Part shown: one piece after another, positions 1 through 64,000 of the stretch | Numbering within the stretch: the first letter of the stretch is position 1 | Layout of the letters: each line of letters starts with the position of its first letter | From: an uncultured Latescibacterota bacterium | GTDB taxonomy: Bacteria; Latescibacterota; UBA2968 | Length of the DNA: 64,000 nt | Direction of reading: 5' to 3' | Assembly (NCBI GenBank): GCA_958295785.1 | Contig: OY282377.1 | Coordinates: 2,122,394-2,186,393, forward strand | Program-made: the position numbers and the translations under genes | Notes under the pieces: model-generated | Told to the model about the DNA's origin: nothing | What the model saw: only the letters and a program-made list of their open reading frames with translations | The model's database searches: none

Positions 1-175
1 CGCTCTGAGGAGCGATCTGGAGAAAACAGAGGCGACACTGAGGAGCGATCTGGAAAAGATGGCTACGATATTGCGGAGTGAGATGCGCGAACTTGAGCAA
101 CGTATGACCTTGCGGCTCGGGGCGATGATTGCCGCTGCGGTGGGAATTATCGTGGCAGTGGATAAGTTGCTATAA
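1..175 (+). CDS. DUF1640-like coiled-coil membrane protein, 3' end only
   Basis: The reading frame is open from base 2 to the TAA at 173-175; the N-terminus lies outside the window. The visible part has heptad-rich repeats of the type LRSDLEKTEAT, then an E/R-rich stretch (RSEMRELEQRMTLRLGAM) and a C-terminal hydrophobic segment of about 17 residues ending DKLL. This is the usual C-terminal layout of DUF1640/CCDC90-like proteins: a coiled coil followed by one membrane anchor. It is almost identical to the end of the next gene, so the two are tandem duplicates. The cellular role is unknown. Confidence 0.75.
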   Translation, partial: ALRSDLEKTEATLRSDLEKMATILRSEMRELEQRMTLRLGAMIAAAVGIIVAVDKLL

Positions 176-304
176 GCGAGAACGGATCCGTGTTAAAAAA
201 CGCAGAAAAAATAGGGGACTGTATTTGTGAACTCCACCACTGAAACCACAGGTTAAACAGCAAGCGCGACAACAATGCTTGTCATTCAATAGAGGAGCAA
301 CACC

Positions 305-802
305 CTGACTGGATTCGATACCCTCAAGGTAGCCGTGCGGTTGCAGGAGGAAGCAGGCTTCGAAGAACACCAAGCGCGTGCCTTGGTGACCGCTTTTGCC
401 GAAGGCATGGGTGAGGAACTGGCGACAAAAAATGATTTGGAGAAGACAGAGGCTGCCTTGAAGAGCGATCTGGAGAAGACAGAGGCTGCTCTGCAAGGCC
501 AGATTGTCGCTCTGAAAAACGATCTGGAGAAAACAGAGGCGACACTGAAGAGCGATCTGGAGAAAACAGAGGCGACACTGAGGAGCGATCTGGAGAAGAC
601 AGAAACTGCTCTGCAAGGCCAGATTGTCGCTCTGAAAAACGATCTGGAGAAAACAGAGGCGACACTGAGGAGCGATCTGGAAAAGATGGCTGCGATATTG
701 CGGAGTGAGATGCGCGAACTTGAGCAACGTATGACCTTGCGGCTAGGGGCGATGATTGCCGCCGCGGTGGGAATTATCGTGGCGGTGGATAAGTTGCTAT
801 AA
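305..802 (+). CDS. DUF1640-like coiled-coil protein with C-terminal membrane anchor; probable CTG start
   Basis: About 165 residues. The N-terminus read from CTG at 305 (LTGFDTLKVAVRLQEEAGF) matches the usual start of DUF1640 proteins (…FDTLK…L…AGF…QA). A Shine-Dalgarno GAGGAG at 292-297 sits 7 nt before the CTG. The first conventional codon, GTG at 335, would remove the conserved FDTLK segment and lacks a good ribosome site. The middle is made of 11-residue coiled-coil units (xLKSDLEKTEA) with two interspersed LQGQIVALKNDLEK units. The C-terminus is a single hydrophobic helix. The gene is a tandem copy of the truncated gene before it. Family membership is fairly sure; function is unknown. 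Confidence 0.75.
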   Translation: MTGFDTLKVAVRLQEEAGFEEHQARALVTAFAEGMGEELATKNDLEKTEAALKSDLEKTEAALQGQIVALKNDLEKTEATLKSDLEKTEATLRSDLEKTETALQGQIVALKNDLEKTEATLRSDLEKMAAILRSEMRELEQRMTLRLGAMIAAAVGIIVAVDKLL

Positions 803-868
803 GCGAGAGCGAATCCGTTGTTAAAAAACGCAGGAAAAATAGGTGACTGTATTTGTGAACTCCACCAC
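803..868 (+). repeat. Downstream segment duplicated with the coiled-coil gene
   Basis: The 66 bases after this gene's stop closely match the bases after the first copy's stop (176-240), including the shared stretch ctgtatttgtgaactccac. The similarity ends abruptly at about 240 and 868. The duplicated unit is therefore gene plus about 65 bp, repeating at about 628 bp. Confidence 0.7.
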
Positions 869-988
869 TTAGCCACGTTGCCCCAAGCGCGATACCCATG
901 GAGCGGCACTGTACAAGTATCAACCAACGACACGGTTCGCATCAACATACGCGACCTCTTGCCGTGTTTTCTTTAAGGAGCAAATTCA

Positions 989-2338
989 ATGCGTGTTTTC
1001 GATGTATCAGTCATGCGAGCACAGGCGCGTGAAATTTTTGATGCGGCGGTCAAAGCGGTCGATGCCGAGCAATGCGTGCGGCAATTTGTCTCGCTGAAAG
1101 GCGATCAGTTGCGCGTGGGGGATCAACAGTACGATTTGGGCACGTATCGGCGCATCTTGGTGGTGGGAACGGGCAAAGCGTCTCCGCAAATGGGGGCCGC
1201 GCTCGAAGATGTATTGGGCGAGCGCATTTCTGGCGGATCCATGAATACCAAATACGACCACGCCTTGCCCCTCAAGCGTATTGACGTGGTGGAATGCGGC
1301 CATCCCGTGCCCGACGAAGCCGGCGTTGCGGGTGTGGCACGCATGGTGCGCCTGTTGAAAGAAGCAGACGAAAAGACGCTGGTGATCTGTTTGATTTCCG
1401 GCGGTGGCTCGGCACTCGCGCCCGCGCCTGCGGAGGGCTTGACGCTGACCGACAAACAAGAGACCACGAGTTTGTTGTTGGCCTGTGGTGCAAATATCGT
1501 GGAACTCAATGCCATTCGCAAACACCTGTCGCGCTTAAAAGGAGGCGGTTTGGCGCGTGCGGCGTTTCCCGCAACGGTTGTGGCATTGATGTTGTCCGAT
1601 GTGATTGGCGATCCCATGGATGTCATTGCCTCTGGCCCCACGGTGCCCGATACGGCGACATTTCAGACGTGTATGGATATTTTGGACAAATACGACTTGG
1701 TTGTCCAAGTACCCGAGCGCGTGCGGTCTCGGCTCGAAGCCGGTGTGGCCGGGCAGATTGAGGACACGCCCAAGCCGGGGGATGTGGCTTTGTCCAAAGT
1801 TCAAAATCTCATTGTGGGCAGCAATGGCCTCGCAGTGGCTGCGGCAAATGAGAAGGCCAAAGCATTGGGCTATCACACGCTGGTGTTATCGACCCGCATC
1901 GAGGGCGAGGCGCGAGAAGTCGCCTGCGTTTATGCGGGCATTGCCAAAGAAATCGCGACCTCTAGACAGCCCATCGCGCCACCCGCCTGTGTGATTGCCG
2001 GCGGCGAAACAACCGTGCTGGTGCGCGGCAAGGGCAAGGGCGGGCGCAACCAAGAGATTCCCCTGTCGGGCGCGATTCAGTTGGCCGGCTGGGACAATGT
2101 GGTGCTCTTCAGCGGCGGCACAGATGGCACGGATGGTCCAACAGATGCTGCCGGCGCAGTCGCCGATGGACAGACCATTGCGCGGGCAGAAGCCCTGGGC
2201 CTGTCCGCCATTGCACATTTAAAAAACAATGACGCCTACCATTTTTTTAAGCCATTGGACGACCTGATCATCACCGGCGCCACGGGCACCAATGTCGCCG
2301 ATGTCGCGCTCGTGATGGTGGGGAACGCATCAGCATGA
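989..2338 (+). CDS. gckA: Glycerate 2-kinase (class II, MOFRL family)
   Basis: 449 residues, normal for the GckA/TtuD family, which phosphorylates D-glycerate to 2-phosphoglycerate in the cytoplasm (older databases name it hydroxypyruvate reductase). The N-terminal glycerate-kinase domain has VVGTGKASPQMG near residues 52-63, the glycine-rich LISGGGSALAP near 138-148 and the LNAIRKHLSRLKGG segment. The C-terminal MOFRL domain has GGETTV, GKGKGGRNQE and SGGTDGTDGPTDAAGA. An AAGGAG site precedes the ATG. It is monocistronic as far as visible. The function is well supported by motif order and length. Confidence 0.93.
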   Translation: MRVFDVSVMRAQAREIFDAAVKAVDAEQCVRQFVSLKGDQLRVGDQQYDLGTYRRILVVGTGKASPQMGAALEDVLGERISGGSMNTKYDHALPLKRIDVVECGHPVPDEAGVAGVARMVRLLKEADEKTLVICLISGGGSALAPAPAEGLTLTDKQETTSLLLACGANIVELNAIRKHLSRLKGGGLARAAFPATVVALMLSDVIGDPMDVIASGPTVPDTATFQTCMDILDKYDLVVQVPERVRSRLEAGVAGQIEDTPKPGDVALSKVQNLIVGSNGLAVAAANEKAKALGYHTLVLSTRIEGEAREVACVYAGIAKEIATSRQPIAPPACVIAGGETTVLVRGKGKGGRNQEIPLSGAIQLAGWDNVVLFSGGTDGTDGPTDAAGAVADGQTIARAEALGLSAIAHLKNNDAYHFFKPLDDLIITGATGTNVADVALVMVGNASA

Positions 2339-2433
2339 GAAAAATGAATATGCGGAACGGGATACAACTGATCGTTGCACGGGCTTGAGGGACAACCCGT
2401 TGTACCCCATTGCTCAGGTCATACCTCAATTAA

Positions 2434-2449
2434 GGGGGCCTGTCCCTAC
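2434..2449 (-). repeat. Partial short palindromic repeat (half-element)
   Basis: The sequence gggggcctgtccctac matches the right half of the element at 14234-14259, a variant of the GGGCGAGCACGGGGGC / ATCGCCCCTAC family found throughout the window. The left half is missing. It lies between the kinase gene and the methyltransferase gene. Confidence 0.5.
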
Positions 2450-2538
2450 GATCTGTTTCGCGCCTTTTGGGGGGGTGGGTTCGTCTATTCTCGCTTTTGT
2501 CCTGTATTCTTGCCCATAAGACGAGAAATGGTCGGAGA

Positions 2539-3678
2539 ATGAATACAAACCATTGGACATTCATCGATTTATTTGCCGGCATAGGCGGCATGCGGATTCC
2601 GTTTGAAAACTTGGGCGGCGCGTGTGTGTTTAGTTCCGAGTGGGACAAATCTGCTCAACAGACCTATTATCACAATTTTGACGATATGCCAGCCGGCGAC
2701 ATTACCAAAATTGACGCAACCGCAATTCCAGACCACGATGTTTTGCTGGCCGGCTTCCCGTGCCAACCGTTTAGCATCATCGGCAACAAGCAGGGATTCG
2801 CAGACACGCGGGGCACGCTGTTTTTTGAGATAGAACGGATTTTGAGGGCAAAACGACCGGCGGCATTTCTGCTTGAAAACGTGAAGCAGTTGGCGAGTCA
2901 CGACAAGGGCAGAACGTTTTCGATCATCGGCGAACGCCTGCAAAAGCTGGGTTATACGATATACCACAAAATTTTGAACGCGCTCGATTTTGGATTGCCC
3001 CAAAAGCGAGAGCGAATTTTTATTGTGGGATTTCTCGATCCCATCGCATTTGCTTTTCCAGTGGGAAGCGGGCGGTACAAGCCCTTGTCTGAGATTCTCG
3101 AGATAGACGACGAGGTAGATGCCCGTTTCTCCGCGTCTGAGAGAATCCAAAAGTCCCGTCTTGAAAAGTGCAAGGTCGAGCCGTTTTATCCCTCTATCTG
3201 GCACGAAAACAAGGGCGGCAATGTCTCGGTTCTGCCGTTTTCGTGTGCGTTGCGCGCCGGCGCGTCCTACAACTATCTCTTGGTCAATGGCATCCGCCGC
3301 CCTTCGGCGCGAGAACTCTTGCGGCTCCAGGGCTTTCCCGAACATTTTGAGATTGTGGTCAATATCGCGCAACTTCGGAAGCAGACGGGAAATAGCGTGG
3401 CAATTCCCGTGATCCGTGCGATAGCAGAGAACATGCGAGAAGCCCTGCGGCAACGAAAACGCCCTGAACCTACGGTGGAACAACTCGATCTTTTGGGCGA
3501 CAGCGTGCTGCGACGATTGGAGAACGAAATCAAAGTCGAGTTTCCGTCAACCACAGAGTTTGATGAATTTTTTGAGGCGCGGGGCTACGACCAGTTGCCG
3601 CATGCCGACAGAACGCCACGCGCTAAAATTGCGAGAACGGGCCAAAGAAATGCTGGAATCGCCATTGAAATTGGATAA
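2539..3678 (+). CDS. C5-cytosine DNA methyltransferase (type II, Dcm-like), apparently orphan
   Basis: 379 residues from ATG 2539. The frame is open from TTG 2467, but conserved motif I (FIDLFAGIGG) begins at residue 8 with the ATG start, as usual for the family. Motifs appear in canonical order: I FIDLFAGIGGMR, IV GFPCQPFS with the catalytic Cys, VI LLENV, VIII GLPQKRERIFIVGF, IX in RRPSARELLRLQGFPEHF, and X KQTGNSVAIPV. It transfers methyl from SAM to C5 of cytosine. The target-recognition region between VIII and IX is short. No restriction endonuclease gene is recognisable beside it; a 40-residue ORF overlaps its 3' end. It may be an orphan or the survivor of a restriction-modification pair. 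Confidence 0.93.
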   Translation: MNTNHWTFIDLFAGIGGMRIPFENLGGACVFSSEWDKSAQQTYYHNFDDMPAGDITKIDATAIPDHDVLLAGFPCQPFSIIGNKQGFADTRGTLFFEIERILRAKRPAAFLLENVKQLASHDKGRTFSIIGERLQKLGYTIYHKILNALDFGLPQKRERIFIVGFLDPIAFAFPVGSGRYKPLSEILEIDDEVDARFSASERIQKSRLEKCKVEPFYPSIWHENKGGNVSVLPFSCALRAGASYNYLLVNGIRRPSARELLRLQGFPEHFEIVVNIAQLRKQTGNSVAIPVIRAIAENMREALRQRKRPEPTVEQLDLLGDSVLRRLENEIKVEFPSTTEFDEFFEARGYDQLPHADRTPRAKIARTGQRNAGIAIEIG

Positions 3679-3724
3679 TGAAGAATCCCAAGCCATTCTC
3701 AGAGCGTTTAAGCCACCGAGATAA
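3602..3724 (+). CDS. Possible 40-residue ORF overlapping the methyltransferase 3' end
   Basis: ATG 3602 opens a 40-codon frame that overlaps the methyltransferase by 77 nt in another frame and runs past its stop to TAA 3722-3724. The product is charged and helix-forming (MPTERHALKLRERAKEM… to …FKPPR). No good ribosome site is visible. It could be a small partner, the remnant start of a lost restriction endonuclease coupled to the methyltransferase, or chance. Low confidence. Confidence 0.3.
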   Translation: MPTERHALKLRERAKEMLESPLKLDNEESQAILRAFKPPR

Positions 3725-3746
3725 CGCACGTTATCAAAGGGACACC

Positions 3747-4520
3747 ATGCCCAATCCAACCGAACCCATCCTCAACGAAGTCGAGGTCGATTATTTTCGG
3801 CGTCACGGATACATCGTCCGCACGGACTTGCTCGGCGATAGCGAGCGCGATGAATTGATCGCGCTGTTTGACCGCGACCGCGATCAGCACTCGTTTCGCT
3901 GGCACTCTTATGGCCATCACCAGCGGGCGAATTACGACGCTTTGGTCACCACGCCCGATTTTGACCGTGCGATCCGGCATCCCAAAATTTTTGCTGCCAT
4001 CAAACAACTGATGGGGGGCGCGATTTGCTTTGGCGAAATTGGCGCGCGCTACATGCCGCCCTACGCGGGCGACTTGCACCGCAGTTGGCACCGCGACCGC
4101 CCCCATTGGGCCGCGCATCCCTTCCGCATGGACTACATCCAACTCATGCTCTACCTCACCGACGTTGGGGCCGATACCCATTGTTTTTCCCTGTCGCCCG
4201 AATCGATTTACGAACCCGTGCTCAAAGACAACCACGCGCAACTCAAACGCGGGGGCATCGCCGATATTCACGGGCCTGCGGGCACGGTCTGCCTTTTCAA
4301 TGTGGCGGTCCTTCACACGGCCACCACGCGACCGACAACGCATGAGCGCAAAACCCTGCAAATCTATTACGGCCACCGCGACCGCAAATACCTCGCCAAT
4401 GATTCCGTCATCCCACCGATCTTCTGGCGCGACCACAAAGACCCCGAAGTGCGCGCGTTTTACGGCAATCTCAACGAAGTCTCCAACATCTACAACAGAG
4501 CTTATGGCATCGCGCCATGA
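3747..4520 (+). CDS. Phytanoyl-CoA dioxygenase (PhyH) family Fe(II)/2-oxoglutarate oxygenase
   Basis: 257 residues from ATG 3747, preceded by AAAGGG; the frame extends upstream to 3678 but that part is not family-like. The N-terminus VDYFRRHGYIVR is the standard PhyH opening. The metal-binding HxD is in SWHRDRPHW, the distal His in AVLHTATTR, and the 2-oxoglutarate Arg in THERKTLQIYYGHR. Such enzymes hydroxylate small molecules in the cytoplasm; the substrate cannot be inferred. A second, unrelated-looking PhyH gene lies at 30200. Class assignment is strong, substrate unknown. Confidence 0.85.
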   Translation: MPNPTEPILNEVEVDYFRRHGYIVRTDLLGDSERDELIALFDRDRDQHSFRWHSYGHHQRANYDALVTTPDFDRAIRHPKIFAAIKQLMGGAICFGEIGARYMPPYAGDLHRSWHRDRPHWAAHPFRMDYIQLMLYLTDVGADTHCFSLSPESIYEPVLKDNHAQLKRGGIADIHGPAGTVCLFNVAVLHTATTRPTTHERKTLQIYYGHRDRKYLANDSVIPPIFWRDHKDPEVRAFYGNLNEVSNIYNRAYGIAP

Positions 4521-4673
4521 CCTTCCGACCAACGCCTCTTGTATCTTATATGCTGACGAACTGACACAGGGAAAAACCAACCCCGCTCGTGCTTTTTGTG
4601 GCAAAACTCGCCCCTCACGCCCAAAAGTTCACGACCACAAAACGCCCTCTCTCCACACGACGACCCCACTGAC

Positions 4674-6674
4674 ATGGCTGTATCATCTCCGCAAACAGAA
4701 CCCCGCGCCGTTCCCGCACGCATCACGGGCCGCGCCGTGCTCTTGGGCGCCCTCACGGCCATTGCCCTAAACATATACACGGATCACGCCGGGCTGGTTA
4801 TGGGGTCGTCATCGCTGGTCAAATCGCAATATCCCATGGCCATGTTGTTGCCCTTTGTCCTGTGGTTGTTCGCCAATATCGGCCTCAAGACCTTTTGGCC
4901 CAAAGCCGCCCTTTCAAGCGCTGAATTGCTGGTCATCTACAGCATGTCGTGGATCGCAGGGGTCATTCCACTCGAGGGTTGGGCCGCGTATTGGACGAGC
5001 ACCATGGCCGTGCCCACCTATTATGCGTCCCCTGAAAATCGCTGGGCCGAAATCATCTTTGACATCTTGCCGTGGTGGACCTTGCCAGACGCATCGCCCG
5101 CGGTCATTCGCCCGTTTTACGACGGCTTGCCGCCCCATAATCGCATCCCTTGGGCGGGTTGGCTGCAACCCCTTTTCTGGTGGACAGCCATCTCACTGGC
5201 TGTTTTTACCGCGGGCTTGTGTATCTGCGTGCTCTTTCAACGCCAATGGGAAAACCACGAGCGACTCGCCTTTCCGCTCGCGCAATTCGCGGTCGAACTC
5301 ACGTCGGGCTTTGATCGCCCGGGGCGCGTGCCCGGCATTTTTCGCAACAAAATTTTTTGGGCGGGTTTTTTCACGGTCTTCGGGGTTTTCGCGTGGAATA
5401 TCCTCGGCTACTTTGCCACGGGCCTGCCGCGCATCGGCGTGTACGCCGGGTATTTGAGCAAGCAAATTGACCTCGCCCGCGACTTTCAGCCCATCTATCT
5501 CCGCATCTTGCCCCCGGTGGTGGGCCTCACCTACTTCTGCAATCTCGACATCCTCTTCAGTTTTTGGATGTTGCGCCTCGTCGCCATTGTCAAACTCGGG
5601 GTGATGGACCGCACGGGCTTCACCTTGGGCCTCGCGGATCAGCAGGCAAAATCGCCCGAAATCATCAATCTCGAAAGCCACGGCGCATTGGTCGCATTGG
5701 CTCTCTGGTCTGTTTGGGCCGCGTGCGGGCACTTGTCTCGCGTTTGGAGGGCCGTCCGTGAAGGCCGAGATTCCGATCACAATGACGGCATCATATCCTA
5801 CCGCACGGCTTTTGTCGGCTTCGCGCTGTCAACCGCCTTCATCATCGGCTGGATGCACGCGATGGGCCTGTCCATCCCCCTCGCGCTCTTGCAAACCGCG
5901 CTGCTCTACACCGCGTATCTCACGGTCGCCAAATTCACCGCCGCGAGTGGCTTTCCCCACCTCCTGCCCGTGTACAGCAAAGGCGGGGGCATGGTCTATA
6001 CCTTTGCCGGCACCGCCAATTTGACCCCTTCGGATTTTGTGGGCATCGAATTTGTCAACTCCAGTGCGTTTTTTGGCAACAATCGCATTCCCGCCTGGCC
6101 CGCGCTTCCCCATCACCTGAAATTGCACGGCAACCGCCCATCGCCAAACCCGCGCGCGGTCCACATCGCGGCCCTCGCGTTCGCCGCGGGCTTGATCGCA
6201 TCCTTTTTGTTTATCATCTACTTGGCCTACGCACACGGCGGGCAAAATTTGCACACGGCCCCGTTTACGGGCCGATCAAATTCCGGATCCGTGCGCCTCT
6301 ATGGGAACATGACCGCGCATATCCTCAACGATAACAAAACCGTTTTTGATCCGTATAAAATGGCCGCGTGGTTCATCGGCATCATTGAAGCCATCGCACT
6401 CATTGGCTTGCGTAACCGGTTGCCATGGTGGCCGTTGCACCCGATTGGCCTGGCCTTTCAAAACACGTCTGGGCCAAAAATTTACAGTTTTTCCATTTTT
6501 CTCACATGGGCGGCCAAATCGCTTTTTCTCCGCATCGGCGGCATTGCCCTATACCGCCGCGCAGCCCCTTATTTTGTCGGCCTGCCCGTGGGCTACGTCA
6601 CCGGCGTCATCGTGTCGGCGGTTGTCGATCTGATCTGGTTTCCAACCGGTGGGCACTGGACACATGGATGGTAG
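4674..6674 (+). CDS. Large polytopic membrane protein (DUF6784/DUF6785-like)
   Basis: About 666 residues from ATG 4674; the open frame begins at 4596 but the hydrophobic protein starts after the later Met. It has many hydrophobic segments (for example AVLLGALTAIALNIYTDHAG, MAMLLPFVLWLFANIGL, WWTAISLAVFTAGLCICVLF, VGFALSTAFIIGWMHAMGL). Soluble loops are rich in Trp and Pro, and one short loop contains QRQWENHERLAFPLAQFAVEL. Layout and length resemble the DUF6784/DUF6785 proteins common in planctomycete/Latescibacteria-type genomes, which look like oligopeptide-transporter relatives. It follows the PhyH gene in the same direction after about 150 bp. The substrate is unknown. Confidence 0.65.
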   Translation: MAVSSPQTEPRAVPARITGRAVLLGALTAIALNIYTDHAGLVMGSSSLVKSQYPMAMLLPFVLWLFANIGLKTFWPKAALSSAELLVIYSMSWIAGVIPLEGWAAYWTSTMAVPTYYASPENRWAEIIFDILPWWTLPDASPAVIRPFYDGLPPHNRIPWAGWLQPLFWWTAISLAVFTAGLCICVLFQRQWENHERLAFPLAQFAVELTSGFDRPGRVPGIFRNKIFWAGFFTVFGVFAWNILGYFATGLPRIGVYAGYLSKQIDLARDFQPIYLRILPPVVGLTYFCNLDILFSFWMLRLVAIVKLGVMDRTGFTLGLADQQAKSPEIINLESHGALVALALWSVWAACGHLSRVWRAVREGRDSDHNDGIISYRTAFVGFALSTAFIIGWMHAMGLSIPLALLQTALLYTAYLTVAKFTAASGFPHLLPVYSKGGGMVYTFAGTANLTPSDFVGIEFVNSSAFFGNNRIPAWPALPHHLKLHGNRPSPNPRAVHIAALAFAAGLIASFLFIIYLAYAHGGQNLHTAPFTGRSNSGSVRLYGNMTAHILNDNKTVFDPYKMAAWFIGIIEAIALIGLRNRLPWWPLHPIGLAFQNTSGPKIYSFSIFLTWAAKSLFLRIGGIALYRRAAPYFVGLPVGYVTGVIVSAVVDLIWFPTGGHWTHGW

Positions 6675-6694
6675 GGAGGAAGCCGTGTATCTTT

Positions 6695-6721
6695 GGGCGA
6701 GCACGGGGGCATCGCCCCTAC
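6695..6721. repeat. Short palindromic interspersed repeat, copy 1
   Basis: 27-bp element beginning GGGCGAGCACGGGGGC and ending ATCGCCCCTAC. The ends form an imperfect inverted repeat. Related copies lie at 14234, 19761, 19808, 31129, 44718, 45973, 50563 and 51215, all between genes or at gene ends. Confidence 0.8.
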
Positions 6722-6754
6722 ATTCTCTTACCTTCTTCACAGAAAGGTTTTTTT

Positions 6755-7474
6755 ATGACCGAACAAAAGCGCGTTCTCATCGCGGGCGGGGCCGGTTTTG
6801 TCGCCGGCATGTTGCGCGAACACTGGGGCGCAACCTATCGCCTGCGCCTTGCGGATGTAGTCCCGGTTGAAAATCTCGCCGATCACGAAGAATTTGTCCA
6901 GATGGATATCACCGACCTCGACGAATTTCGAGCGGCTTGCGCGGGCGTGCATACCGTCATTCATCTCGCAGCGGATCGCAGCCCCCGCGCCGATTTTTAC
7001 AAAACCCTGCTCGATCTCAATATTATCGGGGCATACAATGCGTTTCACGCTGCCCATCTGTGCGGTTGCAAGCGCGTTGTTTTTGCCAGTTCGGTCAATG
7101 CCGTGTTTGGCTATCGGGAGGAGACGCCCATCGAATGGGATGTGCCCGTGTTTCCCACCAATGTCTATGGCGCGACCAAATGTTGGGGCGAGGCCCTCGC
7201 GCGCGTGTACTCCGCAACTTACGGCCTCTCCTGCATCTGCGTGCGCTTGGGCAGCCCACGGTGGGATGCCGACGAAGTGTACGACCCGGACAAACCCAAC
7301 ATGTTGATCAGCCCGAGGGATACCGCGCAACTCTTTCAAAAATGCGTGGAAGCCGATACCGACTTTGCCATTGTCCACGGCGTATCCGCCCACAAAAAAT
7401 CCCATCTCGGCATCGTGCAAACCCGCGAGATATTGGGCTACACACCGCGAGACGGGACGGCGATCTCGGATTAA
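6755..7474 (+). CDS. NAD-dependent epimerase/dehydratase (extended SDR)
   Basis: 239 residues from ATG 6755, with AGAAAGG upstream; the longer frame from 6425 covers the end of the previous gene and a repeat. The Rossmann motif is VLIAGGAGFVAGML at residues 7-20, the acidic end of beta-2 is ADVVPVENL, the catalytic Ser lies in VVFASSVNAVFG, and the YxxxK pair is YGATKCWGEAL. The C-terminal substrate domain is short for the family. It probably acts on a nucleotide sugar or related sugar in the cytoplasm; the substrate is not identifiable. Confidence 0.85.
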   Translation: MTEQKRVLIAGGAGFVAGMLREHWGATYRLRLADVVPVENLADHEEFVQMDITDLDEFRAACAGVHTVIHLAADRSPRADFYKTLLDLNIIGAYNAFHAAHLCGCKRVVFASSVNAVFGYREETPIEWDVPVFPTNVYGATKCWGEALARVYSATYGLSCICVRLGSPRWDADEVYDPDKPNMLISPRDTAQLFQKCVEADTDFAIVHGVSAHKKSHLGIVQTREILGYTPRDGTAISD

Positions 7475-7605
7475 AACGAAACGAAATGGTTTGGGATTGA
7501 TATACTGGACACTTCAACGAATTGCGCGGGTGAGAGGCGAGGCAAGGTGCGAAAATCAGCTATCCTCGCCCAATCCGCTAATCGCTGCCACAGAAAGGAC
7601 ACCGC

Positions 7606-8058
7606 ATGGGAAAGGGAAAATTTTCATCGACCAAGACCTATTACGACCTGCCCTGCGCGCACCGTCAGGGGAATCACGATGGGCACTGTCGTTTTATTCA
7701 CGGATACAACCGGGAGATCGCGTTTTATTTTTCGTGCAACGCGCTCGACGAAAATCACTTTGTCGTGGATTTCAGCAAGCTCAAAAAGCTCAAAGCGTGG
7801 TTGGAACACATGTTCGACCACACCATGCTCATCAATGAAAACGATCCCGAGCGCGAATTGTTTGAAGAAATGCACCGCAGGGGCTTGGTCGACCTGCGCG
7901 TGATGCCCAATGTCGGCATGGAAGCGTCCTCGAAATTCGCCTTTGATTATGCCGACAAACTCGTGCGCGACATGACCGACAACCGCTGCTGGGTGTACAA
8001 AGTCGAAACCCGCGAAAACATGAAAAACTCGGGCATATACGAACTCGGAGAGGACTGA
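7606..8058 (+). CDS. queD: 6-carboxy-tetrahydropterin synthase (QueD)-like protein
   Basis: 150 residues from ATG 7606 with AGAAAGGA upstream. It has the T-fold pterin-synthase pattern: a first metal His in LPCAHRQ, a GHCRFIHGYN segment, and MFDHTMLINEND with the conserved Asp-His. The C-terminal ETRENMKNSGIYE carries the conserved Glu. QueD converts dihydroneopterin triphosphate to 6-carboxytetrahydropterin on the queuosine/7-deazaguanine pathway. The usual HGH zinc motif reads HGY here, as in a sub-group of QueD-like proteins, so exact catalysis is less certain. It is about 53 kb from the DpdA-like gene at 60703, which would use a product of this pathway. Confidence 0.75.
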   Translation: MGKGKFSSTKTYYDLPCAHRQGNHDGHCRFIHGYNREIAFYFSCNALDENHFVVDFSKLKKLKAWLEHMFDHTMLINENDPERELFEEMHRRGLVDLRVMPNVGMEASSKFAFDYADKLVRDMTDNRCWVYKVETRENMKNSGIYELGED

Positions 8059-8094
8059 TCCGCCCACCTGTACAAATACCTGCACCCTTTTTTT

Positions 8095-8144
8095 AATAGC
8101 ACAATAAGCCGTGTGGAAACAACGGTTTATTGTGCTATTTTTTT
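8095..8144 (+). terminator. Rho-independent terminator after the QueD-like gene
   Basis: An 18-bp stem with one G-T pair (left arm starts AATAGCACAATAAGCC, right arm ends TTATTGTGCTATT) and a 9-nt loop, followed by a run of T. It separates the QueD-like gene from the sigma-factor promoter immediately downstream. Confidence 0.9.
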
Positions 8145-8145
8145 C

Positions 8146-8174
8146 TTGACTAATAAACAAATGTTCACTATATT
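8146..8174 (+). promoter_or_regulatory. Sigma-70-type promoter of the sigma-factor gene
   Basis: TTGACT at 8146-8151 and TATATT at 8169-8174, spaced 17 bp, just after the terminator. Transcription would begin near 8181, leaving a leader of about 85 nt before ATG 8266. Confidence 0.8.
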
Positions 8175-8265
8175 CTTTCAACGCAACTGAGGCCATTTCG
8201 CAGTGTCAACAGATGTTTTTCGCAAAGGGTATGGAGGTCTCAGTACACACCACGAGGAGGCAAGC

Positions 8266-9222
8266 ATGATTTTCGAAATGCACCAGCAAGCGCGTGTCGG
8301 CGATGAACCCTCGCTGGCCTATTACTACCGAGAGGTCGAGCGGCATCCCTTGCTCACGCCATGCGAAGAAAGAGCACTGACAGAGCAAATCGCGCAAGGC
8401 GACCAGCCTTTGGCGAGTGCGCGTGCGCGAAAAACCGGGGACAATGCCCGGGAAAAGCTCATCACCAGCAACCTGCGCTTTGTCATTCACGTTGCAAAAA
8501 GCTTCAAAAATCAGGGGCTTTCAATGGCCGACCTCATCAACGAGGGCAACATGGGCCTGATGACCGCTGCGCGCAAATTCAAACCGGAAAAGGGGTACAA
8601 GTTCATCACCTACGCCGTGTGGTGGATTCGGCAGAACATCCTCAAAGCCCTCGAAGTTCAAACCCGAGCCATTCGGATTCCCGGCAATGTCATCAACGAC
8701 CTCAATAAACTCCGCAAAGTTGAAGCCGATCTTTACCAGCACCTCGACCGGCATCCCGACGCCGATGAACTCGCCAGAGAAGCCGATCTGTCCCTCAAAA
8801 AAGTCCACCACACCCTCGAATCGGCCTACAACGCGGTCTCGCTGGATACCCCCATGTACGACGATACCGCCCTCACCCTGCAAGAAACCCTGCCAAACCC
8901 CCAAACCCCGCCGCCCGAAGATGCCTATATTCGAGATGCCATGCACCGCGACGTACACCGTGCGCTCAGCGTCTTGCCCGACCGTGACCGACAAGTTTTG
9001 CATCTCTATTACGGTTTCGACACAGGCGTCGACAACGAATCGATCAGCGAGTGCGGTGAGGAGGAGTTAGGCCGTGAGGATTGCTCAAAACCCGCGACCT
9101 ATCAACAAATCGGCGACAAACTGGGCGTCAGCCGAGAACGGGTTCGGCAACTCAAAGAAGAGGCCCTCAATCGCCTGCGCCACCCCGCCCACAGCAAACG
9201 CCTCGCGGCCTATTGCAGTTGA
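8266..9222 (+). CDS. Sigma-70 family RNA polymerase sigma factor (group 1/2 type)
   Basis: 318 residues from ATG 8266, 5 nt after GAGGAGG; the frame is also open from GTG 8203 but without a ribosome site. Region 1.2 is SLAYYYREVERHPLLT. Region 2 has NLRFVIHVAKSF, LINEGNMGLMTAARKF and FITYAVWWIRQNI. Region 3 is followed by region 4.2, LGVSRERVRQLKEEALNRLR. Regions 1.2 to 4 of a RpoD-like factor are all present, but no long region 1.1. Between 4.1 (YYGFD) and 4.2 there are about 20 extra acidic residues including ECGEEELGRED. It recognises -35/-10 promoters. It could be the principal or an alternative group 2 sigma; the compact length favours the latter. Confidence 0.9.
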   Translation: MIFEMHQQARVGDEPSLAYYYREVERHPLLTPCEERALTEQIAQGDQPLASARARKTGDNAREKLITSNLRFVIHVAKSFKNQGLSMADLINEGNMGLMTAARKFKPEKGYKFITYAVWWIRQNILKALEVQTRAIRIPGNVINDLNKLRKVEADLYQHLDRHPDADELAREADLSLKKVHHTLESAYNAVSLDTPMYDDTALTLQETLPNPQTPPPEDAYIRDAMHRDVHRALSVLPDRDRQVLHLYYGFDTGVDNESISECGEEELGREDCSKPATYQQIGDKLGVSRERVRQLKEEALNRLRHPAHSKRLAAYCS

Positions 9223-9371
9223 AATACAATTCAGTGATCATTGGTCAGTCCCCGCGATCCCACGAGCCGTAGAGGACGAGCCCCTGTGCCTGTCCTCGTA
9301 TGTAACACGAGCGGTCGGCGGCGGCGAGGTGGAGCTGATAGCTGAAAGCGAAACGCCTTCACAATCATGTC

Positions 9372-9399
9372 TTGACTGCGGAGGCGTTTATGTTATATT
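9372..9399 (+). promoter_or_regulatory. Promoter-like TTGACT / TATATT upstream of the aminotransferase
   Basis: TTGACT at 9372-9377 and TATATT at 9394-9399 with a 16-bp spacer, about 125 bp before ATG 9523. The rest of the 300-bp gap (9223-9522) holds no ORF that looks real. Confidence 0.6.
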
Positions 9400-9422
9400 A
9401 TACAACTTCAAAAATTGGGTAC

Positions 9423-9486
9423 TGACGTTACGCAGTATTCAAATAAGGTATCGCAAAAATGCCATCACGCACAGCGCACAAGTCCG
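9423..9486. repeat. Dispersed repeat shared with 50757-50852
   Basis: The blocks tgacgttacgcag and aaaatgccatc, and the stretch gccatcacgcacagcgc plus aagtccg, recur in the same order in the intergenic region at 50757-50852, with an insertion there. It is non-coding here. Confidence 0.55.
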
Positions 9487-9522
9487 TTCTCGCGTTTTAC
9501 ATTTTTGTGGAGATCAGTCACT

Positions 9523-10641
9523 ATGGAAAATTATCCCTTTGGTAGCGGGCGGCCCGATCCGGGGTCGTTTCCCAACCGCAAATTGGGCGAAGCTGCAATG
9601 CGTATTTTGCCCGAGATGGGCGATGAGTTGGCCCTGTATCCTGGGATGTTGGGGTACCAACCCCTGCGACAGGTGATGGCGGATCGCTTGTTGCAGCGCG
9701 AAGGGGTCGCGCCGCCGGTTGAAGAGATCGCATTGACCAATGGATCGATGCAAGCCGTGACCCTGATGGCGCAGATGTTTATCGATCAGCCCGGCGATGG
9801 GGTGGTGATGGAGGAATTTTGTTATTCGGGCACGATTGGCGCGTATCAAAAAGAGGGCGCGGAATTGGTGGGCATCCCGGTGGATGAACACGGCATGCGG
9901 ATGGACGCGCTGTCCGACGTGTTAAAAAAACGGGCAGCGAAGGGCAAGTTGCCCAAGTTCATTTACGTGCTGGCAACGTTTCAAAATCCCACGGGCGCGA
10001 TTATGCCCCTCGAGCGGCGCAGGGAATTGTTGCAAATCACCGCGCAGTACGCGCTCCCGGTTGTGGAAGATCACTGTTATGCCGATACGGTGTACGAAGG
10101 CGATTATTACGTGCCCGCGCTCTATACCCTGCCGGCGGAGGTGCCGGTGGTACACATTGAATCGCTGTCCAAAATTTTGGGGCCGGGCGTGCGCTTGGGG
10201 TGCTTTTTTACCCCACAACCCCTGTTGGGCAAAATTTTGCAAATTCGGCGGGATGGGGGCACGAGTTCGCTGGCTGCGGCGGTCGTGTACGAGTATTTCC
10301 GCGAGCACTTGTGGACGCATGTCCATCGCATCAATGCGATAGTGAAGCAAAAGCGCGATGCGATGTTTGAGATGCTCGGGCAATTTCCCGATGCTTTCGA
10401 GTGGTTTAGCCGTCCCAAGGGCGGGTTGTTCATCTGGGTCAAATTGCCCGATGCCACCGATGTGGTCAAGTGCGAACAAGTGGCCGAAGCCCGCGGGATC
10501 GATTACGCCACGGGCAAGGCGTTTCACGTCTTTCGCCGCGATGTGCCCTATCTGCGCCTCGCGTTTGGCTACGCATCGCTGGAACAAATTCGAGCGGGCA
10601 TCCCAAAGCTGGCCGAATGCGTGATAGAGACGCAACGTTGA
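9523..10641 (+). CDS. PLP-dependent aminotransferase, class I/II (2-aminoadipate/MocR-type fold)
   Basis: 372 residues from ATG 9523. Family motifs: a GYQPLRQVMADRL N-terminal segment, NGSMQAVTLMAQMF, the FQNPTGAIMPLERRREL substrate/PLP-binding block, and VEDHCYADTVYEG with the PLP-binding Asp. The Schiff-base Lys is in HIESLSKILGPGVRLG and the C-terminal carboxylate-binding Arg in YLRLAFGYAS. The pattern is that of LysN/2-aminoadipate transaminase-like enzymes and the aminotransferase half of MocR regulators, without the DNA-binding half. It transfers amino groups from an amino acid in the cytoplasm; specificity is uncertain. Confidence 0.87.
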   Translation: MENYPFGSGRPDPGSFPNRKLGEAAMRILPEMGDELALYPGMLGYQPLRQVMADRLLQREGVAPPVEEIALTNGSMQAVTLMAQMFIDQPGDGVVMEEFCYSGTIGAYQKEGAELVGIPVDEHGMRMDALSDVLKKRAAKGKLPKFIYVLATFQNPTGAIMPLERRRELLQITAQYALPVVEDHCYADTVYEGDYYVPALYTLPAEVPVVHIESLSKILGPGVRLGCFFTPQPLLGKILQIRRDGGTSSLAAAVVYEYFREHLWTHVHRINAIVKQKRDAMFEMLGQFPDAFEWFSRPKGGLFIWVKLPDATDVVKCEQVAEARGIDYATGKAFHVFRRDVPYLRLAFGYASLEQIRAGIPKLAECVIETQR

Positions 10642-10688
10642 GGTGTCGGTTTGGGCAAGCGCGACGCATTGTATCCGCAAAGGGAATC

Positions 10689-10895
10689 ATGAACGGAAGG
10701 GAATTTGTCAGATGTGCCAGACGCTACGCGAGAAAGACAAGCGGGAAATTCCACTTTGATCCACGCCGCGGCAAGGGCAGCCATGGGACGCTTTGTGTGG
10801 GCAACCGCTACACAGTGGTCAAGCATGGCGAGATTTCCAAAGGCATGTTGACAGCCATGCTCAAGCAACTCGGCATTGACAGGAAGGAGTTCTAA
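10689..10895 (+). CDS. hicA: HicA-like mRNA interferase toxin
   Basis: 68 residues from ATG 10689 with AAAGGG upstream. The N-terminus MNGREFVRCARRYARK, the GKGSHGTL segment with the catalytic His, and the C-terminus KGMLTAMLKQLGIDRKEF match the HicA double-stranded-RNA-binding fold. HicA cleaves mRNA and is inhibited by HicB; the next gene starts 3 nt after the stop and has a HicB domain. The order hicA-hicB is the usual one. Confidence 0.85.
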   Translation: MNGREFVRCARRYARKTSGKFHFDPRRGKGSHGTLCVGNRYTVVKHGEISKGMLTAMLKQLGIDRKEF

Positions 10896-10898
10896 ATC

Positions 10899-11855
10899 AT
10901 GCAATACGCTTACCCGTGCAATTTGATTCCCGACCATGAAGAAGGGGAGGGTTTTGTCGTGACCTTTCCCGACGTGCCTGAAGCGATAACAGGGGCGCGA
11001 ACCAGGGAAGAGTCTCTTTTTTTTGCCGAAGACGCCCTCGTCGCCATCCTCGCGGTGTACGTCCAAGAGAAACGGGAAATCCCAACGCCAAGTCCTGTTG
11101 CCGCCGATCAGGAACTCGTCGCTGTCCCGCCTGTTGCCGCCGCTAAACTGGCCCTCTATACGGCCATGGGCAAGCAGGGGATCACCAGGGACGCGCTCAC
11201 TGACCGCCTGGGCTTGAGCGAGTCGGCCTTCCGCAAATTGTTTGACCCGGATTACTACTCTGCGCTTCACTTCCATCATATCAGGCAGATCATGAGAGCA
11301 CTCAAAACCGTTGGGCACAACCTGTATGAAAGTGCGTTGCAAGCGTTGGATGTGGTGGTCGAAACTCGCTTCTCCTGGGAACCCCCGCCGATGTCGATGC
11401 CGAGAAGCGCACCGGTGACGAGAAGCGCACCGGTATTGACGAGTGGGATTCCGCAGTCCGATGAGACGGAAACGCAATCCGGATGGATTGCGCTGACAGA
11501 ATTAGAGTTAAACAGAAAAAATCCGAAGCCAGAGTGCATCAAATTCCCGGATGGACACTTCGAGCTTCTACCGAAAAGTGCGGTAGGCGTGCTAAGAGAA
11601 ACTGCAAAATGGCTTGTGAAAAGCGGAAAACTGACACCCCAAAACGCTTGGCTATGGCATCCGAACGGGAACGGGCCCTATTCAATTTTAGTTTCGTCCG
11701 ACAAAGAGCAAGTTCTCCGAACACCAGAAGAAATCTGTGCTAATGTGTACATTGAAAAGGATTGGGAAGCCCAAGATTTCGTAGATGGCGCCAGGGCACT
11801 TCTCGAACACTGTGGCGAGAATCCGAGCAAGGTCCAAGTCAGGCTCAACCGATGA
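10899..11855 (+). CDS. hicB: HicB-like antitoxin with HTH and an extra C-terminal domain
   Basis: 318 residues; typical HicB is 70-150. Residues 1-60 are the HicB RNase-H-like domain (YPCNLIPDHEEGEGFVVTFPD). Residues about 85-145 form a Cro/XRE-like helix-turn-helix (LTDRLGLSESAFRKLF) suited to binding its own operator. A linker with a 5-residue repeat (RSAPV twice) leads to an extra domain at about 195-318 beginning GWIALTELEL and containing KFPDGHFELLPKSAVGVLRE, which I do not recognise. It overlaps the next ORF by ATGA, so translation is probably coupled. The fusion may add a second effector or partner to a HicAB module. Confidence 0.7.
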   Translation: MQYAYPCNLIPDHEEGEGFVVTFPDVPEAITGARTREESLFFAEDALVAILAVYVQEKREIPTPSPVAADQELVAVPPVAAAKLALYTAMGKQGITRDALTDRLGLSESAFRKLFDPDYYSALHFHHIRQIMRALKTVGHNLYESALQALDVVVETRFSWEPPPMSMPRSAPVTRSAPVLTSGIPQSDETETQSGWIALTELELNRKNPKPECIKFPDGHFELLPKSAVGVLRETAKWLVKSGKLTPQNAWLWHPNGNGPYSILVSSDKEQVLRTPEEICANVYIEKDWEAQDFVDGARALLEHCGENPSKVQVRLNR

Positions 11856-11988
11856 ATACACGAGAGAAGACGACCGAAGAACTGATTCTGATGGGGGATG
11901 AAGAGATCGATTTTTCCGAATTGGAAGAAGATTTTTTTCAAAATGCGTATCTGGTCTTTCCCGTGGAAGATCGGGATATTTTGATCCG

Positions 11989-13080
11989 TAGGACTTACGC
12001 AATCACCATTGGAATATGAGGTGCTTTGAGTTGTTGTCTCAAGAAGTCAGCCACCCCCCGGTATTTGACTTGATAAATGGTTTGTCCTGTTTGATAGGCC
12101 ACCTGCGCGAGTCTTATCCAAACGAACATCGCACACCCAATATGATTTCGTACCATGCGTGCCAACCGGCATTGACACTTTTCAAGCCCGGTTACCTGTT
12201 TGACTTCGCGGTGAAATTGCTCAATTTTCCATCTTTGGTGACACACCTGTTGTACCACTGAAGAATCGTTTTGAGCATGGTCGTTAGTCACGACATACGC
12301 CGTGCGTCTATCAGCAGACGCCACCCGGAATAATTTCACTTTGTGGTCTTTGGGGAACCCTCTGATTTTAATGGACTTGCCTTGTTTGCGTTGCGCTTTC
12401 GTCCAAGTTAAGCTATCTACGCGCTGGTAGGGGATTGTGCCTGCCTACTCGTCCACGCGCCGGTTCGTCTTGAGGGGACAATAATAGGTTTTTTGCATCT
12501 GCTCTATGTGTAGCATGACCGTTTTGGTCGCATACCAACTGTCCATCAAGACCCCGGTAAAAGGAAGGCGCTTCTGATAGACCAACCCAGAGAGCATGTC
12601 CTTGAGATGATCCCATTTGGTTTTGCCATCGCCTTGCGGGTCATAAATCCGATAGTCAATCAACCAGAACCGATCCTGTTGCGGATTGACATAGACACAT
12701 GTGACCACCCCAATGCCATTGATGACGCCTTGGGCGTTGCCGCTATATTGACGGCGCACTAACGCGATCTTGCGCGCGTGTCGCTTGTCTAAAACCGTGT
12801 CATCAAAGATCACATAGCCTTTAGGCGTCAACGCGATGTGGTCTTTGACGTGTTCCCACACCAAGCGGGGGGGGATACGATCACCGGCGAGATAGCGGTT
12901 GATCATATCATGACTGAACCCTTCGCTATGGTCGGCGAAATGGGTCAGGGTATCGTTGAGGGGACTGCTAAGCAGATACTGACAGTAATCCAAACGCGTC
13001 GGTTGGCGCATTGATACCTCCTCAAAGTGATAAATTTTACGGAATTGCACCCTTTTTTAACTCAGCATGCGTAAGTCCTA
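11989..13080 (-). mobile_element. Complete IS element, copy 1 (1092 bp, 5-bp target duplication)
   Basis: It is bounded by perfect 13-bp terminal inverted repeats, TAGGACTTACGCA at the left and TGCGTAAGTCCTA at the right. The flanks carry the direct duplication ATCCG (11984-11988 and 13081-13085). It encodes one DDE transposase on the minus strand. A second copy of exactly the same length lies at 40892-41983 and an internal 329-bp fragment at 52576-52904. Ends and protein resemble IS elements abundant in cyanobacteria. Confidence 0.93.
11995..13011 (-). pseudogene. DDE transposase (IS4/IS701-like) with one nonsense codon
   Basis: Reading from ATG 13011, preceded by GAGGAGGT, gives about 339 codons ending near the left IS end. 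The frame is intact except for one TAG at 12445-12447, where copy 2 has TCG (RRVDD-S-AGT). Catalytic-region motifs are VIFDDTVLDKRHARK, VLMDSWYATK and the C-terminal WKIEQFHREVKQVTGLE with the third acidic residue. The single stop splits the protein after about 188 residues, before the third catalytic residue, so this copy is probably inactive unless the stop is read through. Confidence 0.85.
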
Positions 13081-13197
13081 ATCCGGTACAAGAAGCACTA
13101 CGGCAAGGACTATCGCGCTCGGATACATGCGGTTTTGCGCGAGCATATAGATCGTGCTGTTTAATTAGATCGTGCTGTTTAATTTTAGGAGTGCCAT

Positions 13198-13986
13198 GTG
13201 AATGCACCGACTTTAGAACGCCCGCCCATTCCGGGCGTCAAACACATTGTCGCCATCGCCAGCGGCAAAGGCGGGGTGGGCAAATCCACGACGGCGTCCA
13301 ATTTGGCTGTGGCCCTGGCGATGATGGGGCATGCGGTGGGGTTGATGGATGCGGATATTTACGGCCCGAATGTGCCGATTATGATGGGCACCAAAGCGCG
13401 ACCACAAATGACGCCCGAGCGCGAAATTGAACCGCTCGAGCGGCATGGTGTCAAACTGGTGTCGCTGGGGTTGATCGCAGGCGATGGCGTGCCGATCATC
13501 TGGCGCGGCCCCATGCTGGCGAAGATGGTGACGCAATTTGTGCGCGATGTGGCTTGGGCACCGCTCGATTGTCTGGTGATCGATTTGCCCCCAGGCACTG
13601 GGGATGTGCAGTTGACGTTGACCCAGTCAACCCCCTTGGATGGGGCCGTGATTGTGACCACGCCCCCCTTGGTGGCGCAGGAAGACGTGCGGCGAGGGGT
13701 CGAAATGTTTCGCACGGTTGAGGTGCCCGTGCTGGGGGTAATCGAAAATATGAGCACGTACATCTGTGGCAGTTGCGGCACAGAGACGCCGATTTTTGGA
13801 CGGGGCGGAGGACAGCGCACCGCAGAGGCGTATCGCGTGCCGTTCTTGGGCGCGATACCGTTGCATCGTCAGGTGCAACTGGGCAGCGACAGGGGCGAGC
13901 CGATAGTGGCGTCTGACCCCGACGCGCCGCTGGCAAAAATGTACCGCGACGTCGCCGAGCGCGTCTGGCGATCTTTGGCCGGGTGA
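13198..13986 (+). CDS. mrp: Mrp/ApbC/NBP35 family P-loop Fe-S cluster carrier ATPase
   Basis: 262 residues from GTG 13198, with TAGGAG upstream; the ATG two bases earlier is out of frame and meets TGA at once. The deviant Walker A with two lysines is SGKGGVGKST (residues 22-31). Also present are MDADIYGPNVPIMMG, the Walker B region LVIDLPPGTGDVQLT, VEENM-type IENMS and the CxxC (YICGSCG) that holds a bridging Fe-S cluster. The N-terminal DUF59 domain of longer Mrp proteins is absent. It carries or inserts Fe-S clusters in the cytoplasm. The gene sits directly after the IS-disrupted antitoxin gene; an 18-bp tandem duplication (agatcgtgctgtttaatt at about 13149-13184) lies just upstream. Confidence 0.92.
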   Translation: MNAPTLERPPIPGVKHIVAIASGKGGVGKSTTASNLAVALAMMGHAVGLMDADIYGPNVPIMMGTKARPQMTPEREIEPLERHGVKLVSLGLIAGDGVPIIWRGPMLAKMVTQFVRDVAWAPLDCLVIDLPPGTGDVQLTLTQSTPLDGAVIVTTPPLVAQEDVRRGVEMFRTVEVPVLGVIENMSTYICGSCGTETPIFGRGGGQRTAEAYRVPFLGAIPLHRQVQLGSDRGEPIVASDPDAPLAKMYRDVAERVWRSLAG

Positions 13987-14028
13987 ATATTAAGGGGAGA
14001 TATGGTGCAATAAATCATGCCCATTTTG

Positions 14029-14060
14029 AAAAGGCGGTCGTTCTGCGGTCGCCTTTTTTA
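14029..14060 (+). terminator. Terminator-like hairpin after mrp
   Basis: AAAAGGCG and CGCCTTTT arms enclose GTCGTTCTGCGGT and are followed by T-rich DNA, 40 bp after the mrp stop. Confidence 0.7.
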
Positions 14061-14068
14061 TTTCTCTC

Positions 14069-14097
14069 TTGAAAACTATACATTCGTTCAGTATCTT
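14069..14097 (+). promoter_or_regulatory. Possible promoter of the efflux operon
   Basis: TTGAAA at 14069 and TATCTT at 14092 with a 17-bp spacer, about 290 bp before the MFP gene. The 400-bp gap 13987-14387 otherwise holds a terminator and one palindromic repeat. Confidence 0.4.
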
Positions 14098-14233
14098 AGA
14101 AATGGGTTGTGTTGATGATCCAAAAAAAGTGTATCTCTTCGGGCGGTTGTGGGTTTATATGAGTGCAAAGTGCGATAATCAGCTTTCAGCTTTCAGCCCA
14201 TTGGTTTGCTGACCGCTTAGGGGTTGGGTGCTC

Positions 14234-14259
14234 GGACAGGCACGGGGGCCTGTCCCTAC
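14234..14259. repeat. Short palindromic interspersed repeat, variant copy
   Basis: GGACAGGCACGGGGGCCTGTCCCTAC-type variant whose arms GGACAGGC and GCCTGTCC pair perfectly. Compensating changes relative to the GGGCGAGC / ATCGCCCC version suggest that the hairpin itself is maintained. Confidence 0.7.
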
Positions 14260-14387
14260 GGGTGATGGGGTCAGAGCGGGTGACTGACCACTGATTGCTC
14301 GGGGCTGACCTGTTTTCCAAAACCAATTTTCTCATTGGTGCGTCTAATGTCTTGGATATTTCGGGCATGTAACTGCGAGGGCAAGTG

Positions 14388-15590
14388 ATGTTGCAACGTA
14401 TATCGGGTATAATGGGGATTTTGATTGTTCTTTGGGCGTTTTCGGGATGCAGCGACGAAGCGGCATCGGACAAGGCGGCTGATGGCGCTGCGAAGGCCGA
14501 TTCGACTCAGGTCGATTCTGCCCAAGTTGCCGCGAATAATAAGAAGCGCAAAAAACCGACGCCGAAGGGCAGAAATCAGAAGCGGAAAGTCGTTGAAGGC
14601 GTTCCCGTAAAAGTATCGGTCGTGGAGACGGGCGAAATTTCCGACCATGTGCTCTACAGCGCGACAGTGGAGGCCGAAGAGACCATCGACATTTATGCGC
14701 GCGGGACTGGGCTGGTGCGGCGCGTGCTGGTCGAAGAGGGCGAACAAGTGCGCGCGGGGCAGGTGCTGATCGAACTGGTTGATGACGAGTTAAAGCTCAA
14801 CGAGGCCGAGGCGCGATTGGCATATCAAAAGCTGGAAAACCAACTCAAGCGCAAAGAGGCGTTGTTTAACCGGCAATTGCTCGCCAAAGAAGAATACGAA
14901 GATCTCAAGATCAATGTCGAACAGAGCAAAATTCGGTGGGAGCGCGCCCAGTTGTCTCTGGATTACGCGCATGTGCGTGCGCCGGTGCGTGGGGTCATTG
15001 CAAAGCGCGTGGTCAAATTGGGCGACCGCATTGGGGGCAACTCAAAGCTCTACGAGATGGTCAATTTGAGCCGGTTGATCGCGCATGTGCATGTGCCCGG
15101 GCAGGGCATGCACAATTTGGCAATCGGGCAACCGGCATTGGTGACGACCGATTTTTTGCCCGATACAAAATTTGAGGGCGAGATATTGCGGATCAGTCCG
15201 GTGGTCGATCCCAATTCGGGCACGTTTAAGGTGACGCTGGAGCTCAACGCGCGGGATCAACTGTTGCGGCCCGGCATGTTTGTCAATGCCCACATCGTGA
15301 CGGCGACCCACAATCAGGCCGTGCTCGTGCCCAAGCGGGCCGTCGTGTACGACGATGGCATGCCGCACGTTTTTGTCGTGTCGGACAGCACGGCCAATAA
15401 AGTGCGCTTTGAAATGGGATTTGACGACACGGAATTTGTCGAGGTGTTGGCCGGCGTGAAAAAGGGCGATCAGATCGTGGTGGTCGGGCAGAACGGGTTG
15501 AAGGACAAGGCCAAGGTGCGGATCATCGAGGGCGAGGGCCTGCGGATTCCCGCTGAGCCGGATTCGACAGAACAGACCGAAAAGACGTGA
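14388..15590 (+). CDS. RND efflux periplasmic adaptor (membrane fusion protein), lipoprotein
   Basis: About 400 residues from ATG 14388 (GTG 14385 is an alternative). A lipoprotein signal has the lipobox WAFSGC with Cys near 22, so it should be anchored to the membrane facing the periplasm. After a Lys-rich linker come the biotinyl-lipoyl half (ARGTGLVRRVLVEEGEQVRAGQVLIEL), the alpha-hairpin with coiled-coil pattern, and the second half DYAHVRAPVRGVIAKRVV. The beta-barrel and membrane-proximal domains follow, including DPNSGTFKVTLEL. It joins the RND pump and the TolC protein encoded next in the same direction. Confidence 0.93.
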   Translation: MLQRISGIMGILIVLWAFSGCSDEAASDKAADGAAKADSTQVDSAQVAANNKKRKKPTPKGRNQKRKVVEGVPVKVSVVETGEISDHVLYSATVEAEETIDIYARGTGLVRRVLVEEGEQVRAGQVLIELVDDELKLNEAEARLAYQKLENQLKRKEALFNRQLLAKEEYEDLKINVEQSKIRWERAQLSLDYAHVRAPVRGVIAKRVVKLGDRIGGNSKLYEMVNLSRLIAHVHVPGQGMHNLAIGQPALVTTDFLPDTKFEGEILRISPVVDPNSGTFKVTLELNARDQLLRPGMFVNAHIVTATHNQAVLVPKRAVVYDDGMPHVFVVSDSTANKVRFEMGFDDTEFVEVLAGVKKGDQIVVVGQNGLKDKAKVRIIEGEGLRIPAEPDSTEQTEKT

Positions 15591-15667
15591 TGCGGAATCG
15601 GCGAAGAGTCGGTCAATTCACGTCTTGTATGCGGACGGGTACAGGGCCTACGTGCTTTGTGTCTTTG

Positions 15668-15692
15668 AACTGGCTATCGCCAGTTGTACCCC
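15668..15692. repeat. Small hairpin repeat ending GTTGTACCCC
   Basis: AACTGGC-tatc-GCCAGTT followed by GTACCCC, in the 130-bp gap between the MFP and RND genes. A related hairpin (AACTGC…GCAGTT plus GTACCCC) lies at 50961-50983 and a degenerate one near 2389-2408. Confidence 0.5.
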
Positions 15693-15719
15693 GTCCGTCT
15701 ATTTTTTGTGGAGAACAGA

Positions 15720-18700
15720 ATGGCATCGGAAGTTCGGGACAATCGGGATTTTTCTCGCACGTTTGAGATTACCACGCGGCGGCCCGTGGCGATTTTTATG
15801 GTGGTGCTGGCGGTTGCCGTATTTGGGTATGTGTCGTATCAGCAGTTGCCGTTGAATATGATGCCCGATATTTCGTATCCAACCCTGACCGTGCGGACGG
15901 AATATCCCGATACCGCGCCCGAAGAAGTCGAAAATTTGATCTCGAGGCCGATTGAACAGCGCCTTGGGGTGGTGAGCAATTTGGTGGGCATTACGTCGAT
16001 TTCCAGGCCCGGCCTGTCCGATGTGATTTTGGAGTTCGGCTGGGATACGGATATGAACGACGCGGTGCAGACCGTGCGCGAAAATCTCGACCGCCTCAAT
16101 TTGCCGCGCGGCGTCAATCGGCCATTGATTTTGCGCTACGACCCCACGCAAGACCCGATTATGCGCGTGGGGATTTACGGCAAGAGAAATATGTACGTGC
16201 TGCGCCACATCGCCGAGGAGGAAATCAAGCAGGAACTGGAGGCCCTCAAGGGCGTGGCCGCAGCGCGCGTGAAGGGCGGGTTGGAAGAAGAAATCCGAGT
16301 CGAGATCAGCGAGCGGCAGTTGGCGATGATGAGCCTGAACATCAACACCATCAACCGGCGGTTGCAAGAGGAAAATGTCAATCTCGCGGGCGGCAGTTTG
16401 CTGGATGGGCAAACGCAGTATTTGGTACGCACGCTGAACGAATTTCGCACCATTGACGAGATCGCCAATCTGGTGGTGGGCAACCGCGGGGGGGTTGAAA
16501 TTCGCGTGAAAGACGTGGGGCGGGTGTATCGCACGCACAAAGAGCGGGAGATCATCACCCGGGTCAATGGCACGGAAAGCGTGGAGATCGAGATTTTTAA
16601 GGAGGCGGACGCCAACATCGTGGCGACAGCGCAGCGCGTGCGCGACCGCCTCTTTGGCACCCCCGAGCAACTGGCGTACGTCGCCAAGCTCAGAGGCGGC
16701 GAGATCGAACAGGCCGAGGCCAGTGACCGGCGCGGGCGGGTGCGGCAATTCGTGCAGATGAAGGAGATGACGAGTTTCATCGCCTTTACACTGCCCGAAG
16801 GCGTGGCGATGGAGTTGTTGTCCGATCAATCCACGTTCATCGAATCGTCTGTGAACGAGGTCAAGCAAACCGCGCTGTTGGGCGGTGGATTGGCGATTTT
16901 GGTCTTGTACATTTTTCTCCGCAACCCATCGCATACCGCGATAGTGGGCCTCGCCATCCCCATTTCAATCGTGGCGACATTCGCGCCGATGAATATTTTT
17001 GGCGTGTCCCTAAATATCATGTCGCTGGGCGGGCTCGCGCTCGGCATTGGGATGCTGGTCGATAATGCGATTGTGGTGTTGGAAAGCATTTTCCGATGCC
17101 GCGAAGAAGGCGACGACATGATCGCGGCCACCATCCGGGGAACAGGGGAAGTCGGCGGGGCCGTGTTTGCATCCACGCTGACCACGGTGGCGGTGTTTTT
17201 TCCCATCGTGTTTGTCGAGGGCGTGGCCGGGCAAATTTTCGGCGATATGGCCCTCACCGTTGTGTTTTCGCTCGTGGCGTCTTTGGGGGTGGCGCTGTTT
17301 TTTATTCCCATGCTCGCTTCGCGGCAGGTGCATTTGGGGCGCGGCGACGGTGCCCCGACGCGGCTGACGCGCTCTGCCATTTTGCAACTGCGTTCTGTGG
17401 TTTGGCTGCGCGAGGGCATGGGGCTTCGGAAAAGAGGCGAAGACGCGCTCAAATATCACGCCGTGAATTTGGGCGCGCTGTTGGGGCGCGTGCCCTTGGG
17501 CTTTGTCTATGTGTGGGTGGAATACATGGCCCGCGCATCGTGGATTGCCGCTGCGGCTTTGATCGTCGCGCTCAAGGCCATAGGCGCGTTGTTGGCGGTG
17601 CTGCTCTTTCCCTTGGCCTATCCCGGCTGGTGGCTTTATTGTCGGCTGAGTTCCGGGCCCGCGTGGCGAGAGGATGCGCGCAGGCTGTGGGCCGGGATAT
17701 GCGCGTGGGCACAGGGGCGCGATCTGTTCGGCAGTGCTTGGGTGCGGAGAATTTGGGACGATTTATTGGCCTTTGTGGCGCCGCAAAATTTGGGGCGCGA
17801 CCTCGGCGTGCAAATGCGATGGACCTGGGGCGCGGTGAGGCGTTTGCGCCAGTGGGCTTGGCGCGGGGCAATGTGGAAGCGCGTTTTGAAAATCGCGCCG
17901 GCACTGGTGGGCGCGGCGGGCGTTTTGTTGCTGTTCGCGCTCGGCCCGGTGTATTTTGTTTTGCGGTTTCTGATTTTTATGACCCTCATGTCGCTCGGCA
18001 AAATGCTGGTGCTCGCGCTCATGTTTTTATTTTTGACAGGACTGGTCGCGCTGGTGGTGCTCGCCCTTATCGCATTGCCCATTCTCGCGCCGGTGCTGTT
18101 TTTGTTTGAACGCGGTTTTGACGCCATTCGCCGTGCGTACACGCCGTTTATCCGCTGGGCACTGCACAACAGGTTGAGCATTGTCATCGGCGCGGTGCTG
18201 CCGTTTGCAATATGCTATCTGGTGCTGTTGCCCCGGTTGGGCAATGAATTGATCCCGCAGGTGCATCAGGGGGAATTTAATGTGGATATCGCATTGCCCG
18301 TGGGCACGCCGCTCGAAATGACCGACGAGACCCTCGCGCTCATCGAGTCGCGGGTGATGGATGCAGGGGATGTCGGCGCGATTTCTTCCACGGTTGGCGT
18401 GGATAAAACCGATATTTCATCGTCTGATCAAGGCGAGCATACCGGGGTCGTTTCCGTGGTGCTCAAGGAGATCGAAGCAGATGAGCGAGAAAGTGTTCTG
18501 GCGCGTTGGGCGCAGTATTTTGCGGCATTGCCCGGCCGGATATGGGGCGGCATTCGAGGAGAAAGCGTTTTGGCGCAGCGCGAAGACGCATTGATGGCCG
18601 AGTTGCGAAGCAGGTTGTCGGATTTGCCGCAGATCAAGGCGGATTTTTCCCGGCCCGCGCTGTTCAGTTTTAAGACCCCGGTCGAGGTGGAAATTCGCGG

Positions 18701-19733
18701 TTATGATTTGCCAATCCTGACCCAATTGGGGCGCGAAGCCGAGCGGGTAATGGGCGAGATTCCCATGCTCTACGATGTGAAATCGAGCCTTCAGCGCGGC
18801 AACCCCGAGGTGCAAATCGTGTACAACCGGGATGTTTTGGCGAAGTACAATTTGAACGTGCGATCCGTGGCCTCGCTGGTGCGCGAGAAGGTGCAGGGCA
18901 ATGTGGTCACGCGCTTTCGGGAAGCGGACCGGCGCATCGACGTGCTGGTGCGCGTGGATGAGGCGGACCGCGCAGGGGTGTCGGATTTGCGGCGGCTGGT
19001 GGTGAACCCGGGCCGGCAAGTGCCCATTCGCCTCTCCTCGGTGGCCAATATCGAAGTCCACGAAGGCCCGAGTGAAATTCGGCGGATCGATCAACAGCGC
19101 GCGGTGCTGATTTCGGCCAATGTGAGCGGCATAGATTTGGGCACGATGACCGCGACGATTCAGCAGGCGTTAGAGACGATGGACGTGCCCCCGGATGTGT
19201 CGATGGTGATCGGCGGACAAAACAAGGAGATGGAGACCTCGTTGAACAGTTTGACGTTCGCGCTGGGCCTCGCAATTTTTCTGGTGTACATTGTGATGGC
19301 CTCGCAATTTGAATCCTTTCTCCACCCCTTTGTGATTATGTTCAGCATTCCGCTCGCGCTGATTGGCGTGATCGTCATTTTGTTTGCCACGGGCGTGCCC
19401 CTTTCGGTGGTGGTCTTTTTGGGCATTATTATGCTGGCTGGCATTGTGGTGAACAACGCCATTGTGCTCGTGGATTATATCAATCACCTGCGGCGCAGCG
19501 GCTTGTCCAAGATCGAAGCGATTGTGCAGGCAGGCGAAGTGCGGTTGCGCCCGATTTTGATGACCACATCGACCACCGTGCTGGGGTTGTTGCCCATGGC
19601 GCTCGGCCTGGGCGATGGCGCGGAAATCCGCACGCCAATGGCGATCACCGTGGTGGCCGGGCTGATCAGTTCCACCCTTTTAACGCTGGTGATCATCCCG
19701 ACAGTGTATTCCCTGATGGACCGCGGCGAGTGA
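15720..19733 (+). CDS. RND multidrug-efflux-type transporter with large internal insertion
   Basis: 1337 residues from ATG 15720, with GTGGAGAA upstream; usual AcrB/MexB-type pumps have about 1030. The first half has the TM1 region (RRPVAIFMVVLAVAVFGYVSY), PN1/PN2 porter domains (YPDTAPEEVENLISRPIEQ) and TM2-6 with GGLALGIGMLVDNAIVVLE. The second half mirrors this with PLALIGVIVILFATG and GIIMLAGIVVNNAIVLVDYI. Between TM6 and TM7, residues about 535-815 form an extra block with several hydrophobic segments (WIAAAALIVALKAIGALLAV, FLIFMTLMSLGKMLVLALMF) that ordinary RND pumps lack. It is a proton-driven exporter in the inner membrane, working with the flanking MFP and TolC genes. Confidence 0.92.
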   Translation: MASEVRDNRDFSRTFEITTRRPVAIFMVVLAVAVFGYVSYQQLPLNMMPDISYPTLTVRTEYPDTAPEEVENLISRPIEQRLGVVSNLVGITSISRPGLSDVILEFGWDTDMNDAVQTVRENLDRLNLPRGVNRPLILRYDPTQDPIMRVGIYGKRNMYVLRHIAEEEIKQELEALKGVAAARVKGGLEEEIRVEISERQLAMMSLNINTINRRLQEENVNLAGGSLLDGQTQYLVRTLNEFRTIDEIANLVVGNRGGVEIRVKDVGRVYRTHKEREIITRVNGTESVEIEIFKEADANIVATAQRVRDRLFGTPEQLAYVAKLRGGEIEQAEASDRRGRVRQFVQMKEMTSFIAFTLPEGVAMELLSDQSTFIESSVNEVKQTALLGGGLAILVLYIFLRNPSHTAIVGLAIPISIVATFAPMNIFGVSLNIMSLGGLALGIGMLVDNAIVVLESIFRCREEGDDMIAATIRGTGEVGGAVFASTLTTVAVFFPIVFVEGVAGQIFGDMALTVVFSLVASLGVALFFIPMLASRQVHLGRGDGAPTRLTRSAILQLRSVVWLREGMGLRKRGEDALKYHAVNLGALLGRVPLGFVYVWVEYMARASWIAAAALIVALKAIGALLAVLLFPLAYPGWWLYCRLSSGPAWREDARRLWAGICAWAQGRDLFGSAWVRRIWDDLLAFVAPQNLGRDLGVQMRWTWGAVRRLRQWAWRGAMWKRVLKIAPALVGAAGVLLLFALGPVYFVLRFLIFMTLMSLGKMLVLALMFLFLTGLVALVVLALIALPILAPVLFLFERGFDAIRRAYTPFIRWALHNRLSIVIGAVLPFAICYLVLLPRLGNELIPQVHQGEFNVDIALPVGTPLEMTDETLALIESRVMDAGDVGAISSTVGVDKTDISSSDQGEHTGVVSVVLKEIEADERESVLARWAQYFAALPGRIWGGIRGESVLAQREDALMAELRSRLSDLPQIKADFSRPALFSFKTPVEVEIRGYDLPILTQLGREAERVMGEIPMLYDVKSSLQRGNPEVQIVYNRDVLAKYNLNVRSVASLVREKVQGNVVTRFREADRRIDVLVRVDEADRAGVSDLRRLVVNPGRQVPIRLSSVANIEVHEGPSEIRRIDQQRAVLISANVSGIDLGTMTATIQQALETMDVPPDVSMVIGGQNKEMETSLNSLTFALGLAIFLVYIVMASQFESFLHPFVIMFSIPLALIGVIVILFATGVPLSVVVFLGIIMLAGIVVNNAIVLVDYINHLRRSGLSKIEAIVQAGEVRLRPILMTTSTTVLGLLPMALGLGDGAEIRTPMAITVVAGLISSTLLTLVIIPTVYSLMDRGE

Positions 19734-19760
19734 GCGTTACCTCCCTATGAGAAAGAGAAT

Positions 19761-19787
19761 GTAGGGGCGATGCCCCTGTGCTCACCC
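19761..19787. repeat. Short palindromic interspersed repeat (first of two in tandem)
   Basis: GTAGGGGCGATGCCCC…CTCACCC, the reverse complement of the 6695 element with one changed base in the right arm. It lies in the 262-bp gap before the TolC gene. Confidence 0.8.
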
Positions 19788-19807
19788 AAAGATGCAAGGA
19801 TGGAAAC

Positions 19808-19834
19808 GTAGGGGCGATGCCCCTGTGCTCGCCC
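19808..19834. repeat. Short palindromic interspersed repeat (second of two in tandem)
   Basis: Exact family member GTAGGGGCGATGCCCC…CTCGCCC, 20 bp after the previous copy and in the same orientation. The linker aaagatgcaaggatggaaac looks like the sequence that also flanks other copies. Confidence 0.8.
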
Positions 19835-19995
19835 GAAAATGCAAGGCGGAAGAACATCGCCCCTTGCGTTTTGAGATAGCCTCTAAAACTTTTTTGTGGC
19901 AACGCAAGCGAATACTTGGTAACTTTTTGGGCGTTTTTTCGTCTAAACGTTGTAGAAAATTGGCGTTATTATTCTTTTAGAACTATGGAGATTGA

Positions 19996-21375
19996 ATGAT
20001 GGGGTTTGTGAGATATATCGCAGTATTGGCTATCGCTTTTGTGGGTGTGCGGGCAAGTGCCCAAGAGCCGCAGCGGGAGATGCGCCTGACGCTGAATGAA
20101 TGCGTGGAGATCGCGTTGACGAATAATGCACAGATCGAGCAGGATAAGTACACGGTCGCGATTTCCGAGACCCAAGTCGATAATGTGCGGAATGGGTTTT
20201 TTCCCTCGGTTTCCACTGTGGCGTGGGGGATCAGCAGAGGTGTGCAGGGGCCGCGCGAAGGGCAAGTTCTGGATCAGACCACGGGCACGCTGGTGCAGTT
20301 GTTGGGGGAAGACCGCATTACGGGCGGGCAGAATTTCAGAATTGGTGGCTTGTCAATGCCGATTTACGACGGGCAGCTCATCTCCCAACTCTCGGGCGCG
20401 AAGAAATCCCTGATGCAGGTGCAAATGCAGCAAATTGGCAATCGCAAAGGCATTGTTTTTCAGACCAAACAGCGGTATTTTCAGTTGTTGCAGGCCATCA
20501 AACTCTTGGAATTGCAACAAGAGCGCGTGCGGGTTTCCGAAGAAAGCCTGCGCCGCGCAGAGACGTTGTACGAGATCGGCTCCGCTGCCATCTTGCAGGT
20601 GGCGAACGCAAAGTCGAACTTGGCTGCTTTGCGCGCACTCCTGATCCAGCGAGAAAACGATGTGAGCCTCGCGCGGTTGAGTTTGGCCTTTACGATGGGC
20701 CTGGGCACGGATGTGGATGTGATTCCAGCCGAAGAAGAGTTTGAACTGTTGCCCCCGAAGTATTCTTATCGGGACGCGCTGACTCTCGCGCTCGAAGAAC
20801 ATCCCGACATTCTGGACAGCAAATACGGCATGCTGGCGGCCAGAGACAATTACAATGCGACTCGGAAGGGGTTGTACCATCCCCGAATTACGATGAGCAC
20901 GAGTGCGTATAGCTGGAGCATTGGGAGGGATGAGGAATTTGGCGGTTTGGAAGACCTTTTTCTCAAGAACTACAACTATAGCTTCAGTATCAACGCGAGC
21001 ATTCCCCTGTTTAATTTTAATACGGGCAACGCCCTTAGGCGGCAAAAGCTCCAGTATTTGCGGAGCCAAGAACAGTTGGATCAAGCCAAACGACAAAGGG
21101 CCTTGAATGTCCGCCAGCGGTATCTCAACCTGGAGCGTTTTCGGCGTTTGGTCGAAGCCAATGAAGTGGCTGTGGAAGCGGCTGAGGAGAATTTTAAGCT
21201 GGAAGAAGAGCGGTATAATTTTGGTGGCGGCACCTTTCTCGAGCGGTTGACCGCGCAACGCGATTTGTTCGATGCACGCAATGAGTTGGTGCAGGCAAAA
21301 TACAACTATTTGATCGAGATGGCGAATTTGGAAAATCAAGTCGGCACGTCTGTTGTCGGAGATGACAAAAAATAA
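19996..21375 (+). CDS. TolC-family outer membrane efflux protein
   Basis: 459 residues; two adjacent ATGs at 19996 and 19999 follow TATGGAG. The signal peptide is FVRYIAVLAIAFVGVRASAQ. The N-terminal LTLNECVEIALTNNAQIEQ and the matching second repeat YRDALTLALEEHPDILDSK are the duplicated OEP signature. Long amphipathic helices and the end RYNFGGGTFLERLTAQRDLFDARNEL complete the fold. It forms the outer-membrane channel for the RND/MFP pump encoded upstream, so the cell envelope is Gram-negative. Confidence 0.93.
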   Translation: MMGFVRYIAVLAIAFVGVRASAQEPQREMRLTLNECVEIALTNNAQIEQDKYTVAISETQVDNVRNGFFPSVSTVAWGISRGVQGPREGQVLDQTTGTLVQLLGEDRITGGQNFRIGGLSMPIYDGQLISQLSGAKKSLMQVQMQQIGNRKGIVFQTKQRYFQLLQAIKLLELQQERVRVSEESLRRAETLYEIGSAAILQVANAKSNLAALRALLIQRENDVSLARLSLAFTMGLGTDVDVIPAEEEFELLPPKYSYRDALTLALEEHPDILDSKYGMLAARDNYNATRKGLYHPRITMSTSAYSWSIGRDEEFGGLEDLFLKNYNYSFSINASIPLFNFNTGNALRRQKLQYLRSQEQLDQAKRQRALNVRQRYLNLERFRRLVEANEVAVEAAEENFKLEEERYNFGGGTFLERLTAQRDLFDARNELVQAKYNYLIEMANLENQVGTSVVGDDKK

Positions 21376-21388
21376 TTGGAGGCAAACT

Positions 21389-21838
21389 ATGTTTTATCGG
21401 ATCGGTACCGGATTGATTGCGATGGCCCTGCTCTTGAGCGCGACGATGCCTGCCCAGGCCGCCGGGAAGGATTTTTTGCTGCGGTCGAAATTCCACGGCG
21501 CGCTGATGTTGGGGTTGGGCGGTCTTATGATTAAAGGGGCGATTGACGCAAAAAAAGAGGCCAATGACGCTTATGCTTTGTACAAGCAGGCCGGTACGTC
21601 TTCCTCAGCGCGAGATCTTTACGATAGTTCCAAGCGCCACGACACCCGCGCCGCTATGTTGGGGGTTTTGGGCGGTGTAGCGATTCTCTATTCCGTGCAT
21701 TTGTTTATCAAAGAGGACGCGGATTTGTCCCCGCCCAAGATGGACCGCGGCATTGTCAACATCAAGGGTGTGGCGTTGGATGTGAAAGGCGATGTGTTTC
21801 AAAGAAAGATGCAGGTGCAACTCAAAAAAGGGTTCTAA
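21389..21838 (+). CDS. Small exported protein of unknown function
   Basis: 149 residues from ATG 21389 with TTGGAGG 6 nt upstream and 13 bp after the TolC stop, so it probably belongs to the efflux operon. Signal peptide: FYRIGTGLIAMALLLSATMPAQA. Two more hydrophobic segments (LMLGLGGLMIKGA and MLGVLGGVAILYSVHLFI) flank a polar stretch with KKEANDAYALYKQAG. The C-terminus is basic and beta-like. It recalls small DUF5683-like envelope proteins, but I cannot assign a family. Confidence 0.75.
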   Translation: MFYRIGTGLIAMALLLSATMPAQAAGKDFLLRSKFHGALMLGLGGLMIKGAIDAKKEANDAYALYKQAGTSSSARDLYDSSKRHDTRAAMLGVLGGVAILYSVHLFIKEDADLSPPKMDRGIVNIKGVALDVKGDVFQRKMQVQLKKGF

Positions 21839-21865
21839 AAGTTGGACAGCAAAAGAACGAAAAGC

Positions 21866-21902
21866 AAAAGGACGATACCGACAACGTATCGTCCTTTTTT
21901 TT
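21866..21902 (+). terminator. Rho-independent terminator of the efflux operon
   Basis: AAAAGGACGATAC pairs with GTATCGTCCTTTT around a 7-nt loop and is followed by a long T run, 27 bp after the stop of the small exported protein. Confidence 0.93.
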
Positions 21903-22026
21903 CCAGTTCCACTCACAGCGACCACCCCGACAATGCCCGGCAGTTGCGTTGCTTTTTGGCAAATCGTTAAATTGATTTGGCAGAGTAGAGAGGGGAGAGT
22001 GAAAACAACTTCTGAGGACGGACATC

Positions 22027-23367
22027 ATGTTTTTTGACAACATCGCGCTCGGCGTGCCCAAGATATTGCTCCCCAAACCCGAAATTGACTGCGAGAAGTG
22101 GGCAGTCATTGCCTGCGATCAGTATGTACACGACCTGTCGTATTGGGAGGAGGTCAAGCGCGTGGTGGGCAATGCCCCGTCAACGCTGGATCTCATCTAT
22201 CCCGAAGTCTATTTGTCCGACGATGGACACAAAGAACGGATTGATCGCGTGCATCGCAACATGAAACGCTTTGTTGCGGATGGCGTTTTCCGCGATGCAA
22301 TCGAAGGCTTTTTGCTCGTTGATCGCGTCCTGCCTTCTGGAAAATCGCGCAGGGGATTGGTCGTCGCGCTCGACCTCGAGCACTACGACAGCCGAAGCCA
22401 ATCCAAAACCCTCATCCGCACAACCGAGGGCACCTATCCCAAAAACCTCGAAGCCCGGTTGGAAGTGCGGGGCAATGCCTCGCTCGAATGCCCCCATATC
22501 CTCGTGCTCATTGACGATCCGAAAAGGGAAATTATCGAACCCCTCTTTGAAGAAGGCCATCCCACCATTGTCGATTTTGAACTCATGATGCACGGTGGGC
22601 GGCTCAAGTATCAATTGATCGATAGCCGAGAGGACATAGCGCGCATTGCCCAAAAACTCGCCAGGCGGATCGCCCCCGATTATATCCGAGAAAAATACGG
22701 CGTTAAAAACGAAACGCTCCTATACGCGATGGGCGATGGCAACCACTCCTTTGCCGCGGCGCAAAAAGCATGGCAAAAGATCAAATCAACCCTCGGCGAC
22801 GCGATAGACGCGGCGCGGCATCCCGCGCGGTACGCGATAGTCGAGTTGATCAACCTGCATGGCGATGCGATAGACATAGAGCCGATCCACAGGGTGATCA
22901 CGCGGGTCGATCCAACCGCCGCGTGCAACGCGATGGTCGCATTGCACAATGAACGCGGGGCGCGTGCGCGTTTGGAAATGGTCGCATCGACCGAGGCACA
23001 AAATCGACACATGGCAGAATTGGCGTCTGAATCAACGCATTGCCTACCCTATCGCGCCGCCGGAAACTTGGGTATTTTGGTCATTGAAAATCCATCGCAA
23101 AGAACCATCCCCGAAACAATGGAAGCCGCGCTCGACTTGTTCACGCGAGAAAATGCCGAAGCCGAGGTCGGATTCATTCACGGCGCGGATGTGATTGACG
23201 AACTCGGCAATCGATCCGATGCCCTCGGTTTTTACCTGCCACCCATTTCAAAAGACAGCGTGTTTGAATCCATTGTGCGCTATGGCGCCTATCCCCGCAA
23301 ATCCATCTCCATCGGTCACGCAGACGAAAAGCGTTACTACATGGAGTGCCGCAGCCTTGGGCGGTGA
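22027..23367 (+). CDS. DUF1015 family protein
   Basis: 446 residues from ATG 22027 with CTGAGGA upstream. The family features are the N-terminal WAVIACDQYVHD-type opening, a middle acidic segment CPHILVLIDDPKREIIEPL, and the hallmark YAMGDGNHSFAAAQKAW near residue 235. The C-terminus has IVRYGAYPRKSISIGH. DUF1015 proteins are widespread cytoplasmic proteins, sometimes linked to serine kinase-like activity (SbnI-type), but the role here is unknown. The gene stands alone between two regulatory regions. Confidence 0.85.
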   Translation: MFFDNIALGVPKILLPKPEIDCEKWAVIACDQYVHDLSYWEEVKRVVGNAPSTLDLIYPEVYLSDDGHKERIDRVHRNMKRFVADGVFRDAIEGFLLVDRVLPSGKSRRGLVVALDLEHYDSRSQSKTLIRTTEGTYPKNLEARLEVRGNASLECPHILVLIDDPKREIIEPLFEEGHPTIVDFELMMHGGRLKYQLIDSREDIARIAQKLARRIAPDYIREKYGVKNETLLYAMGDGNHSFAAAQKAWQKIKSTLGDAIDAARHPARYAIVELINLHGDAIDIEPIHRVITRVDPTAACNAMVALHNERGARARLEMVASTEAQNRHMAELASESTHCLPYRAAGNLGILVIENPSQRTIPETMEAALDLFTRENAEAEVGFIHGADVIDELGNRSDALGFYLPPISKDSVFESIVRYGAYPRKSISIGHADEKRYYMECRSLGR

Positions 23368-23385
23368 TGGTTGAACGCGAAAGCC

Positions 23386-23414
23386 TTGCCACATGCACGT
23401 AAATCCCTTATATT
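23386..23414 (+). promoter_or_regulatory. Promoter of the CBS-KorA-KorB operon
   Basis: TTGCCA at 23386-23391 and TATATT at 23409-23414 with a 17-bp spacer, about 60 bp before ATG 23473. The -10 matches those at 8169, 9394 and 39623. Confidence 0.65.
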
Positions 23415-23472
23415 AAAATCGGTCCAAACGGACAGCATCATCCCCTCTAAAGCCCCTCTAAAGAGCCTTCCC

Positions 23473-23940
23473 ATGAATCTGAGCAGCAGCCTCCACAACG
23501 ACACGGTCAAGCACGTCGATCTCTCTTTTTACGTCGAAGTTGAAAAAGATCATCCCGTCGGTCGCGTCATCGCCAAAATGCAGGCCAGCCAGCGCAAATG
23601 CGCGTTGGTGATGAATCGGGGCAAACTCGTCGGCATCTTCACGGCGCACGATATTGCCCGGCGCGTGCTCGGTCAAACCGAGGTGCTCTGCCAGCCCATT
23701 GAAGCGACCATGACGCCCGACCCGCTCACCTTGCAATCGGATCTCACCTTGATCGAAGCCATCCGATTTATGGGCGACAACCCCCACCGCTACATGCCCG
23801 TTGTCGATGCAGACGGCCGCGTGTTGGGCACGCTGACCCACTACGCGATCATCAAATACATGAGCGATCACTTTCCCGAAGAAATCTACAACTTACCGCC
23901 AACCCCGGACCATTTTGCCCATGCGCGAGATGGCGCCTAA
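23473..23940 (+). CDS. Tandem CBS-domain protein
   Basis: 155 residues from ATG 23473. It has two CBS motifs: VGRVIAKMQASQRKCALVMNRGKLVGIFTAHD- and LTLIEAIRFMGDNPHRYMPVVDADGRVLGTLTH-type halves. Such pairs bind adenine nucleotides or SAM and regulate partner proteins. The gene ends 17 bp before korA, so it is probably co-transcribed, and korB carries its own CBS pair. The likely role is sensing energy or redox state for the oxidoreductase; this is inference. Confidence 0.85.
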   Translation: MNLSSSLHNDTVKHVDLSFYVEVEKDHPVGRVIAKMQASQRKCALVMNRGKLVGIFTAHDIARRVLGQTEVLCQPIEATMTPDPLTLQSDLTLIEAIRFMGDNPHRYMPVVDADGRVLGTLTHYAIIKYMSDHFPEEIYNLPPTPDHFAHARDGA

Positions 23941-23957
23941 AAATTTTAGGAGGATTT

Positions 23958-25832
23958 ATGGCCGAAATTGAAATGGAAGAAACGGCCGAAACGGCCCTTC
24001 TCGAACTGACGGAAATCGAATCGATAGCCATTCGCTTTGCAGGTGACTCGGGCGATGGCAGCCAACTCATCGGCAAGGAATTTGCCAACACCTCGGCCAT
24101 TGTCGGCAACGACATCAGCACCCTGCCGGACTTTCCCGCAGAAATCCGCGCGCCCGCAGGCACGTTGCCCGGCGTGAGTGGATTTCAAATCCGCATTTCC
24201 AGCGAAGACATTTTCACGCCCGGCGATGAGCCGCAAGTGCTCGTTGCGATGAACCCCGCCGCGCTCAAAGCCAATGTTCAGGATTTGCCAGACGGGGGCA
24301 TCATCATTGCCAATACAGACAACTTCACGCGCAACACCCTCCGCAAGGCCGGCTATGACGGGGACCCGCTCGAAACCCCCGCGCTCGCCAATTACCGCGT
24401 GGTCAAAGTGCCCCTCACCACGTTGCACAAAGCCGCGGTCGCGCACGTTGAGGGCCTGAGCAATCGGCAAATCGACATGATGAAAAACTTCTTCGCATTG
24501 GGCCTGTCCTACTGGATTTTCGACCGCCCGCTCGACCCCACCATTCGCATGCTCAAAAAGAAATTCCACGGCAAATCCGAAATCATCGATGGCAATGTGA
24601 GCACCCTCAAAGCCGGCTACAACTTCGGCGAAACCATCGAGGAATTTCAGGTTCAGTACCGCATTAAAAAAGCCGTGGTCGCACCCGGCACGTATCGCGC
24701 CATCACGGGCACGCAAGCCACGGCAATGGGCATGGTCACTGCGGCGCACAAAGCGGGCAAAACCCTGTTTTACGGCAGCTATCCCATCACGCCGGCCAGC
24801 GCGGTGCTCGAGGAATTGGCCGCATTGAAAAATTTTGACGTGCGAACCTTTCAGGCAGAAGACGAAATCTCCGCATTGGGTTCGGTCATTGGCGCGGCTT
24901 TTGGCGGCGCGTTTGCAGCCACGGGCACCAGCGGGCCGGGTATCGCGCTCAAAAGCGAGGCGATGAACCTCGCGCTGATGATGGAACTGCCCCTCGTGAT
25001 TTGCGACTTTCAGCGCGGCGGCCCCAGCACGGGCATGCCCACCAAAACCGAACAGTCTGATTTGCTCCAGTGCATGTTTGGGCGCAATGGCGACAGTCCC
25101 ATCCCCATTGTCTCGCCGGCGACGCCGTCCGACTGCTTTGACATGGTCATCGAAGCGTTTCGCATTGCGGTTGAAACCATGAGCCCGGTTATTTTTCTCT
25201 CGGACGGGTACCTCAACACCAGCGCGGAACCCTGGAAAATTCCCGATCCGGAGGATATTCCGACCATTCGGGTCAAACACACGACCGATCCCAAGGGCTT
25301 CATGCCCTATTTGCGCGATGCAAAAACACTCGCCAGACCCTGGGCATTGCCGGGCACGCCGGGCCTCGAACACCGGCTCGGCGGCCTGGGCAAAGAAGAT
25401 GGGACGGGCAATGTGTCTTACGACCCAGACGACAACCAACACATGGCGAACATCCGCGCCGAACGCCTGGCGCGCATTGCGGACCGCATTCCGCTCCAGC
25501 ACGTCATGGGCCCCAAATCCGGGGATTTGCTCGTGCTCGGTTGGGGATGCACGTATGGCGCGATCCGCTCGGCCGTGCGCCAAGCGCGTCAGCAGGGCCA
25601 TTCGGTCGCCGCGGCGCACTTGCGCTATCTCAACCCGTTTCCCAAAAACCTGGGCGCGATCCTGTCGCGTTACAAAACCGTTCTCGTTCCCGAACTCAAC
25701 ATGGGACAATTGTCATTGCTGCTCAAGGCGCGATACCCCGGGCAGCGGATCGTCCCGTTCAATAAGGTTCAGGGCTTGCCCTTCAAAATTTCAGAACTCG
25801 CCGACAAAATTGACGAAATTATAGGCACATAA
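23958..25832 (+). CDS. korA: 2-oxoacid:ferredoxin oxidoreductase, fused gamma-alpha subunit
   Basis: 624 residues from ATG 23958 with TAGGAGG upstream. Residues about 20-200 form the gamma domain (IRFAGDSGDGSQLIGKEFA; PDFPAEIRAPAGTLPGVSGF). The alpha domain starts near 235 with TGTQATAMGMVTAA and YGSYPITPASAVLEEL, followed by FQAEDEISALGSVIGAAFGG and GTSGPGIALKSEAMNLALM. With KorB it oxidatively decarboxylates 2-oxoglutarate or a related 2-oxoacid to the CoA ester, reducing ferredoxin, in the cytoplasm. The gamma-alpha fusion is the common bacterial KorA arrangement. Confidence 0.93.
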   Translation: MAEIEMEETAETALLELTEIESIAIRFAGDSGDGSQLIGKEFANTSAIVGNDISTLPDFPAEIRAPAGTLPGVSGFQIRISSEDIFTPGDEPQVLVAMNPAALKANVQDLPDGGIIIANTDNFTRNTLRKAGYDGDPLETPALANYRVVKVPLTTLHKAAVAHVEGLSNRQIDMMKNFFALGLSYWIFDRPLDPTIRMLKKKFHGKSEIIDGNVSTLKAGYNFGETIEEFQVQYRIKKAVVAPGTYRAITGTQATAMGMVTAAHKAGKTLFYGSYPITPASAVLEELAALKNFDVRTFQAEDEISALGSVIGAAFGGAFAATGTSGPGIALKSEAMNLALMMELPLVICDFQRGGPSTGMPTKTEQSDLLQCMFGRNGDSPIPIVSPATPSDCFDMVIEAFRIAVETMSPVIFLSDGYLNTSAEPWKIPDPEDIPTIRVKHTTDPKGFMPYLRDAKTLARPWALPGTPGLEHRLGGLGKEDGTGNVSYDPDDNQHMANIRAERLARIADRIPLQHVMGPKSGDLLVLGWGCTYGAIRSAVRQARQQGHSVAAAHLRYLNPFPKNLGAILSRYKTVLVPELNMGQLSLLLKARYPGQRIVPFNKVQGLPFKISELADKIDEIIGT

Positions 25833-25847
25833 GCGAAGGAATCCACC

Positions 25848-27389
25848 ATGGCAGACGTTGTTGAAACACTGACTCGCAAAGACCTCGTGTCGGACCAAGA
25901 AGTCCGCTGGTGCCCCGGCTGTGGGGACTACGCCATCCTCGCGCAGATGCAGCGCGTGTTGCCCGAGTTGGGCATTGCGCGGGAAGACATGGTCTTTGTG
26001 TCCGGCATTGGGTGCTCCAGCCGGTTTCCGTATTACATGAACACGTACGGCCTGCACACCATTCACGGGCGCGCGGCCACGGTGGCGACCGGTCTCAAGG
26101 TCGCCAACCCGGACCTGCAGGTGTGGGTGATCACGGGCGATGGCGACAGCTTGTCCATTGGCGGCAATCACCTGCTTCATGTGCTGCGCCGCAATGTCAA
26201 TCTCAACATCCTTCTCTTCAACAATGCGATTTACGGCCTCACCAAGGGCCAATACTCGCCCACGTCGCCGCCGGGCACGCGCACCTATTCCTCGCCCATG
26301 GGGTCTGTGGAACAGGACTTCAACGCCATATCGGTTGCCCTTGCGGCCGAAGCCACATTTGTCGCCCGCACGGTGGATCGCAACACCAAACACATGGCCG
26401 AGATCCTCAAACGCGCGACCGAACACCGCGGCACGTCCTTTGTGGAAATTTACCAAAACTGCAATATTTACAACGACGGCGCGTGGTTTTTCGCCACCCA
26501 GGCCGATGCCAAAGACGATCAAACCGTGCTCTTGGAACACGACCAGCCCCTGATTTTTGGCAAAGACCACGACAAAGGCATCCGCCTCAAGGGCCTCGCG
26601 CCCGAGGTCGTCTCTTTGGGCAATGGCGTGCGGGAAAGCGATTTGCTCACCCACGACGAAACCCTGGACAATCCCGCGCATGCGTATTTGCTCAGCCGGC
26701 TCACGCATCCGGAATACCCGGTGCCGCTCGGGGTGTTTCGCTGTGTGGACCGCCCGATTTACGAAGAACAGGTGAGCACGCAGGGCCGCCAAGCCGTTGA
26801 AGAGCGCGGGCCGGGCGATCTCTACGCGCTGTATCACGCGGCGGATACCTGGATCGTTCCCGAAGGCTCGGACGCGGAAACCCTGCAAGAAGTCCACGAA
26901 GAAATACCCACGTCCAACATCATTCCCGATATCGACGAAGAAGATCCCCGCGCGCCGCGCACGTCGCTTCAGCAATTGCTCTACGATCCGATCTCATCGC
27001 TCGACTTGCCCGCCCCCGAATGCGTGTCAGCCGATACGTCTGTGGCCGAGGCCATCCAAGCGATGCGCGCTAAAAACCTGGGCTGCTTGTTGGTTGTTGA
27101 CAAACGCGGCCGGTTGCGCGGCATCTTCGCGCAGGGCGACCTCTTTGAAAAAGTGGCCGGGCGCGATCTCGATTTGCACCAAACGACGGTGGATGGCTTG
27201 ATGACGAGAGAGCCCACCGCATTAAAAACGTCCGATCCCATCGGCCATCTCTTGCACTTGATGTCGCTGCACGGGTTCCGCCACATTCCCATTGTCGATC
27301 CAGACGGGCGCCCCGTGGGCCTGGCGTCCTTCAAGGTCATGCTCCAATTCACCGGTGGCCTGTTCGCCAACGAAATCTCGCCGAACTAA
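25848..27389 (+). CDS. korB: 2-oxoacid:ferredoxin oxidoreductase beta subunit with C-terminal CBS pair
   Basis: 513 residues; ordinary KorB is about 280-350. The N-terminal half has WCPGCGDYAILAQMQ with the Cys pair, SGIGCSSRFPYY, HGRAATVATGLK and the TPP-binding ITGDGDSLSIGGNHLLH with LFNNAIYGLTKGQ. After about residue 340 an acidic linker (IIPDIDEEDPRAPR) leads to two CBS repeats at about 375-505 (SVAEAIQAMRAKNLGCLLVV and LHGFRHIPIVDPDGRPVG). It begins 15 bp after korA. The fused CBS pair implies nucleotide control of this complex. Confidence 0.93.
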   Translation: MADVVETLTRKDLVSDQEVRWCPGCGDYAILAQMQRVLPELGIAREDMVFVSGIGCSSRFPYYMNTYGLHTIHGRAATVATGLKVANPDLQVWVITGDGDSLSIGGNHLLHVLRRNVNLNILLFNNAIYGLTKGQYSPTSPPGTRTYSSPMGSVEQDFNAISVALAAEATFVARTVDRNTKHMAEILKRATEHRGTSFVEIYQNCNIYNDGAWFFATQADAKDDQTVLLEHDQPLIFGKDHDKGIRLKGLAPEVVSLGNGVRESDLLTHDETLDNPAHAYLLSRLTHPEYPVPLGVFRCVDRPIYEEQVSTQGRQAVEERGPGDLYALYHAADTWIVPEGSDAETLQEVHEEIPTSNIIPDIDEEDPRAPRTSLQQLLYDPISSLDLPAPECVSADTSVAEAIQAMRAKNLGCLLVVDKRGRLRGIFAQGDLFEKVAGRDLDLHQTTVDGLMTREPTALKTSDPIGHLLHLMSLHGFRHIPIVDPDGRPVGLASFKVMLQFTGGLFANEISPN

Positions 27390-27411
27390 ACCTCGTTATC
27401 CCCAAAATTAG

Positions 27412-27442
27412 AGAACCCGTGAGTTTTGCTCGCGGGTTCTTT
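27412..27442 (+). terminator. Rho-independent terminator after korB
   Basis: AGAACCCGTGAG pairs with CTCGCGGGTTCT around TTTTG, followed by TT, immediately before the next gene. Confidence 0.8.
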
Positions 27443-27463
27443 GCGTACAAAACGGAGTCGCAC

Positions 27464-28438
27464 ATGAACGCCATTCGCATCGGCATCATCGGCTCGGGCG
27501 GCATGGCCCGTCACCACGCCCAATGCTTTTCCCAAACAGAGGGCTATGAACTCGTCGCCATTGCCGCGCGAAATCCCGAGACCGGCCCCGCACTTGCCCA
27601 CGCGCACAGCGCGGACTTTTTGCCGACTTATCGGGAGATGATCACCCGAGACGATATTGACGCCATCGCAATATGCACGCACAACGACACGCACGGCGAA
27701 ATCGCCATCGCCGCGCTCGAGACAAACAAACACGTCTTGACGGAATACCCCGCGACGCGCACTATCGACCACGCCCGGCAGTTGCTCGCCAAAATGGACG
27801 ATTCGCCCTGCGCGTTTCGCGTTGCCCACAACGAAGTGCTCTCGCCGGCCCACCGCGCACTCAAGCGACACATCGCGCAAACCGGAACGCTCATCGCAAC
27901 ACTGTTCACCCGCCTCACTCCGGGCAGGGGTCAGCGTCCCGACATCCTTCTCAACCTCCGCATCACAGGGCCGCCCGCGCTCTTTTTCGTATATCACATC
28001 TACCCGCTCGTGGATTGCTTCGGCCCTGCCACTTGGGTTGAAGCCGCGGCCCACTACGAAAATCTGCGCGACAACGGCACTTACGACAGCTTTGCCAATG
28101 CCGTCACAGTCGGGTTTGAAACCGGCGGCATTGGGCAATGGAACTGGGCCGGCGGCGTCGAAATCGCCCATGCCGAAGAACATCGCCGCATCGTCATGAC
28201 GCGGGGTACATTCATCCACAACGGCACTGGCTGGCACTTCTCGACCAAATCCGGCGAAAGCGATCTCCCGACAGCCAAACCATCAGACCGCACGATCCAC
28301 ACCCAATTCCGAGACGACATCCGCACTGGCAACCACCAATCCGACGCCCGCACGGCCATTCATGCCGCATTGATCGGCCTTGCCGCAGAGCAATCCATTG
28401 AAGAAAACCGCCGCATCGCGCTCTCGGAATTGTTGTAA
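27464..28438 (+). CDS. Gfo/Idh/MocA family oxidoreductase (biliverdin-reductase-like EYP variant)
   Basis: 324 residues from ATG 27464 with ACGGAG upstream. Rossmann motif IGIIGSGGMARHHA at 5-18, then AICTHNDTHGEIAIAALETNKHVLTEYP. The usual catalytic EKP motif reads EYP here, as in biliverdin-reductase-type members, so the catalytic Lys is missing. The C-terminal alpha/beta domain includes YHIYPLVDCFGP and NWAGGVEIAHAEEH. It is a probable NAD(P)-dependent dehydrogenase of a sugar or related compound; the substrate is unknown. Confidence 0.83.
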   Translation: MNAIRIGIIGSGGMARHHAQCFSQTEGYELVAIAARNPETGPALAHAHSADFLPTYREMITRDDIDAIAICTHNDTHGEIAIAALETNKHVLTEYPATRTIDHARQLLAKMDDSPCAFRVAHNEVLSPAHRALKRHIAQTGTLIATLFTRLTPGRGQRPDILLNLRITGPPALFFVYHIYPLVDCFGPATWVEAAAHYENLRDNGTYDSFANAVTVGFETGGIGQWNWAGGVEIAHAEEHRRIVMTRGTFIHNGTGWHFSTKSGESDLPTAKPSDRTIHTQFRDDIRTGNHQSDARTAIHAALIGLAAEQSIEENRRIALSELL

Positions 28439-28456
28439 ATTCAGAGGAGTAAGCCC

Positions 28457-29635
28457 ATGCAGATTGAGCGTATCGCAATCAAAAACTACCGTTGCTTTCG
28501 CAACATCGCGTTGCGCGATCTGCCCAGCATGACCGTGGTCGTCGGGGCAAACGGTTCGGGCAAGTCGTCGTTCTTCGATGTGTTCACCTTCTTGAAGGAC
28601 GCGCTCTCTCAGAACGCGGCATCCGCAGTGGCGCGGCGCGGCGGGTATCGAGAATTGGTCAGCCGAGGCCAGAAAGGGCCCATTGAGATCAGCGTAAAAT
28701 TCCGCGAAAGCAGCGGGCGGTTGGCGACATATCGATTGGAAATCAATACGCAGAACAACGGGCGCGTGGTCGTAGATCGCGAGGTGTTGAGCTATCGCAG
28801 GGGGCAGTACGGGAAGCCCTGGCATTTTGTGGACTTTCGACGCGGCACGGGCATAGCTATCGCCAACGAATCGGTGTACGGCACGGAAGGCGCTGTTGAA
28901 GAACGGGCAGAATACAAACTCGATGACCCCAGTATTTTGGCGATCAAAGGCTTGGGACAATTCCGCGAGTTCCGGGTGGTATCGGAGTTTCGCAACCTGA
29001 TTGAGAACTGGCACATCTCCGATTTCCATATCGCCGACGCCCGACCAAGTGCAGAGGCAGGCTATGCCGAGCATCTATCCTCCCGCGGCGACAATGTCGC
29101 ACAGGTCGCGCAATATCTCTACGAGAACCACCGCGAGCAATTTGATAACGTCCTTCAGGCCATGCGGCAGCGCGTCCCGGGGGTGAGCGATGTGGAGGCG
29201 AAACCCACAGAGGACGGAAGGCTCGTACTGCGGTTTCAGGATGGCAATTTCAAGGATCCATTCATCGCCCGATACGTCTCGGATGGAACGATCAAAATGT
29301 TCGCCTATCTCGTCCTGCTATACGATCCCAAGCCCCATCCACTCCTCGCGGTTGAGGAACCCGAGAACCAACTCTATCCCGATTTGTTGCGCGAATTGGT
29401 CGAAGAGTTCCGCGACTATGCGCGGCGCGGCGGGCAGGTGTTCGCATCGACCCACTCACCCGATTTTCTAAACGGCGCGGAACTCGGCGAGATATTCTGG
29501 CTGGAAAAGGAGAGGGGGTTCACATCTGTCCGCCGAGCGTCTGATAGCGGCCTGCTGAAAGCCCTCATCGACGAAGGCGATGCCCCCGGCGCGCTTTGGA
29601 GACAGGGATTTTTCGAGGGAGCGGCACTGCAATGA
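28457..29635 (+). CDS. RecF/SMC-like AAA ATPase (AAA_21), first gene of a two-gene module
   Basis: 392 residues from ATG 28457 with AGAGGAG upstream. N-terminal IKNYRCFRNIALRDLPSMTVV and Walker A VGANGSGKSSFFD (residues about 30-42). The ABC-type C-terminal half has FIARYVSDGTIKMFAYLVLL (signature region), Walker B PLLAVEEPENQLYPDL, and the His switch VFASTHSPDFLNG. It is a cytoplasmic ATPase of the type found with OLD/TOPRIM- or DUF4276-type partners. Its stop overlaps the partner start (ATGA), so the two are translationally coupled. Confidence 0.87.
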   Translation: MQIERIAIKNYRCFRNIALRDLPSMTVVVGANGSGKSSFFDVFTFLKDALSQNAASAVARRGGYRELVSRGQKGPIEISVKFRESSGRLATYRLEINTQNNGRVVVDREVLSYRRGQYGKPWHFVDFRRGTGIAIANESVYGTEGAVEERAEYKLDDPSILAIKGLGQFREFRVVSEFRNLIENWHISDFHIADARPSAEAGYAEHLSSRGDNVAQVAQYLYENHREQFDNVLQAMRQRVPGVSDVEAKPTEDGRLVLRFQDGNFKDPFIARYVSDGTIKMFAYLVLLYDPKPHPLLAVEEPENQLYPDLLRELVEEFRDYARRGGQVFASTHSPDFLNGAELGEIFWLEKERGFTSVRRASDSGLLKALIDEGDAPGALWRQGFFEGAALQ

Positions 29636-30186
29636 ACAAAGTGGTCTTTTTGTTGGAGGAGTTATCCATGAAGGAACTGCTCGATGGACTCTTGCCCCGG
29701 ATATTCCCGGGCCTGGTCTTCCAGTGCATCGCCCATGAGGGCAAGCGAGACCTCGAAAAAAGTATCCCGCGCAAACTCCGAGCATGGCGAGAGCCCGGCG
29801 TAAAATTCGTCGTCCTGCGAGACAACGATGGCGGCGACTGTGTGCGTCTCAAACAGAAGCTCATGGAGATATGCGAGCAAGGTGGTCGGGCAGACACACT
29901 TGTGCGGATTGTGTGTCAGGAGCTCGAAGCGTGGTATTTGGGCGAGCCTGCCGCGTTGGCTGAAGCATTTGATAATGAGAAACTACGCAGCATGGGTCTA
30001 AGGGCGCGATTCCGCGATCCAGATAGGATTCAGCATCCCGTGAATGACCTCAAAAAACTCGTGCCCGAATTTCAGAAAATCAGCGGTGCGAGAAAGATGG
30101 CGCGTTTTTTATCGAAAAAAAGAAACACATCAACGAGTTTTCGCGTGCTGTTATCCGGGGGGGATAAATTACGTGCGAAACTTTGA
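29632..30186 (+). CDS. DUF4276-like (TOPRIM-related) partner of the AAA ATPase
   Basis: 184 residues from ATG 29632, overlapping the ATPase stop by 4 nt. The opening MNKVVFLLEELSMKELLDGLLPRIFPG, the FVVLRDNDGGDCVRLK acidic motif and RIVCQELEAWYLGEPAALAEAF match DUF4276, whose fold is TOPRIM-like with conserved acidic residues. In other genomes AAA_21/DUF4276 pairs occur in defence islands and are suspected effectors. The function here is inferred, not shown. The first conserved Glu after the beta strand is present (LLEELSMK). Confidence 0.75.
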   Translation: MNKVVFLLEELSMKELLDGLLPRIFPGLVFQCIAHEGKRDLEKSIPRKLRAWREPGVKFVVLRDNDGGDCVRLKQKLMEICEQGGRADTLVRIVCQELEAWYLGEPAALAEAFDNEKLRSMGLRARFRDPDRIQHPVNDLKKLVPEFQKISGARKMARFLSKKRNTSTSFRVLLSGGDKLRAKL

Positions 30187-30199
30187 ACGGGGAAAACCA

Positions 30200-31081
30200 A
30201 TGACGCCGACCATTTCCCTAAGCGATCTGGATTTTCAATCCGGAGATGTCGATATTCAGCGCGCTGCCGAGGCGTTCAAAACGCACGGCGCGATTGTGGT
30301 GCGCGGGTTGCTCGGCGCATACATCGCCGCGCTTCATAGCGATATCAAAGCCGCGGTTCGCCAATCGCTCGCTCTGCTCCATCGGGCCAGCGCGATTCCC
30401 GAAGGATGGCGCACGCCCAACAACACGCTCTTCATTCCCGCGCCCGATCACTACGAGCGCGACCGACAAATCATGGTGCTCGGCATCAATTACCACACCA
30501 GCGCGGCCTTCTCGCGCTCGGCATTTCACCCACCCACCCTCGACATTGTCGAAGCCATCCTCGGCCCCAACATCGAACTCTACGGCACTGGGCAATGCCT
30601 GTACAAAGAACCCGTGGGCGGCCACCCCAAACACTTGCACCAGGATTCCGCGTATTTTGAACACCGATACGAAGGCCCGGTGGGCGTGCTGACCTACGTC
30701 GTGCCCACGGACCTCGACAACGGCGCCCTCCACGTCGTGCCCGGTTCCCACAAACTCGGGCAACTCGACCACATCGACACCTTCTCGCATCTGGGCTTGG
30801 ACGATGGCGAATGGCCTTGGGAACGCGCCCTTGCGATCCCCGGTCAGCCGGGCGATGCCATCTTTTTTCACGTCAAAACCGTTCACGGCTCGAAACAGAA
30901 CCACTCGGACAAACCGCGTCCCGTCTTCATCCACCGCTACCGCAGGGCCGATGATTATGTCGTCATCCGCGGCACCACCACAAAAAACCGCGCAGAATCG
31001 GCAAAACATCTGGCCACAGAAAAAAAAGAAAGCCAGCACAGCATCATGGTGCGCGGCTTTCGCCCTTACAATGGGACATAA
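30200..31081 (+). CDS. Phytanoyl-CoA dioxygenase (PhyH) family protein
   Basis: 293 residues from ATG 30200 with GGGGAA upstream. KTHGAIVVRGLL near the N-terminus is the PhyH opening. The metal HxD is LHQDSAYF, followed by GALHVVPGSHKLG and the distal His in VKTVHGSKQNHS; the 2-oxoglutarate Arg is in RPVFIHRYRRAD. It is a cytoplasmic Fe(II)/2-oxoglutarate-dependent hydroxylase of unknown substrate, better conserved in metal-site layout than the PhyH gene at 3747. Confidence 0.88.
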   Translation: MTPTISLSDLDFQSGDVDIQRAAEAFKTHGAIVVRGLLGAYIAALHSDIKAAVRQSLALLHRASAIPEGWRTPNNTLFIPAPDHYERDRQIMVLGINYHTSAAFSRSAFHPPTLDIVEAILGPNIELYGTGQCLYKEPVGGHPKHLHQDSAYFEHRYEGPVGVLTYVVPTDLDNGALHVVPGSHKLGQLDHIDTFSHLGLDDGEWPWERALAIPGQPGDAIFFHVKTVHGSKQNHSDKPRPVFIHRYRRADDYVVIRGTTTKNRAESAKHLATEKKESQHSIMVRGFRPYNGT

Positions 31082-31095
31082 AAAGCGGTCCGTTG

Positions 31096-31914
31096 TCAGT
31101 TGTCAATCGCCCCACTTCTCGCCTTTTCGGGCGAGCACGGGGGCATCGCCCCTACGTTTCTATCCTCGCATCTTTCATCCGCGCAATCTGCTTCATCTGT
31201 GGATGCAATCATCACCTCAATAGCCGCGAGATGCGCTGCGACGCGCACATGCATGGGCTGCGCGGTTGGGGTCTCGGTTGTGACGAGATGCCCGGTATAG
31301 CCGCGCTGGTACAGGGCGATGGGGATGCCTTCGCCGAGTTTTCGCCGCGACACATTCATGTTGGGGTGAATCACGCCGTTGACCGCGATTTCGCCTTCTA
31401 TCTCGGCGCGGGGATTGATCGGGCAGACTCGGGCCACCTGCGCCACCATCGCCTGTCCAATCGGTTTGCGGTCTCCAAACATCTCGTACAGATAAAACCC
31501 CTCGCTCTCCCAATCTTCGTGCAAATCGATCACGGCCTCGAAGACGCGGCCCGTGATAAAACGCTTCAAAATGTCGATTTCCGGCACATCGTCGCGCAAA
31601 AACGCCCAGTTCACATCGACCTGCTGTGCGTTGAGGCGCGCATTGTGGACATAGCTCCACGGACACAAACACGGGATAATGTCAAAGCGCAGCCTATCCG
31701 CCCAACGTTGCCACCCGCGTTCCAAAAACGCGAGCGCGGCTTCCACGCCAGCGGGTTCGTCGCCGTGCGTGCCTCCATTGATGTACACAACAGGCGCGTC
31801 TCGCCGGCCCACGGAAGCGCGCAACACAGGCAACCCTTGCACCTCGCCCAATACGCGCATGCCAGATAGGGCTTCTACGCGCTGCACAACCCCGTTGTAA
31901 TCGCGTTGTTCCAT
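31096..31914 (-). CDS. M14-type succinylglutamate desuccinylase/aspartoacylase-like protein with repeat-derived tail
   Basis: About 272 residues. Zinc ligands are in YINGGTHGDEPAG (HxxE) and DLHEDWES; NARLNAQQVDVNWAF is the substrate-binding Asn/Arg region. The start ATG 31914 overlaps the upstream cysQ-like stop (TGATG), so the two are coupled. The enzyme should deacylate an N-acyl amino acid or similar in the cytoplasm. The last 30 or so residues (from about IASTDEADCADE) are encoded by two interspersed repeats, a 'gcggatt'-type repeat and the palindrome at 31129-31155. The native end has therefore probably been replaced. Confidence 0.82.
   Translation of the reverse strand: MEQRDYNGVVQRVEALSGMRVLGEVQGLPVLRASVGRRDAPVVYINGGTHGDEPAGVEAALAFLERGWQRWADRLRFDIIPCLCPWSYVHNARLNAQQVDVNWAFLRDDVPEIDILKRFITGRVFEAVIDLHEDWESEGFYLYEMFGDRKPIGQAMVAQVARVCPINPRAEIEGEIAVNGVIHPNMNVSRRKLGEGIPIALYQRGYTGHLVTTETPTAQPMHVRVAAHLAAIEVMIASTDEADCADERCEDRNVGAMPPCSPEKARSGAIDN
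31129..31155. repeat. Short palindromic interspersed repeat inside the 3' end of the deacylase gene
   Basis: GGGCGAGCACGGGGGC…ATCGCCCCTAC, identical to the 6695 copy. It supplies codons near the end of the minus-strand gene. Confidence 0.85.
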
Positions 31915-32846
31915 CACACATCCCGAAGGCCATCAATCACGCGGGCGTGAATCTCGCGGCAACTCACCACCACCCCGCGATTGTCGTCCATCTGTGTGGC
32001 CGCCGCAAAATTGAGCGGTTTGCCAAACATATCGCTCACGCGCCCGCCCGCCTCCTCTACGATGAGGGACCCGGCGGCGTGATCCCAAATCCGCTCGCGG
32101 TAATCCGGGTATTTGGACGATGGCAACCGCAAGTACAATGCCGCGTCCCCTCGTGCCACCGCGCCGTATTTGGCCTGACTGTCCATTCTGAGCGAGGGCG
32201 CGTCAATGCCGACAGCCCGCGCCACGGCCCGTTGTGCCGCGTGATCCCCGTGCGATGCCTCCAAGCTCTCGGCAAATCGCCACGCGGGTTGTCCCATTTG
32301 AATGTCAACCGCACCGCCGCCCGCAAGGGACATCGCCTGCATGCCTTGTCCACGCACGGCTACGAATAACGCGCCGCCGTCTAATGCCGGGCATGCGAGC
32401 GCGGCGACTTTGACCTCGCCGCCATCTATGAGTGCCAGCGCGACAGCGTATTGCTCTCCGCGCAAAAAGCCCTTTGTGCCATCGATGGGATCGAGCGTCC
32501 AAAACCGCTTTGCAACCTCGCCATTGCCCGCGTCGATCCAGTCGCAAAGTGCGTCTTCATCGGTGGGTGAATACGCCCGAACAAATTCGCACACGGTTTT
32601 TCGCATCGCGGCGTGATCGGCGCATCGCAGGGCAGTGGCATCTTCCTCCGCGACAATCGGGTCATTGGGAAAAGCCGATTTCACGCGCCGACATACGAGT
32701 GCCTGCGATCCAAAATCCGCAACTGTCACCGGGCTTCGATCCGCTTTCTCTATAGATGCAATGAGTGATTTCTGCACATCGGCGCACAACCGCGCTGCCT
32801 CGCGCACGGCCTCAACTGCGACCTCGCGCTCTCGATTGTATTTCAT
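31914..32846 (-). CDS. cysQ: 3'(2'),5'-bisphosphate nucleotidase (CysQ/HAL2-like) of the inositol monophosphatase superfamily
   Basis: 310 residues. Metal-binding motifs in order: PIVAEEDA (residues about 63-70), WTLDPIDGTKGFLRGEQYAVALALI and IWDHAAGSLIVEEAGGRVSD. The GTKGFLRGEQYAVA stretch is typical of the 3'-phosphoadenosine 5'-phosphate phosphatases (HAL2 type). The enzyme removes the 3' phosphate from PAP, protecting sulfate assimilation and RNA turnover. It is transcribed before and coupled to the M14-like gene, which may indicate a shared substrate route. Confidence 0.88.
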   Translation of the reverse strand: MKYNREREVAVEAVREAARLCADVQKSLIASIEKADRSPVTVADFGSQALVCRRVKSAFPNDPIVAEEDATALRCADHAAMRKTVCEFVRAYSPTDEDALCDWIDAGNGEVAKRFWTLDPIDGTKGFLRGEQYAVALALIDGGEVKVAALACPALDGGALFVAVRGQGMQAMSLAGGGAVDIQMGQPAWRFAESLEASHGDHAAQRAVARAVGIDAPSLRMDSQAKYGAVARGDAALYLRLPSSKYPDYRERIWDHAAGSLIVEEAGGRVSDMFGKPLNFAAATQMDDNRGVVVSCREIHARVIDGLRDV

Positions 32847-32938
32847 AGAAAATCCTTTGGTAAATAGCTGTCAGCTTTCAGCCCCCGCCCGTCTCCGCAT
32901 TTGTCTCAGCCTGTTCTTTCAACCCCCAAACCTCTCCC

Positions 32939-34201
32939 CTACCTTGACGAGAAGGTTCTAATTGCATTGCGGAAAGCATAACCCCAAAGGGCTATCCAAA
33001 GCAACCGAAGAAAACCTATAAAATGTAACCAACCTCCCCAACCTTCACCGAGTTTTAGTTTCTTAGCATCAAGAACAGCCTTCAAACCTTCCGCATAGAA
33101 AGGAATTTTTACAGGACTGTAAAACGAAAACTCCAACCACCCATACACCTTATCCCCAAAATCACTATCAATCCCCAAAAACGGAATGGCATTAAAAACC
33201 AAATATCCACCAATGAGACAACCAAAAGGTCGTACCCAAGACATATAAAAATCAGACGACCATTTTCGCCATCCCAACAAAAGCCAATCTTGCCACCCTC
33301 GCCAACTCTTATACCATTTACTATCTTTCACCCTTGCATATTCAACCTGAAAAATATAGCTGGCAATGATACTTTCTTGACCTATATCACCTCTTACATG
33401 TGCTAAATTTCTTAACCTAACAAATAGCTCCCTACTATACCCCATCTTTCCTATCTTTTCATTGCGACTAAAAGATATACTTAACAAATTATACTCCTTA
33501 ACATCATCATAACGATTAACCACTTGATGCCACGTAAAAATATCTACCTCATTATTACCAACAAAACGACAATTTATTGGATACTCAAACGGAAAAGGAA
33601 AATCTAAATTCAAATGTCTAATTTTATTTTTTTTAAATTCCAAAAACACACCTTTCCTTTTGTCATTATCATCACCGCCATTTCTCTTAATAATAATATC
33701 CGTAAAATCATTCTGTTCAAAAACTACCTGACTATCACCCGGAAATGAAAATGAAAATGGAAATCTATATTTAGAGGAAAATAAACCCCTCTCTGTATTT
33801 CCGAAAAAAGAAAATGATTTTTCATGAGGATTTCTAAACTCAGGAATAAAGTTAGGAACAAACTTTATGCCAGTCCACGAATTATCACTCCACAAAAAAC
33901 AACAATTCTCAAAACGCAAACTCACTGACTTACTCGAAAGTCCATACCTTATCTCAACTTCATCAGGTTCATCATAAGCTTTATCACGACTATTATAAGC
34001 GACTTCAATTTCAAGATCTCCTACATCAAACACTATATCCCCATCAATACCACTTACCCACTGAACACATCCCCCCAATGCACTTCCCTCGCCAGGTTTT
34101 GTCACACTATTCAAAACACGAGACAACTCATCACAAGACACACTTTTTCTTTTTTTAGTTCTTTTTTTTCGCAACATCCGCCCAAACAACCGATTCAACA
34201 T
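32939..34201 (-). CDS. AT-rich membrane protein resembling pentapeptide-protein C-terminal domains
   Basis: 420 residues. The N-terminus is very basic (RMLRKKRTKKRKS) and is followed by a beta-rich, aromatic-rich region to about residue 265. The segment ELFVRLRNLAHVRGDIGQES…YIFQVEYARV, then W-rich helices and SWVRPFGCLIGGYLVFNAI, resembles the tail of membrane-anchored pentapeptide-repeat proteins (helical bundle plus two TM helices). The N-terminal beta-rich part lacks clear pentapeptides. GC content is far below the neighbours (about 37% by eye), which points to recent acquisition. It ends with a second hydrophobic helix (FIGFLRLLWIALWGYAF). Function unknown. Confidence 0.65.
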   Translation of the reverse strand: MLNRLFGRMLRKKRTKKRKSVSCDELSRVLNSVTKPGEGSALGGCVQWVSGIDGDIVFDVGDLEIEVAYNSRDKAYDEPDEVEIRYGLSSKSVSLRFENCCFLWSDNSWTGIKFVPNFIPEFRNPHEKSFSFFGNTERGLFSSKYRFPFSFSFPGDSQVVFEQNDFTDIIIKRNGGDDNDKRKGVFLEFKKNKIRHLNLDFPFPFEYPINCRFVGNNEVDIFTWHQVVNRYDDVKEYNLLSISFSRNEKIGKMGYSRELFVRLRNLAHVRGDIGQESIIASYIFQVEYARVKDSKWYKSWRGWQDWLLLGWRKWSSDFYMSWVRPFGCLIGGYLVFNAIPFLGIDSDFGDKVYGWLEFSFYSPVKIPFYAEGLKAVLDAKKLKLGEGWGGWLHFIGFLRLLWIALWGYAFRNAIRTFSSR

Positions 34202-34292
34202 CTCAACCCCCTATCTCTGAAACCAGTAAGCCAAACAGCCTTGAACTCTCCTACATACACGCCTAAAAAACAAAAAACTTATCCTAGAAAAT

Positions 34293-34445
34293 TTATGGCG
34301 AACCACCCCCTTGTGATGATTCGCCACTTATCCCCTCCGCCAAAATCCCCTTCCCACTCAACGCGCCGCTGATGAGTTTCGGCAACAGCGTATCTCGCAG
34401 GGTGGCGAGATTGTACGATTCAATGTTAACCAAAATTTGTTTTGC
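34293..34445 (-). pseudogene. HsdS C-terminal fragment (type I restriction specificity subunit)
   Basis: Read on the minus strand, the codons from about 34445 to the stop at 34293 give LLAKQILVNIESYNLATLRD and TLLPKLISGAL, the characteristic end of HsdS proteins. No start or target-recognition domain precedes it. It lies in inverted orientation just upstream of a separate HsdS N-terminal fragment. The 370-bp gap 34202-34575 holds only this remnant. Confidence 0.7.
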
Positions 34446-34575
34446 AAGCAAGTTGGAAAACGTTTCATCAACCGCATGAAAATAGCCAGTACGTTTTGCT
34501 AGTAAGCCAAATATACCCAGATAAAATAAGGTTGACAAGGGGGTTTTCGCCAATTTGTGGGGAGGGTATGATAGA

Positions 34576-35505
<930 letters not shown>

Positions 35506-35770
35506 AATGACGGAACAAGAATTGGACAAACGCATTGGAATTGCAGAGTTACGCGGTGAAATGGCGCAGATGAACAAGCGCATTGACGACGTTCGCACAG
35601 ATGTTCGCGCAGACATTGCAGACGTTCGCGCAGACATTCGGGATCTACGGGTAACATTGCGATGGGTGATCGGCCTCCAGATCGCGATGTTTATTGTTTT
35701 GGCTGGCCTGATTTTGCGCGGAATCGGGCCGTAAAATCTGAAAAAAAATAGCACCGATTTCATTTGGATT

Positions 35771-36019
35771 ATGTCCTTGGAAGGCATAAACAAAGAAGTT
35801 GAAATGACGGAACAAGAATTGGACAAACGCATTGGAATTGCAGAGTTGCGCGGTGAAATGACGCAGATGAACAAGCGCGTTGACGATGTGAACAAGCGCA
35901 TTGACGACGTTCGCGCAGACATTCGGGATCTACGGGTAACATTGCGATGGGTGATCGGCCTCCAGATCACGATGTTCATTGTTTTGGCTGGCCTGATTTT
36001 GCGCGGAATCGGGCCGTAA
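35771..36019 (+). CDS. Small coiled-coil protein with C-terminal membrane helix, copy 2
   Basis: 82 residues, nearly identical to copy 1. It lacks one RTDVRADIADV-type unit and gains an MNKRVDDVNKRIDDV unit, as expected from unequal recombination in heptad repeats. Both copies share the upstream stretch tttcattggattatgtcc, so the duplicated unit is about 297 bp (35466-35762 and onward). A strong terminator follows. Confidence 0.6.
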   Translation: MSLEGINKEVEMTEQELDKRIGIAELRGEMTQMNKRVDDVNKRIDDVRADIRDLRVTLRWVIGLQITMFIVLAGLILRGIGP

Positions 36020-36076
36020 AATTTGAAAAAAATAGTACCCTCGCGCTTCATTTCCATTAGAACAAAGATTGAAACG

Positions 36077-36112
36077 CCGCTGTCTGCACGACCGCAGACA
36101 GCGGTTTTTTTT
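36077..36112 (+). terminator. Rho-independent terminator
   Basis: CCGCTGTCTGC and GCAGACAGCGG form a perfect 11-bp stem with a 6-nt loop and are followed by eight T, ending the plus-strand coiled-coil unit before the minus-strand genes. Confidence 0.93.
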
Positions 36113-36239
36113 GCCTGCTCACCGGCATTCGGCTTACAGTGATAGGGGTAGGCTTTGCGATGGGCGGGCATTGGAGCTGCGCCCCCATGTTCCCATCTCC
36201 CGTCTCACGCCTTTTAGGGCCGAGGGTTGAACGGCCTAA

Positions 36240-37127
36240 CTACTGCCCTTGATCCATCTCACGGCGATCAATCCACCCGGGCAATTTGATCTTCTCCGAC
36301 ATTTTCCACGCGGTCAAATAGAGCGAAACCGTGAAGCGCGTGGCATGCTTGGCCTGTGCTTCGGCAAATGCGCGCACTGCAGGTTCATGTTTCCAATCCA
36401 CATCTTTGGGCACGAGATACTGCGCCATAGAGAGCGCGTGGTCAACCTCCTTAAAACGTGCGTGCATCTGTGCCACAATGCCGGCCATCAAACTATCCAC
36501 GGGCGCGGCGGTCAATCCCGCTACAATGGCCTCTGGCTTGAGATCTAAATTTTGAAGCAAGCCGTCAATTTTTTCGTGCATGCGCGTGCGCGACGGTTTG
36601 CCATCCACAACGCGACCGTTCCAGTGAATCGTCAAGTTGAGCGGTTGACAAATTTCCTGTGCAAAATGCGCGACATACCCGGCGTATATCAAACACTTGG
36701 TTTGGATATACACATTCTTCGGCCATTTGCGATACTCTGCAAATGCCAGCGCGAGTTGCTCGGTGTATTCCGCAGTTGCATAAGGCAAAAGCCCGACCTG
36801 CTCGGGCTTTTTGTCCAACTCGGCGCAACGCCGTGCAAACGCGTACCGCGACGCGGGCAAATCCCGTGCCTCAAACAGTTCCATGTTGAAATAGTGGATG
36901 GGATGCCCGGCCCGTTCCAAATGAAGCGTGCCGCGATTTTTCGCCACATCGGGATCCACGGCTACATGGGCGACCATGCCCGCGCCATCCCGAAAAAAAG
37001 ACGGCATATCGGGCGGCAGGGCTTGAACTGCGGCATGCGTCAAAACGCCGTGCCCGCGCGGCCACCAACCCCATGCCGCGCCTCCAAAGACAGCTAATGC
37101 AAACAACACCATGCCCAATTGACGCAT
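36240..37127 (-). CDS. S1/P1 nuclease / zinc-dependent phospholipase C-like exported protein, copy 1
   Basis: 295 residues from ATG 37127 with GGAGG 8 nt upstream. The signal peptide is RQLGMVLFALAVFGGAAWGW, which would place a mature Trp near the N-terminus as in S1/P1 enzymes. Possible zinc ligands: RGHGVLTHAAV, GHPIHYFNME, and YAGYVAHFAQEICQPLNLTIHW, which parallels the HyxGDxxQPLH pattern but has NL where LH is usual. It is exported, so likely periplasmic. It is the second of two tandem paralogues (23-bp gap). Substrate unknown. Confidence 0.7.
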   Translation of the reverse strand: MRQLGMVLFALAVFGGAAWGWWPRGHGVLTHAAVQALPPDMPSFFRDGAGMVAHVAVDPDVAKNRGTLHLERAGHPIHYFNMELFEARDLPASRYAFARRCAELDKKPEQVGLLPYATAEYTEQLALAFAEYRKWPKNVYIQTKCLIYAGYVAHFAQEICQPLNLTIHWNGRVVDGKPSRTRMHEKIDGLLQNLDLKPEAIVAGLTAAPVDSLMAGIVAQMHARFKEVDHALSMAQYLVPKDVDWKHEPAVRAFAEAQAKHATRFTVSLYLTAWKMSEKIKLPGWIDRREMDQGQ

Positions 37128-37150
37128 CGGCAACCTCCATGATCGACAAA

Positions 37151-38044
37151 TTAACGCCCGTCCCATGTCTCGCGTTTGACATAATCGGCAATTTGCAACT
37201 GCGCGGACAATCGCCACGCGGTCAAATAAAGCCGTGCGGTAAATCGCGTTGCAGCGCGGGCGCGGTCTTCTGCAAAAGCGATCACCTCTTCATCGCGTTG
37301 CCAATTTTTCGCATCGTATTGGGGGATGTTCGGCCCCATTTTATACACGCTATCCACCAGCGCAAATCCTTTTTCAAATTCGCGCATAATTTCGGGCATT
37401 GTGTTTTCAAAAGGCATCACCTCCTGATCGCGCGCCAAGTGGTTGGGTTTCATCTTCAAAAATTGCACCAAGCCATCCACCTTCCTGTGAATGCCCTTTT
37501 GCAACTTTTCACCGCCTTCTCGCACGCGGCCATCGTAGTGGATGGTCAAGTGCAAGGGCTGGCACATATCCGTCGCGTAATGCGCGAGAAAGCCCGCGTA
37601 AATTAGGCACTTGCTCTGAATGTGCGGGTTATCGGGCCACTTGCGATATTCGGCAAACGCCACGGCCAATCGCTCTGTCCATTCGTGAATCGCATAAGGG
37701 ACAAAGCCCATCTTTTCGGGTGACACGCCGCGTTCATAACACAACTTGACAAATGCGTATCGGGTCTCGGGCAGGGTTTCCACATCGAGCATCTCGCGAT
37801 CCAAAAAGTGCTCGGGAAACTCTGCGCCGCGCACATGCGGCGTGCCCCGGTTCTTGCCCATATCGGGATCAATACTCGCATGCGCTATGGTCTTTGCCCC
37901 GTGCCTAAAAAACGATGGCACCTCGTCGGGCAACGCCGCCACAGCAGCCAAAGCCAAAATATAATGCCCTTCCATCAACCAGCCTCGCGCCGGGAGAGAC
38001 AGCCCCATTATGAACAAAACAAAAATTGCAAATCGCTTGATCAT
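37151..38044 (-). CDS. S1/P1 nuclease / zinc-dependent phospholipase C-like exported protein, copy 2
   Basis: 297 residues from ATG 38044 (another ATG three bases earlier), with TTGGAG upstream. Signal peptide: IKRFAIFVLFIMGLSLPARG. It shares the whole plan of the next gene: GWLMEGHYILALAAVAALP, then AGFLAHYATDMCQPLHLTIHYDGRV. Here the QPLH motif is complete, so this copy is the better candidate for an active zinc hydrolase. The two genes run together on the minus strand, from duplication of an exported enzyme. Confidence 0.72.
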   Translation of the reverse strand: MIKRFAIFVLFIMGLSLPARGWLMEGHYILALAAVAALPDEVPSFFRHGAKTIAHASIDPDMGKNRGTPHVRGAEFPEHFLDREMLDVETLPETRYAFVKLCYERGVSPEKMGFVPYAIHEWTERLAVAFAEYRKWPDNPHIQSKCLIYAGFLAHYATDMCQPLHLTIHYDGRVREGGEKLQKGIHRKVDGLVQFLKMKPNHLARDQEVMPFENTMPEIMREFEKGFALVDSVYKMGPNIPQYDAKNWQRDEEVIAFAEDRARAATRFTARLYLTAWRLSAQLQIADYVKRETWDGR

Positions 38045-38101
38045 CATCGCTCCAATTAGTGGTGAGAAGGGAGAAGGGAGAAGGCCGCCCATCCGCGTTT
38101 A

Positions 38102-38151
38102 TCCCTGATGGGAGACAGGATACGGACAACTTGAAACCAAATTGGTATTAC
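38102..38151. repeat. 50-bp dispersed repeat shared with 51138-51187
   Basis: The stretch begins tccctgatgggag and ends ttggtattac. The copy at 51138-51187 has the same length with a few substitutions. Both lie between genes. Confidence 0.7.
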
Positions 38152-38175
38152 GCCTTACTGCTTTTCACTCATAAA

Positions 38176-38210
38176 GACAGCGGAGAAACGCATCGGGTTT
38201 CTCCGCTGTC
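38176..38210 (-). terminator. Hairpin terminator 3' of tRNA-Sec
   Basis: GACAGCGGAGAAAC and GTTTCTCCGCTGTC form a perfect 14-bp stem with a 7-nt loop, 6 nt beyond the tRNA 3' end. On the minus strand it is followed by tttatg only, so the T tract is weak. Confidence 0.75.
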
Positions 38211-38215
38211 AAAAT

Positions 38216-38316
38216 TGGCGGGAATGTGTGGGAATCGAACCCACCAAGCGTGGGGTTAGCACGCAACAACGGGTTTGAAGCCCGCGGGGGACACCAGTTC
38301 CCCATCCACTCCCGCC
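38216..38316 (-). tRNA. selC: tRNA-Sec (anticodon UCA)
   Basis: Minus-strand RNA of about 100 nt. The 8-bp acceptor stem is GGCGGGAG with TTCCCGCC, the D-arm region is GGATGGGGAACTGG, and the anticodon loop CTTCAAA contains TCA. A long variable arm (TTGTTGCGTGCTAACC with CCACGC) and the T loop GGGTTCGATTCCC follow. The 8-bp acceptor and long extra arm are the hallmarks of selenocysteine tRNA. CCA is not encoded. It lies immediately beyond selD on the same strand. Confidence 0.93.
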
Positions 38317-38327
38317 ATTTCTCGCGC

Positions 38328-39377
38328 TCATTTCACGACCTCAATTTTACCGGGGTGTTCGGCCACTGCTTCGCCAATCTGTCGCGCCATGATGCCTTTG
38401 GCGATGAGGGATTTAAGTAAAGCATCTGCCCCATCGGGCGCAAGCGCGATCAGCAGGCCGCCCGATGTTTGCGGATCGAAAAACAAGCGGCGCAACGGCT
38501 CATCGACCTCGGTGGCAAAGCGCACGGCATGGCCTCGCGCTGCCCGGTTGCGCCGCAGGCCGCCGCCTTCGCGGTGCGCGGCAATTTTCACAGCCAAATC
38601 AAAGCGCGGCACATCGGACGCCCGGATGCGAAGCCCGACGTCACTCGCCCGCGCCATCTCCAACCCGTGCCCGAGCAAGCCAAATCCCGTGATATCCGTG
38701 CAGCCGTGCGCGCCGTGCGCGACCATCAATTCGGCTGCGATGCGATTTAATTGCACCATAGAATCTATGGCGATTTGCAAATCGTCTTCGGAAATCTCGC
38801 CATTTTGATAGGCGTCCGACAGCAATCCCGTGCCCAAGGGCTTGGTCAAAATCAGAAGGTCGCCCACCCGCGCGCCCGCATTGGTCTTCACATCGTCGGG
38901 ATGCGCGATACCCGTGACGGACAACCCGAACTTGGGTTCCACATCTTCCACCGAATGCCCGCCGACGAGCACTGCGCCGGATTCGATGACTTTTTCCTGC
39001 GCGCCGCGCAAAATCTCGGCAATCACCTCTGGCGCGACCTCGTCGCTGGGAAACCCGCAAATATTCAGCGCGGTGACGGGACGCCCTCCCATCGCGTACA
39101 CATCGCTGAGCGAATTGGCCGCGGCAATTTGCCCGTATTGATGGGGATCATCGACAATGGGCGTAAAAAAATCCACAGTCTGGATGAGTGCCACATCATC
39201 AGAGATCCGAAACACGCCGGCATCATCGGCCGTATTCATCCCCACCATCAAATCGGGATGCCCGACTTGTGGCAAAGTTGTCAAAATCGCGTCCAGCACC
39301 GCTGGATCGAGTTTAGACGCTCAACCCCCGCAACTGACCAGTTGCGTCAATTTTTTTGCGCGATTCCGCCATTTCAT
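38328..39377 (-). CDS. selD: Selenide, water dikinase (selenophosphate synthase), a selenoprotein with in-frame UGA
   Basis: 349 residues if TGA at 39321-39323 is read as selenocysteine. From ATG 39377 the frame runs LTQLVSCGGUASKLDP, placing Sec19 exactly where SelD carries its catalytic Cys/Sec. Then come NTADDAGVF, TVDFFTPIVDDP, AAANSLSDVYAMGG, VGGHSVED, CTDITGFGLLGH and DPQTSGGLLIAL, all SelD signatures. A conventional caller would begin after the UGA. SelD makes selenophosphate from selenide and ATP. The adjacent tRNA-Sec and a SECIS-like hairpin after the UGA support decoding. Confidence 0.93.
39289..39320 (-). promoter_or_regulatory. Bacterial SECIS-like element in selD
   Basis: On the minus strand, directly after the UGA, TCCAGC-GGT-GCTGGA forms a 6-bp hairpin with GGU in the apical loop, and GCGTC/GACGC can extend the base. 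The loop lies about 20 nt after the UGA, within the spacing seen for SelB-binding bacterial SECIS elements. Confidence 0.8.
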
Positions 39378-39599
39378 CGTTCACGCCCCCCGCTACATGA
39401 TCTTGCACTCATACTCCCGAAAGCATGCCTGCGATTAAATTTGGATCAATATCAAATCAATCTACTAGAATTTTAAGGAATGTCAACATCACATCCGCTA
39501 TCTTACATTTTCGGGCGGGCTTTGCTTTTCATCCGTGTCATCCGCGCAATCTGCTTAATCCGCGATCCGCATCTTACCTCTTGCGTCTTTTCACTTTAC

Positions 39600-39628
39600 T
39601 TGACAGGATTTTGACCACATCCTATATT
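39600..39628 (+). promoter_or_regulatory. Sigma-70-type promoter of the TPR gene
   Basis: TTGACA at 39600-39605 and TATATT at 39623-39628 with a 17-bp spacer, about 70 bp before ATG 39701. The rest of the 320-bp gap before it contains only a 'gcggatt'-type dispersed repeat at about 39530-39575. Confidence 0.85.
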
Positions 39629-39700
39629 GATAAGGTGTATTTTCGAGATTTTTTAACCTGTTGCCGGACGCGCCGGTTGCGTTGAGAAAGGAACGTTCTC

Positions 39701-40891
39701 ATGACATTTCGCAAGTGTGGATTTATTGTTGCCCTGACATTGGCTTTTGCTGCAACGCCATTGCTTATCAACACCGTTGAAGCCAAAGTGACCAAAGGGC
39801 AGGCCAGTGTGGCCAAACGCTCGGGCAAACTCTACATCACTCAGCGTCAATACGACAAGGCGTTGGAACAATATATGATCGCGGTGGAAGGGCGCCCCGA
39901 CGATTCGGAAGCCCAGTATTACTTGGGCTGGCTGTACGGGCAAAAAGAATTGTTCGAGGAAATGAACGAACACTACGATCTGGCGACGGACAGGAAGTGG
40001 AAAAAGAAAGTCGCGGAGGACCGCAAAGAGCTTTGGACGCGGTATTACAACCTGGGCGTCAAAGGGATGAACGCCCAAAAATTCGAGTTTGCCGTTGATC
40101 AATTCAACCTCGCCATCACGATCAACCCCAAAGAAGCCGACGCGTATGAAGGCTTGGCGATCACGTTTCTCAACGTGGGCAATTCAGAAGAAGGCATCGA
40201 GACGTACAAAAAAGCCCTTGAACTCGACCCGAGCAAAGCGCAGTCCTATTTCAATGTCGGCGGCGCGCTGATGAATGCGGATCGAGTTGAAGAAGCCCTG
40301 GAAATGTTCAAAAAAGGCCACGCCATCGATCCCGAAGAGATCAACATTTTGCAAAACCTGGCGATAGCCCAATACCGATTGGGCGACAAAGAAGGCGCCT
40401 CGGAATCCGCGGAAAAAGCATTGGCGATAGCGGGGGATGATCCCAAAATTTTGAACATCGCGGCGCAGATCTTTTTGCAAGCCGAAAACTACGAAAAAGC
40501 CGCTGAGATTCTCGAAAAAGTGGTCGCGATCCAACCCGATAACATGGACGCGCTGTTCAACCTCGCCATTGCCTATCGGCAACTCGGCAAGGGCGACAAA
40601 GCCCTCGACCTCTTTCAAAAGAGCGTTGAATCAAATCCCGACGATATCGATTCGTGGTACCAACTCGGCTTGCTCGCCGACAAAGTAGAATCTTTTGACA
40701 AAGCCATTGAAGCTTTCACCAAAGTGACGGAACTCCAAGCCGACAATGCCCGAGCTTGGGCCGCGCTGTCTCGCGTTTATGCGCGCAAATCCGAAGTTTC
40801 AGAAGGCGATGTTGCCGAAGAATGCGTTAAAAAAGCGACCGAAGCATTTCAGATGTACGAGGCCCTTCAAAGCCAATCCAATGAAGAATAA
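39701..40891 (+). CDS. Exported TPR-repeat protein
   Basis: 396 residues from ATG 39701 with AAAGGA upstream. Signal peptide: CGFIVALTLAFAATPLLINTVEA. About eight tetratricopeptide repeats follow, for example AVDQFNLAITINPKEADAY, GIETYKKALELDPSKAQSY, AAEILEKVVAIQPDNMDAL and ALDLFQKSVESNPDDIDSWY. TPR arrays act as protein-interaction scaffolds; this one should sit in the periplasm or on the envelope. The stop codon TAA is part of the IS target-site duplication, so the IS landed immediately after the gene without truncating it. Confidence 0.88.
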   Translation: MTFRKCGFIVALTLAFAATPLLINTVEAKVTKGQASVAKRSGKLYITQRQYDKALEQYMIAVEGRPDDSEAQYYLGWLYGQKELFEEMNEHYDLATDRKWKKKVAEDRKELWTRYYNLGVKGMNAQKFEFAVDQFNLAITINPKEADAYEGLAITFLNVGNSEEGIETYKKALELDPSKAQSYFNVGGALMNADRVEEALEMFKKGHAIDPEEINILQNLAIAQYRLGDKEGASESAEKALAIAGDDPKILNIAAQIFLQAENYEKAAEILEKVVAIQPDNMDALFNLAIAYRQLGKGDKALDLFQKSVESNPDDIDSWYQLGLLADKVESFDKAIEAFTKVTELQADNARAWAALSRVYARKSEVSEGDVAEECVKKATEAFQMYEALQSQSNEE

Positions 40892-41983
40892 TAGGACTTA
40901 CGCAATCTCCATTGGAATATGAGGTGCTTTGAGTTGTTGTCTCAAGAAGTCAGCTAGCCCTCGGTATTTGACTTGATAAATGGTTTGTCCTGTTTGATAG
41001 GCCACCTGCGCGAGTCTTATCCAAACGAACATCGCACACCCAATATGATTTCGTACAATGCGTGCCAACCGGCATTGACACTTTTCAAGCCCGGTCACCT
41101 GTTTGACTTCGCGGTGAAAGGGCTCAATTTTCCATCGCCTGTGACACACCTGTTGTACCCCTGAAGAATCGTTTTGAGCATGGTCGTTGGTCACGACATA
41201 CGCCGTGCGTCTATCAGAAGACGCCACCCGGAATCATTTCACTTTGTGGTCTTTGGGAAACCCTCTGATTTTAATTCGCTTGCCTTGTTTGCGTTGCGCT
41301 TGAGTCCAAGTTAAGCTATCTACGCGCTGGTAGGGGGTTGTGCCTGCCGAATCGTCCACGCGCCGGTTCGTCTTGAGGGGACAGGAATAGGTTTTTTGCA
41401 TCTGCTCTCTGTGTAACATGACCGTTTTTGTCGCATACCCACTGTCCATCAAGACCCCGGTAAAAGGGAGGCCCTTCTGATAGACCCACACAGAGCGCAT
41501 GTCCTTGAGATGATCCAATTTGGTTTTGCCATCGCCTTGCGGGTCATAAATCCGATCGTCAATCAGCCAGAACCGATCCTGTTGCGGATTGACATAGACA
41601 CATGTGACCCCCCCGATGCCATTGATGACGCCTTGGGCGGTGCCGCTCTATTGACGACGCACTCACGCGATCTTGCGTGCGTGTCGCTTGTCTAAAACCG
41701 GGTCATCAAAGATCACATCGCCTTCAGGCGTCAACGCGATGGGGGCTTTGACGTGTTCCCACACCAAGCGAGGTGGGATACGCTCACCGGCGAGATAGCG
41801 GTTGTTCCTCTCATGACTGAACCCTTCGCTATGGTCGGCGAAAGGGGGCAGGGTATCGTTGAGGGGATGGCTAAGCAGATACTGACAGTAATCCAAACGC
41901 GTCGGTTGGCGCATTGACACCTCCTCAAAGTGATAAATTTTACGGAATTGCACCCTTTTTTAACTCAGCATGCGTAAGTCCTA
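40892..41983 (-). mobile_element. IS element, copy 2 (1092 bp, 5-bp target duplication)
   Basis: Same 13-bp inverted ends as copy 1 (TAGGACTTACGCA / TGCGTAAGTCCTA) and the same length. It is flanked by AATAA at 40887-40891 and 41984-41988. The two copies together show that the element makes 5-bp duplications. Confidence 0.93.
40898..41914 (-). pseudogene. Transposase of IS copy 2, multiply interrupted
   Basis: The frame matches copy 1 but carries three in-frame stops: TGA at 41663-41665, TAG at 41648-41650 and TGA at 41234-41236. Copy 1 has sense codons at all three. The DD motif region VIFDD-PVLDK and the C-terminal FHREVKQVTGLE are still readable. This copy cannot make a full transposase. 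Confidence 0.9.
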
Positions 41984-42053
41984 AATAAATAATCTAACGG
42001 ATGCCAATTCTCTCTTCTTCGTGGTTGAAAATTGTAGCCTGCAATAAGTTCCT

Positions 42054-42105
42054 CACAACAATGAGAATACAGTACTCGCTGTCTAAAACTGTTCTCATTG
42101 TTGTG
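42054..42105. promoter_or_regulatory. 14-bp perfect inverted repeat upstream of ariA
   Basis: CACAACAATGAGAA (42054-42067) and TTCTCATTGTTGTG (42092-42105) flank a 24-nt centre that contains a smaller ACAG/CTGT pair. The right arm ends a few bases before the ribosome site AGAGGTG of ariA. It may be an operator or an mRNA hairpin controlling translation. No T run follows, so it is not a typical terminator. Confidence 0.7.
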
Positions 42106-42118
42106 ATTAGAGGTGAGC

Positions 42119-43456
42119 ATGAAAATAAGACAGATAGAGATCAAATCCCTTTTTGGGTATTTTGATCACGAGATACCTCTTAAGACGAATGACCGGATTA
42201 CCATCATCCACGGGCCGAATGGCGTCGGTAAGACAACGGTTCTCCGTCTTGTCCATGATCTCTTTGAACGGCGGTTTCACTCATTGTTTAATACGCCCTT
42301 TGACCGCATTGTGGTCCGTTTCGACCCGAAAGGCACCTTGACAGTTAGACAAATCAAAAAAGATGGGACAAAGGATTCCGCAAAGCTGAAATTAACCTAT
42401 CGTTTGGGAGAAAAATCAATTGAGCATACGGTATCTTTGAGCGTGGAGGAGAGACTCAAAAGATATCCCTCCAGCCTCTTAGAACGCATGATCGATCATA
42501 TTGAACGCATTGGTCCATCTGAATGGTATGATGAAACCACGGACGAGATCATGTCTTTTGATGAGGTCATTTTCCGGTACGGGCACTTTCTACCCCCTGA
42601 TATTCGCGAATCCATCCCCTCAGTTCCGGATAGAATAGAACGCTTATTAAACCAAATCAATATTGTCGTTGTTGAAACTCAGAGACTTTTTACGAGGCAT
42701 AAAAATGGAGAATTTGTGCCTCGATATAGAAGAAAAGTTCCCGTACAGCGAGTGACAGTGGAGCAATACTCGGAGGATATGATCTCTAGAATAGCGAAAT
42801 GCCAACGGGAATCCGGTGAGCTTGGATCATCTTTAGATAGCTCTTTCCCCCAACGACTTTTAGAAGCGCAACTTCCTCCGTTAGCGACAAAAGAGAACAT
42901 ACAGAAAGAATATACCCGTCAGTCAAAATATAGAAATCGCTTGATGGAGGCCGGTCTCCTTGCTGCTGAAACATCAGTTCCTCTCACCCCCGAAGGTTTG
43001 GCAGAAAATGAGAGAAAAGTTTTATGGGTCTATCTTGAGGATATAAAAAAGAAACTGAAGATATTCGACCCACTTCTCCTACAAGTAGAACTGCTCAAAG
43101 ATATCGTCAACTCACGCTTTTCGTATAAGAAATTGTCAATAGATAAAGATAAGGGGTTCATTTTTGAATCGGATCATGACGGGTCTATTGTGCCTCCGAA
43201 AGCACTGTCCTCTGGTGAGCAACACGAAATTGTCCTGACATACGGACTTTTGTTCAAGGCATCGCCGGGTTCCCTCATTCTCATAGATGAACCTGAGTTG
43301 TCTCTTCATGTCACATGGCAGAGAAAGTTTCTCGAGGATATCGCAAAGATATCGAAACTGGCTGACCTTGATTTTCTCGTAGCGACCCATTCTCCATCTA
43401 TCATCCATAACCGGCGTGACCTCATGGTTAAGTTGGCAGATGAAGCGGAAGGCTAA
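42119..43456 (+). CDS. ariA: PARIS-type AAA ATPase (AriA)
   Basis: 445 residues from ATG 42119 (GTG 42113 possible). IEIKSLFGYFDHEIPL leads to Walker A IHGPNGVGKTTVLRL (about 30-45). The centre is long and helical. Near the end, LSSGEQHEIVLTYGLLF is the signature motif, LILIDEPELSLH Walker B and FLVATHSPSII the His switch. Together with the TOPRIM protein encoded 4 bp downstream this is the AAA_15/DUF4435 composition of PARIS, in which AriA forms a complex that releases the AriB nuclease when a phage anti-restriction protein is sensed. GC is lower than the core genome. Confidence 0.82.
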   Translation: MKIRQIEIKSLFGYFDHEIPLKTNDRITIIHGPNGVGKTTVLRLVHDLFERRFHSLFNTPFDRIVVRFDPKGTLTVRQIKKDGTKDSAKLKLTYRLGEKSIEHTVSLSVEERLKRYPSSLLERMIDHIERIGPSEWYDETTDEIMSFDEVIFRYGHFLPPDIRESIPSVPDRIERLLNQINIVVVETQRLFTRHKNGEFVPRYRRKVPVQRVTVEQYSEDMISRIAKCQRESGELGSSLDSSFPQRLLEAQLPPLATKENIQKEYTRQSKYRNRLMEAGLLAAETSVPLTPEGLAENERKVLWVYLEDIKKKLKIFDPLLLQVELLKDIVNSRFSYKKLSIDKDKGFIFESDHDGSIVPPKALSSGEQHEIVLTYGLLFKASPGSLILIDEPELSLHVTWQRKFLEDIAKISKLADLDFLVATHSPSIIHNRRDLMVKLADEAEG

Positions 43457-43460
43457 CATT

Positions 43461-44315
43461 ATGGATCAGACAGGCGACGCCATTGCCAATGAAGTTCTTC
43501 TTGTACGCGATACATACAATGGATCTGTGCTCATCCTTGAAGGAGATAATGACGAAAAATTTTTCCGCCGATTTGTCGAAAATTCCGAAATGCCGATCAT
43601 CCCTGCTTGGGGTAAGGAGAATGTCCTCGATGCCGTTGAAATTCTCGAATCGCATGATGGCGTACAGGGCTTCATGGGAATAGTTGACGCAGACTTTGGG
43701 CACGTTGATGGTTCGTTGCCAACTTCGCGGAATATAGCCGTCACGGACGATCACGACGTCGAAATGATGATCATTAAAACCAAGGCGTTTAGCGCGGTCT
43801 TGCGGGAGTTGGGTTCAAAAACAAAAATTCGCAATTTTCCCGATAGAGAACGTGGAATACGTCCAGCCCTGATTCAGGAAGCCCTGATTATAGGGCACTT
43901 CCGCCACTTGTCTGTAACAAATAATCTTCGCTTGCGCTTTGAAGGACTTAGTTTTGAAAAATTCGTCGACCGCAATTCGTTAAAATTGGATATAGACAAA
44001 ATGATAAAGAACGTTTTTGCGTTGACGAAAAATCCACAATTAAAGATGGAAGATATTCGAAACAAGTTGTTGGAACTCGTAAAAGATGCGACCGACGATC
44101 CGTATCAAATCTGCTGTGGGCACGACTTCATTGCGATCTTTGGCATTGGCTTGAGAAAGGTCTTGGGAAGCAAGTCGAGCAAAGAAACGACCTCTCAAGT
44201 TCTGGGCATTGCGCTACGTCTTGCGTATGACAGCGCAGATTTTCGCCAAACTAAGCTCTACTCAGATGCAAAACGGTGGTCTGCAAGGAATCGAGGCTAC
44301 AACATATTCATTTGA
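43461..44315 (+). CDS. ariB: PARIS-type TOPRIM nuclease (AriB, DUF4435)
   Basis: 284 residues from ATG 43461, 4 bp after ariA. TOPRIM motifs: VLILEGDNDEKFFRRF with the catalytic Glu near residue 28, GFMGIVDADFGHVDG (DxD type), and VTDDHDVEMMIIKT. The C-terminal half is helical, with CCGHDFIAIFGIGLRKVLG. In PARIS the effector cleaves host tRNA and stops growth. The order AriA-AriB and tight spacing fit. The assignment rests on architecture; closely related two-gene OLD-like systems are the alternative. Confidence 0.82.
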   Translation: MDQTGDAIANEVLLVRDTYNGSVLILEGDNDEKFFRRFVENSEMPIIPAWGKENVLDAVEILESHDGVQGFMGIVDADFGHVDGSLPTSRNIAVTDDHDVEMMIIKTKAFSAVLRELGSKTKIRNFPDRERGIRPALIQEALIIGHFRHLSVTNNLRLRFEGLSFEKFVDRNSLKLDIDKMIKNVFALTKNPQLKMEDIRNKLLELVKDATDDPYQICCGHDFIAIFGIGLRKVLGSKSSKETTSQVLGIALRLAYDSADFRQTKLYSDAKRWSARNRGYNIFI

Positions 44316-44400
44316 GAAGCGGATTTTACAGTCCACGTACGAATCATCCATTGTCTAACACTTCTCTCTGAGAGCGCGTCGATCTATCGCCTCTTGTCTT

Positions 44401-44514
44401 AGAGTCCCTAACAAAAAGCGTTGCCATGGATTTGTGAGAGGCCGCCTTTGAGGCGTTCCTGCGGGTGTTCACTCCTCTGTTTCAGATGCTTGATTTCTTT
44501 TTCTTAGGGCTTCT
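44401..44514. repeat. 114-bp MITE-like repeat R1, left of the Rpn pair
   Basis: It begins AGAGTCCCTAACAAAAA and ends with a degenerate reverse complement (TTTTTCTTAGGGCTTCT). An internal hairpin is CGCC-TTTGA-GGCG. It is nearly identical to R2 at 47046-47159. The 535-bp gap 44316-44851 contains this repeat, 'gcggatt'-type repeats and one palindrome, and no credible gene. Confidence 0.75.
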
Positions 44515-44717
44515 TAGCACTGGCTTACGGCGTTTTGGCACAGGCTCTGCAACGCCACTGTCTAGATCGCGGATTGTCGCGGATTAGGGGATTGCGCGGA
44601 TTACCCACCACCCTGCCTCCGCTATGTCCTTTCTGTCTGCTCCATTCGCCGCCCTATCTGCGCTCCGCCAATGTTTGTCCCTCTAGGGTTGCCTTTCGCC
44701 TTGTGTCTTGCCTTTTC

Positions 44718-44744
44718 GGGCGGGCACGGGGGCACCGTCCCTAC
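44718..44744. repeat. Short palindromic interspersed repeat in unit A leader
   Basis: GGGCGGGCACGGGGGC…ACCGTCCCTAC variant of the family, about 110 bp before the rpn start. Confidence 0.75.
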
Positions 44745-44851
44745 GTTTTTATTTTCGCATCTTTGTCCAACAAAGTCCTGTCAAAAATGGCGTGATTGTA
44801 TCATTTTTTTGTTCCCCATTTTTGTTCCTCAATTTTTTCAAGGTGGCGTTT

Positions 44852-45781
44852 ATGGCCGAATACGATACGATATCCAAACACCTGATTCAAACCTACCCGG
44901 ACGATTTCATCCGCTTCACACTTGGACGCGCTGACATCGAGGTGCTCGAGGTGCTCGAAACCGAGCAACCCACTGTGGAAGCCCGGCGCGCCGATAGCCT
45001 GATTCTCGTGCGTATTGAGGGTGAGGATGCGTTGATTCATTGCGAATTTCAAACCGCGGACAGCACGGACACTCCGATGTCGCATCGCATGGCCGGCTAT
45101 ATCGGTCGCGCCATAGAACGCTATGGCCTGCCGATCTTTTCCTTTGTGATCTACCTGCGTCCCGGTGCTGGACGACGCGATAAGGGATACTACATCCAAG
45201 AACTGCCCGGCCATGAGGTGCTGGTGAAATACAAGGTGATTCGTCTGAGTGAGATCGACGGTCAAGCGATTATTGCGGGTGGTCATCCGGGCTTGCTTCC
45301 GTTTGCGCCATTGATGAAACCTCCGTCTGGGGTGTCTGCGGATGCGTGGTTGCGTCAATGTCTTCAAGCGACGGAAGCCTTGCCCTTGGATGCCTCAACC
45401 AAGGTTGACATGATGGCGGGTATGGCTATTTTAGGTGGAATATCGTACGAATTGTCCACCGTTAGGCGTATTATTTCTCAGGAGGGTTTTATGGATGCGA
45501 TTATGCGTGAATCATCATTTGCCCAATACCTTACCCAACAAGGTATTGACCGAGGCATTGAACAGGGCATTGAACAGGGTCTGGAGCGCGGGAGCAGAGA
45601 AAGCACCATTGAAGCTATTTTTGATGTGTTGGAGGTTCGCTTTGATGCAGACGCGCCCGGTCAGTTCGCCGCCCGCATTGCGGCTATCGCCGATTTGCAA
45701 CGGCTCAAGCAGTTGCATCGTGCGGCGGTGCAAGTGGACAATCTCGATGCTTTTCAGCGTGCGTTGGACGCAGAGGCATAG
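44852..45781 (+). CDS. Rpn/YhgA-like PD-(D/E)XK nuclease, copy A
   Basis: 309 residues from ATG 44852 with AAGGTGG upstream. The N-terminal nuclease core has RRADSLILVRIEG (Asp) and DALIHCEFQTA (ExQ), the Rpn-family active-site pattern. The helical C-terminal part contains GIDRGIEQGIEQGLERG repeats, typical of Rpn/PDDEXK transposase-family tails. Such proteins are linked to recombination-promoting DNA cleavage and some to phage defence. It is nearly identical to copy B for about 240 residues. Confidence 0.85.
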   Translation: MAEYDTISKHLIQTYPDDFIRFTLGRADIEVLEVLETEQPTVEARRADSLILVRIEGEDALIHCEFQTADSTDTPMSHRMAGYIGRAIERYGLPIFSFVIYLRPGAGRRDKGYYIQELPGHEVLVKYKVIRLSEIDGQAIIAGGHPGLLPFAPLMKPPSGVSADAWLRQCLQATEALPLDASTKVDMMAGMAILGGISYELSTVRRIISQEGFMDAIMRESSFAQYLTQQGIDRGIEQGIEQGLERGSRESTIEAIFDVLEVRFDADAPGQFAARIAAIADLQRLKQLHRAAVQVDNLDAFQRALDAEA

Positions 45782-45972
45782 CACTGGATTACGGCGTTTT
45801 GGCACAGGCTTTGCAACGCAACTGTCTGGATCGCGGATTGTCGCGGATTAGGGGATTGCGCGGATTACCTGCCTCCGCTATGTCCTCTCTGTCTGCTCCA
45901 TTCGTCTCCCTATCTGCGCTTCCCAATGTTTGTCCCTCTGTGGTTGCCTTTCGCCTTGTGTCTTGCCTTTTC

Positions 45973-45999
45973 GGGCAGGCACGGAGGCACCGCCCCTAC
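45973..45999. repeat. Short palindromic interspersed repeat in unit B leader
   Basis: GGGCAGGCACGGAGGC…ACCGCCCCTAC variant, at the same place relative to the gene as the copy in unit A. The 324-bp gap 45782-46105 is otherwise the duplicated leader. Confidence 0.75.
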
Positions 46000-46105
46000 G
46001 TTTTTATTTTCGCATCTTTGTCAAACAAAGTCTTGTCAAAAATGGCGTGATTGTATCATTTTTTTGTTCATCATTTTGTTCATCAATTTTTTCAAGGTGG
46101 CGTTT

Positions 46106-47047
46106 ATGGCCGAATACGATACGATATCCAAACACCTGATTCAAACCTACCCGGACGATTTCATCCGCTTCACACTCGGACGCGCTGACATCGAGGTGCT
46201 CGAGGTGCTCGAAACCGAGCAACCCACTGTGGAAGCCCGGCGCGCCGATAGCCTGATTCTCGTGCGTATTGAGGGTGAGGATGCGTTGATTCATTGCGAA
46301 TTTCAAACCGCGGACAGCACGGACACTCCGATGTCGCATCGCATGGCCGGCTATATCGGTCGCGCCATAGAACGCTATGGCCTGCCGATCTTTTCCTTTG
46401 TGATCTACCTGCGTCCCGGTGCTGGACGACGCGATAAGGGATACTACATCCAAGAACTGCCCGGCCATGAGGTGCTGGTGAAATACAAGGTGATTCGTCT
46501 GAGTGAGATCGACGGTCAAGCGATTATCGAGGGTGGTCATCCGGGCTTGCTTCCGTTTGCGCCATTGATGAAACCTCCGTCTGGGGTGTCTGCGGATGCG
46601 TGGTTGCGTCAATGTCTTCAGGCGACGGAAGCCTTGCCCTTGGATGCCTCAACCAAGGTTGACATGATGGCGGGTATGGCTATTTTAGGTGGAATATCGT
46701 ACGAATTGTCCACCGTTAGGCGTATTATTTCTCAGGAGGGTTTTATGGATGCGATTATGCGTGAATCATCGTTTGCCCAATACCTTACCCAACAAGGTAT
46801 TGACCGAGGCATTGAACAGGGGATTGAACAGGGGATGCGTCGCGGCAGGGAGGAAGGGATTAGAGAAAGCACCATTGAAGATATTCTCGATGTGTTGGAG
46901 GTTCGCTTTGATGCGGACGCGCCCGGTCAGTTCGCTGGTCGCATTCGGGCCATTGACGATTTGCAACGGCTCAAGCAGTTGCATCGTGCGGCGGTGCAAG
47001 TGGACAATCTCGATGCTTTTCAGCATGCGTTGGACGCAGAGGCTTAG
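46106..47047 (+). CDS. Rpn/YhgA-like PD-(D/E)XK nuclease, copy B
   Basis: 313 residues from ATG 46106 with AAGGTGG upstream. The active-site pattern and helical domain are as in copy A. It differs mainly in the tail, where GMRRGREEGIRES replaces GLERGSRES, a length change within the repeated GxxxG-like stretch. Its stop codon TAG runs directly into repeat R2. Two near-identical nuclease genes suggest a recent duplication, with the repeats R1 and R2 as likely recombination points. Confidence 0.85.
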   Translation: MAEYDTISKHLIQTYPDDFIRFTLGRADIEVLEVLETEQPTVEARRADSLILVRIEGEDALIHCEFQTADSTDTPMSHRMAGYIGRAIERYGLPIFSFVIYLRPGAGRRDKGYYIQELPGHEVLVKYKVIRLSEIDGQAIIEGGHPGLLPFAPLMKPPSGVSADAWLRQCLQATEALPLDASTKVDMMAGMAILGGISYELSTVRRIISQEGFMDAIMRESSFAQYLTQQGIDRGIEQGIEQGMRRGREEGIRESTIEDILDVLEVRFDADAPGQFAGRIRAIDDLQRLKQLHRAAVQVDNLDAFQHALDAEA

Positions 47048-47159
47048 AGTCCCTAACAAAAAGCGTTGACCTGGATTTGTGAGAGGCCGCCTTTGAGGCG
47101 TTCCTGCGGGTGTTCACTCATCTGTTTCAGACGCTTGATTTATTTTTGTTAGGGATTCT
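47046..47159. repeat. 114-bp MITE-like repeat R2, right of the Rpn pair
   Basis: Starts AGAGTCCCTAACAAAAA (47046-47062) and ends TTTTTGTTAGGGATTCT (47143-47159). The ends are 17-nt inverted repeats with one mismatch. The same internal hairpin as in R1 is present. Confidence 0.8.
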
Positions 47160-47168
47160 TATATTCCC

Positions 47169-47196
47169 AAACCCCGTGCAAAAGTGCGGGGTTTTC
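47169..47196 (+). terminator. Terminator-like hairpin before the malate-dehydrogenase-like gene
   Basis: AAACCCCG and CGGGGTTT enclose a 10-nt loop and lead into TTTTC. It probably ends transcription from the Rpn region. Confidence 0.7.
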
Positions 47197-47226
47197 TAAG
47201 TCCATCACCCGAACGAGGAATTTTCC

Positions 47227-48237
47227 ATGTATTTGACAGATGAAAAAGTTGCCGTATTGGGCGCGGCGGGCGCCATTGGGTCCAACCTGTCGCAAACGCT
47301 CTTGGCGTCGGGCACGGCGTCTCGCGTGGCGATGTACGACCCCTTTGCGCCCGGCCTTGAAGGCGCGGCCGAGGAAGTCTATCACTGTGGTTTTCCCAAC
47401 GCTGACGTCACTTGGACGACCGAGATTGCCGAAGCACTCGAAGGCGCGTCTTACGTCATCAGTTCCGGGGGCGCGCCGCGCAAAGAGGGCATGACCCGCG
47501 AAGACCTGCGCCGCGACAATGCGGAAATCGCCAAGCAACTCGGCTTGGATATCAAGCGATATTGCCCAAATTGCAAATTTGTCATCATCATTTTTAATCC
47601 GGCCGACATCACCGGCCTGACCACGCTGGTGCATTCCGGACTCGCCCCCGGGCGCGTCACCACCTTGGCCGCGCTCGACAGCACGCGCTTGCAAACCCGC
47701 CTGGCGCAACACTTTGGCATCTTGCAAAGCAAAGTCACCGGCTGCCGCACGTACGGCGGTCACGGCGAGCAGATGGCCGTCTTTATCGGCGGCATCGAGA
47801 TCGACGGCATCCCCTTGACCGACATTCTGTGCGGGCAAAGCGTCAATGGCGTTGGCATGAGTGCCGACGCCTGGGCCGATGTGCAAGAACACGTGCGCGG
47901 CGGCGGGGCGCGCATCATCGATCTGCGCGGGCGTTCTTCTTTCCAATCGCCGGCGCAACAAAGCGCGTTTATGCTGCGCGGCGTCTTGGGCGAATCCTAT
48001 GCCTGGCCCTGCGGCGCGTATCTCAATGCCGAGGGATTGGACCACATCATGATGGCGATGCCCGCGACCCTGTCTGAGGCAGGCGTGCGTTGGTCTATGC
48101 CCGAAGGCACGGAAGACGACCTCGCGGCCCTGCGCGAATCCTACGACCATTTGGTTGCCCTGCGCGATCAGACCATCGCAGATGGCATCTTGCCGCCGCT
48201 TTCCGAATGGCGCGACTGCAACCCCAACCTCGGTTAA
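47227..48237 (+). CDS. Malate dehydrogenase-like NAD-dependent dehydrogenase
   Basis: 336 residues from ATG 47227. The Rossmann motif is VAVLGAAGAIGSNLSQ (residues 8-23) and the substrate loop GGAPRKEGMTREDLRRDN carries the expected Arg residues. FNPADITGL and LDSTRLQTRLA follow, then the catalytic His in TYGGHGEQMAVF. These are the LDH/MDH-superfamily landmarks in order. The protein is slightly longer than classical MDH at the C-terminus and the active site is unusual (GGHGEQM), so the substrate may be another 2-hydroxyacid. It is followed 4 bp later by the D-TA-type gene, probably one operon. Confidence 0.85.
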   Translation: MYLTDEKVAVLGAAGAIGSNLSQTLLASGTASRVAMYDPFAPGLEGAAEEVYHCGFPNADVTWTTEIAEALEGASYVISSGGAPRKEGMTREDLRRDNAEIAKQLGLDIKRYCPNCKFVIIIFNPADITGLTTLVHSGLAPGRVTTLAALDSTRLQTRLAQHFGILQSKVTGCRTYGGHGEQMAVFIGGIEIDGIPLTDILCGQSVNGVGMSADAWADVQEHVRGGGARIIDLRGRSSFQSPAQQSAFMLRGVLGESYAWPCGAYLNAEGLDHIMMAMPATLSEAGVRWSMPEGTEDDLAALRESYDHLVALRDQTIADGILPPLSEWRDCNPNLG

Positions 48238-48241
48238 TCCC

Positions 48242-49333
48242 ATGCCCTATTCTCCTATCGGCCAGCCCATCCACGCGCTCGACACGCCCGCCCTGCTCGT
48301 CGATCTCGACAAAATGAAAAACAATATCCAGCTCATGGCGGCGCGATGTCGAGACAGCGGCTTGCACTGGCGGCCCCATGCCAAAGGCCACAAAACCCCG
48401 GCCATTGCCCACGCGGAATTGCGCGCAGGCGCTATTGGCATCACCTGTGCCAAACTCGGTGAGGCCGAAGTGTTTGCCGATGCGGGCATCTCGGACCTCC
48501 TCATCGCCAACCAAATCGTTGGGCAACAAAAAATCGCGCGCTTGGTCAACCTGTGCCGGCGCGCCGATGTGATGGTGGCCGTTGACGATCCCGTTCACAT
48601 TCGCGCCATTGGCGACGCGGCAACAGGTGTTGGGGTCAATGTGCGCGTGCTCATCGAAGTCGATGTGGGCATGCAGCGCTGCGGCGTGCCCCCGGGCGCG
48701 CCCACCCTCGCGCTTGCGCGACAGGCCCACGCGGCGCCAGGGGTGATTTTTGCGGGCATTATGGGCTATGAAGGCCACGCGATGGCACTGGACGATCCGC
48801 AAAAAGAAGCCGCGTGTCGAGAGGCGGTCCAAATCCTCTCAGAGACGCGGCAGTTGCTCCAGCGCGAAGGGCTTCCGGTCGAGATTGTCAGCGCGGGCGG
48901 CACGGGCACCTTGGCCTTTACCCCCAATTTTCCCGGCATCACCGAAATCCAAGCTGGCGGCGGGATTTTCATGGACACCTATTACCGCGACAAACTCCAT
49001 GTGCGCGGTTTGGAACAGGCCCTCACTGTGCTGACCACGGTGATCAGCCGCACGGCGCCCAACCGCGCAGTTGCCGATGCCGGGCGCAAAACGACGAGCA
49101 ATTACGGCACTTTGCCCGAGGTCAAAGACCGCACAGATGTCGTTGTCACGGGCCTGTCCGCAGAACACGCCGCGCTTCGCCTGACAAATAGCGATCTCAA
49201 AATCGGCGACAAAATTCAGTTCATCTCCGGCTATTCCGACATGACCGTCTTTTTGCACGATCAACTCTACGGCACGCGCAATGGGTGCGTGGAGGTCGTC
49301 TGGGATATTCTGGCGCGCGGCAAAAAACAATGA
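48242..49333 (+). CDS. D-threonine aldolase / D-serine dehydratase-type PLP enzyme
   Basis: 363 residues from ATG 48242, 4 bp after the preceding gene. The start IHALDTPALLVDLDKMKNN and the PLP-lysine segment WRPHAKGHKTPAIAH are the signature of fold-III DSD1/D-TA enzymes. Others are CAKLGEAEVFADAGISDLL, GVPPG, GYEGHAM, SAGGTGT and the metal-binding HD in VFLHDQLYG. These enzymes cleave or dehydrate D-3-hydroxy amino acids with PLP and a divalent metal. Pairing with a dehydrogenase-like gene suggests use of hydroxy amino acids. The exact substrate is uncertain. Confidence 0.87.
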   Translation: MPYSPIGQPIHALDTPALLVDLDKMKNNIQLMAARCRDSGLHWRPHAKGHKTPAIAHAELRAGAIGITCAKLGEAEVFADAGISDLLIANQIVGQQKIARLVNLCRRADVMVAVDDPVHIRAIGDAATGVGVNVRVLIEVDVGMQRCGVPPGAPTLALARQAHAAPGVIFAGIMGYEGHAMALDDPQKEAACREAVQILSETRQLLQREGLPVEIVSAGGTGTLAFTPNFPGITEIQAGGGIFMDTYYRDKLHVRGLEQALTVLTTVISRTAPNRAVADAGRKTTSNYGTLPEVKDRTDVVVTGLSAEHAALRLTNSDLKIGDKIQFISGYSDMTVFLHDQLYGTRNGCVEVVWDILARGKKQ

Positions 49334-50543
49334 TCGCCCTTCGCTCATTTTTCTTTTCCGCTCTCATCCCCGCTTCATTCGCCTGTGCCCAAGCGGATTC
49401 GACCGCTGTGCTGTCCGTGCAGTGCCGCGATGCCGACACCGGCGCGGTCCTGCCCTACGTTGCGGTCATCCTCCGCCGATCAAGCGCGTTGCCCAGCGTG
49501 CATATTGCCGACCTCTATGGGCGCGTTGAGATAGCGGGGCTTTTACCCGGCGACATCCACATCCAAGCGCGCCACCAGCGGTATGTCCCCTCCGACACAA
49601 CCCTCGTTCTCCCGCACGGCCTGATCGCCCACCTCCAACTTTCACTTTCCCCCATCCCGATGCGCTTGCGCGATGAAACGCCCGTGCAAGCCCTTTCTGC
49701 GCCCGAGTTGATCCGCCGCTTGATCGCCGCCCCCGCATGGAATATCTCCACGCACACAACGCAGAAATGCGCGCCTACGCATTCGACGCGTACAGCAGCC
49801 AACAGGTGATCAGCCGCAGAACAGACGCCCCGGTCGCGGGCATTGAGTACATCATCAAAGGCTATTACCGCGCCCCCGACAGCCTCGTGCAGCGCATTGC
49901 GGGCATCCGCAACTGGGGCAGATGGCGGTTGAGCGTTTCCCCCGGCCTCGCGCAAACCCCTGCGCGCGGCACGGTGGGCGACCAACCCTTTGACATTGCG
50001 CGCCACCCCTTGGCCTCCAACGCGCTCGAACACTACCACTTTGAACGCATTTCCACGGTGCAAGTGGGCGATCTCCACGTCTCGCGCATTGGCGTGTCGC
50101 CGCGGCACGGGCACATGCCCGGATTGCTCGGAGATATTTGGGTCGCCCGAGATGATTTTTCTCTCGTGGGCTATGACCTGCGCCTCAACTTTCCCGCCCT
50201 GAGACAGTTGCGCGGCATTGAGCACTGGCAGGTCTATCAGCAAAATACGCGGTACCTCAACAGGCACTGGCTGCCCGCACGCCAAATTTGGACTATCGAG
50301 ACACGCGACTGGACCGCACGCGCGACCACGCGCTGCCATCGCTACGACCTCAACCCGGATTTGCCCGCCGCGATTTTTGACGCGCCCGAAATCGTCATTC
50401 TGCCCGAAGCAACCCGCCGAGACAGCGCGTTTTGGGCCATACACACCGCGGCCCGAGACACCGCGCAGATCCTCATGCAAAGCGACCTCCTCCACGACAA
50501 TCTGCCTGCGGCGTGGCGCGAAAAGGCGCGAAAACGCAGATGA
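49330..50543 (+). pseudogene. Exported protein with carboxypeptidase-like regulatory domain (DUF5686-like), frameshifted
   Basis: The first part starts at ATG 49330 in an ATGA overlap with the preceding gene. Its signal peptide is ALRSFFFSALIPASFACAQ, followed by a CarboxypepD_reg-like domain (AVLSVQCRDADTGAVLPYVAVILR). It ends in a wrong frame after about residue 136. The second part continues from about 49737 in another frame (MEYLHAHNAEMRAYAFDAYS…) to 50543. One extra C in the run at about 49727-49732 would join them into about 404 residues. The order resembles DUF5686-type envelope proteins. It is either a real frameshift or a one-base sequence error. Confidence 0.7.
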
Positions 50544-50562
50544 AAGATGCAAAAATAAAAAC

Positions 50563-50589
50563 GTAGGGGCGCGGTCCCTGTGCCCGCCC
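50563..50589. repeat. Short palindromic interspersed repeat
   Basis: GTAGGGGCGCGGTCCC…CCGCCC variant, 20 bp after the frameshifted exported protein gene. Confidence 0.75.
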
Positions 50590-50756
50590 GAAAATGCAAG
50601 ATACAAAGGCTGATCGCGGATTAAGCGGATGACGCGGAAGAACGCGGATTAAAGGCGGGACAAAGTACAGCGTGCAAAATCCTCTAATCCTTCAATCCCG
50701 ATTCAGATTGATTTTTTGTTGGTCTGATGCGATATGCTATCAGTGATTGATCCCCT

Positions 50757-50852
50757 TGACGTTACGCAGCCATTCAGAGAATCCATTGCAAAAATGCCAT
50801 CCCAAAAGACCATCAGATCATGCCATCACGCACAGCGCGCAAGTCCGTCTCG
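50757..50852. repeat. Dispersed repeat shared with 9423-9486
   Basis: Contains tgacgttacgcag, then aaaatgccatc, then tgccatcacgcacagcgc with aagtccg, in the same order as the copy upstream of the aminotransferase. Confidence 0.55.
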
Positions 50853-51137
50853 CAACCCACATTCATCTTGCAACTTTCTTCGCAGGCCAACGCATGTCAT
50901 GTGTGCGACGAAGCGCTTTGCGCTGTGCCAGCCCCTCGGCGTTTGAGAGCGGCATTTTTGAACTGCTGGGGCAGTTGTACCCCGCTCGCCTACTTTTTTT
51001 TGCTGTTAAAAAAAGTCGGTCGCCGCACGCCGTAGGCACAGGCGTAGCCAACGCATCGAAGGCAACCAACGCGGAGGCAGAACCAAACGCTTGAGGCAAG
51101 CAATGTATGATCCGTACAGAAGTCTGTTCCTCATTCC

Positions 51138-51187
51138 TCCCTGATGGGAGGCAGAATACGGACAACTTAAAAGCAATTTGGTATTAC
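51138..51187. repeat. 50-bp dispersed repeat shared with 38102-38151
   Basis: tccctgatgggag … ttggtattac, the same length as the partner copy. Confidence 0.7.
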
Positions 51188-51214
51188 TTCTCGCGTCTTG
51201 CGTCTTGTATCTTT

Positions 51215-51241
51215 GGGCGAGCACGGGGGCATCGCCCCTAC
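51215..51241. repeat. Short palindromic interspersed repeat
   Basis: Identical to the 6695 and 31129 copies. The preceding bases (cttgtatcttt) also resemble those before the 6695 copy, so the repeat unit extends beyond the palindrome. Confidence 0.85.
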
Positions 51242-51306
51242 GTTTCTATCCTCCCATCTCACCTTTGGGTTGCGGGCGGCGCGGGGACTGACTACTGACC
51301 ACTAAA

Positions 51307-52554
51307 ATGACCTTCCCCTTCTCTCATATCCACTTTTCCCGCGATGTGCGTCTCTATTTGCTGGCCTCCGCGCTGTTTGGGTTTGTCCTTTTTGGAGGCA
51401 TCTATCCCCTGTTGTACAATCTCTATTTGTTGCGCCTGGGCTATAACATGCAATTTGTGGGATGGGCCAATGCCACGGGCGCGCTTTTTTTTGCCCTGTT
51501 TAGCCTGCCAAGCGGGGTGCTCGGAGGGCGATGGGGCAGCCGCTTTACAATGGTCATCGGGATCTGTGTGGCAGTTGTGGGTTTTGGGTTGCTGTCGCAG
51601 GCCGAGTTGATCGCAGCCACCGTGCGCGATGTTTTTGTGCTTGCGACCTATTCCCTCGGCGTGATCGGCATTGCCCTGTTTATCGTGAATGGCACGCCGT
51701 ATTTGATGGGCATTACCAGCCTAGTTGAACGCGATAGGGTTTTTGCCGTGCAGGCCGCGCTGATGCCCCTGTCGGGATTTGTCGGGAGTATGTTGGGCGG
51801 CATTTTGCCGGGGTATCTCGCCGAGATGCTCGATACGTCTCTGGCGCGGCCCGCTGTGTACCGCTATACCCTGTGCTTCGGGGCACTTTGTCTGATCCCG
51901 GCAATTTTCGCGCTGCTCGCCACGCGGGATGCCCAGGTCGAACGCAAACAGGAGATCGTGTCCAACGCGGCCCCGCTTCCGCTGACCGCAATGATCCTCA
52001 CCGCGCTCATTTCCGTTCTGCACGTTGCCGGCGAAGCCGCGGCCCGAACCTTTTTTAACGTGTATATGGACGAGGAACTCAATGTGGACCTGTCGCTGAT
52101 TGGGGTGCAACTCGCCGGCGGGCAATTGCTCGCGGTGCCCGCGGCCCTGTCCCTCCCGTTTTTTTTTGCGCGTTTTGGCATTCGCCGCACCGTGGGCATG
52201 GTCACGGCTGTGACGGCCCTGTTGTTGCTGTGTATGGCGTTGGTTTCAAACTGGCTCGTTGCGGGTTTCTGCTTTGTGGGCATCATGGCCCTCACCGCGC
52301 TTCGCCGCTCGGCTTTTGCCATTTTTCACCAAGAATTGGTTGCCGTGCGCTGGCGCACCGCCATGTCGGGCGCAGTCGCCATGATGTCGGGCATGGGCTA
52401 TTCCGCCATGGCCCTCGGCGGCGGGTATATGATCCCGGCTGCGGGCTATTCGCGCCTCTTTCTCACCGGCGCCGCGCTCACGGGGATGGGCGCGTTCCTG
52501 TTTTGGATTTGTTTTCAGAGAAGGCAAAAAGCATCCGCAGATGAACGCAGATGA
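51307..52554 (+). CDS. Major facilitator superfamily transporter
   Basis: 415 residues from ATG 51307, with twelve predicted hydrophobic segments, for example LLASALFGFVLFGGIYPLLY, TMVIGICVAVVGFGLLS and LITAL-type TM7 (ALISVLHVAGEAAARTFFNV). The loop between TM2 and TM3 has LPSGVLGGRWGSRFTM, matching the MFS GxLaDrxGrr motif A, and TM4-5 has a PLSGFVGSMLGGILPGYLAE motif. The pattern fits drug/proton-type antiporters; substrate unknown. The last 8 or so residues (KASADERR) come from a 'gatgaacgc' dispersed repeat, so the native C-terminus may have been replaced. Confidence 0.87.
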   Translation: MTFPFSHIHFSRDVRLYLLASALFGFVLFGGIYPLLYNLYLLRLGYNMQFVGWANATGALFFALFSLPSGVLGGRWGSRFTMVIGICVAVVGFGLLSQAELIAATVRDVFVLATYSLGVIGIALFIVNGTPYLMGITSLVERDRVFAVQAALMPLSGFVGSMLGGILPGYLAEMLDTSLARPAVYRYTLCFGALCLIPAIFALLATRDAQVERKQEIVSNAAPLPLTAMILTALISVLHVAGEAAARTFFNVYMDEELNVDLSLIGVQLAGGQLLAVPAALSLPFFFARFGIRRTVGMVTAVTALLLLCMALVSNWLVAGFCFVGIMALTALRRSAFAIFHQELVAVRWRTAMSGAVAMMSGMGYSAMALGGGYMIPAAGYSRLFLTGAALTGMGAFLFWICFQRRQKASADERR

Positions 52555-52575
52555 ACGCGGATAAACGCGGATGGG

Positions 52576-52904
52576 CTTGAGGGGACAATAATAGGTTTTT
52601 TGCATCTGCTCTCTGTGTCGCATGACCGTTTTGGTCGCATACCCACTGTCCATCAAGACCCCGGTAAAAGGAAGGCCCTTCTGATAGACCCACACAGAGA
52701 GCATGTCCTTGAGATGATCCAACTGGGTTTTGCCATCGCCTTGCGGGTCATAAATCCGATCGTCAATCAGCCAGAACCGATCCTGTTGCGGATGGACATA
52801 GACACATGTGACCACCCCGATGCCGTTGATGACGCCTTGGGCGTTGCCGCTATATTGACGACGCACTCACGCGATCTTGCGCGCGTGTCGCTTGTCTAAA
52901 ACCG
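52576..52904 (-). mobile_element. Internal fragment of the IS (329 bp, both ends missing)
   Basis: Colinear with 12469-12797 of copy 1. It lacks both terminal repeats. It retains the acactca/tga-type stop also found in copy 2. It ends abruptly at the TIR-like sequence at 52905. The 360-bp gap 52555-52916 is filled by this fragment and dispersed repeats. Confidence 0.9.
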
Positions 52905-52919
52905 TTTGTTAGGGACTCA
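52905..52919. repeat. Solo terminal sequence of the R1/R2 element
   Basis: TTTGTTAGGGACTCA, the reverse complement of the GAGTCCCTAAC end of R1 and R2. It overlaps the stop codon of the HerA gene and abuts the IS fragment, so it marks the boundary of the long minus-strand operon. Confidence 0.6.
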
Positions 52920-54125
52920 AAATAAAAATTTCCTCACAGTCTTCTCTTGAATTTCCGCACCGCCGTGCGAACTGAATCGCGGGCGGACTCGAATTGTTGT
53001 AACAGACTCGGTCTCATCATCAACCAACAGGGCTTCACCTCTGCGATTCAGGTTGCGAATATAGCCCTTTAAGTCTCCTTTCATGTACGTTGCACTCAGT
53101 CGATCAAGTGCATTGATATCGTCCCAAGTTGTAATTTTATGCGCGACAATGACATCGCATTGTGATAACAGTTCCGGGTCAATCGCGGCCGGTTGCTGAG
53201 TCGCTACAACGAGGCTGAGTCCCGGTTGACGTCCTTCTTTCACCCAGCGAATAAGCATTTCCTTGCAAAGCGAGGCTCGCCCTTTCGGCACAAATTGATG
53301 GGCTTCGTCAATCGCCAGCCAAACTCGCGGTAGTTTTGTAGATAATCCAAATTCCTCTCTGCGTCTTTCTCGGGTTCGTTCAGTGAAAAGACAGCGAGAA
53401 ACGACGTCGAGTATCATGTTGCGTAGCCCTTTTGTACCTGCATCGATCACGCTTAGGTCTAAGACGTTAATATGATTTAGGAGAAACACATCATTCAACG
53501 AAGTCGGTTCTCGTGCGAAGATCCCCCAGCGGTTAGCCACTGTTAACCGGTTTTCCAAAGCCTCTTTGGAGGTATCTTTCGCCTTTTGATCGCGATTGAT
53601 TGTCAAAAGAATATCATCGATCTCAAAATGCCGATCCTTTTCGAGAAGCGTATCAATGGCACGCCATAAAACAATCCCCATCACTTCGTTCATGCCAATG
53701 TCGAACAATTCGCACCACGCCTCGGGGGAAAGATCAGCAGCGTTAATTTGGAGTGGCACGACTTCGACGCCATTTTCTCGCAATTTCGCAAGCACCGCCG
53801 CATCGCCGTATCGAATCAACGGATCGCCAGGGACGATGAGCCGAATGGGAAAGCCGCTGGTAAGAAATCCGGCATTGCGGACTTCATCGGCTTGCGTTTC
53901 ATTCGGCAAAGCCATCGTATGGTAAATTCCCATCGGGTCGGCGATGATAATTGTTGCCTCACCGTGTTCTTGGTTGAACAACTCTTCGACGATAACGCCC
54001 ATCGTATAGCTTTTGCCAGAACCGCGCTTGCCGCAGATGAATACGGCGCGTGACCCTGTGGCATTCATATAAATCAGTTCGTCGCTTTCGTACTCCGTGC
54101 CGATTCGCAAATTGATCTCTGCCAT
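52917..54125 (-). CDS. herA: HerA/DUF87-type ATPase, last gene of the BREX/Dpd-like operon
   Basis: 402 residues from ATG 54125 with AGGTGA upstream (GTG 54134 also in frame). Walker A FICGKRGSGKSYTMGVI at about 30-45, the HerA N-terminal strand region MAEINLRIGTEYESDELIYM, Walker B LPRVWLAIDEAHQFVPKG at about 270-285, VVATQQPAAIDPELL (sensor) and a C-terminal Arg-rich end. HerA/FtsK-type hexamers translocate DNA and often pair with nucleases in repair or defence. It starts 12 bp after the PglZ gene stop. Confidence 0.9.
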   Translation of the reverse strand: MAEINLRIGTEYESDELIYMNATGSRAVFICGKRGSGKSYTMGVIVEELFNQEHGEATIIIADPMGIYHTMALPNETQADEVRNAGFLTSGFPIRLIVPGDPLIRYGDAAVLAKLRENGVEVVPLQINAADLSPEAWCELFDIGMNEVMGIVLWRAIDTLLEKDRHFEIDDILLTINRDQKAKDTSKEALENRLTVANRWGIFAREPTSLNDVFLLNHINVLDLSVIDAGTKGLRNMILDVVSRCLFTERTRERRREEFGLSTKLPRVWLAIDEAHQFVPKGRASLCKEMLIRWVKEGRQPGLSLVVATQQPAAIDPELLSQCDVIVAHKITTWDDINALDRLSATYMKGDLKGYIRNLNRRGEALLVDDETESVTTIRVRPRFSSHGGAEIQEKTVRKFLF

Positions 54126-54137
54126 TTGAATCACCTA

Positions 54138-55253
54138 TCATTTGGGCGTGATGTCGAGCAAGGGAACAAAAGATTCCCGTGCAGAAATTCCCCCGTGAAA
54201 TCCCCACTCCGTCACCTTGCGATTTCTCGCGATGACTTCATCACCTGTCAAAACCGTAAATGTCTCTCCAGCTTCGGCAACAGTGATTCCCGACATGTCC
54301 GATGGGGATTTAGTATAACGGACAGACGTGCTTCGCAACTGACTTGGCATCACTCTCTGCCCTTTGAACCAAAGAATCCCATGGTCACTCGTGACAAAAA
54401 TTCGCACAGTCTTTTCAGACGCGCCGACCACTTCGACAATCTGCTCAACATCCAATTTGAGTTGATCGAGCATCGCGGCGATATTCGGCTTTTCTCTATG
54501 CATGTGACAAACCCCATCGAGTCCTGTCCGAACAATTTGAATAAACATCTGATCTGTCAGGTTAGCAGTTTGCAATCTGTCCAGAATCTCTGCAAAGGTC
54601 GTGACGCGAGACAGTTGGGTAGGTGGAAACTCGGAAAAGAGTACATCGGTAAGTCGATTTTGCGAACGCTCCCAATATGAAAAACCGAGCCGCTGCACAT
54701 ATCCCACCGCAAACAATTGATGCGTTAGCGGTGGCGAACCGATTAACCGGCTCATGCCACTTTTGGTCACGCTTAACCCATCGACAAAACACGGTTCACA
54801 AACCACGCGCCAAGACTTTGGAAATGCCCAATCTACTACATCGTACAACGACAACCCGTCGAATACAAAAAAAATGACGACTTCGGGTCGCAGGTATGAT
54901 ACGCGCTCTGTAACGGTTTGGGCGAGTTGCGATTGCTTCAATAGCTTCGAGTCATCTGTGCATAAGGCGTCAAAATGCTCGGGTAACTTCTGGTTCACCC
55001 ATTCGACAGGCGGAAAGCGAGGAAGTGCGATAGCGGGGAAGCCAAAAACATCGGTTAATTCTTTCCGCTGAACCTCTGGCAAATTCACAAAAAGCGTCGC
55101 CTTTTCGGGCACATCCCAAGGCGCATCTACAACATCCCGCCATTCTGCCAACGAATTGGGACACCAAATATCCGACAGGCATATCTCCCACAGCCCCTGC
55201 GTCTCCTTTGGCAGATCGGTCAGGCAGGGCATCTTCTCTAAAAGGTCTATCAT
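54138..55253 (-). CDS. pglZ: PglZ-domain protein (alkaline-phosphatase superfamily)
   Basis: 371 residues from ATG 55253 with GAAGGG upstream. The alkaline-phosphatase fold residues are seen: VIFFVFDGLSLYDVVDW (Asp and nucleophile region at about 125-140), TGLDGVCHMH, IFVTSDHGILWFKG (DHG at about 288) and the PglZ-specific GFHGGISARESFVPLLDI near the end. PglZ is the invariant partner of BREX/Pgl systems, in which its catalytic role is still debated. It is shorter than most BREX PglZ proteins (over 600 residues), as in compact PglZ-like forms. It lies 5 bp from the PglY/BrxC-like gene. Confidence 0.88.
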   Translation of the reverse strand: MIDLLEKMPCLTDLPKETQGLWEICLSDIWCPNSLAEWRDVVDAPWDVPEKATLFVNLPEVQRKELTDVFGFPAIALPRFPPVEWVNQKLPEHFDALCTDDSKLLKQSQLAQTVTERVSYLRPEVVIFFVFDGLSLYDVVDWAFPKSWRVVCEPCFVDGLSVTKSGMSRLIGSPPLTHQLFAVGYVQRLGFSYWERSQNRLTDVLFSEFPPTQLSRVTTFAEILDRLQTANLTDQMFIQIVRTGLDGVCHMHREKPNIAAMLDQLKLDVEQIVEVVGASEKTVRIFVTSDHGILWFKGQRVMPSQLRSTSVRYTKSPSDMSGITVAEAGETFTVLTGDEVIARNRKVTEWGFHGGISARESFVPLLDITPK

Positions 55254-55258
55254 CGTCG

Positions 55259-58200
55259 CTATCCCTTCGTTTGGGAGACTTTGATGTTCAACCAATTGTG
55301 TTGGTACAACTCCTCGAGACTCTCGATAATCTCTGAAGTCGAATCGAACATTTCATTTTCAGACTGTCTGAGAGCAACAATCAGTTCTGTGAAATCTTTG
55401 TCCGCATTCGTTTCAATCATATCCAACAGCACTGCTGCCCTTGGACTCAACTCACTTTTGTCACATCTGAGTTGATCTTGAATGCCTGCCCATCTTTTGT
55501 AAACCTCGTTGCCCAACTTCAGAATCGAATCGAGCGATTCCACCCACGCAGGCAACTGCGAGTCAACATCATCGGGTTTCAGCGTCGCGTTCACCTCATC
55601 GATCCTATCCCCCAAGGCATGTACCTCGTCGTTCAATTCAATTGCCTGATTTCTGATCCCATCGCTGACAGTGAAGACCTCAAGCGGTTTCATCAATTCG
55701 CTTTTTCGTGTTTCAATACCTTCGAGTGCGGGTTTGATGACAAATTCCCGAATCTTCTCTACCGCTTTTTCGCGGACGCGGCTGTACGAGCCTTCTATGT
55801 CGGTGGGATTGAACGGTTCACTAATGCCTGGTCGGTCAATGAGTTTGTGGAGTTGGGTTTCAATAGAGGCACTGAACCGGATAAAGTCATCTTTTCGGCG
55901 TTCAGAGATCTGGTCAAACTCAGTTTTGATCGCGGCGATTTGATTGGAAAAGTACTCGTGATCTTCCAGAACCTGTCTGACGGTTTTTGTCTGATCCGCA
56001 AGATGGCGTTTAATCCGCTGCTGTTCATCGTCCATCCTGTCACAGAGATTTTTACCCCCATCGATCTCTTGTGCATCTGTCATCGTCAGCCGGTCGCGCT
56101 CAACTTGTCTGGCGAGGTTGCGCCACTTTTCAAACAACCCATAAAGCTGTCCAGCTTCTGAACGCTTCTCTCGGAGTGCATCGATCTTCGGGTCAATCGT
56201 CTGTATGGAATGGCGAAAATCTGCCGCCACTGCAATCGTTTTTTCAGAGGTTTGGTCAGACAGGTATTCTTGCATCTTCTTATTATAGATTGCCTGTACT
56301 TGCTGTTTTACCTTGTCTATTTCTTGAGGAATGGCATTGTAAGTCTTCCGAATATCCTTGCGGATATCTTGAAACAATAGAACTGAAAACTCGGTCGTCG
56401 GGTGGTCGGTTTCTTGCTCCAGCCCCCTCGGCGGCTCTAACCTCAATGTTTCGGCCTCTGCGGCCCTTTGGTTGAGTTGTGCAGCGGCTGTACTTAACCA
56501 CATCGCACACTGCGTTTTGAAAGCGTTCTCAATTGAATTGAGTTTTTGCCGCAGTGCATCCTTGCGGACTTCATTGGACGCAATTCCGATGATCTGGAAA
56601 TCTGCCTGAGCCGATGTCAACGAGTAATCGCCATCTCCTTCCGGGTCGAAGCCTCTTGATCTTGCCCGTGTCTCTAGTGCCTTAAGGCGGTCACACTTGC
56701 TTTGCAGTTCGGCAAAATTGATCTCTGTCTCAACGCGATACAGATAATCCACCCCTCGCTGCTGTTTTTGACCGACCAAGCCCCTTGAAGTCAATACTTT
56801 GATTAACTCTCCAATTTCATCATCGAGATATCCAAACCCCTCTTCCCGTTGAAAAATCTCGTTGAGTGGCATTGCTTTGGCGGGATTGCTGTCAACGACA
56901 ATGCTCTCCGCGCTTGCCTCGAGCATTTCCAAAACGCGCTTTTCCATATCATGGAGGTTAAAATAGATAGCGACGAGATTCTGATTGTTTTTAACTTCAA
57001 CGCCTTCCGCTACGGTTTTGCCACTGGCGTCAATTTCATTGACGAGCAAGAGATCGCGCCAAACGCCATCTGGGTAGAAGGTATTGGCAAAAGTGGTGTG
57101 CTGACCCACGTTAAACAACCCTGGTACGTCTCTGGCAATTTTTTTAATAGGTTCCTCACCCCGTCGCACACCGAGACTTTCGGCGTTTCTCGTCAATGCC
57201 TGCATGTAGATCCCCAAATTCTTTTTCCATTGATTCGAGACTGCGACAGCGCGGTATGATTTGAAGCGTTGTCGAATCAGCACGCCCAAAGCCCGTTCGA
57301 CAAAACTTTTCCCTGCGGGTACTTGTGCCAAATCTGCCTGCTGTGATACGGCACTCGCCTTGACCGTAGCCGAAAAGAAGTAACCGATCAGTTGGTCGCG
57401 AATGCGGGATTTCAAGAGTTCCACCTGCGCTTCCTGTTTTAACTCTTTGACTCGGTCCATAGTCGTTCCTATGTCAAAGAAGTCGAGCATAGACAGGAGC
57501 AGCGAAGGAGTAACGGACTCCGGCAAAAAAAGGTCGCCGAGTTTGCCAATATCTTTTGGGACTTCTCGGTTGTCGATAGCTTCGGAGATGTTGAGGTGGA
57601 AGTAGAGACCGTCTGCGCGAACATCACAGGTATTTGAGGCCGGTGTATTCCCTTGAGTCCGTAAAACAAAAGAGGTGAACAACTGGCTCTCGCGGTAGGC
57701 AGGGCTAATTTCTTGAAATTTTTCGGTGCCAACATGGACGGTCAGGGTCCGCTGCGGATAATCTCGGAGAGAAGTCCCTTCGAGTCGGGCCTGAGAGATC
57801 GGTTCTATATCCCCTTCCCTTTTTTGCAAACCTCTCCAACCCGTGTGGGAGGCTCCGGTGCGTTGCTGAAAAATTTCGGGCAAAATGTAATTCGCAAAAG
57901 ATCTGACAGCGGCGCGATGGGTTTCTTCACTTGCGGGGTTGTAATGGTTTCGCAGAATTTTGAGGATCTCGATGAGCGCGTCGCCCGCTTGTAAATCATC
58001 CTTGTAATGGGTTAAGGTCGGTCCGATGATTTTCGTAATGACGTGCGTGCCCAACAACCCTTGGGCGACTGCCAAGCGATCTTCATCGGAAATGCCGTGC
58101 TTCACAAAAAGTGCTTCCGGTACGCCATCTGGGCAGACGCACAGCAGTTTGACAACGCGCTGTTTCGCCTCATCAGCACCGGTGATGGGCTGGCTCATGA

Positions 58201-59344
58201 TGGAGGTATGCGCTTTGACCGCGTCGATTTCCTGATTGTTGAAGCAAATAAGCCCTTGAGAGAGATAGTCTTCGCAAAAATCGAAAATGGAATAGGGCCG
58301 TTTCTTCTCGCCGTAGTGTTTTGCGGCACGTTGAAACGTCGCAACAACAGACCGAGGGCCGCTAATCAGTTGCGTCGTGCGCTGGTGTCCCAAAAACTGC
58401 CCGAGAGCAAACAGTACATCCGGGTCGATTGCGTTTTGCTCCTCGGCGGTCAGGTTGCACCTAATGGACAACTTCTCCCAAAGTTTGTGGGCGAAAGATT
58501 TTCCATTTTCGATCTTTCCGTATGCCTGCTCAAGGTCAATCAAACTCCCTTCAGGCCTGTTGAATCGGGCAGGTATGTGAGATGCTCTGAGTTGGATGTC
58601 GGAAAATGTTCGGCGGTAGGTCAGAACAACACAGCCTATTGGGCGGCTTTCTTGGAAAATGGAAAAGATAAACTCTTTGAGTTCCGCGAAATTCTTGGCG
58701 ATGTCTGGATTCGTATTGGCAAAAAGCTCGAACTCATCTGGCAGGATGAGCAAGCCTTTGTATTCTGCCTTCAAAAGCGTTGAAGTCGCCACCCGCAAGT
58801 AGTCAATGAGGCGATTTGCGGAAACCGCATCCATTAGATCGCCCCGCGCTTTGAGGGCCTGGACAGACCTTCTGGCATAATCGAGCGGAACATCTTCCTC
58901 TTGGCATATTCTACGCGCCCGGTCTTCATCGCTACTCGCAATCAGCGTCTCATACTGCTGTTCTAAACCGGGAATCAGATCCGGCCTCTTTGCCTTCAAG
59001 CGATGGCAGACCCACCCATGAGTTGCGGTGAGCATGTCGGCGATGCTATTCCACACAAACGGAGGAACCGCGACAATCTCCTTTTGTTCTGCATAGTGCC
59101 AAAGTGCGGCTGCGGTTGAGGTCTTGCCGTAGCCCGTATCAGCATGGATAAGCCCGGTAGCAGAACGCCCTTGCAGGAGGTTCTTGAGAATCGCATCCCA
59201 CTTATCGGTCAGATCGGCAATCGCGACGTGCGTTGAGACGTGAAATTGAAAGCGGTCTGCCCATTCCTCTGGGCGTGCCGCGAGGTCTGATGCGCGTGGC
59301 GTGTCAACCACAACACTTTTTTTGATGATTTCGTCTAAAGCCAT
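55259..59344 (-). CDS. Large P-loop ATPase resembling PglY/BrxC of BREX systems
   Basis: 1361 residues from ATG 59344 with AAGGAG 8 nt upstream. Walker A LIHADTGYGKTSTAAALW near residue 70 and a Walker B-like KGLLILPDEFELFAN near 195-210. ELKEFIFSIF and VLTYRRTF follow in the AAA+ core. The middle holds winged-helix-like regions. From about 1030 to 1290 the sequence is charged and helical (for example RKDIRKTYNAIPQEIDKVKQ, RMDDEQQRIKRHLADQTKTV), indicating long coiled coils. Size, ATPase position and adjacency to PglZ fit the PglY/BrxC group. Sequence identity to a specific BREX type cannot be judged by eye. Confidence 0.78.
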   Translation of the reverse strand: MALDEIIKKSVVVDTPRASDLAARPEEWADRFQFHVSTHVAIADLTDKWDAILKNLLQGRSATGLIHADTGYGKTSTAAALWHYAEQKEIVAVPPFVWNSIADMLTATHGWVCHRLKAKRPDLIPGLEQQYETLIASSDEDRARRICQEEDVPLDYARRSVQALKARGDLMDAVSANRLIDYLRVATSTLLKAEYKGLLILPDEFELFANTNPDIAKNFAELKEFIFSIFQESRPIGCVVLTYRRTFSDIQLRASHIPARFNRPEGSLIDLEQAYGKIENGKSFAHKLWEKLSIRCNLTAEEQNAIDPDVLFALGQFLGHQRTTQLISGPRSVVATFQRAAKHYGEKKRPYSIFDFCEDYLSQGLICFNNQEIDAVKAHTSIMSQPITGADEAKQRVVKLLCVCPDGVPEALFVKHGISDEDRLAVAQGLLGTHVITKIIGPTLTHYKDDLQAGDALIEILKILRNHYNPASEETHRAAVRSFANYILPEIFQQRTGASHTGWRGLQKREGDIEPISQARLEGTSLRDYPQRTLTVHVGTEKFQEISPAYRESQLFTSFVLRTQGNTPASNTCDVRADGLYFHLNISEAIDNREVPKDIGKLGDLFLPESVTPSLLLSMLDFFDIGTTMDRVKELKQEAQVELLKSRIRDQLIGYFFSATVKASAVSQQADLAQVPAGKSFVERALGVLIRQRFKSYRAVAVSNQWKKNLGIYMQALTRNAESLGVRRGEEPIKKIARDVPGLFNVGQHTTFANTFYPDGVWRDLLLVNEIDASGKTVAEGVEVKNNQNLVAIYFNLHDMEKRVLEMLEASAESIVVDSNPAKAMPLNEIFQREEGFGYLDDEIGELIKVLTSRGLVGQKQQRGVDYLYRVETEINFAELQSKCDRLKALETRARSRGFDPEGDGDYSLTSAQADFQIIGIASNEVRKDALRQKLNSIENAFKTQCAMWLSTAAAQLNQRAAEAETLRLEPPRGLEQETDHPTTEFSVLLFQDIRKDIRKTYNAIPQEIDKVKQQVQAIYNKKMQEYLSDQTSEKTIAVAADFRHSIQTIDPKIDALREKRSEAGQLYGLFEKWRNLARQVERDRLTMTDAQEIDGGKNLCDRMDDEQQRIKRHLADQTKTVRQVLEDHEYFSNQIAAIKTEFDQISERRKDDFIRFSASIETQLHKLIDRPGISEPFNPTDIEGSYSRVREKAVEKIREFVIKPALEGIETRKSELMKPLEVFTVSDGIRNQAIELNDEVHALGDRIDEVNATLKPDDVDSQLPAWVESLDSILKLGNEVYKRWAGIQDQLRCDKSELSPRAAVLLDMIETNADKDFTELIVALRQSENEMFDSTSEIIESLEELYQHNWLNIKVSQTKG

Positions 59345-59382
59345 GCCTTGTCTCCTTTTCCTAATAAGGGGCCTGCTTTGTC

Positions 59383-59922
59383 TTATATCGCGTGTTCTAC
59401 CAAAACTTTGAGGCGTTGCCAAATTCCATCCACAGCGCGCAGGTCATTGGTCGGAAAATGGCCGAAAAGCCCACGTATCACATCCTCAATTCGCGCCAAT
59501 TCTCGAGTTGTCAAGCCCAATTCAACTCTTCGTACCGCATCGTCAATCGGTTGGCGCGTCACCAAAAAGACCGACGACGCGCCTGCCCAAAGCACATCCC
59601 CGAAAATTGACCGCGCTGCACTTCGGTCATGCGGTGCATTGTCAATGATAACCACCGAATTTGGGGAAACTTCTGCGTGTGAACAAGTTTCTACGGACGA
59701 AAAATAGAGACCGTCTGCACAGTGATGGAGATGGTGCGCGAGAAACGTCTTGCCAACTCCCGGAGCACCCCAGAGATTAATGCGTTGCTGATAGTCTCGT
59801 ATCTCCCGCTGCAAAAACTGACAGGCCGCCTGCTGAGATGCCGTCAAAGTCTCGTTGGTCTCCGCCAATGCGAGGAGTTTTCTGTGGTAAGATTGCCAGA
59901 GCATGCGGTTTAATCCACTCAT
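59383..59922 (-). CDS. Small AAA/P-loop ATPase
   Basis: 179 residues, beginning MSGLNRMLWQSYHRKLLAL. Walker A INLWGAPGVGKTFLAHHLHH near residue 50; a Walker B-like SVVIIDNAPHD at about 92-102; DDAVRRVELGLTTRELARIED toward the end. The protein contains only the core ATPase domain and could be a loader or regulatory ATPase. It is squeezed between the unknown 266-residue protein (its start is 2 bp from that stop) and the PglY-like gene (38-bp gap), so it is clearly operonic. Confidence 0.85.
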   Translation of the reverse strand: MSGLNRMLWQSYHRKLLALAETNETLTASQQAACQFLQREIRDYQQRINLWGAPGVGKTFLAHHLHHCADGLYFSSVETCSHAEVSPNSVVIIDNAPHDRSAARSIFGDVLWAGASSVFLVTRQPIDDAVRRVELGLTTRELARIEDVIRGLFGHFPTNDLRAVDGIWQRLKVLVEHAI

Positions 59923-59923
59923 T

Positions 59924-60724
59924 TTAATCGAGAAAATCCCCGATCTGCGGCTCTTGATTCAACTCTACGTAAATCCCGTCCCAACTCCGCTGCACCGAAA
60001 GGTACGAAACTTGGCGCAATGCCTCGTCAAGCATGAGATCAAAACCGGTTTCGTCAATGAGGCAAAAGCGGCAAACGGCCTGCTTTCGCGTATCGTCAAT
60101 TTTGACCAAATCCCCAAACTCAGATTCTCGCACGATATAACCGAGTCCCATCGCAAAAAGCGGTGTTGAGCAGAATGGTCGTTGTACAAATGTCGCGTCG
60201 TTCTCGAATACGGGCGGATCTAATGGTCGGAGCCAATCGTAAGCGTCATGGATCGATTTAATGGAGAACGCATTGCCGATATTCGGCGGAATCACCACTT
60301 CGTCAAAAGCGCGAAGATCATGGATATAAGCCACCAGATCCCGATCTCCCGGAAGCGTTTGCCGCGTCCACAAGTAGTTACAGATGTTTTTGTACGCCCA
60401 AGACGCGATGTTTTGCTCAGGGGCACTTTGCGTCCACAGACTGTATTGCCGCCCGTGCAGAAAATCAATGGCAGTACTCCGTTTCGTTTCCCACAGGGAA
60501 TAGAATGCCTCGCCTTCCGGGGTTAATGCCCTGCTTTTTCCATCTGCCAATCCCCATTCGGTCAATAGCTGAACCGCTTCATAACGCGCTGTATCCGTTA
60601 CTGGGTAGCCATTGTCCAAAGCGGTTTTGACCATTTGGCGGATCGTAAGCCCAGGGTGATATTTGTGAACCCACAATGCCGACTCCAAATCTGAAAACCC
60701 TTTTAAGATGTGTGAACGTGCCAT
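59924..60724 (-). CDS. 266-residue operon protein of unknown family with winged-helix-like N-terminus
   Basis: Start ATG 60724 overlaps the end of the preceding gene by 22 nt. The N-terminus LKGFSDLESALWVHKYHPGLTIRQ and YEAVQLLTEWGLADGKSRALTPEGEAFYSLW looks like a winged helix with a wing and recognition helix. The rest includes HGRQYSLWTQSAPEQNIASW, WLRPLDPPVF and FLIDETGFDLMLDEALRQ. It may be the DNA-binding adaptor of the operon (some Dpd clusters carry a WH protein, DpdG), but no family could be assigned by eye. Confidence 0.65.
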   Translation of the reverse strand: MARSHILKGFSDLESALWVHKYHPGLTIRQMVKTALDNGYPVTDTARYEAVQLLTEWGLADGKSRALTPEGEAFYSLWETKRSTAIDFLHGRQYSLWTQSAPEQNIASWAYKNICNYLWTRQTLPGDRDLVAYIHDLRAFDEVVIPPNIGNAFSIKSIHDAYDWLRPLDPPVFENDATFVQRPFCSTPLFAMGLGYIVRESEFGDLVKIDDTRKQAVCRFCLIDETGFDLMLDEALRQVSYLSVQRSWDGIYVELNQEPQIGDFLD

Positions 60725-62307
60725 CGGGCCTCCGTTATTAAGCTTTGCGACATGCGATAGTACGCGCCCGATAGTTCGCGCAACATATCCATTTGCGGTA
60801 TTCGCTGATGCGTTTCCAACTCTGCCATAACCGTCAGATTGTGCATAATTCTATTCCATCGGTTGTTTGAAAGCTGGTCGAAAGAATCGCAGAACGGGCA
60901 ATCGTGCCCGATGTTTTCCTTCCACGTTTTGAACTCTGCTTCATTCAAACTCTTGTTGTTTCGAGAATTAAAGGTGACCAGATAACCCCGCATAAACGGG
61001 AGGAAAACCTTGCCGTATCCGCCAGAGCGCATCCAACCGTTGGAGTCAAAAGAATGCACGCCGACCAGCGATAGCAAATAGATTGCAGGCGGCGTTGAAA
61101 TGCCAAAGGTATGTAGCTTGACGCCCTCAGAATCCAGCATCCGAGTCAATCGCCGAAGAATCATCAGCGCGTTGATGTTCAACCGGTTGATCGAGTTTGA
61201 AGTCCCGCTCGTTGGAAATGAGCCGAAACCGATTCTCGTAAAATGGGTGTAATGTCGCAGGCAATAGTCGAGGTGTTCGCTTCTCGTTGCGTGGACAACT
61301 GGCATCGCCTTCTGCTGAATGGCGCCGGAAAGATCGCTGTAAAGGCGCAGGCTACCCTCAACCGTTTGTTTTATTTTTTCTTCTGCCAAACGCAATGAAT
61401 CCTTGCTGAGTGGCGGATTATCTGGCAGAACATAGCTATCTGCCCAGTCCTCCTGCTGATAGCATTCATAGAGTTTCCGGTGAAGGTCGTAGTAGGAAAT
61501 GTCTCCTGTTTGGACGAAATAGCCACCGGAATCGAACATGACCACCTCTGTCTCGCCCGTGCGTTTCAGTTCCCGGACAAAGTCGAAGGTGGACTTGGAA
61601 GCAACCACAGGCGAGATGAGCACCCGTTGAAATGGATTCGGTTTGCCGAACTTCCAATCAAAATCGTGGGCATGTTCATGCCAAAGGCGATGCATTGTCC
61701 GCATCTCTCCCGGTGTAACAGTGAGGGAGGCATAGAAATGCGCGGGGGCGGTATGGTCTCCTCTCCGATCATCAGCCACGAGATTAGAGACGGCCCCCTC
61801 TCCGCTATTGAATAGAGGCTTTTTAGCCCCTGCGTATATCGGCGGGATGCGGTAGTGCCACACATTGAGCGGTCTCTTTTTGCCTTGTTCTGTATCGACA
61901 TGTTGAAATCCATGTTTTTGGTAAAAGCGATTGGCACTCAGATCTCGTGGACACTTGAGACGAACACATTGACCACCTGCGAGGTGAACGCGCCAGATTA
62001 ACGCGTTCAACAAGCGAGTTCCAACGCCTGCTCGCTTGTGTGCATCCACTACTGCGATTTCGTACAGGGTTGCGTTTTTGTCCTGCCTGATTCGGAAATT
62101 CGCAAAGCCCGCGATCACGTCGCGCTTTTTATCCACCCATTTGGTTGCAACGAGTAGCCACCCTTTGCTTTGCGCGGCCCGCAAAATGGCGATGTTGACA
62201 AATCCCAATTCCGATCTGTGTTGGTCCGCGATTCGCTTCGCGCCTTCAATATCGGCTTTCCGCGCCAGTCGAACCGTTATGGGTTGTTGGTGTTGTGGCA
62301 AAATCAT
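60703..62307 (-). CDS. GNAT acetyltransferase fused to a tRNA-guanine-transglycosylase (DpdA-like) domain
   Basis: 534 residues from ATG 62307 with GAAGGG upstream. Residues about 10-155 are GNAT (AHKRAGVGTRLLNALIW acetyl-CoA loop; ANRFYQKHGFQHVDTE). Residues about 200-500 follow the TGT plan: VVMFDSGGYFVQTG (cf. LTDSGGFQVF, base-binding Asp near 257), YVLPDNPPLSKD, MPVVHATRSEHL, FTRIGFGSF, LHTFGISTPPAIYLLSLVGVHSFDSNGW (nucleophile Asp near 422) and CPFC for zinc near 469. DpdA enzymes put preQ0 into DNA in place of guanine. This one sits in an operon with PglZ. The DNA substrate is inference; a tRNA substrate is not excluded. Confidence 0.8.
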   Translation of the reverse strand: MILPQHQQPITVRLARKADIEGAKRIADQHRSELGFVNIAILRAAQSKGWLLVATKWVDKKRDVIAGFANFRIRQDKNATLYEIAVVDAHKRAGVGTRLLNALIWRVHLAGGQCVRLKCPRDLSANRFYQKHGFQHVDTEQGKKRPLNVWHYRIPPIYAGAKKPLFNSGEGAVSNLVADDRRGDHTAPAHFYASLTVTPGEMRTMHRLWHEHAHDFDWKFGKPNPFQRVLISPVVASKSTFDFVRELKRTGETEVVMFDSGGYFVQTGDISYYDLHRKLYECYQQEDWADSYVLPDNPPLSKDSLRLAEEKIKQTVEGSLRLYSDLSGAIQQKAMPVVHATRSEHLDYCLRHYTHFTRIGFGSFPTSGTSNSINRLNINALMILRRLTRMLDSEGVKLHTFGISTPPAIYLLSLVGVHSFDSNGWMRSGGYGKVFLPFMRGYLVTFNSRNNKSLNEAEFKTWKENIGHDCPFCDSFDQLSNNRWNRIMHNLTVMAELETHQRIPQMDMLRELSGAYYRMSQSLITEARWHVHTS

Positions 62308-62322
62308 TGGGATACAAACCCT

Positions 62323-64000
62323 TCATAATTTAGGCATTAAATCCTCAAAAGTGAGATTTGCGTAATCGACATCGGTTGAACTGCGACCGCAGTTGCACAC
62401 CGCTTCCGCCTCAATTTCGCCCGCTTGCGACTTTAATGCCCACTCGAAAGGCGTCGGTTCTACAAACAACTCCGGATAAAAGTTCAAGGCTGCGACAAGC
62501 AGCATGATCTCCCCCGGCTCTTGGGGGACCAATACCTCGGCAATTCGCTCTATCGGCAAGGGTTCATCTGACAGAAACTCTGCGAGGGCTTGCAGATATT
62601 TCGAGACTTCCTCCCAGAGGTACAAGCCGTAGGCATCATTATCATCAATTTGAAAGCGGTGAGGTTGTTTTTCGCAGGTGTCGGCAACGTCAAAAGGCAT
62701 CAACTTAAAGTTTCCCAGGTCGCGCCATATCCCATCGGCAATCGCTTTTGCTGTGGCGGGTTCATGGGTCATTCGGAGATACCATTCGACGAGTGCGGCT
62801 CGTCCTGTAGCAGATGTTGGCTTTTTAGGGTTGAACCATGTCCACGCCTCTATCCCGATGTATGTTTCTCCGTATTGATAAACTTTCAAGGCGGGATAGG
62901 TCTCAATCACATCGAGCAACCGCTCTGAATCGATTGCTGTTGCGTTCGTTTTTTTTGAGAGATATTTGCATTCTTCCAATGTCAAAGGCCGATAACCGTA
63001 ACGCTGGAGTCTCGTTGCAAGCCCAGACAAAAAACTCTGGACGAGTTCGCCCGATTTCAGGTGACAGACACCATCAATAATTTTGTAATCATCTGCCCCT
63101 AAACATATCCACGCCTTGCCAAATGCTTCATCAAACCAGTTGATAATCCACTGTTCGCTATCTCCCCATCCCAACTGCTGGCGAATCATTTCCATGAGGT
63201 TTTCGACAGAACAATATCCACCAGCCTTTGCGATAATATCGCTGATGGATTTGCCCAAGAGACGAAAAACTGTGGTTGTGATGAGATGATTGTCCGCTCC
63301 ATGATTGATTTTCTCATTGACTGACCTCTTAATCTGCCTGACGCGCTCGCGGGTAATCCCAAGTGCTTCGCCAATTTGTTGCAAATTTTTAGGTGTTTCC
63401 TCGTATCCGTAGTAGCGCTTAACGATCTCTTGTTGGCGGGTTTGCAGACGTTGAAAAACTGTATGACCGAGTTCATAGAGTGTCTGAATCTGCGATACTT
63501 CATCCGAAAGTTCATCCCTCGGATCAATCACATCGGGATTCGCTATAATCTGATTGACTGTTTCCCGAATTTCAGTCAGAGATTTGCGCCCAAAATTTCT
63601 AAACCTGAGCCATTCCTTGGGGGAAAGCGCGGCAATCTCGGCAATCGTTTTGAAGCCTTGTCTATGGAGAATGTTTTTCGTCCGAACGCTCCAGTTGAAT
63701 TGATGCACAGATCTGTTTTGAACAGCTTTCCAGGTGGGCGCGGATACTTCTATGTCCAAAAGCGGGATAAAGACTGGTTGTGCCTCAGCAGATTGCGTTT
63801 CGACACAATGATCGTCGCCCTGATCGAGAACATCGTGATTAACCCCAAGTAGCCCAATTATTTCCGTCATACGCTCTTGGATTTCTGTCAAAGAGGTATT
63901 TCCAAAGTTTCTAAAATTCAACCATTCTCTGGGGGACTGTGCGGCAATTTCGGCAAGTTTCCGCAATCCTTGCTGAGTGATCACGTTCTGCGTTCGAACG
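62323..64000 (-). CDS. Regulator with RNAP alpha-CTD-like HhH repeats and sigma region 4 (5' end outside window)
   Basis: At least 559 residues; the start is beyond 64000. Two copies of an alpha-CTD-like helix-hairpin-helix unit occur: one at the very edge (VRTQNVITQQGLRKLAEIA then RNFGNTSLTEI), the other near 63540-63700 (SVRTKNILHRQGFKTIAEIA with RFRNFGRKSLTEIRET). Downstream lies a sigma-70 region 4 pattern (TRQQEIVKRYYGYEE and IGEALGITRERVRQIKRSV), followed by a long C-terminal part that may be winged-helix-like. It has no sigma region 2, so it cannot replace a sigma factor. It may recruit polymerase to, or repress, the operon it heads. Confidence 0.82.
   Translation of the reverse strand, partial: VRTQNVITQQGLRKLAEIAAQSPREWLNFRNFGNTSLTEIQERMTEIIGLLGVNHDVLDQGDDHCVETQSAEAQPVFIPLLDIEVSAPTWKAVQNRSVHQFNWSVRTKNILHRQGFKTIAEIAALSPKEWLRFRNFGRKSLTEIRETVNQIIANPDVIDPRDELSDEVSQIQTLYELGHTVFQRLQTRQQEIVKRYYGYEETPKNLQQIGEALGITRERVRQIKRSVNEKINHGADNHLITTTVFRLLGKSISDIIAKAGGYCSVENLMEMIRQQLGWGDSEQWIINWFDEAFGKAWICLGADDYKIIDGVCHLKSGELVQSFLSGLATRLQRYGYRPLTLEECKYLSKKTNATAIDSERLLDVIETYPALKVYQYGETYIGIEAWTWFNPKKPTSATGRAALVEWYLRMTHEPATAKAIADGIWRDLGNFKLMPFDVADTCEKQPHRFQIDDNDAYGLYLWEEVSKYLQALAEFLSDEPLPIERIAEVLVPQEPGEIMLLVAALNFYPELFVEPTPFEWALKSQAGEIEAEAVCNCGRSSTDVDYANLTFEDLMPKL

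What the first reader, a model, noticed from the sequence alone, without database searches (positions are those of the whole stretch)
52917..64000. Candidate new defence/DNA-modification system: BREX-like PglZ-PglY core with a DpdA-like base-exchange enzyme instead of a methyltransferase
Seven co-directional minus-strand genes with tight or overlapping spacing: alpha-CTD/sigma4 regulator, GNAT-TGT(DpdA-like) fusion, 266-aa unknown, small AAA ATPase, 1361-aa PglY/BrxC-like ATPase, PglZ and HerA. BREX needs PglZ plus BrxC/PglY and normally a PglX methyltransferase; none is seen in the visible part. The TGT-like protein could mark host DNA with a 7-deazaguanine in place of methylation. This composition is not one I know from BREX or Dpd clusters. 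The upstream end lies outside the window, so other members are possible.
Basis: partly seen in the sequence, partly recalled or inferred. Interest (0 to 1): 0.96.

Follow-up and report, generated by a model that had tools for sequence, protein, structure and literature searches.

The report
Deazaguanine-marking BREX-like defence cassette
This is a complete operon of a recently predicted bacterial defence system that would mark the cell's own DNA with a modified guanine and attack unmarked invader DNA; some related clusters carry genes predicted to make or import the base preQ1, which makes the likely chemistry of the mark directly testable.

Summary
Seven co-directional genes lie at 52917-64000; the last ends 392 bases beyond the window, the next gene runs the other way, and there is no pglX. 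The composition is not new: it is the "BREX-Related Capture" (BRC) system predicted in January 2026 (PMC12839542), which suggests a dPreQ0 mark.

My survey of 47 related loci changes how it reads. (1) TGT, an SspB-fold protein and a BrxC-like ATPase form a portable cassette: with PglZ-HerA in 23 complete BRC loci, beside Druantia DruE/F/L genes in 14 of 15 loci without PglZ-HerA. (2) A GNAT accompanies the TGT in 23 of 23 and 15 of 15 of these. (3) Precursor genes favour preQ1 over preQ0: of 391 haloarchaeal genomes, all 8 with this TGT have QueF, against 3 of 383 others; in 6 of the 8, QueF overlaps or lies 2 bp from the TGT start. Two Druantia-type loci carry a QPTR importer, one a divergent QueF. 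(4) An alpha-CTD/sigma-like protein, outside the published seven, occurs in 17 of 20 bacterial BRC-type loci.

Best reading: preQ1 is swapped into host DNA and probably N-acetylated as a self mark. Untested.

The parts
62323..64000 (-). alpha-CTD/sigma-region-4 protein (689 aa in full; runs 392 bases past the window, L002:2322-4391 -)
   Evidence: RNA_pol_A_CTD (3 stretches, 3.9e-37) and Sigma70_r4 (5e-11) in the full protein; resembles part of PglW (PADLOC 1.2e-9). Relatives upstream of the TGT in 16 other loci (cluster 3); not among the seven published BRC components.
60703..62307 (-). GNAT-TGT fusion, 534 aa (GNAT ~8-150, TGT-fold ~187-534)
59924..60724 (-). SspB-fold (DUF4007/BrxA-like) DNA-binding protein, 266 aa
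59383..59922 (-). Small AAA/STAND-type ATPase, 179 aa (at the place of the published BRC 'STAND NTPase')
   Evidence: Walker A GAPGVGKT; weak AAA hits. Present in complete BRC loci, not found in the Druantia-type loci.
55259..59344 (-). BrxC-like large ATPase, 1361 aa from ATG (1387 from TTG at 59422)
   Evidence: Walker A ADTGYGKT. 4 of 16 family members match Pfam BrxC_BrxD (best 5e-5); the window member itself matches only AAA_16 weakly.
54138..55253 (-). Short PglZ, 371 aa from ATG
   Evidence: PF08665 0.0016 (below cut-off). D146, H264, D304-H305, H367 invariant and D260 nearly invariant in 21 aligned relatives; that these are metal-site residues is recalled.
52917..54134 (-). HerA/FtsK-type translocase, 405 aa
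   Evidence: DUF87 4.4e-17, PADLOC HerA 2.7e-24, Walker A GKRGSGKS.

Best explanation
This is a complete BREX-Related Capture (BRC) operon that likely marks host DNA with a preQ1-derived guanine and would restrict DNA that lacks the mark. Shown: operon, domains, retained active-site residues, conserved cassette, constant GNAT, linked preQ1-supply genes in some relatives. Inferred modification step: the TGT domain swaps a guanine in DNA for preQ1 (7-aminomethyl-7-deazaguanine), helped by the SspB-fold protein and the BrxC-like ATPase, as SspB and SspC serve SspD in phosphorothioation. The GNAT, fused or in the same operon, would then acetylate the free aminomethyl group and finish the mark. Inferred restriction step: HerA moves invading DNA to the PglZ nuclease, with the small ATPase as assembly or switch factor. 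The alpha-CTD/sigma-like protein is probably the operon's regulator or a DNA sensor.
For: (a) Same gene set in 23 complete loci in bacteria and archaea. (b) TGT fold and invariant TGT-type residues; a separate canonical TGT in 33 of 33 genomes. (c) 391 Halobacteria: all 8 TGT carriers have QueF over the cut-off, 3 of 383 others do (Fisher p 1.3e-14, rows not independent). On longest ORFs QueF overlaps the TGT start by 4 bp in five, lies 2 bp away in one, 54 bp in one, and faces the GNAT at the far end in one; the Haloplanus plasmid has QueF after the GNAT. Two QueF versions in three positions suggest repeated recruitment. Five of seven operon copies scanned pass NCBIfam's 'preQ(1) synthase' cut-off. 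(d) queC, queD, queE beside L042 and L084. (e) Chloroflexota Druantia-type loci: QPTR (PF02592) 11 bp after brxC in L103 and 70 bp after druE in L104; divergent QueF at brxC's end in L100. (f) 15 of 33 TGT-carrying genomes lack a full-length QueC match; of these 10 have QueA and 10 have QPTR, as in salvage. (g) GNAT in 23 of 23 complete BRC and 15 of 15 Druantia-type loci. (h) dPreQ1 was measured in haloviral and phage DNA (PMC6884629 passages).
Against: No DNA chemistry was seen. QueF in haloarchaea could feed another pathway, and QueF versus amidinating QueF-L is hard to tell from sequence (PMC6884629 passage). L042 and L081 QueF score just below the equivalog cut-off (81.9, 80.0 versus 86.9); the L100 QueF is borderline (27.4 versus cut-off 27.3 bits). 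The haloarchaeal TGTs are one clade, so the QueF statistic overstates independence. Three haloarchaea have QueF without the TGT, and 13 more have matches below the cut-off. The tool's own QueC tally is higher than mine (31 of 36 over the cut-off), because it counts partial matches, mostly to about residues 1-63, that I set aside. QPTR is common (9 of 14 control genomes). Five of the 15 QueC-less genomes lack QueA and five lack QPTR (completeness of these genomes not given). No bacterial BRC locus examined has a que gene found beside it. The window's acetyl-CoA motif reads KRAGVG, not R/Q-x-x-G-x-G (recalled signature). GNATs acetylate many things.
Confidence: 0.55

Rival explanations
1. [quoted passage not shown]
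For: Proposed in PMC12839542 section 36. DpdA uses preQ0 in Dpd (same section), and queC/queE/queD lie next to two haloarchaeal loci.
Against: QueF, which consumes preQ0, is linked to 9 of 9 haloarchaeal loci examined. The small ATPase was not found in Druantia-type loci that keep the TGT cassette. 15 of 33 carriers lack a full-length QueC match.
Confidence: 0.2
2. The TGT modifies tRNA (or another RNA) as part of an abortive or translational response, not DNA.
For: The fold is TGT; the 50 rows shown of the structural comparison are tRNA enzymes, and the window protein itself matches a PADLOC TGT profile, not DpdA.
Against: A separate canonical TGT exists in every genome tested (33 of 33). The neighbours look DNA-acting (SspB fold, HerA, PglZ, DruE). 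Across the family a DpdA profile matches more members (19 of 35) than the best TGT profile (12 of 35).
Confidence: 0.12
3. The cassette modifies the invader: preQ1 derivatives are put into phage DNA as a lesion or signal for PglZ or Druantia, not into host DNA as protection.
For: Nothing here shows which DNA is modified; an alpha-CTD/sigma-like gene could make expression inducible (inference).
Against: By analogy Ssp, Dnd and Dpd marks protect self (recalled). A viral-collection contig carries its own TGT plus GNAT beside an ORF that looks like a tape-measure protein (L039/L040; recalled resemblance), as expected if the mark protects.
Confidence: 0.1

Closest known systems
BREX-Related Capture (BRC) system (Rakesh & Krishnan 2026, PMC12839542)
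   Same: PglZ, BrxC/DUF6079-type ATPase, STAND NTPase, DUF4007-type protein, HerA, GNAT, TGT.
   Different: Here an eighth, alpha-CTD/sigma-like protein. I infer preQ1 rather than preQ0, the SspB/BrxC pair rather than the STAND ATPase as TGT partner, and find the cassette also in Druantia loci. The paper's main text has no occurrence of Druantia, QueF, preQ1 or QueC; its supplements were not read.
Type-4 BREX and Ssp phosphorothioation (SspB-SspC-SspD)
   Same: DUF4007/SspB plus BrxC/SspC-type ATPase working with a non-methylating DNA modification enzyme (PMC12839542 section 34 passages).
   Different: TGT and GNAT replace the PAPS reductase and desulfurase.
Dpd (DpdA 7-deazaguanine DNA system)
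   Same: TGT-family enzyme predicted to exchange guanine in DNA; weak DpdA profile matches in 19 of 35 members.
   Different: No Dpd hit for the seven window proteins; BREX-like core; GNAT; QueF-linked in relatives.
Druantia (types II/IV in PADLOC)
   Same: Related loci place the same GNAT-TGT-SspB-like-BrxC cassette beside DruE (L036: 1566 bits to DruE4), DruF- and DruL-like genes.
   Different: The window has no Dru genes.

Membership tests
BRC system | PglZ | tested here: met
   PF08665 0.0016, below its cut-off; PADLOC PglZ 0.0011; conserved residues of that type.
BRC system | BrxC-type (DUF6079) large ATPase | tested here: met
   BrxC_BrxD in 4 of 16 family members, best 5e-5; not in the window member itself, and no DUF6079 match shown; Walker A present.
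BRC system | DUF4007 (SspB/BrxA-like) protein | tested here: met
BRC system | HerA/FtsK translocase | tested here: met
BRC system | Active STAND NTPase | tested here: inconclusive
   Small ATPase with Walker A at the expected place; STAND class not tested.
BRC system | GNAT and TGT (subset of loci, occasionally fused) | tested here: met
   Fused, 534 aa.
Canonical BREX (types 1, 2, 3) | PglX/BrxX methyltransferase in the locus | tested here: not met
   No methyltransferase in the operon or next to it; an MTase-HNH-like ORF 6.6 kb away is separated by unrelated genes.
Canonical BREX (types 1, 2, 3) | PglZ plus BrxC/PglY | tested here: met
   Both present, both divergent.
Dpd system | DpdA-type DNA transglycosylase | tested here: inconclusive
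   DpdA profile matches 19 of 35 relatives at up to 6.8e-9 but not the window protein; weak match to 7ui4 DNA-guanine transglycosylase.
Dpd system | DpdB, DpdC and other Dpd genes in the locus | tested here: not met
   No PADLOC Dpd hit for any of the seven proteins; the rest of the genome was not searched for them.
Canonical tRNA TGT | Full PF01702 match above cut-off | tested here: not met
   15.9 bits versus 26.3; a separate gene at G000:C1:5009662 scores 545 bits.
Druantia | DruE helicase | tested here: not met
   No Dru hit among the window proteins; present only in relatives.
All of these | Phage restriction and DNA modification in vivo | not testable with these tools
   Needs experiment.

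The most novel reading that the evidence does not exclude
A portable host-DNA marking cassette (GNAT + TGT + SspB-fold protein + BrxC-type ATPase) installs N-acetylated preQ1 in DNA. It is the plug-in alternative to methylation or phosphorothioation for at least two unrelated restriction machines, a BREX-like PglZ-HerA module and Druantia DruE/F/L, and in several lineages it travels with its own preQ1 supply genes (QueF, QueC/D/E or a QPTR importer).
Probability: 0.4. Interest if true: 0.9.

Novelty: new variant of a known kind. Interest (0 to 1): 0.72.

Why it matters
Few self-marks are known to guide restriction in bacteria and archaea. If right, the acetylated base would be, to my knowledge, a new DNA base made by host defence systems, and guanine-exchange chemistry would be a module that independent restriction machines can borrow. 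The QueF and QPTR linkages turn a general 'may modify DNA with a 7-deazaguanine' into a mass-spectrometry prediction with named masses, testable in haloarchaea.

Tried and rejected
Considered and rejected: (1) new composition - rejected by PMC12839542. (2) The second PglZ of the genome (G000:C1:2945966) as part of BREX - its ORF in L004 starts like a response regulator (recalled) and the neighbours listed do not look like BREX genes (not tested). (3) The small ATPase as the TGT's partner - not found in Druantia-type loci. (4) preQ0 as the final base - see rivals. (5) QueC presence alone as support - it is general (12 of 14 control genomes) and full-length matches are absent from 15 of 33 carriers. 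(6) BrxC-like profile against PDB gave coiled-coil and apolipoprotein matches; PglZ profile gave weak phosphodiesterase matches. (7) A first GNAT profile was contaminated by fusion proteins and matched TGT-only ORFs; it was rebuilt and only the rebuilt counts are used. (8) Tree: architectures cluster, but several joins rest on long branches, so no claim on origins. (9) 7ui4 is not among the 50 rows shown. (10) Papers: searches. PMC12839542: abstract and outline, section 36 whole, passages. PMC12458937: abstract and outline, passages (its BRIGADE class has a predicted 7-deazaguanine gene set; no DpdA, TGT, BrxC or DUF4007 in its main text). PMC6884629, PMC5485725, PMC11130926: passages. That the Druantia-TGT pairing is not in print rests only. 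TGT residue roles, the GNAT and QueF motifs and Druantia's usual methyltransferase are recalled.

Duplicates left out of counts: L087 (=L028), L088 (=L014), L089 (=L020), L090 (=L005). Counted loci: window, L005-L037 (33), L038, L039/L040 as one, L041, L042, L080-L086 (7), L099/L103 as one, L100/L102 as one = 47. 23 show all six of TGT, SspB-like, small ATPase, BrxC-like, PglZ, HerA (in L006 the BrxC-like gene is split over two ORFs; in L011 the fetched stretch ends inside HerA); 6 are BRC-like but cut by a contig end (L010, L013, L020, L026, L030, L031); 15 are Druantia-type (L014-L019, L021, L024, L032, L035, L036, L038, L041, L099, L100); 3 have no system (L034, L037, L039/L040). In the Druantia-type group 14 of 15 show Dru genes; L014's contig ends just upstream. 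Absences hold only for the stretch fetched.

Full report
Observation. The seven minus-strand genes are present at the coordinates given, tightly spaced or overlapping. The window lies in a single-contig 5.66-Mb genome. The alpha-CTD/sigma-region-4 gene is complete 392 bases beyond the window (689 aa), and the next gene is on the other strand. No methyltransferase is in the operon. Among 194 genomes of the relatives search (own included), the PglZ profile matched 4 at E <= 0.001: the own genome and one of the same class strongly (about 1e-186), two others weakly (1.8e-4, 3.6e-4); 0 of 10 same-genus genomes matched, so the locus is patchily distributed. Its G+C (49.5%) is below the rest of the window (54.6%), but within the range of other 11-kb stretches there (49.1-57.8).

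A portable cassette. Scans of genomes, viruses and plasmids with the TGT family, of haloarchaeal genomes and with a DruL bait gave 47 distinct loci including the window. 23 are complete BRC loci and 6 are BRC-like but cut by a contig end. In 15, PglZ, HerA and the small ATPase were not found in the fetched stretch, which instead keeps GNAT-TGT-SspB-like-BrxC (sometimes with a second SspB-like-BrxC pair); 14 of these 15 have DruE, DruF or DruL beside them. PADLOC scores the L036 helicase 1566 bits to DruE4, and the L016 neighbours match DruF (7.7e-17) and DruL (1.7e-17). Three loci have neither. With DruL as bait instead of the TGT, 4 of 400 Chloroflexota genomes hit and 3 of the 4 carry the cassette. 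The part that is constant is TGT, GNAT, SspB-like and BrxC-like; the part that changes is PglZ-HerA-ATPase versus Druantia. I therefore read the first as a modification module and the second as the restriction module, parallel to SspB-SspC-SspD in phosphorothioation (homology of DUF4007 to SspB and BrxC to SspC: PMC12839542 passages). This differs from the published suggestion that the STAND ATPase drives insertion.

The base. In 391 Halobacteria, 8 genomes have the TGT; 24 have a QueF-family match at E <= 0.001, 11 of them over the cut-off, and all 8 TGT genomes are among the 11 (Fisher p 1.3e-14, but the TGTs are one clade). On longest ORFs QueF overlaps the TGT start by 4 bp in five, lies 2 bp away in one and 54 bp away in one, on the same strand; in the eighth it faces the GNAT at the operon's far end. 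On the Haloplanus plasmid it follows the GNAT. Two QueF versions occupy three positions. Of the operon copies scanned, five exceed the NCBIfam preQ(1) synthase cut-off and two (L042, L081) fall just below; the operon copy of L080 and that of L084 were not scanned. The three QueF genomes without the TGT show no cassette gene near QueF other than weak GNAT matches. Euryarchaeota use ArcS on preQ0-tRNA (PMC5485725 passage), so a preQ0 reductase is not expected there otherwise.

In bacteria, 15 of 33 TGT-carrying genomes (one of the 33, Halorientalis, is archaeal and has QueC) lack a full-length QueC match (the other 18 are at E < 1e-50; weak partial matches, which the tool counts over its cut-off, were set aside). 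Of the 15, 10 have QueA and 10 the QPTR importer, the pattern of preQ1/preQ0 salvage, and 13 also lack a QueF over the cut-off. Two Druantia-type loci carry QPTR 11 bp after brxC and 70 bp after druE, and a third has a divergent, borderline QueF overlapping brxC's end, in a genome without any QueC match. QPTR from E. coli transports preQ1 and preQ0 (PMC11130926 passage). In none of the bacterial BRC loci examined was a que gene found beside the operon (haloarchaeal QueC/D/E/F profiles). The window genome has QueC, QueF, QueA and canonical TGT, so preQ1 should be available. dPreQ1 in DNA has been measured in Halovirus HVTV-1 and phage Dp-1 (PMC6884629 passages). Together this favours preQ1 over the published preQ0.

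The GNAT. A GNAT matching one profile is present in 23 of 23 complete BRC loci and 15 of 15 Druantia-type loci, fused in some, 5' in others, at the 3' end in haloarchaea and part of Chloroflexota. Of the 47 loci it was not found in four cut-off ones (L020, L026, L030, L031) and in the two solitary TGTs L034 and L037; the viral-collection contig has it next to its TGT. preQ1, unlike preQ0, has a primary amine. N-acetylation of preQ1 is the simplest joint function, but this is inference, and the window's acetyl-CoA motif deviates at one position.

Limits. No function was tested. Many genomes are draft bins, so absences of que genes are soft. Counts mix related loci. The best mechanism is given 0.55, the bold version 0.4.

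Noticed in passing
L106 (G211:C23:9000-28900), 7628-16516: A second, different TGT locus: QPTR importer, a 386-aa TGT relative (1.6e-18), a 375-aa protein, a HerA-like 559-aa protein (2.1e-13) and a 1392-aa protein, all co-directional. Possibly another TGT-based capture system.
   Followed up: partly
L039/L040 (two ends of IMGVR_UViG_3300002920_000014, 73752 bp): A contig of the viral collection encodes a TGT and a GNAT of this family next to a 2564-aa ORF that looks like a tape-measure protein (recalled); perhaps a phage using the same mark to escape.
   Followed up: partly
L033:7297-9924: The regulator homologue has both sigma-70 region 2 and region 4, while in five Poribacteria loci it is only 86 aa. 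What this protein does is unclear.
   Followed up: partly
L016:8698-9963 +: An Mrr-type restriction endonuclease gene (PF04471, 2.9e-19) sits between the TGT cassette and the Druantia genes.
   Followed up: no
L002:10991-13405 - (window-equivalent 70992-73406): ORF whose sequence reads like a DNA methyltransferase with a C-terminal HNH domain, about 6.6 kb upstream of the operon behind unrelated genes (identity recalled).
   Followed up: no
window 52246-52866 -: ORF resembling a transposase fragment lies directly downstream of HerA (recalled resemblance), hinting at mobility.
   Followed up: no
L031 (8210 bp): A cut-off locus with an alpha-CTD-cluster protein, TGT and SspB-like gene also has a partial DruE-like gene on the same contig, so BRC and Druantia parts may mix.
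   Followed up: no
L014, L016, L019, L036, L102: Druantia-type loci with a second SspB-like plus BrxC-like pair, perhaps one pair for modification and one for restriction.
   Followed up: no
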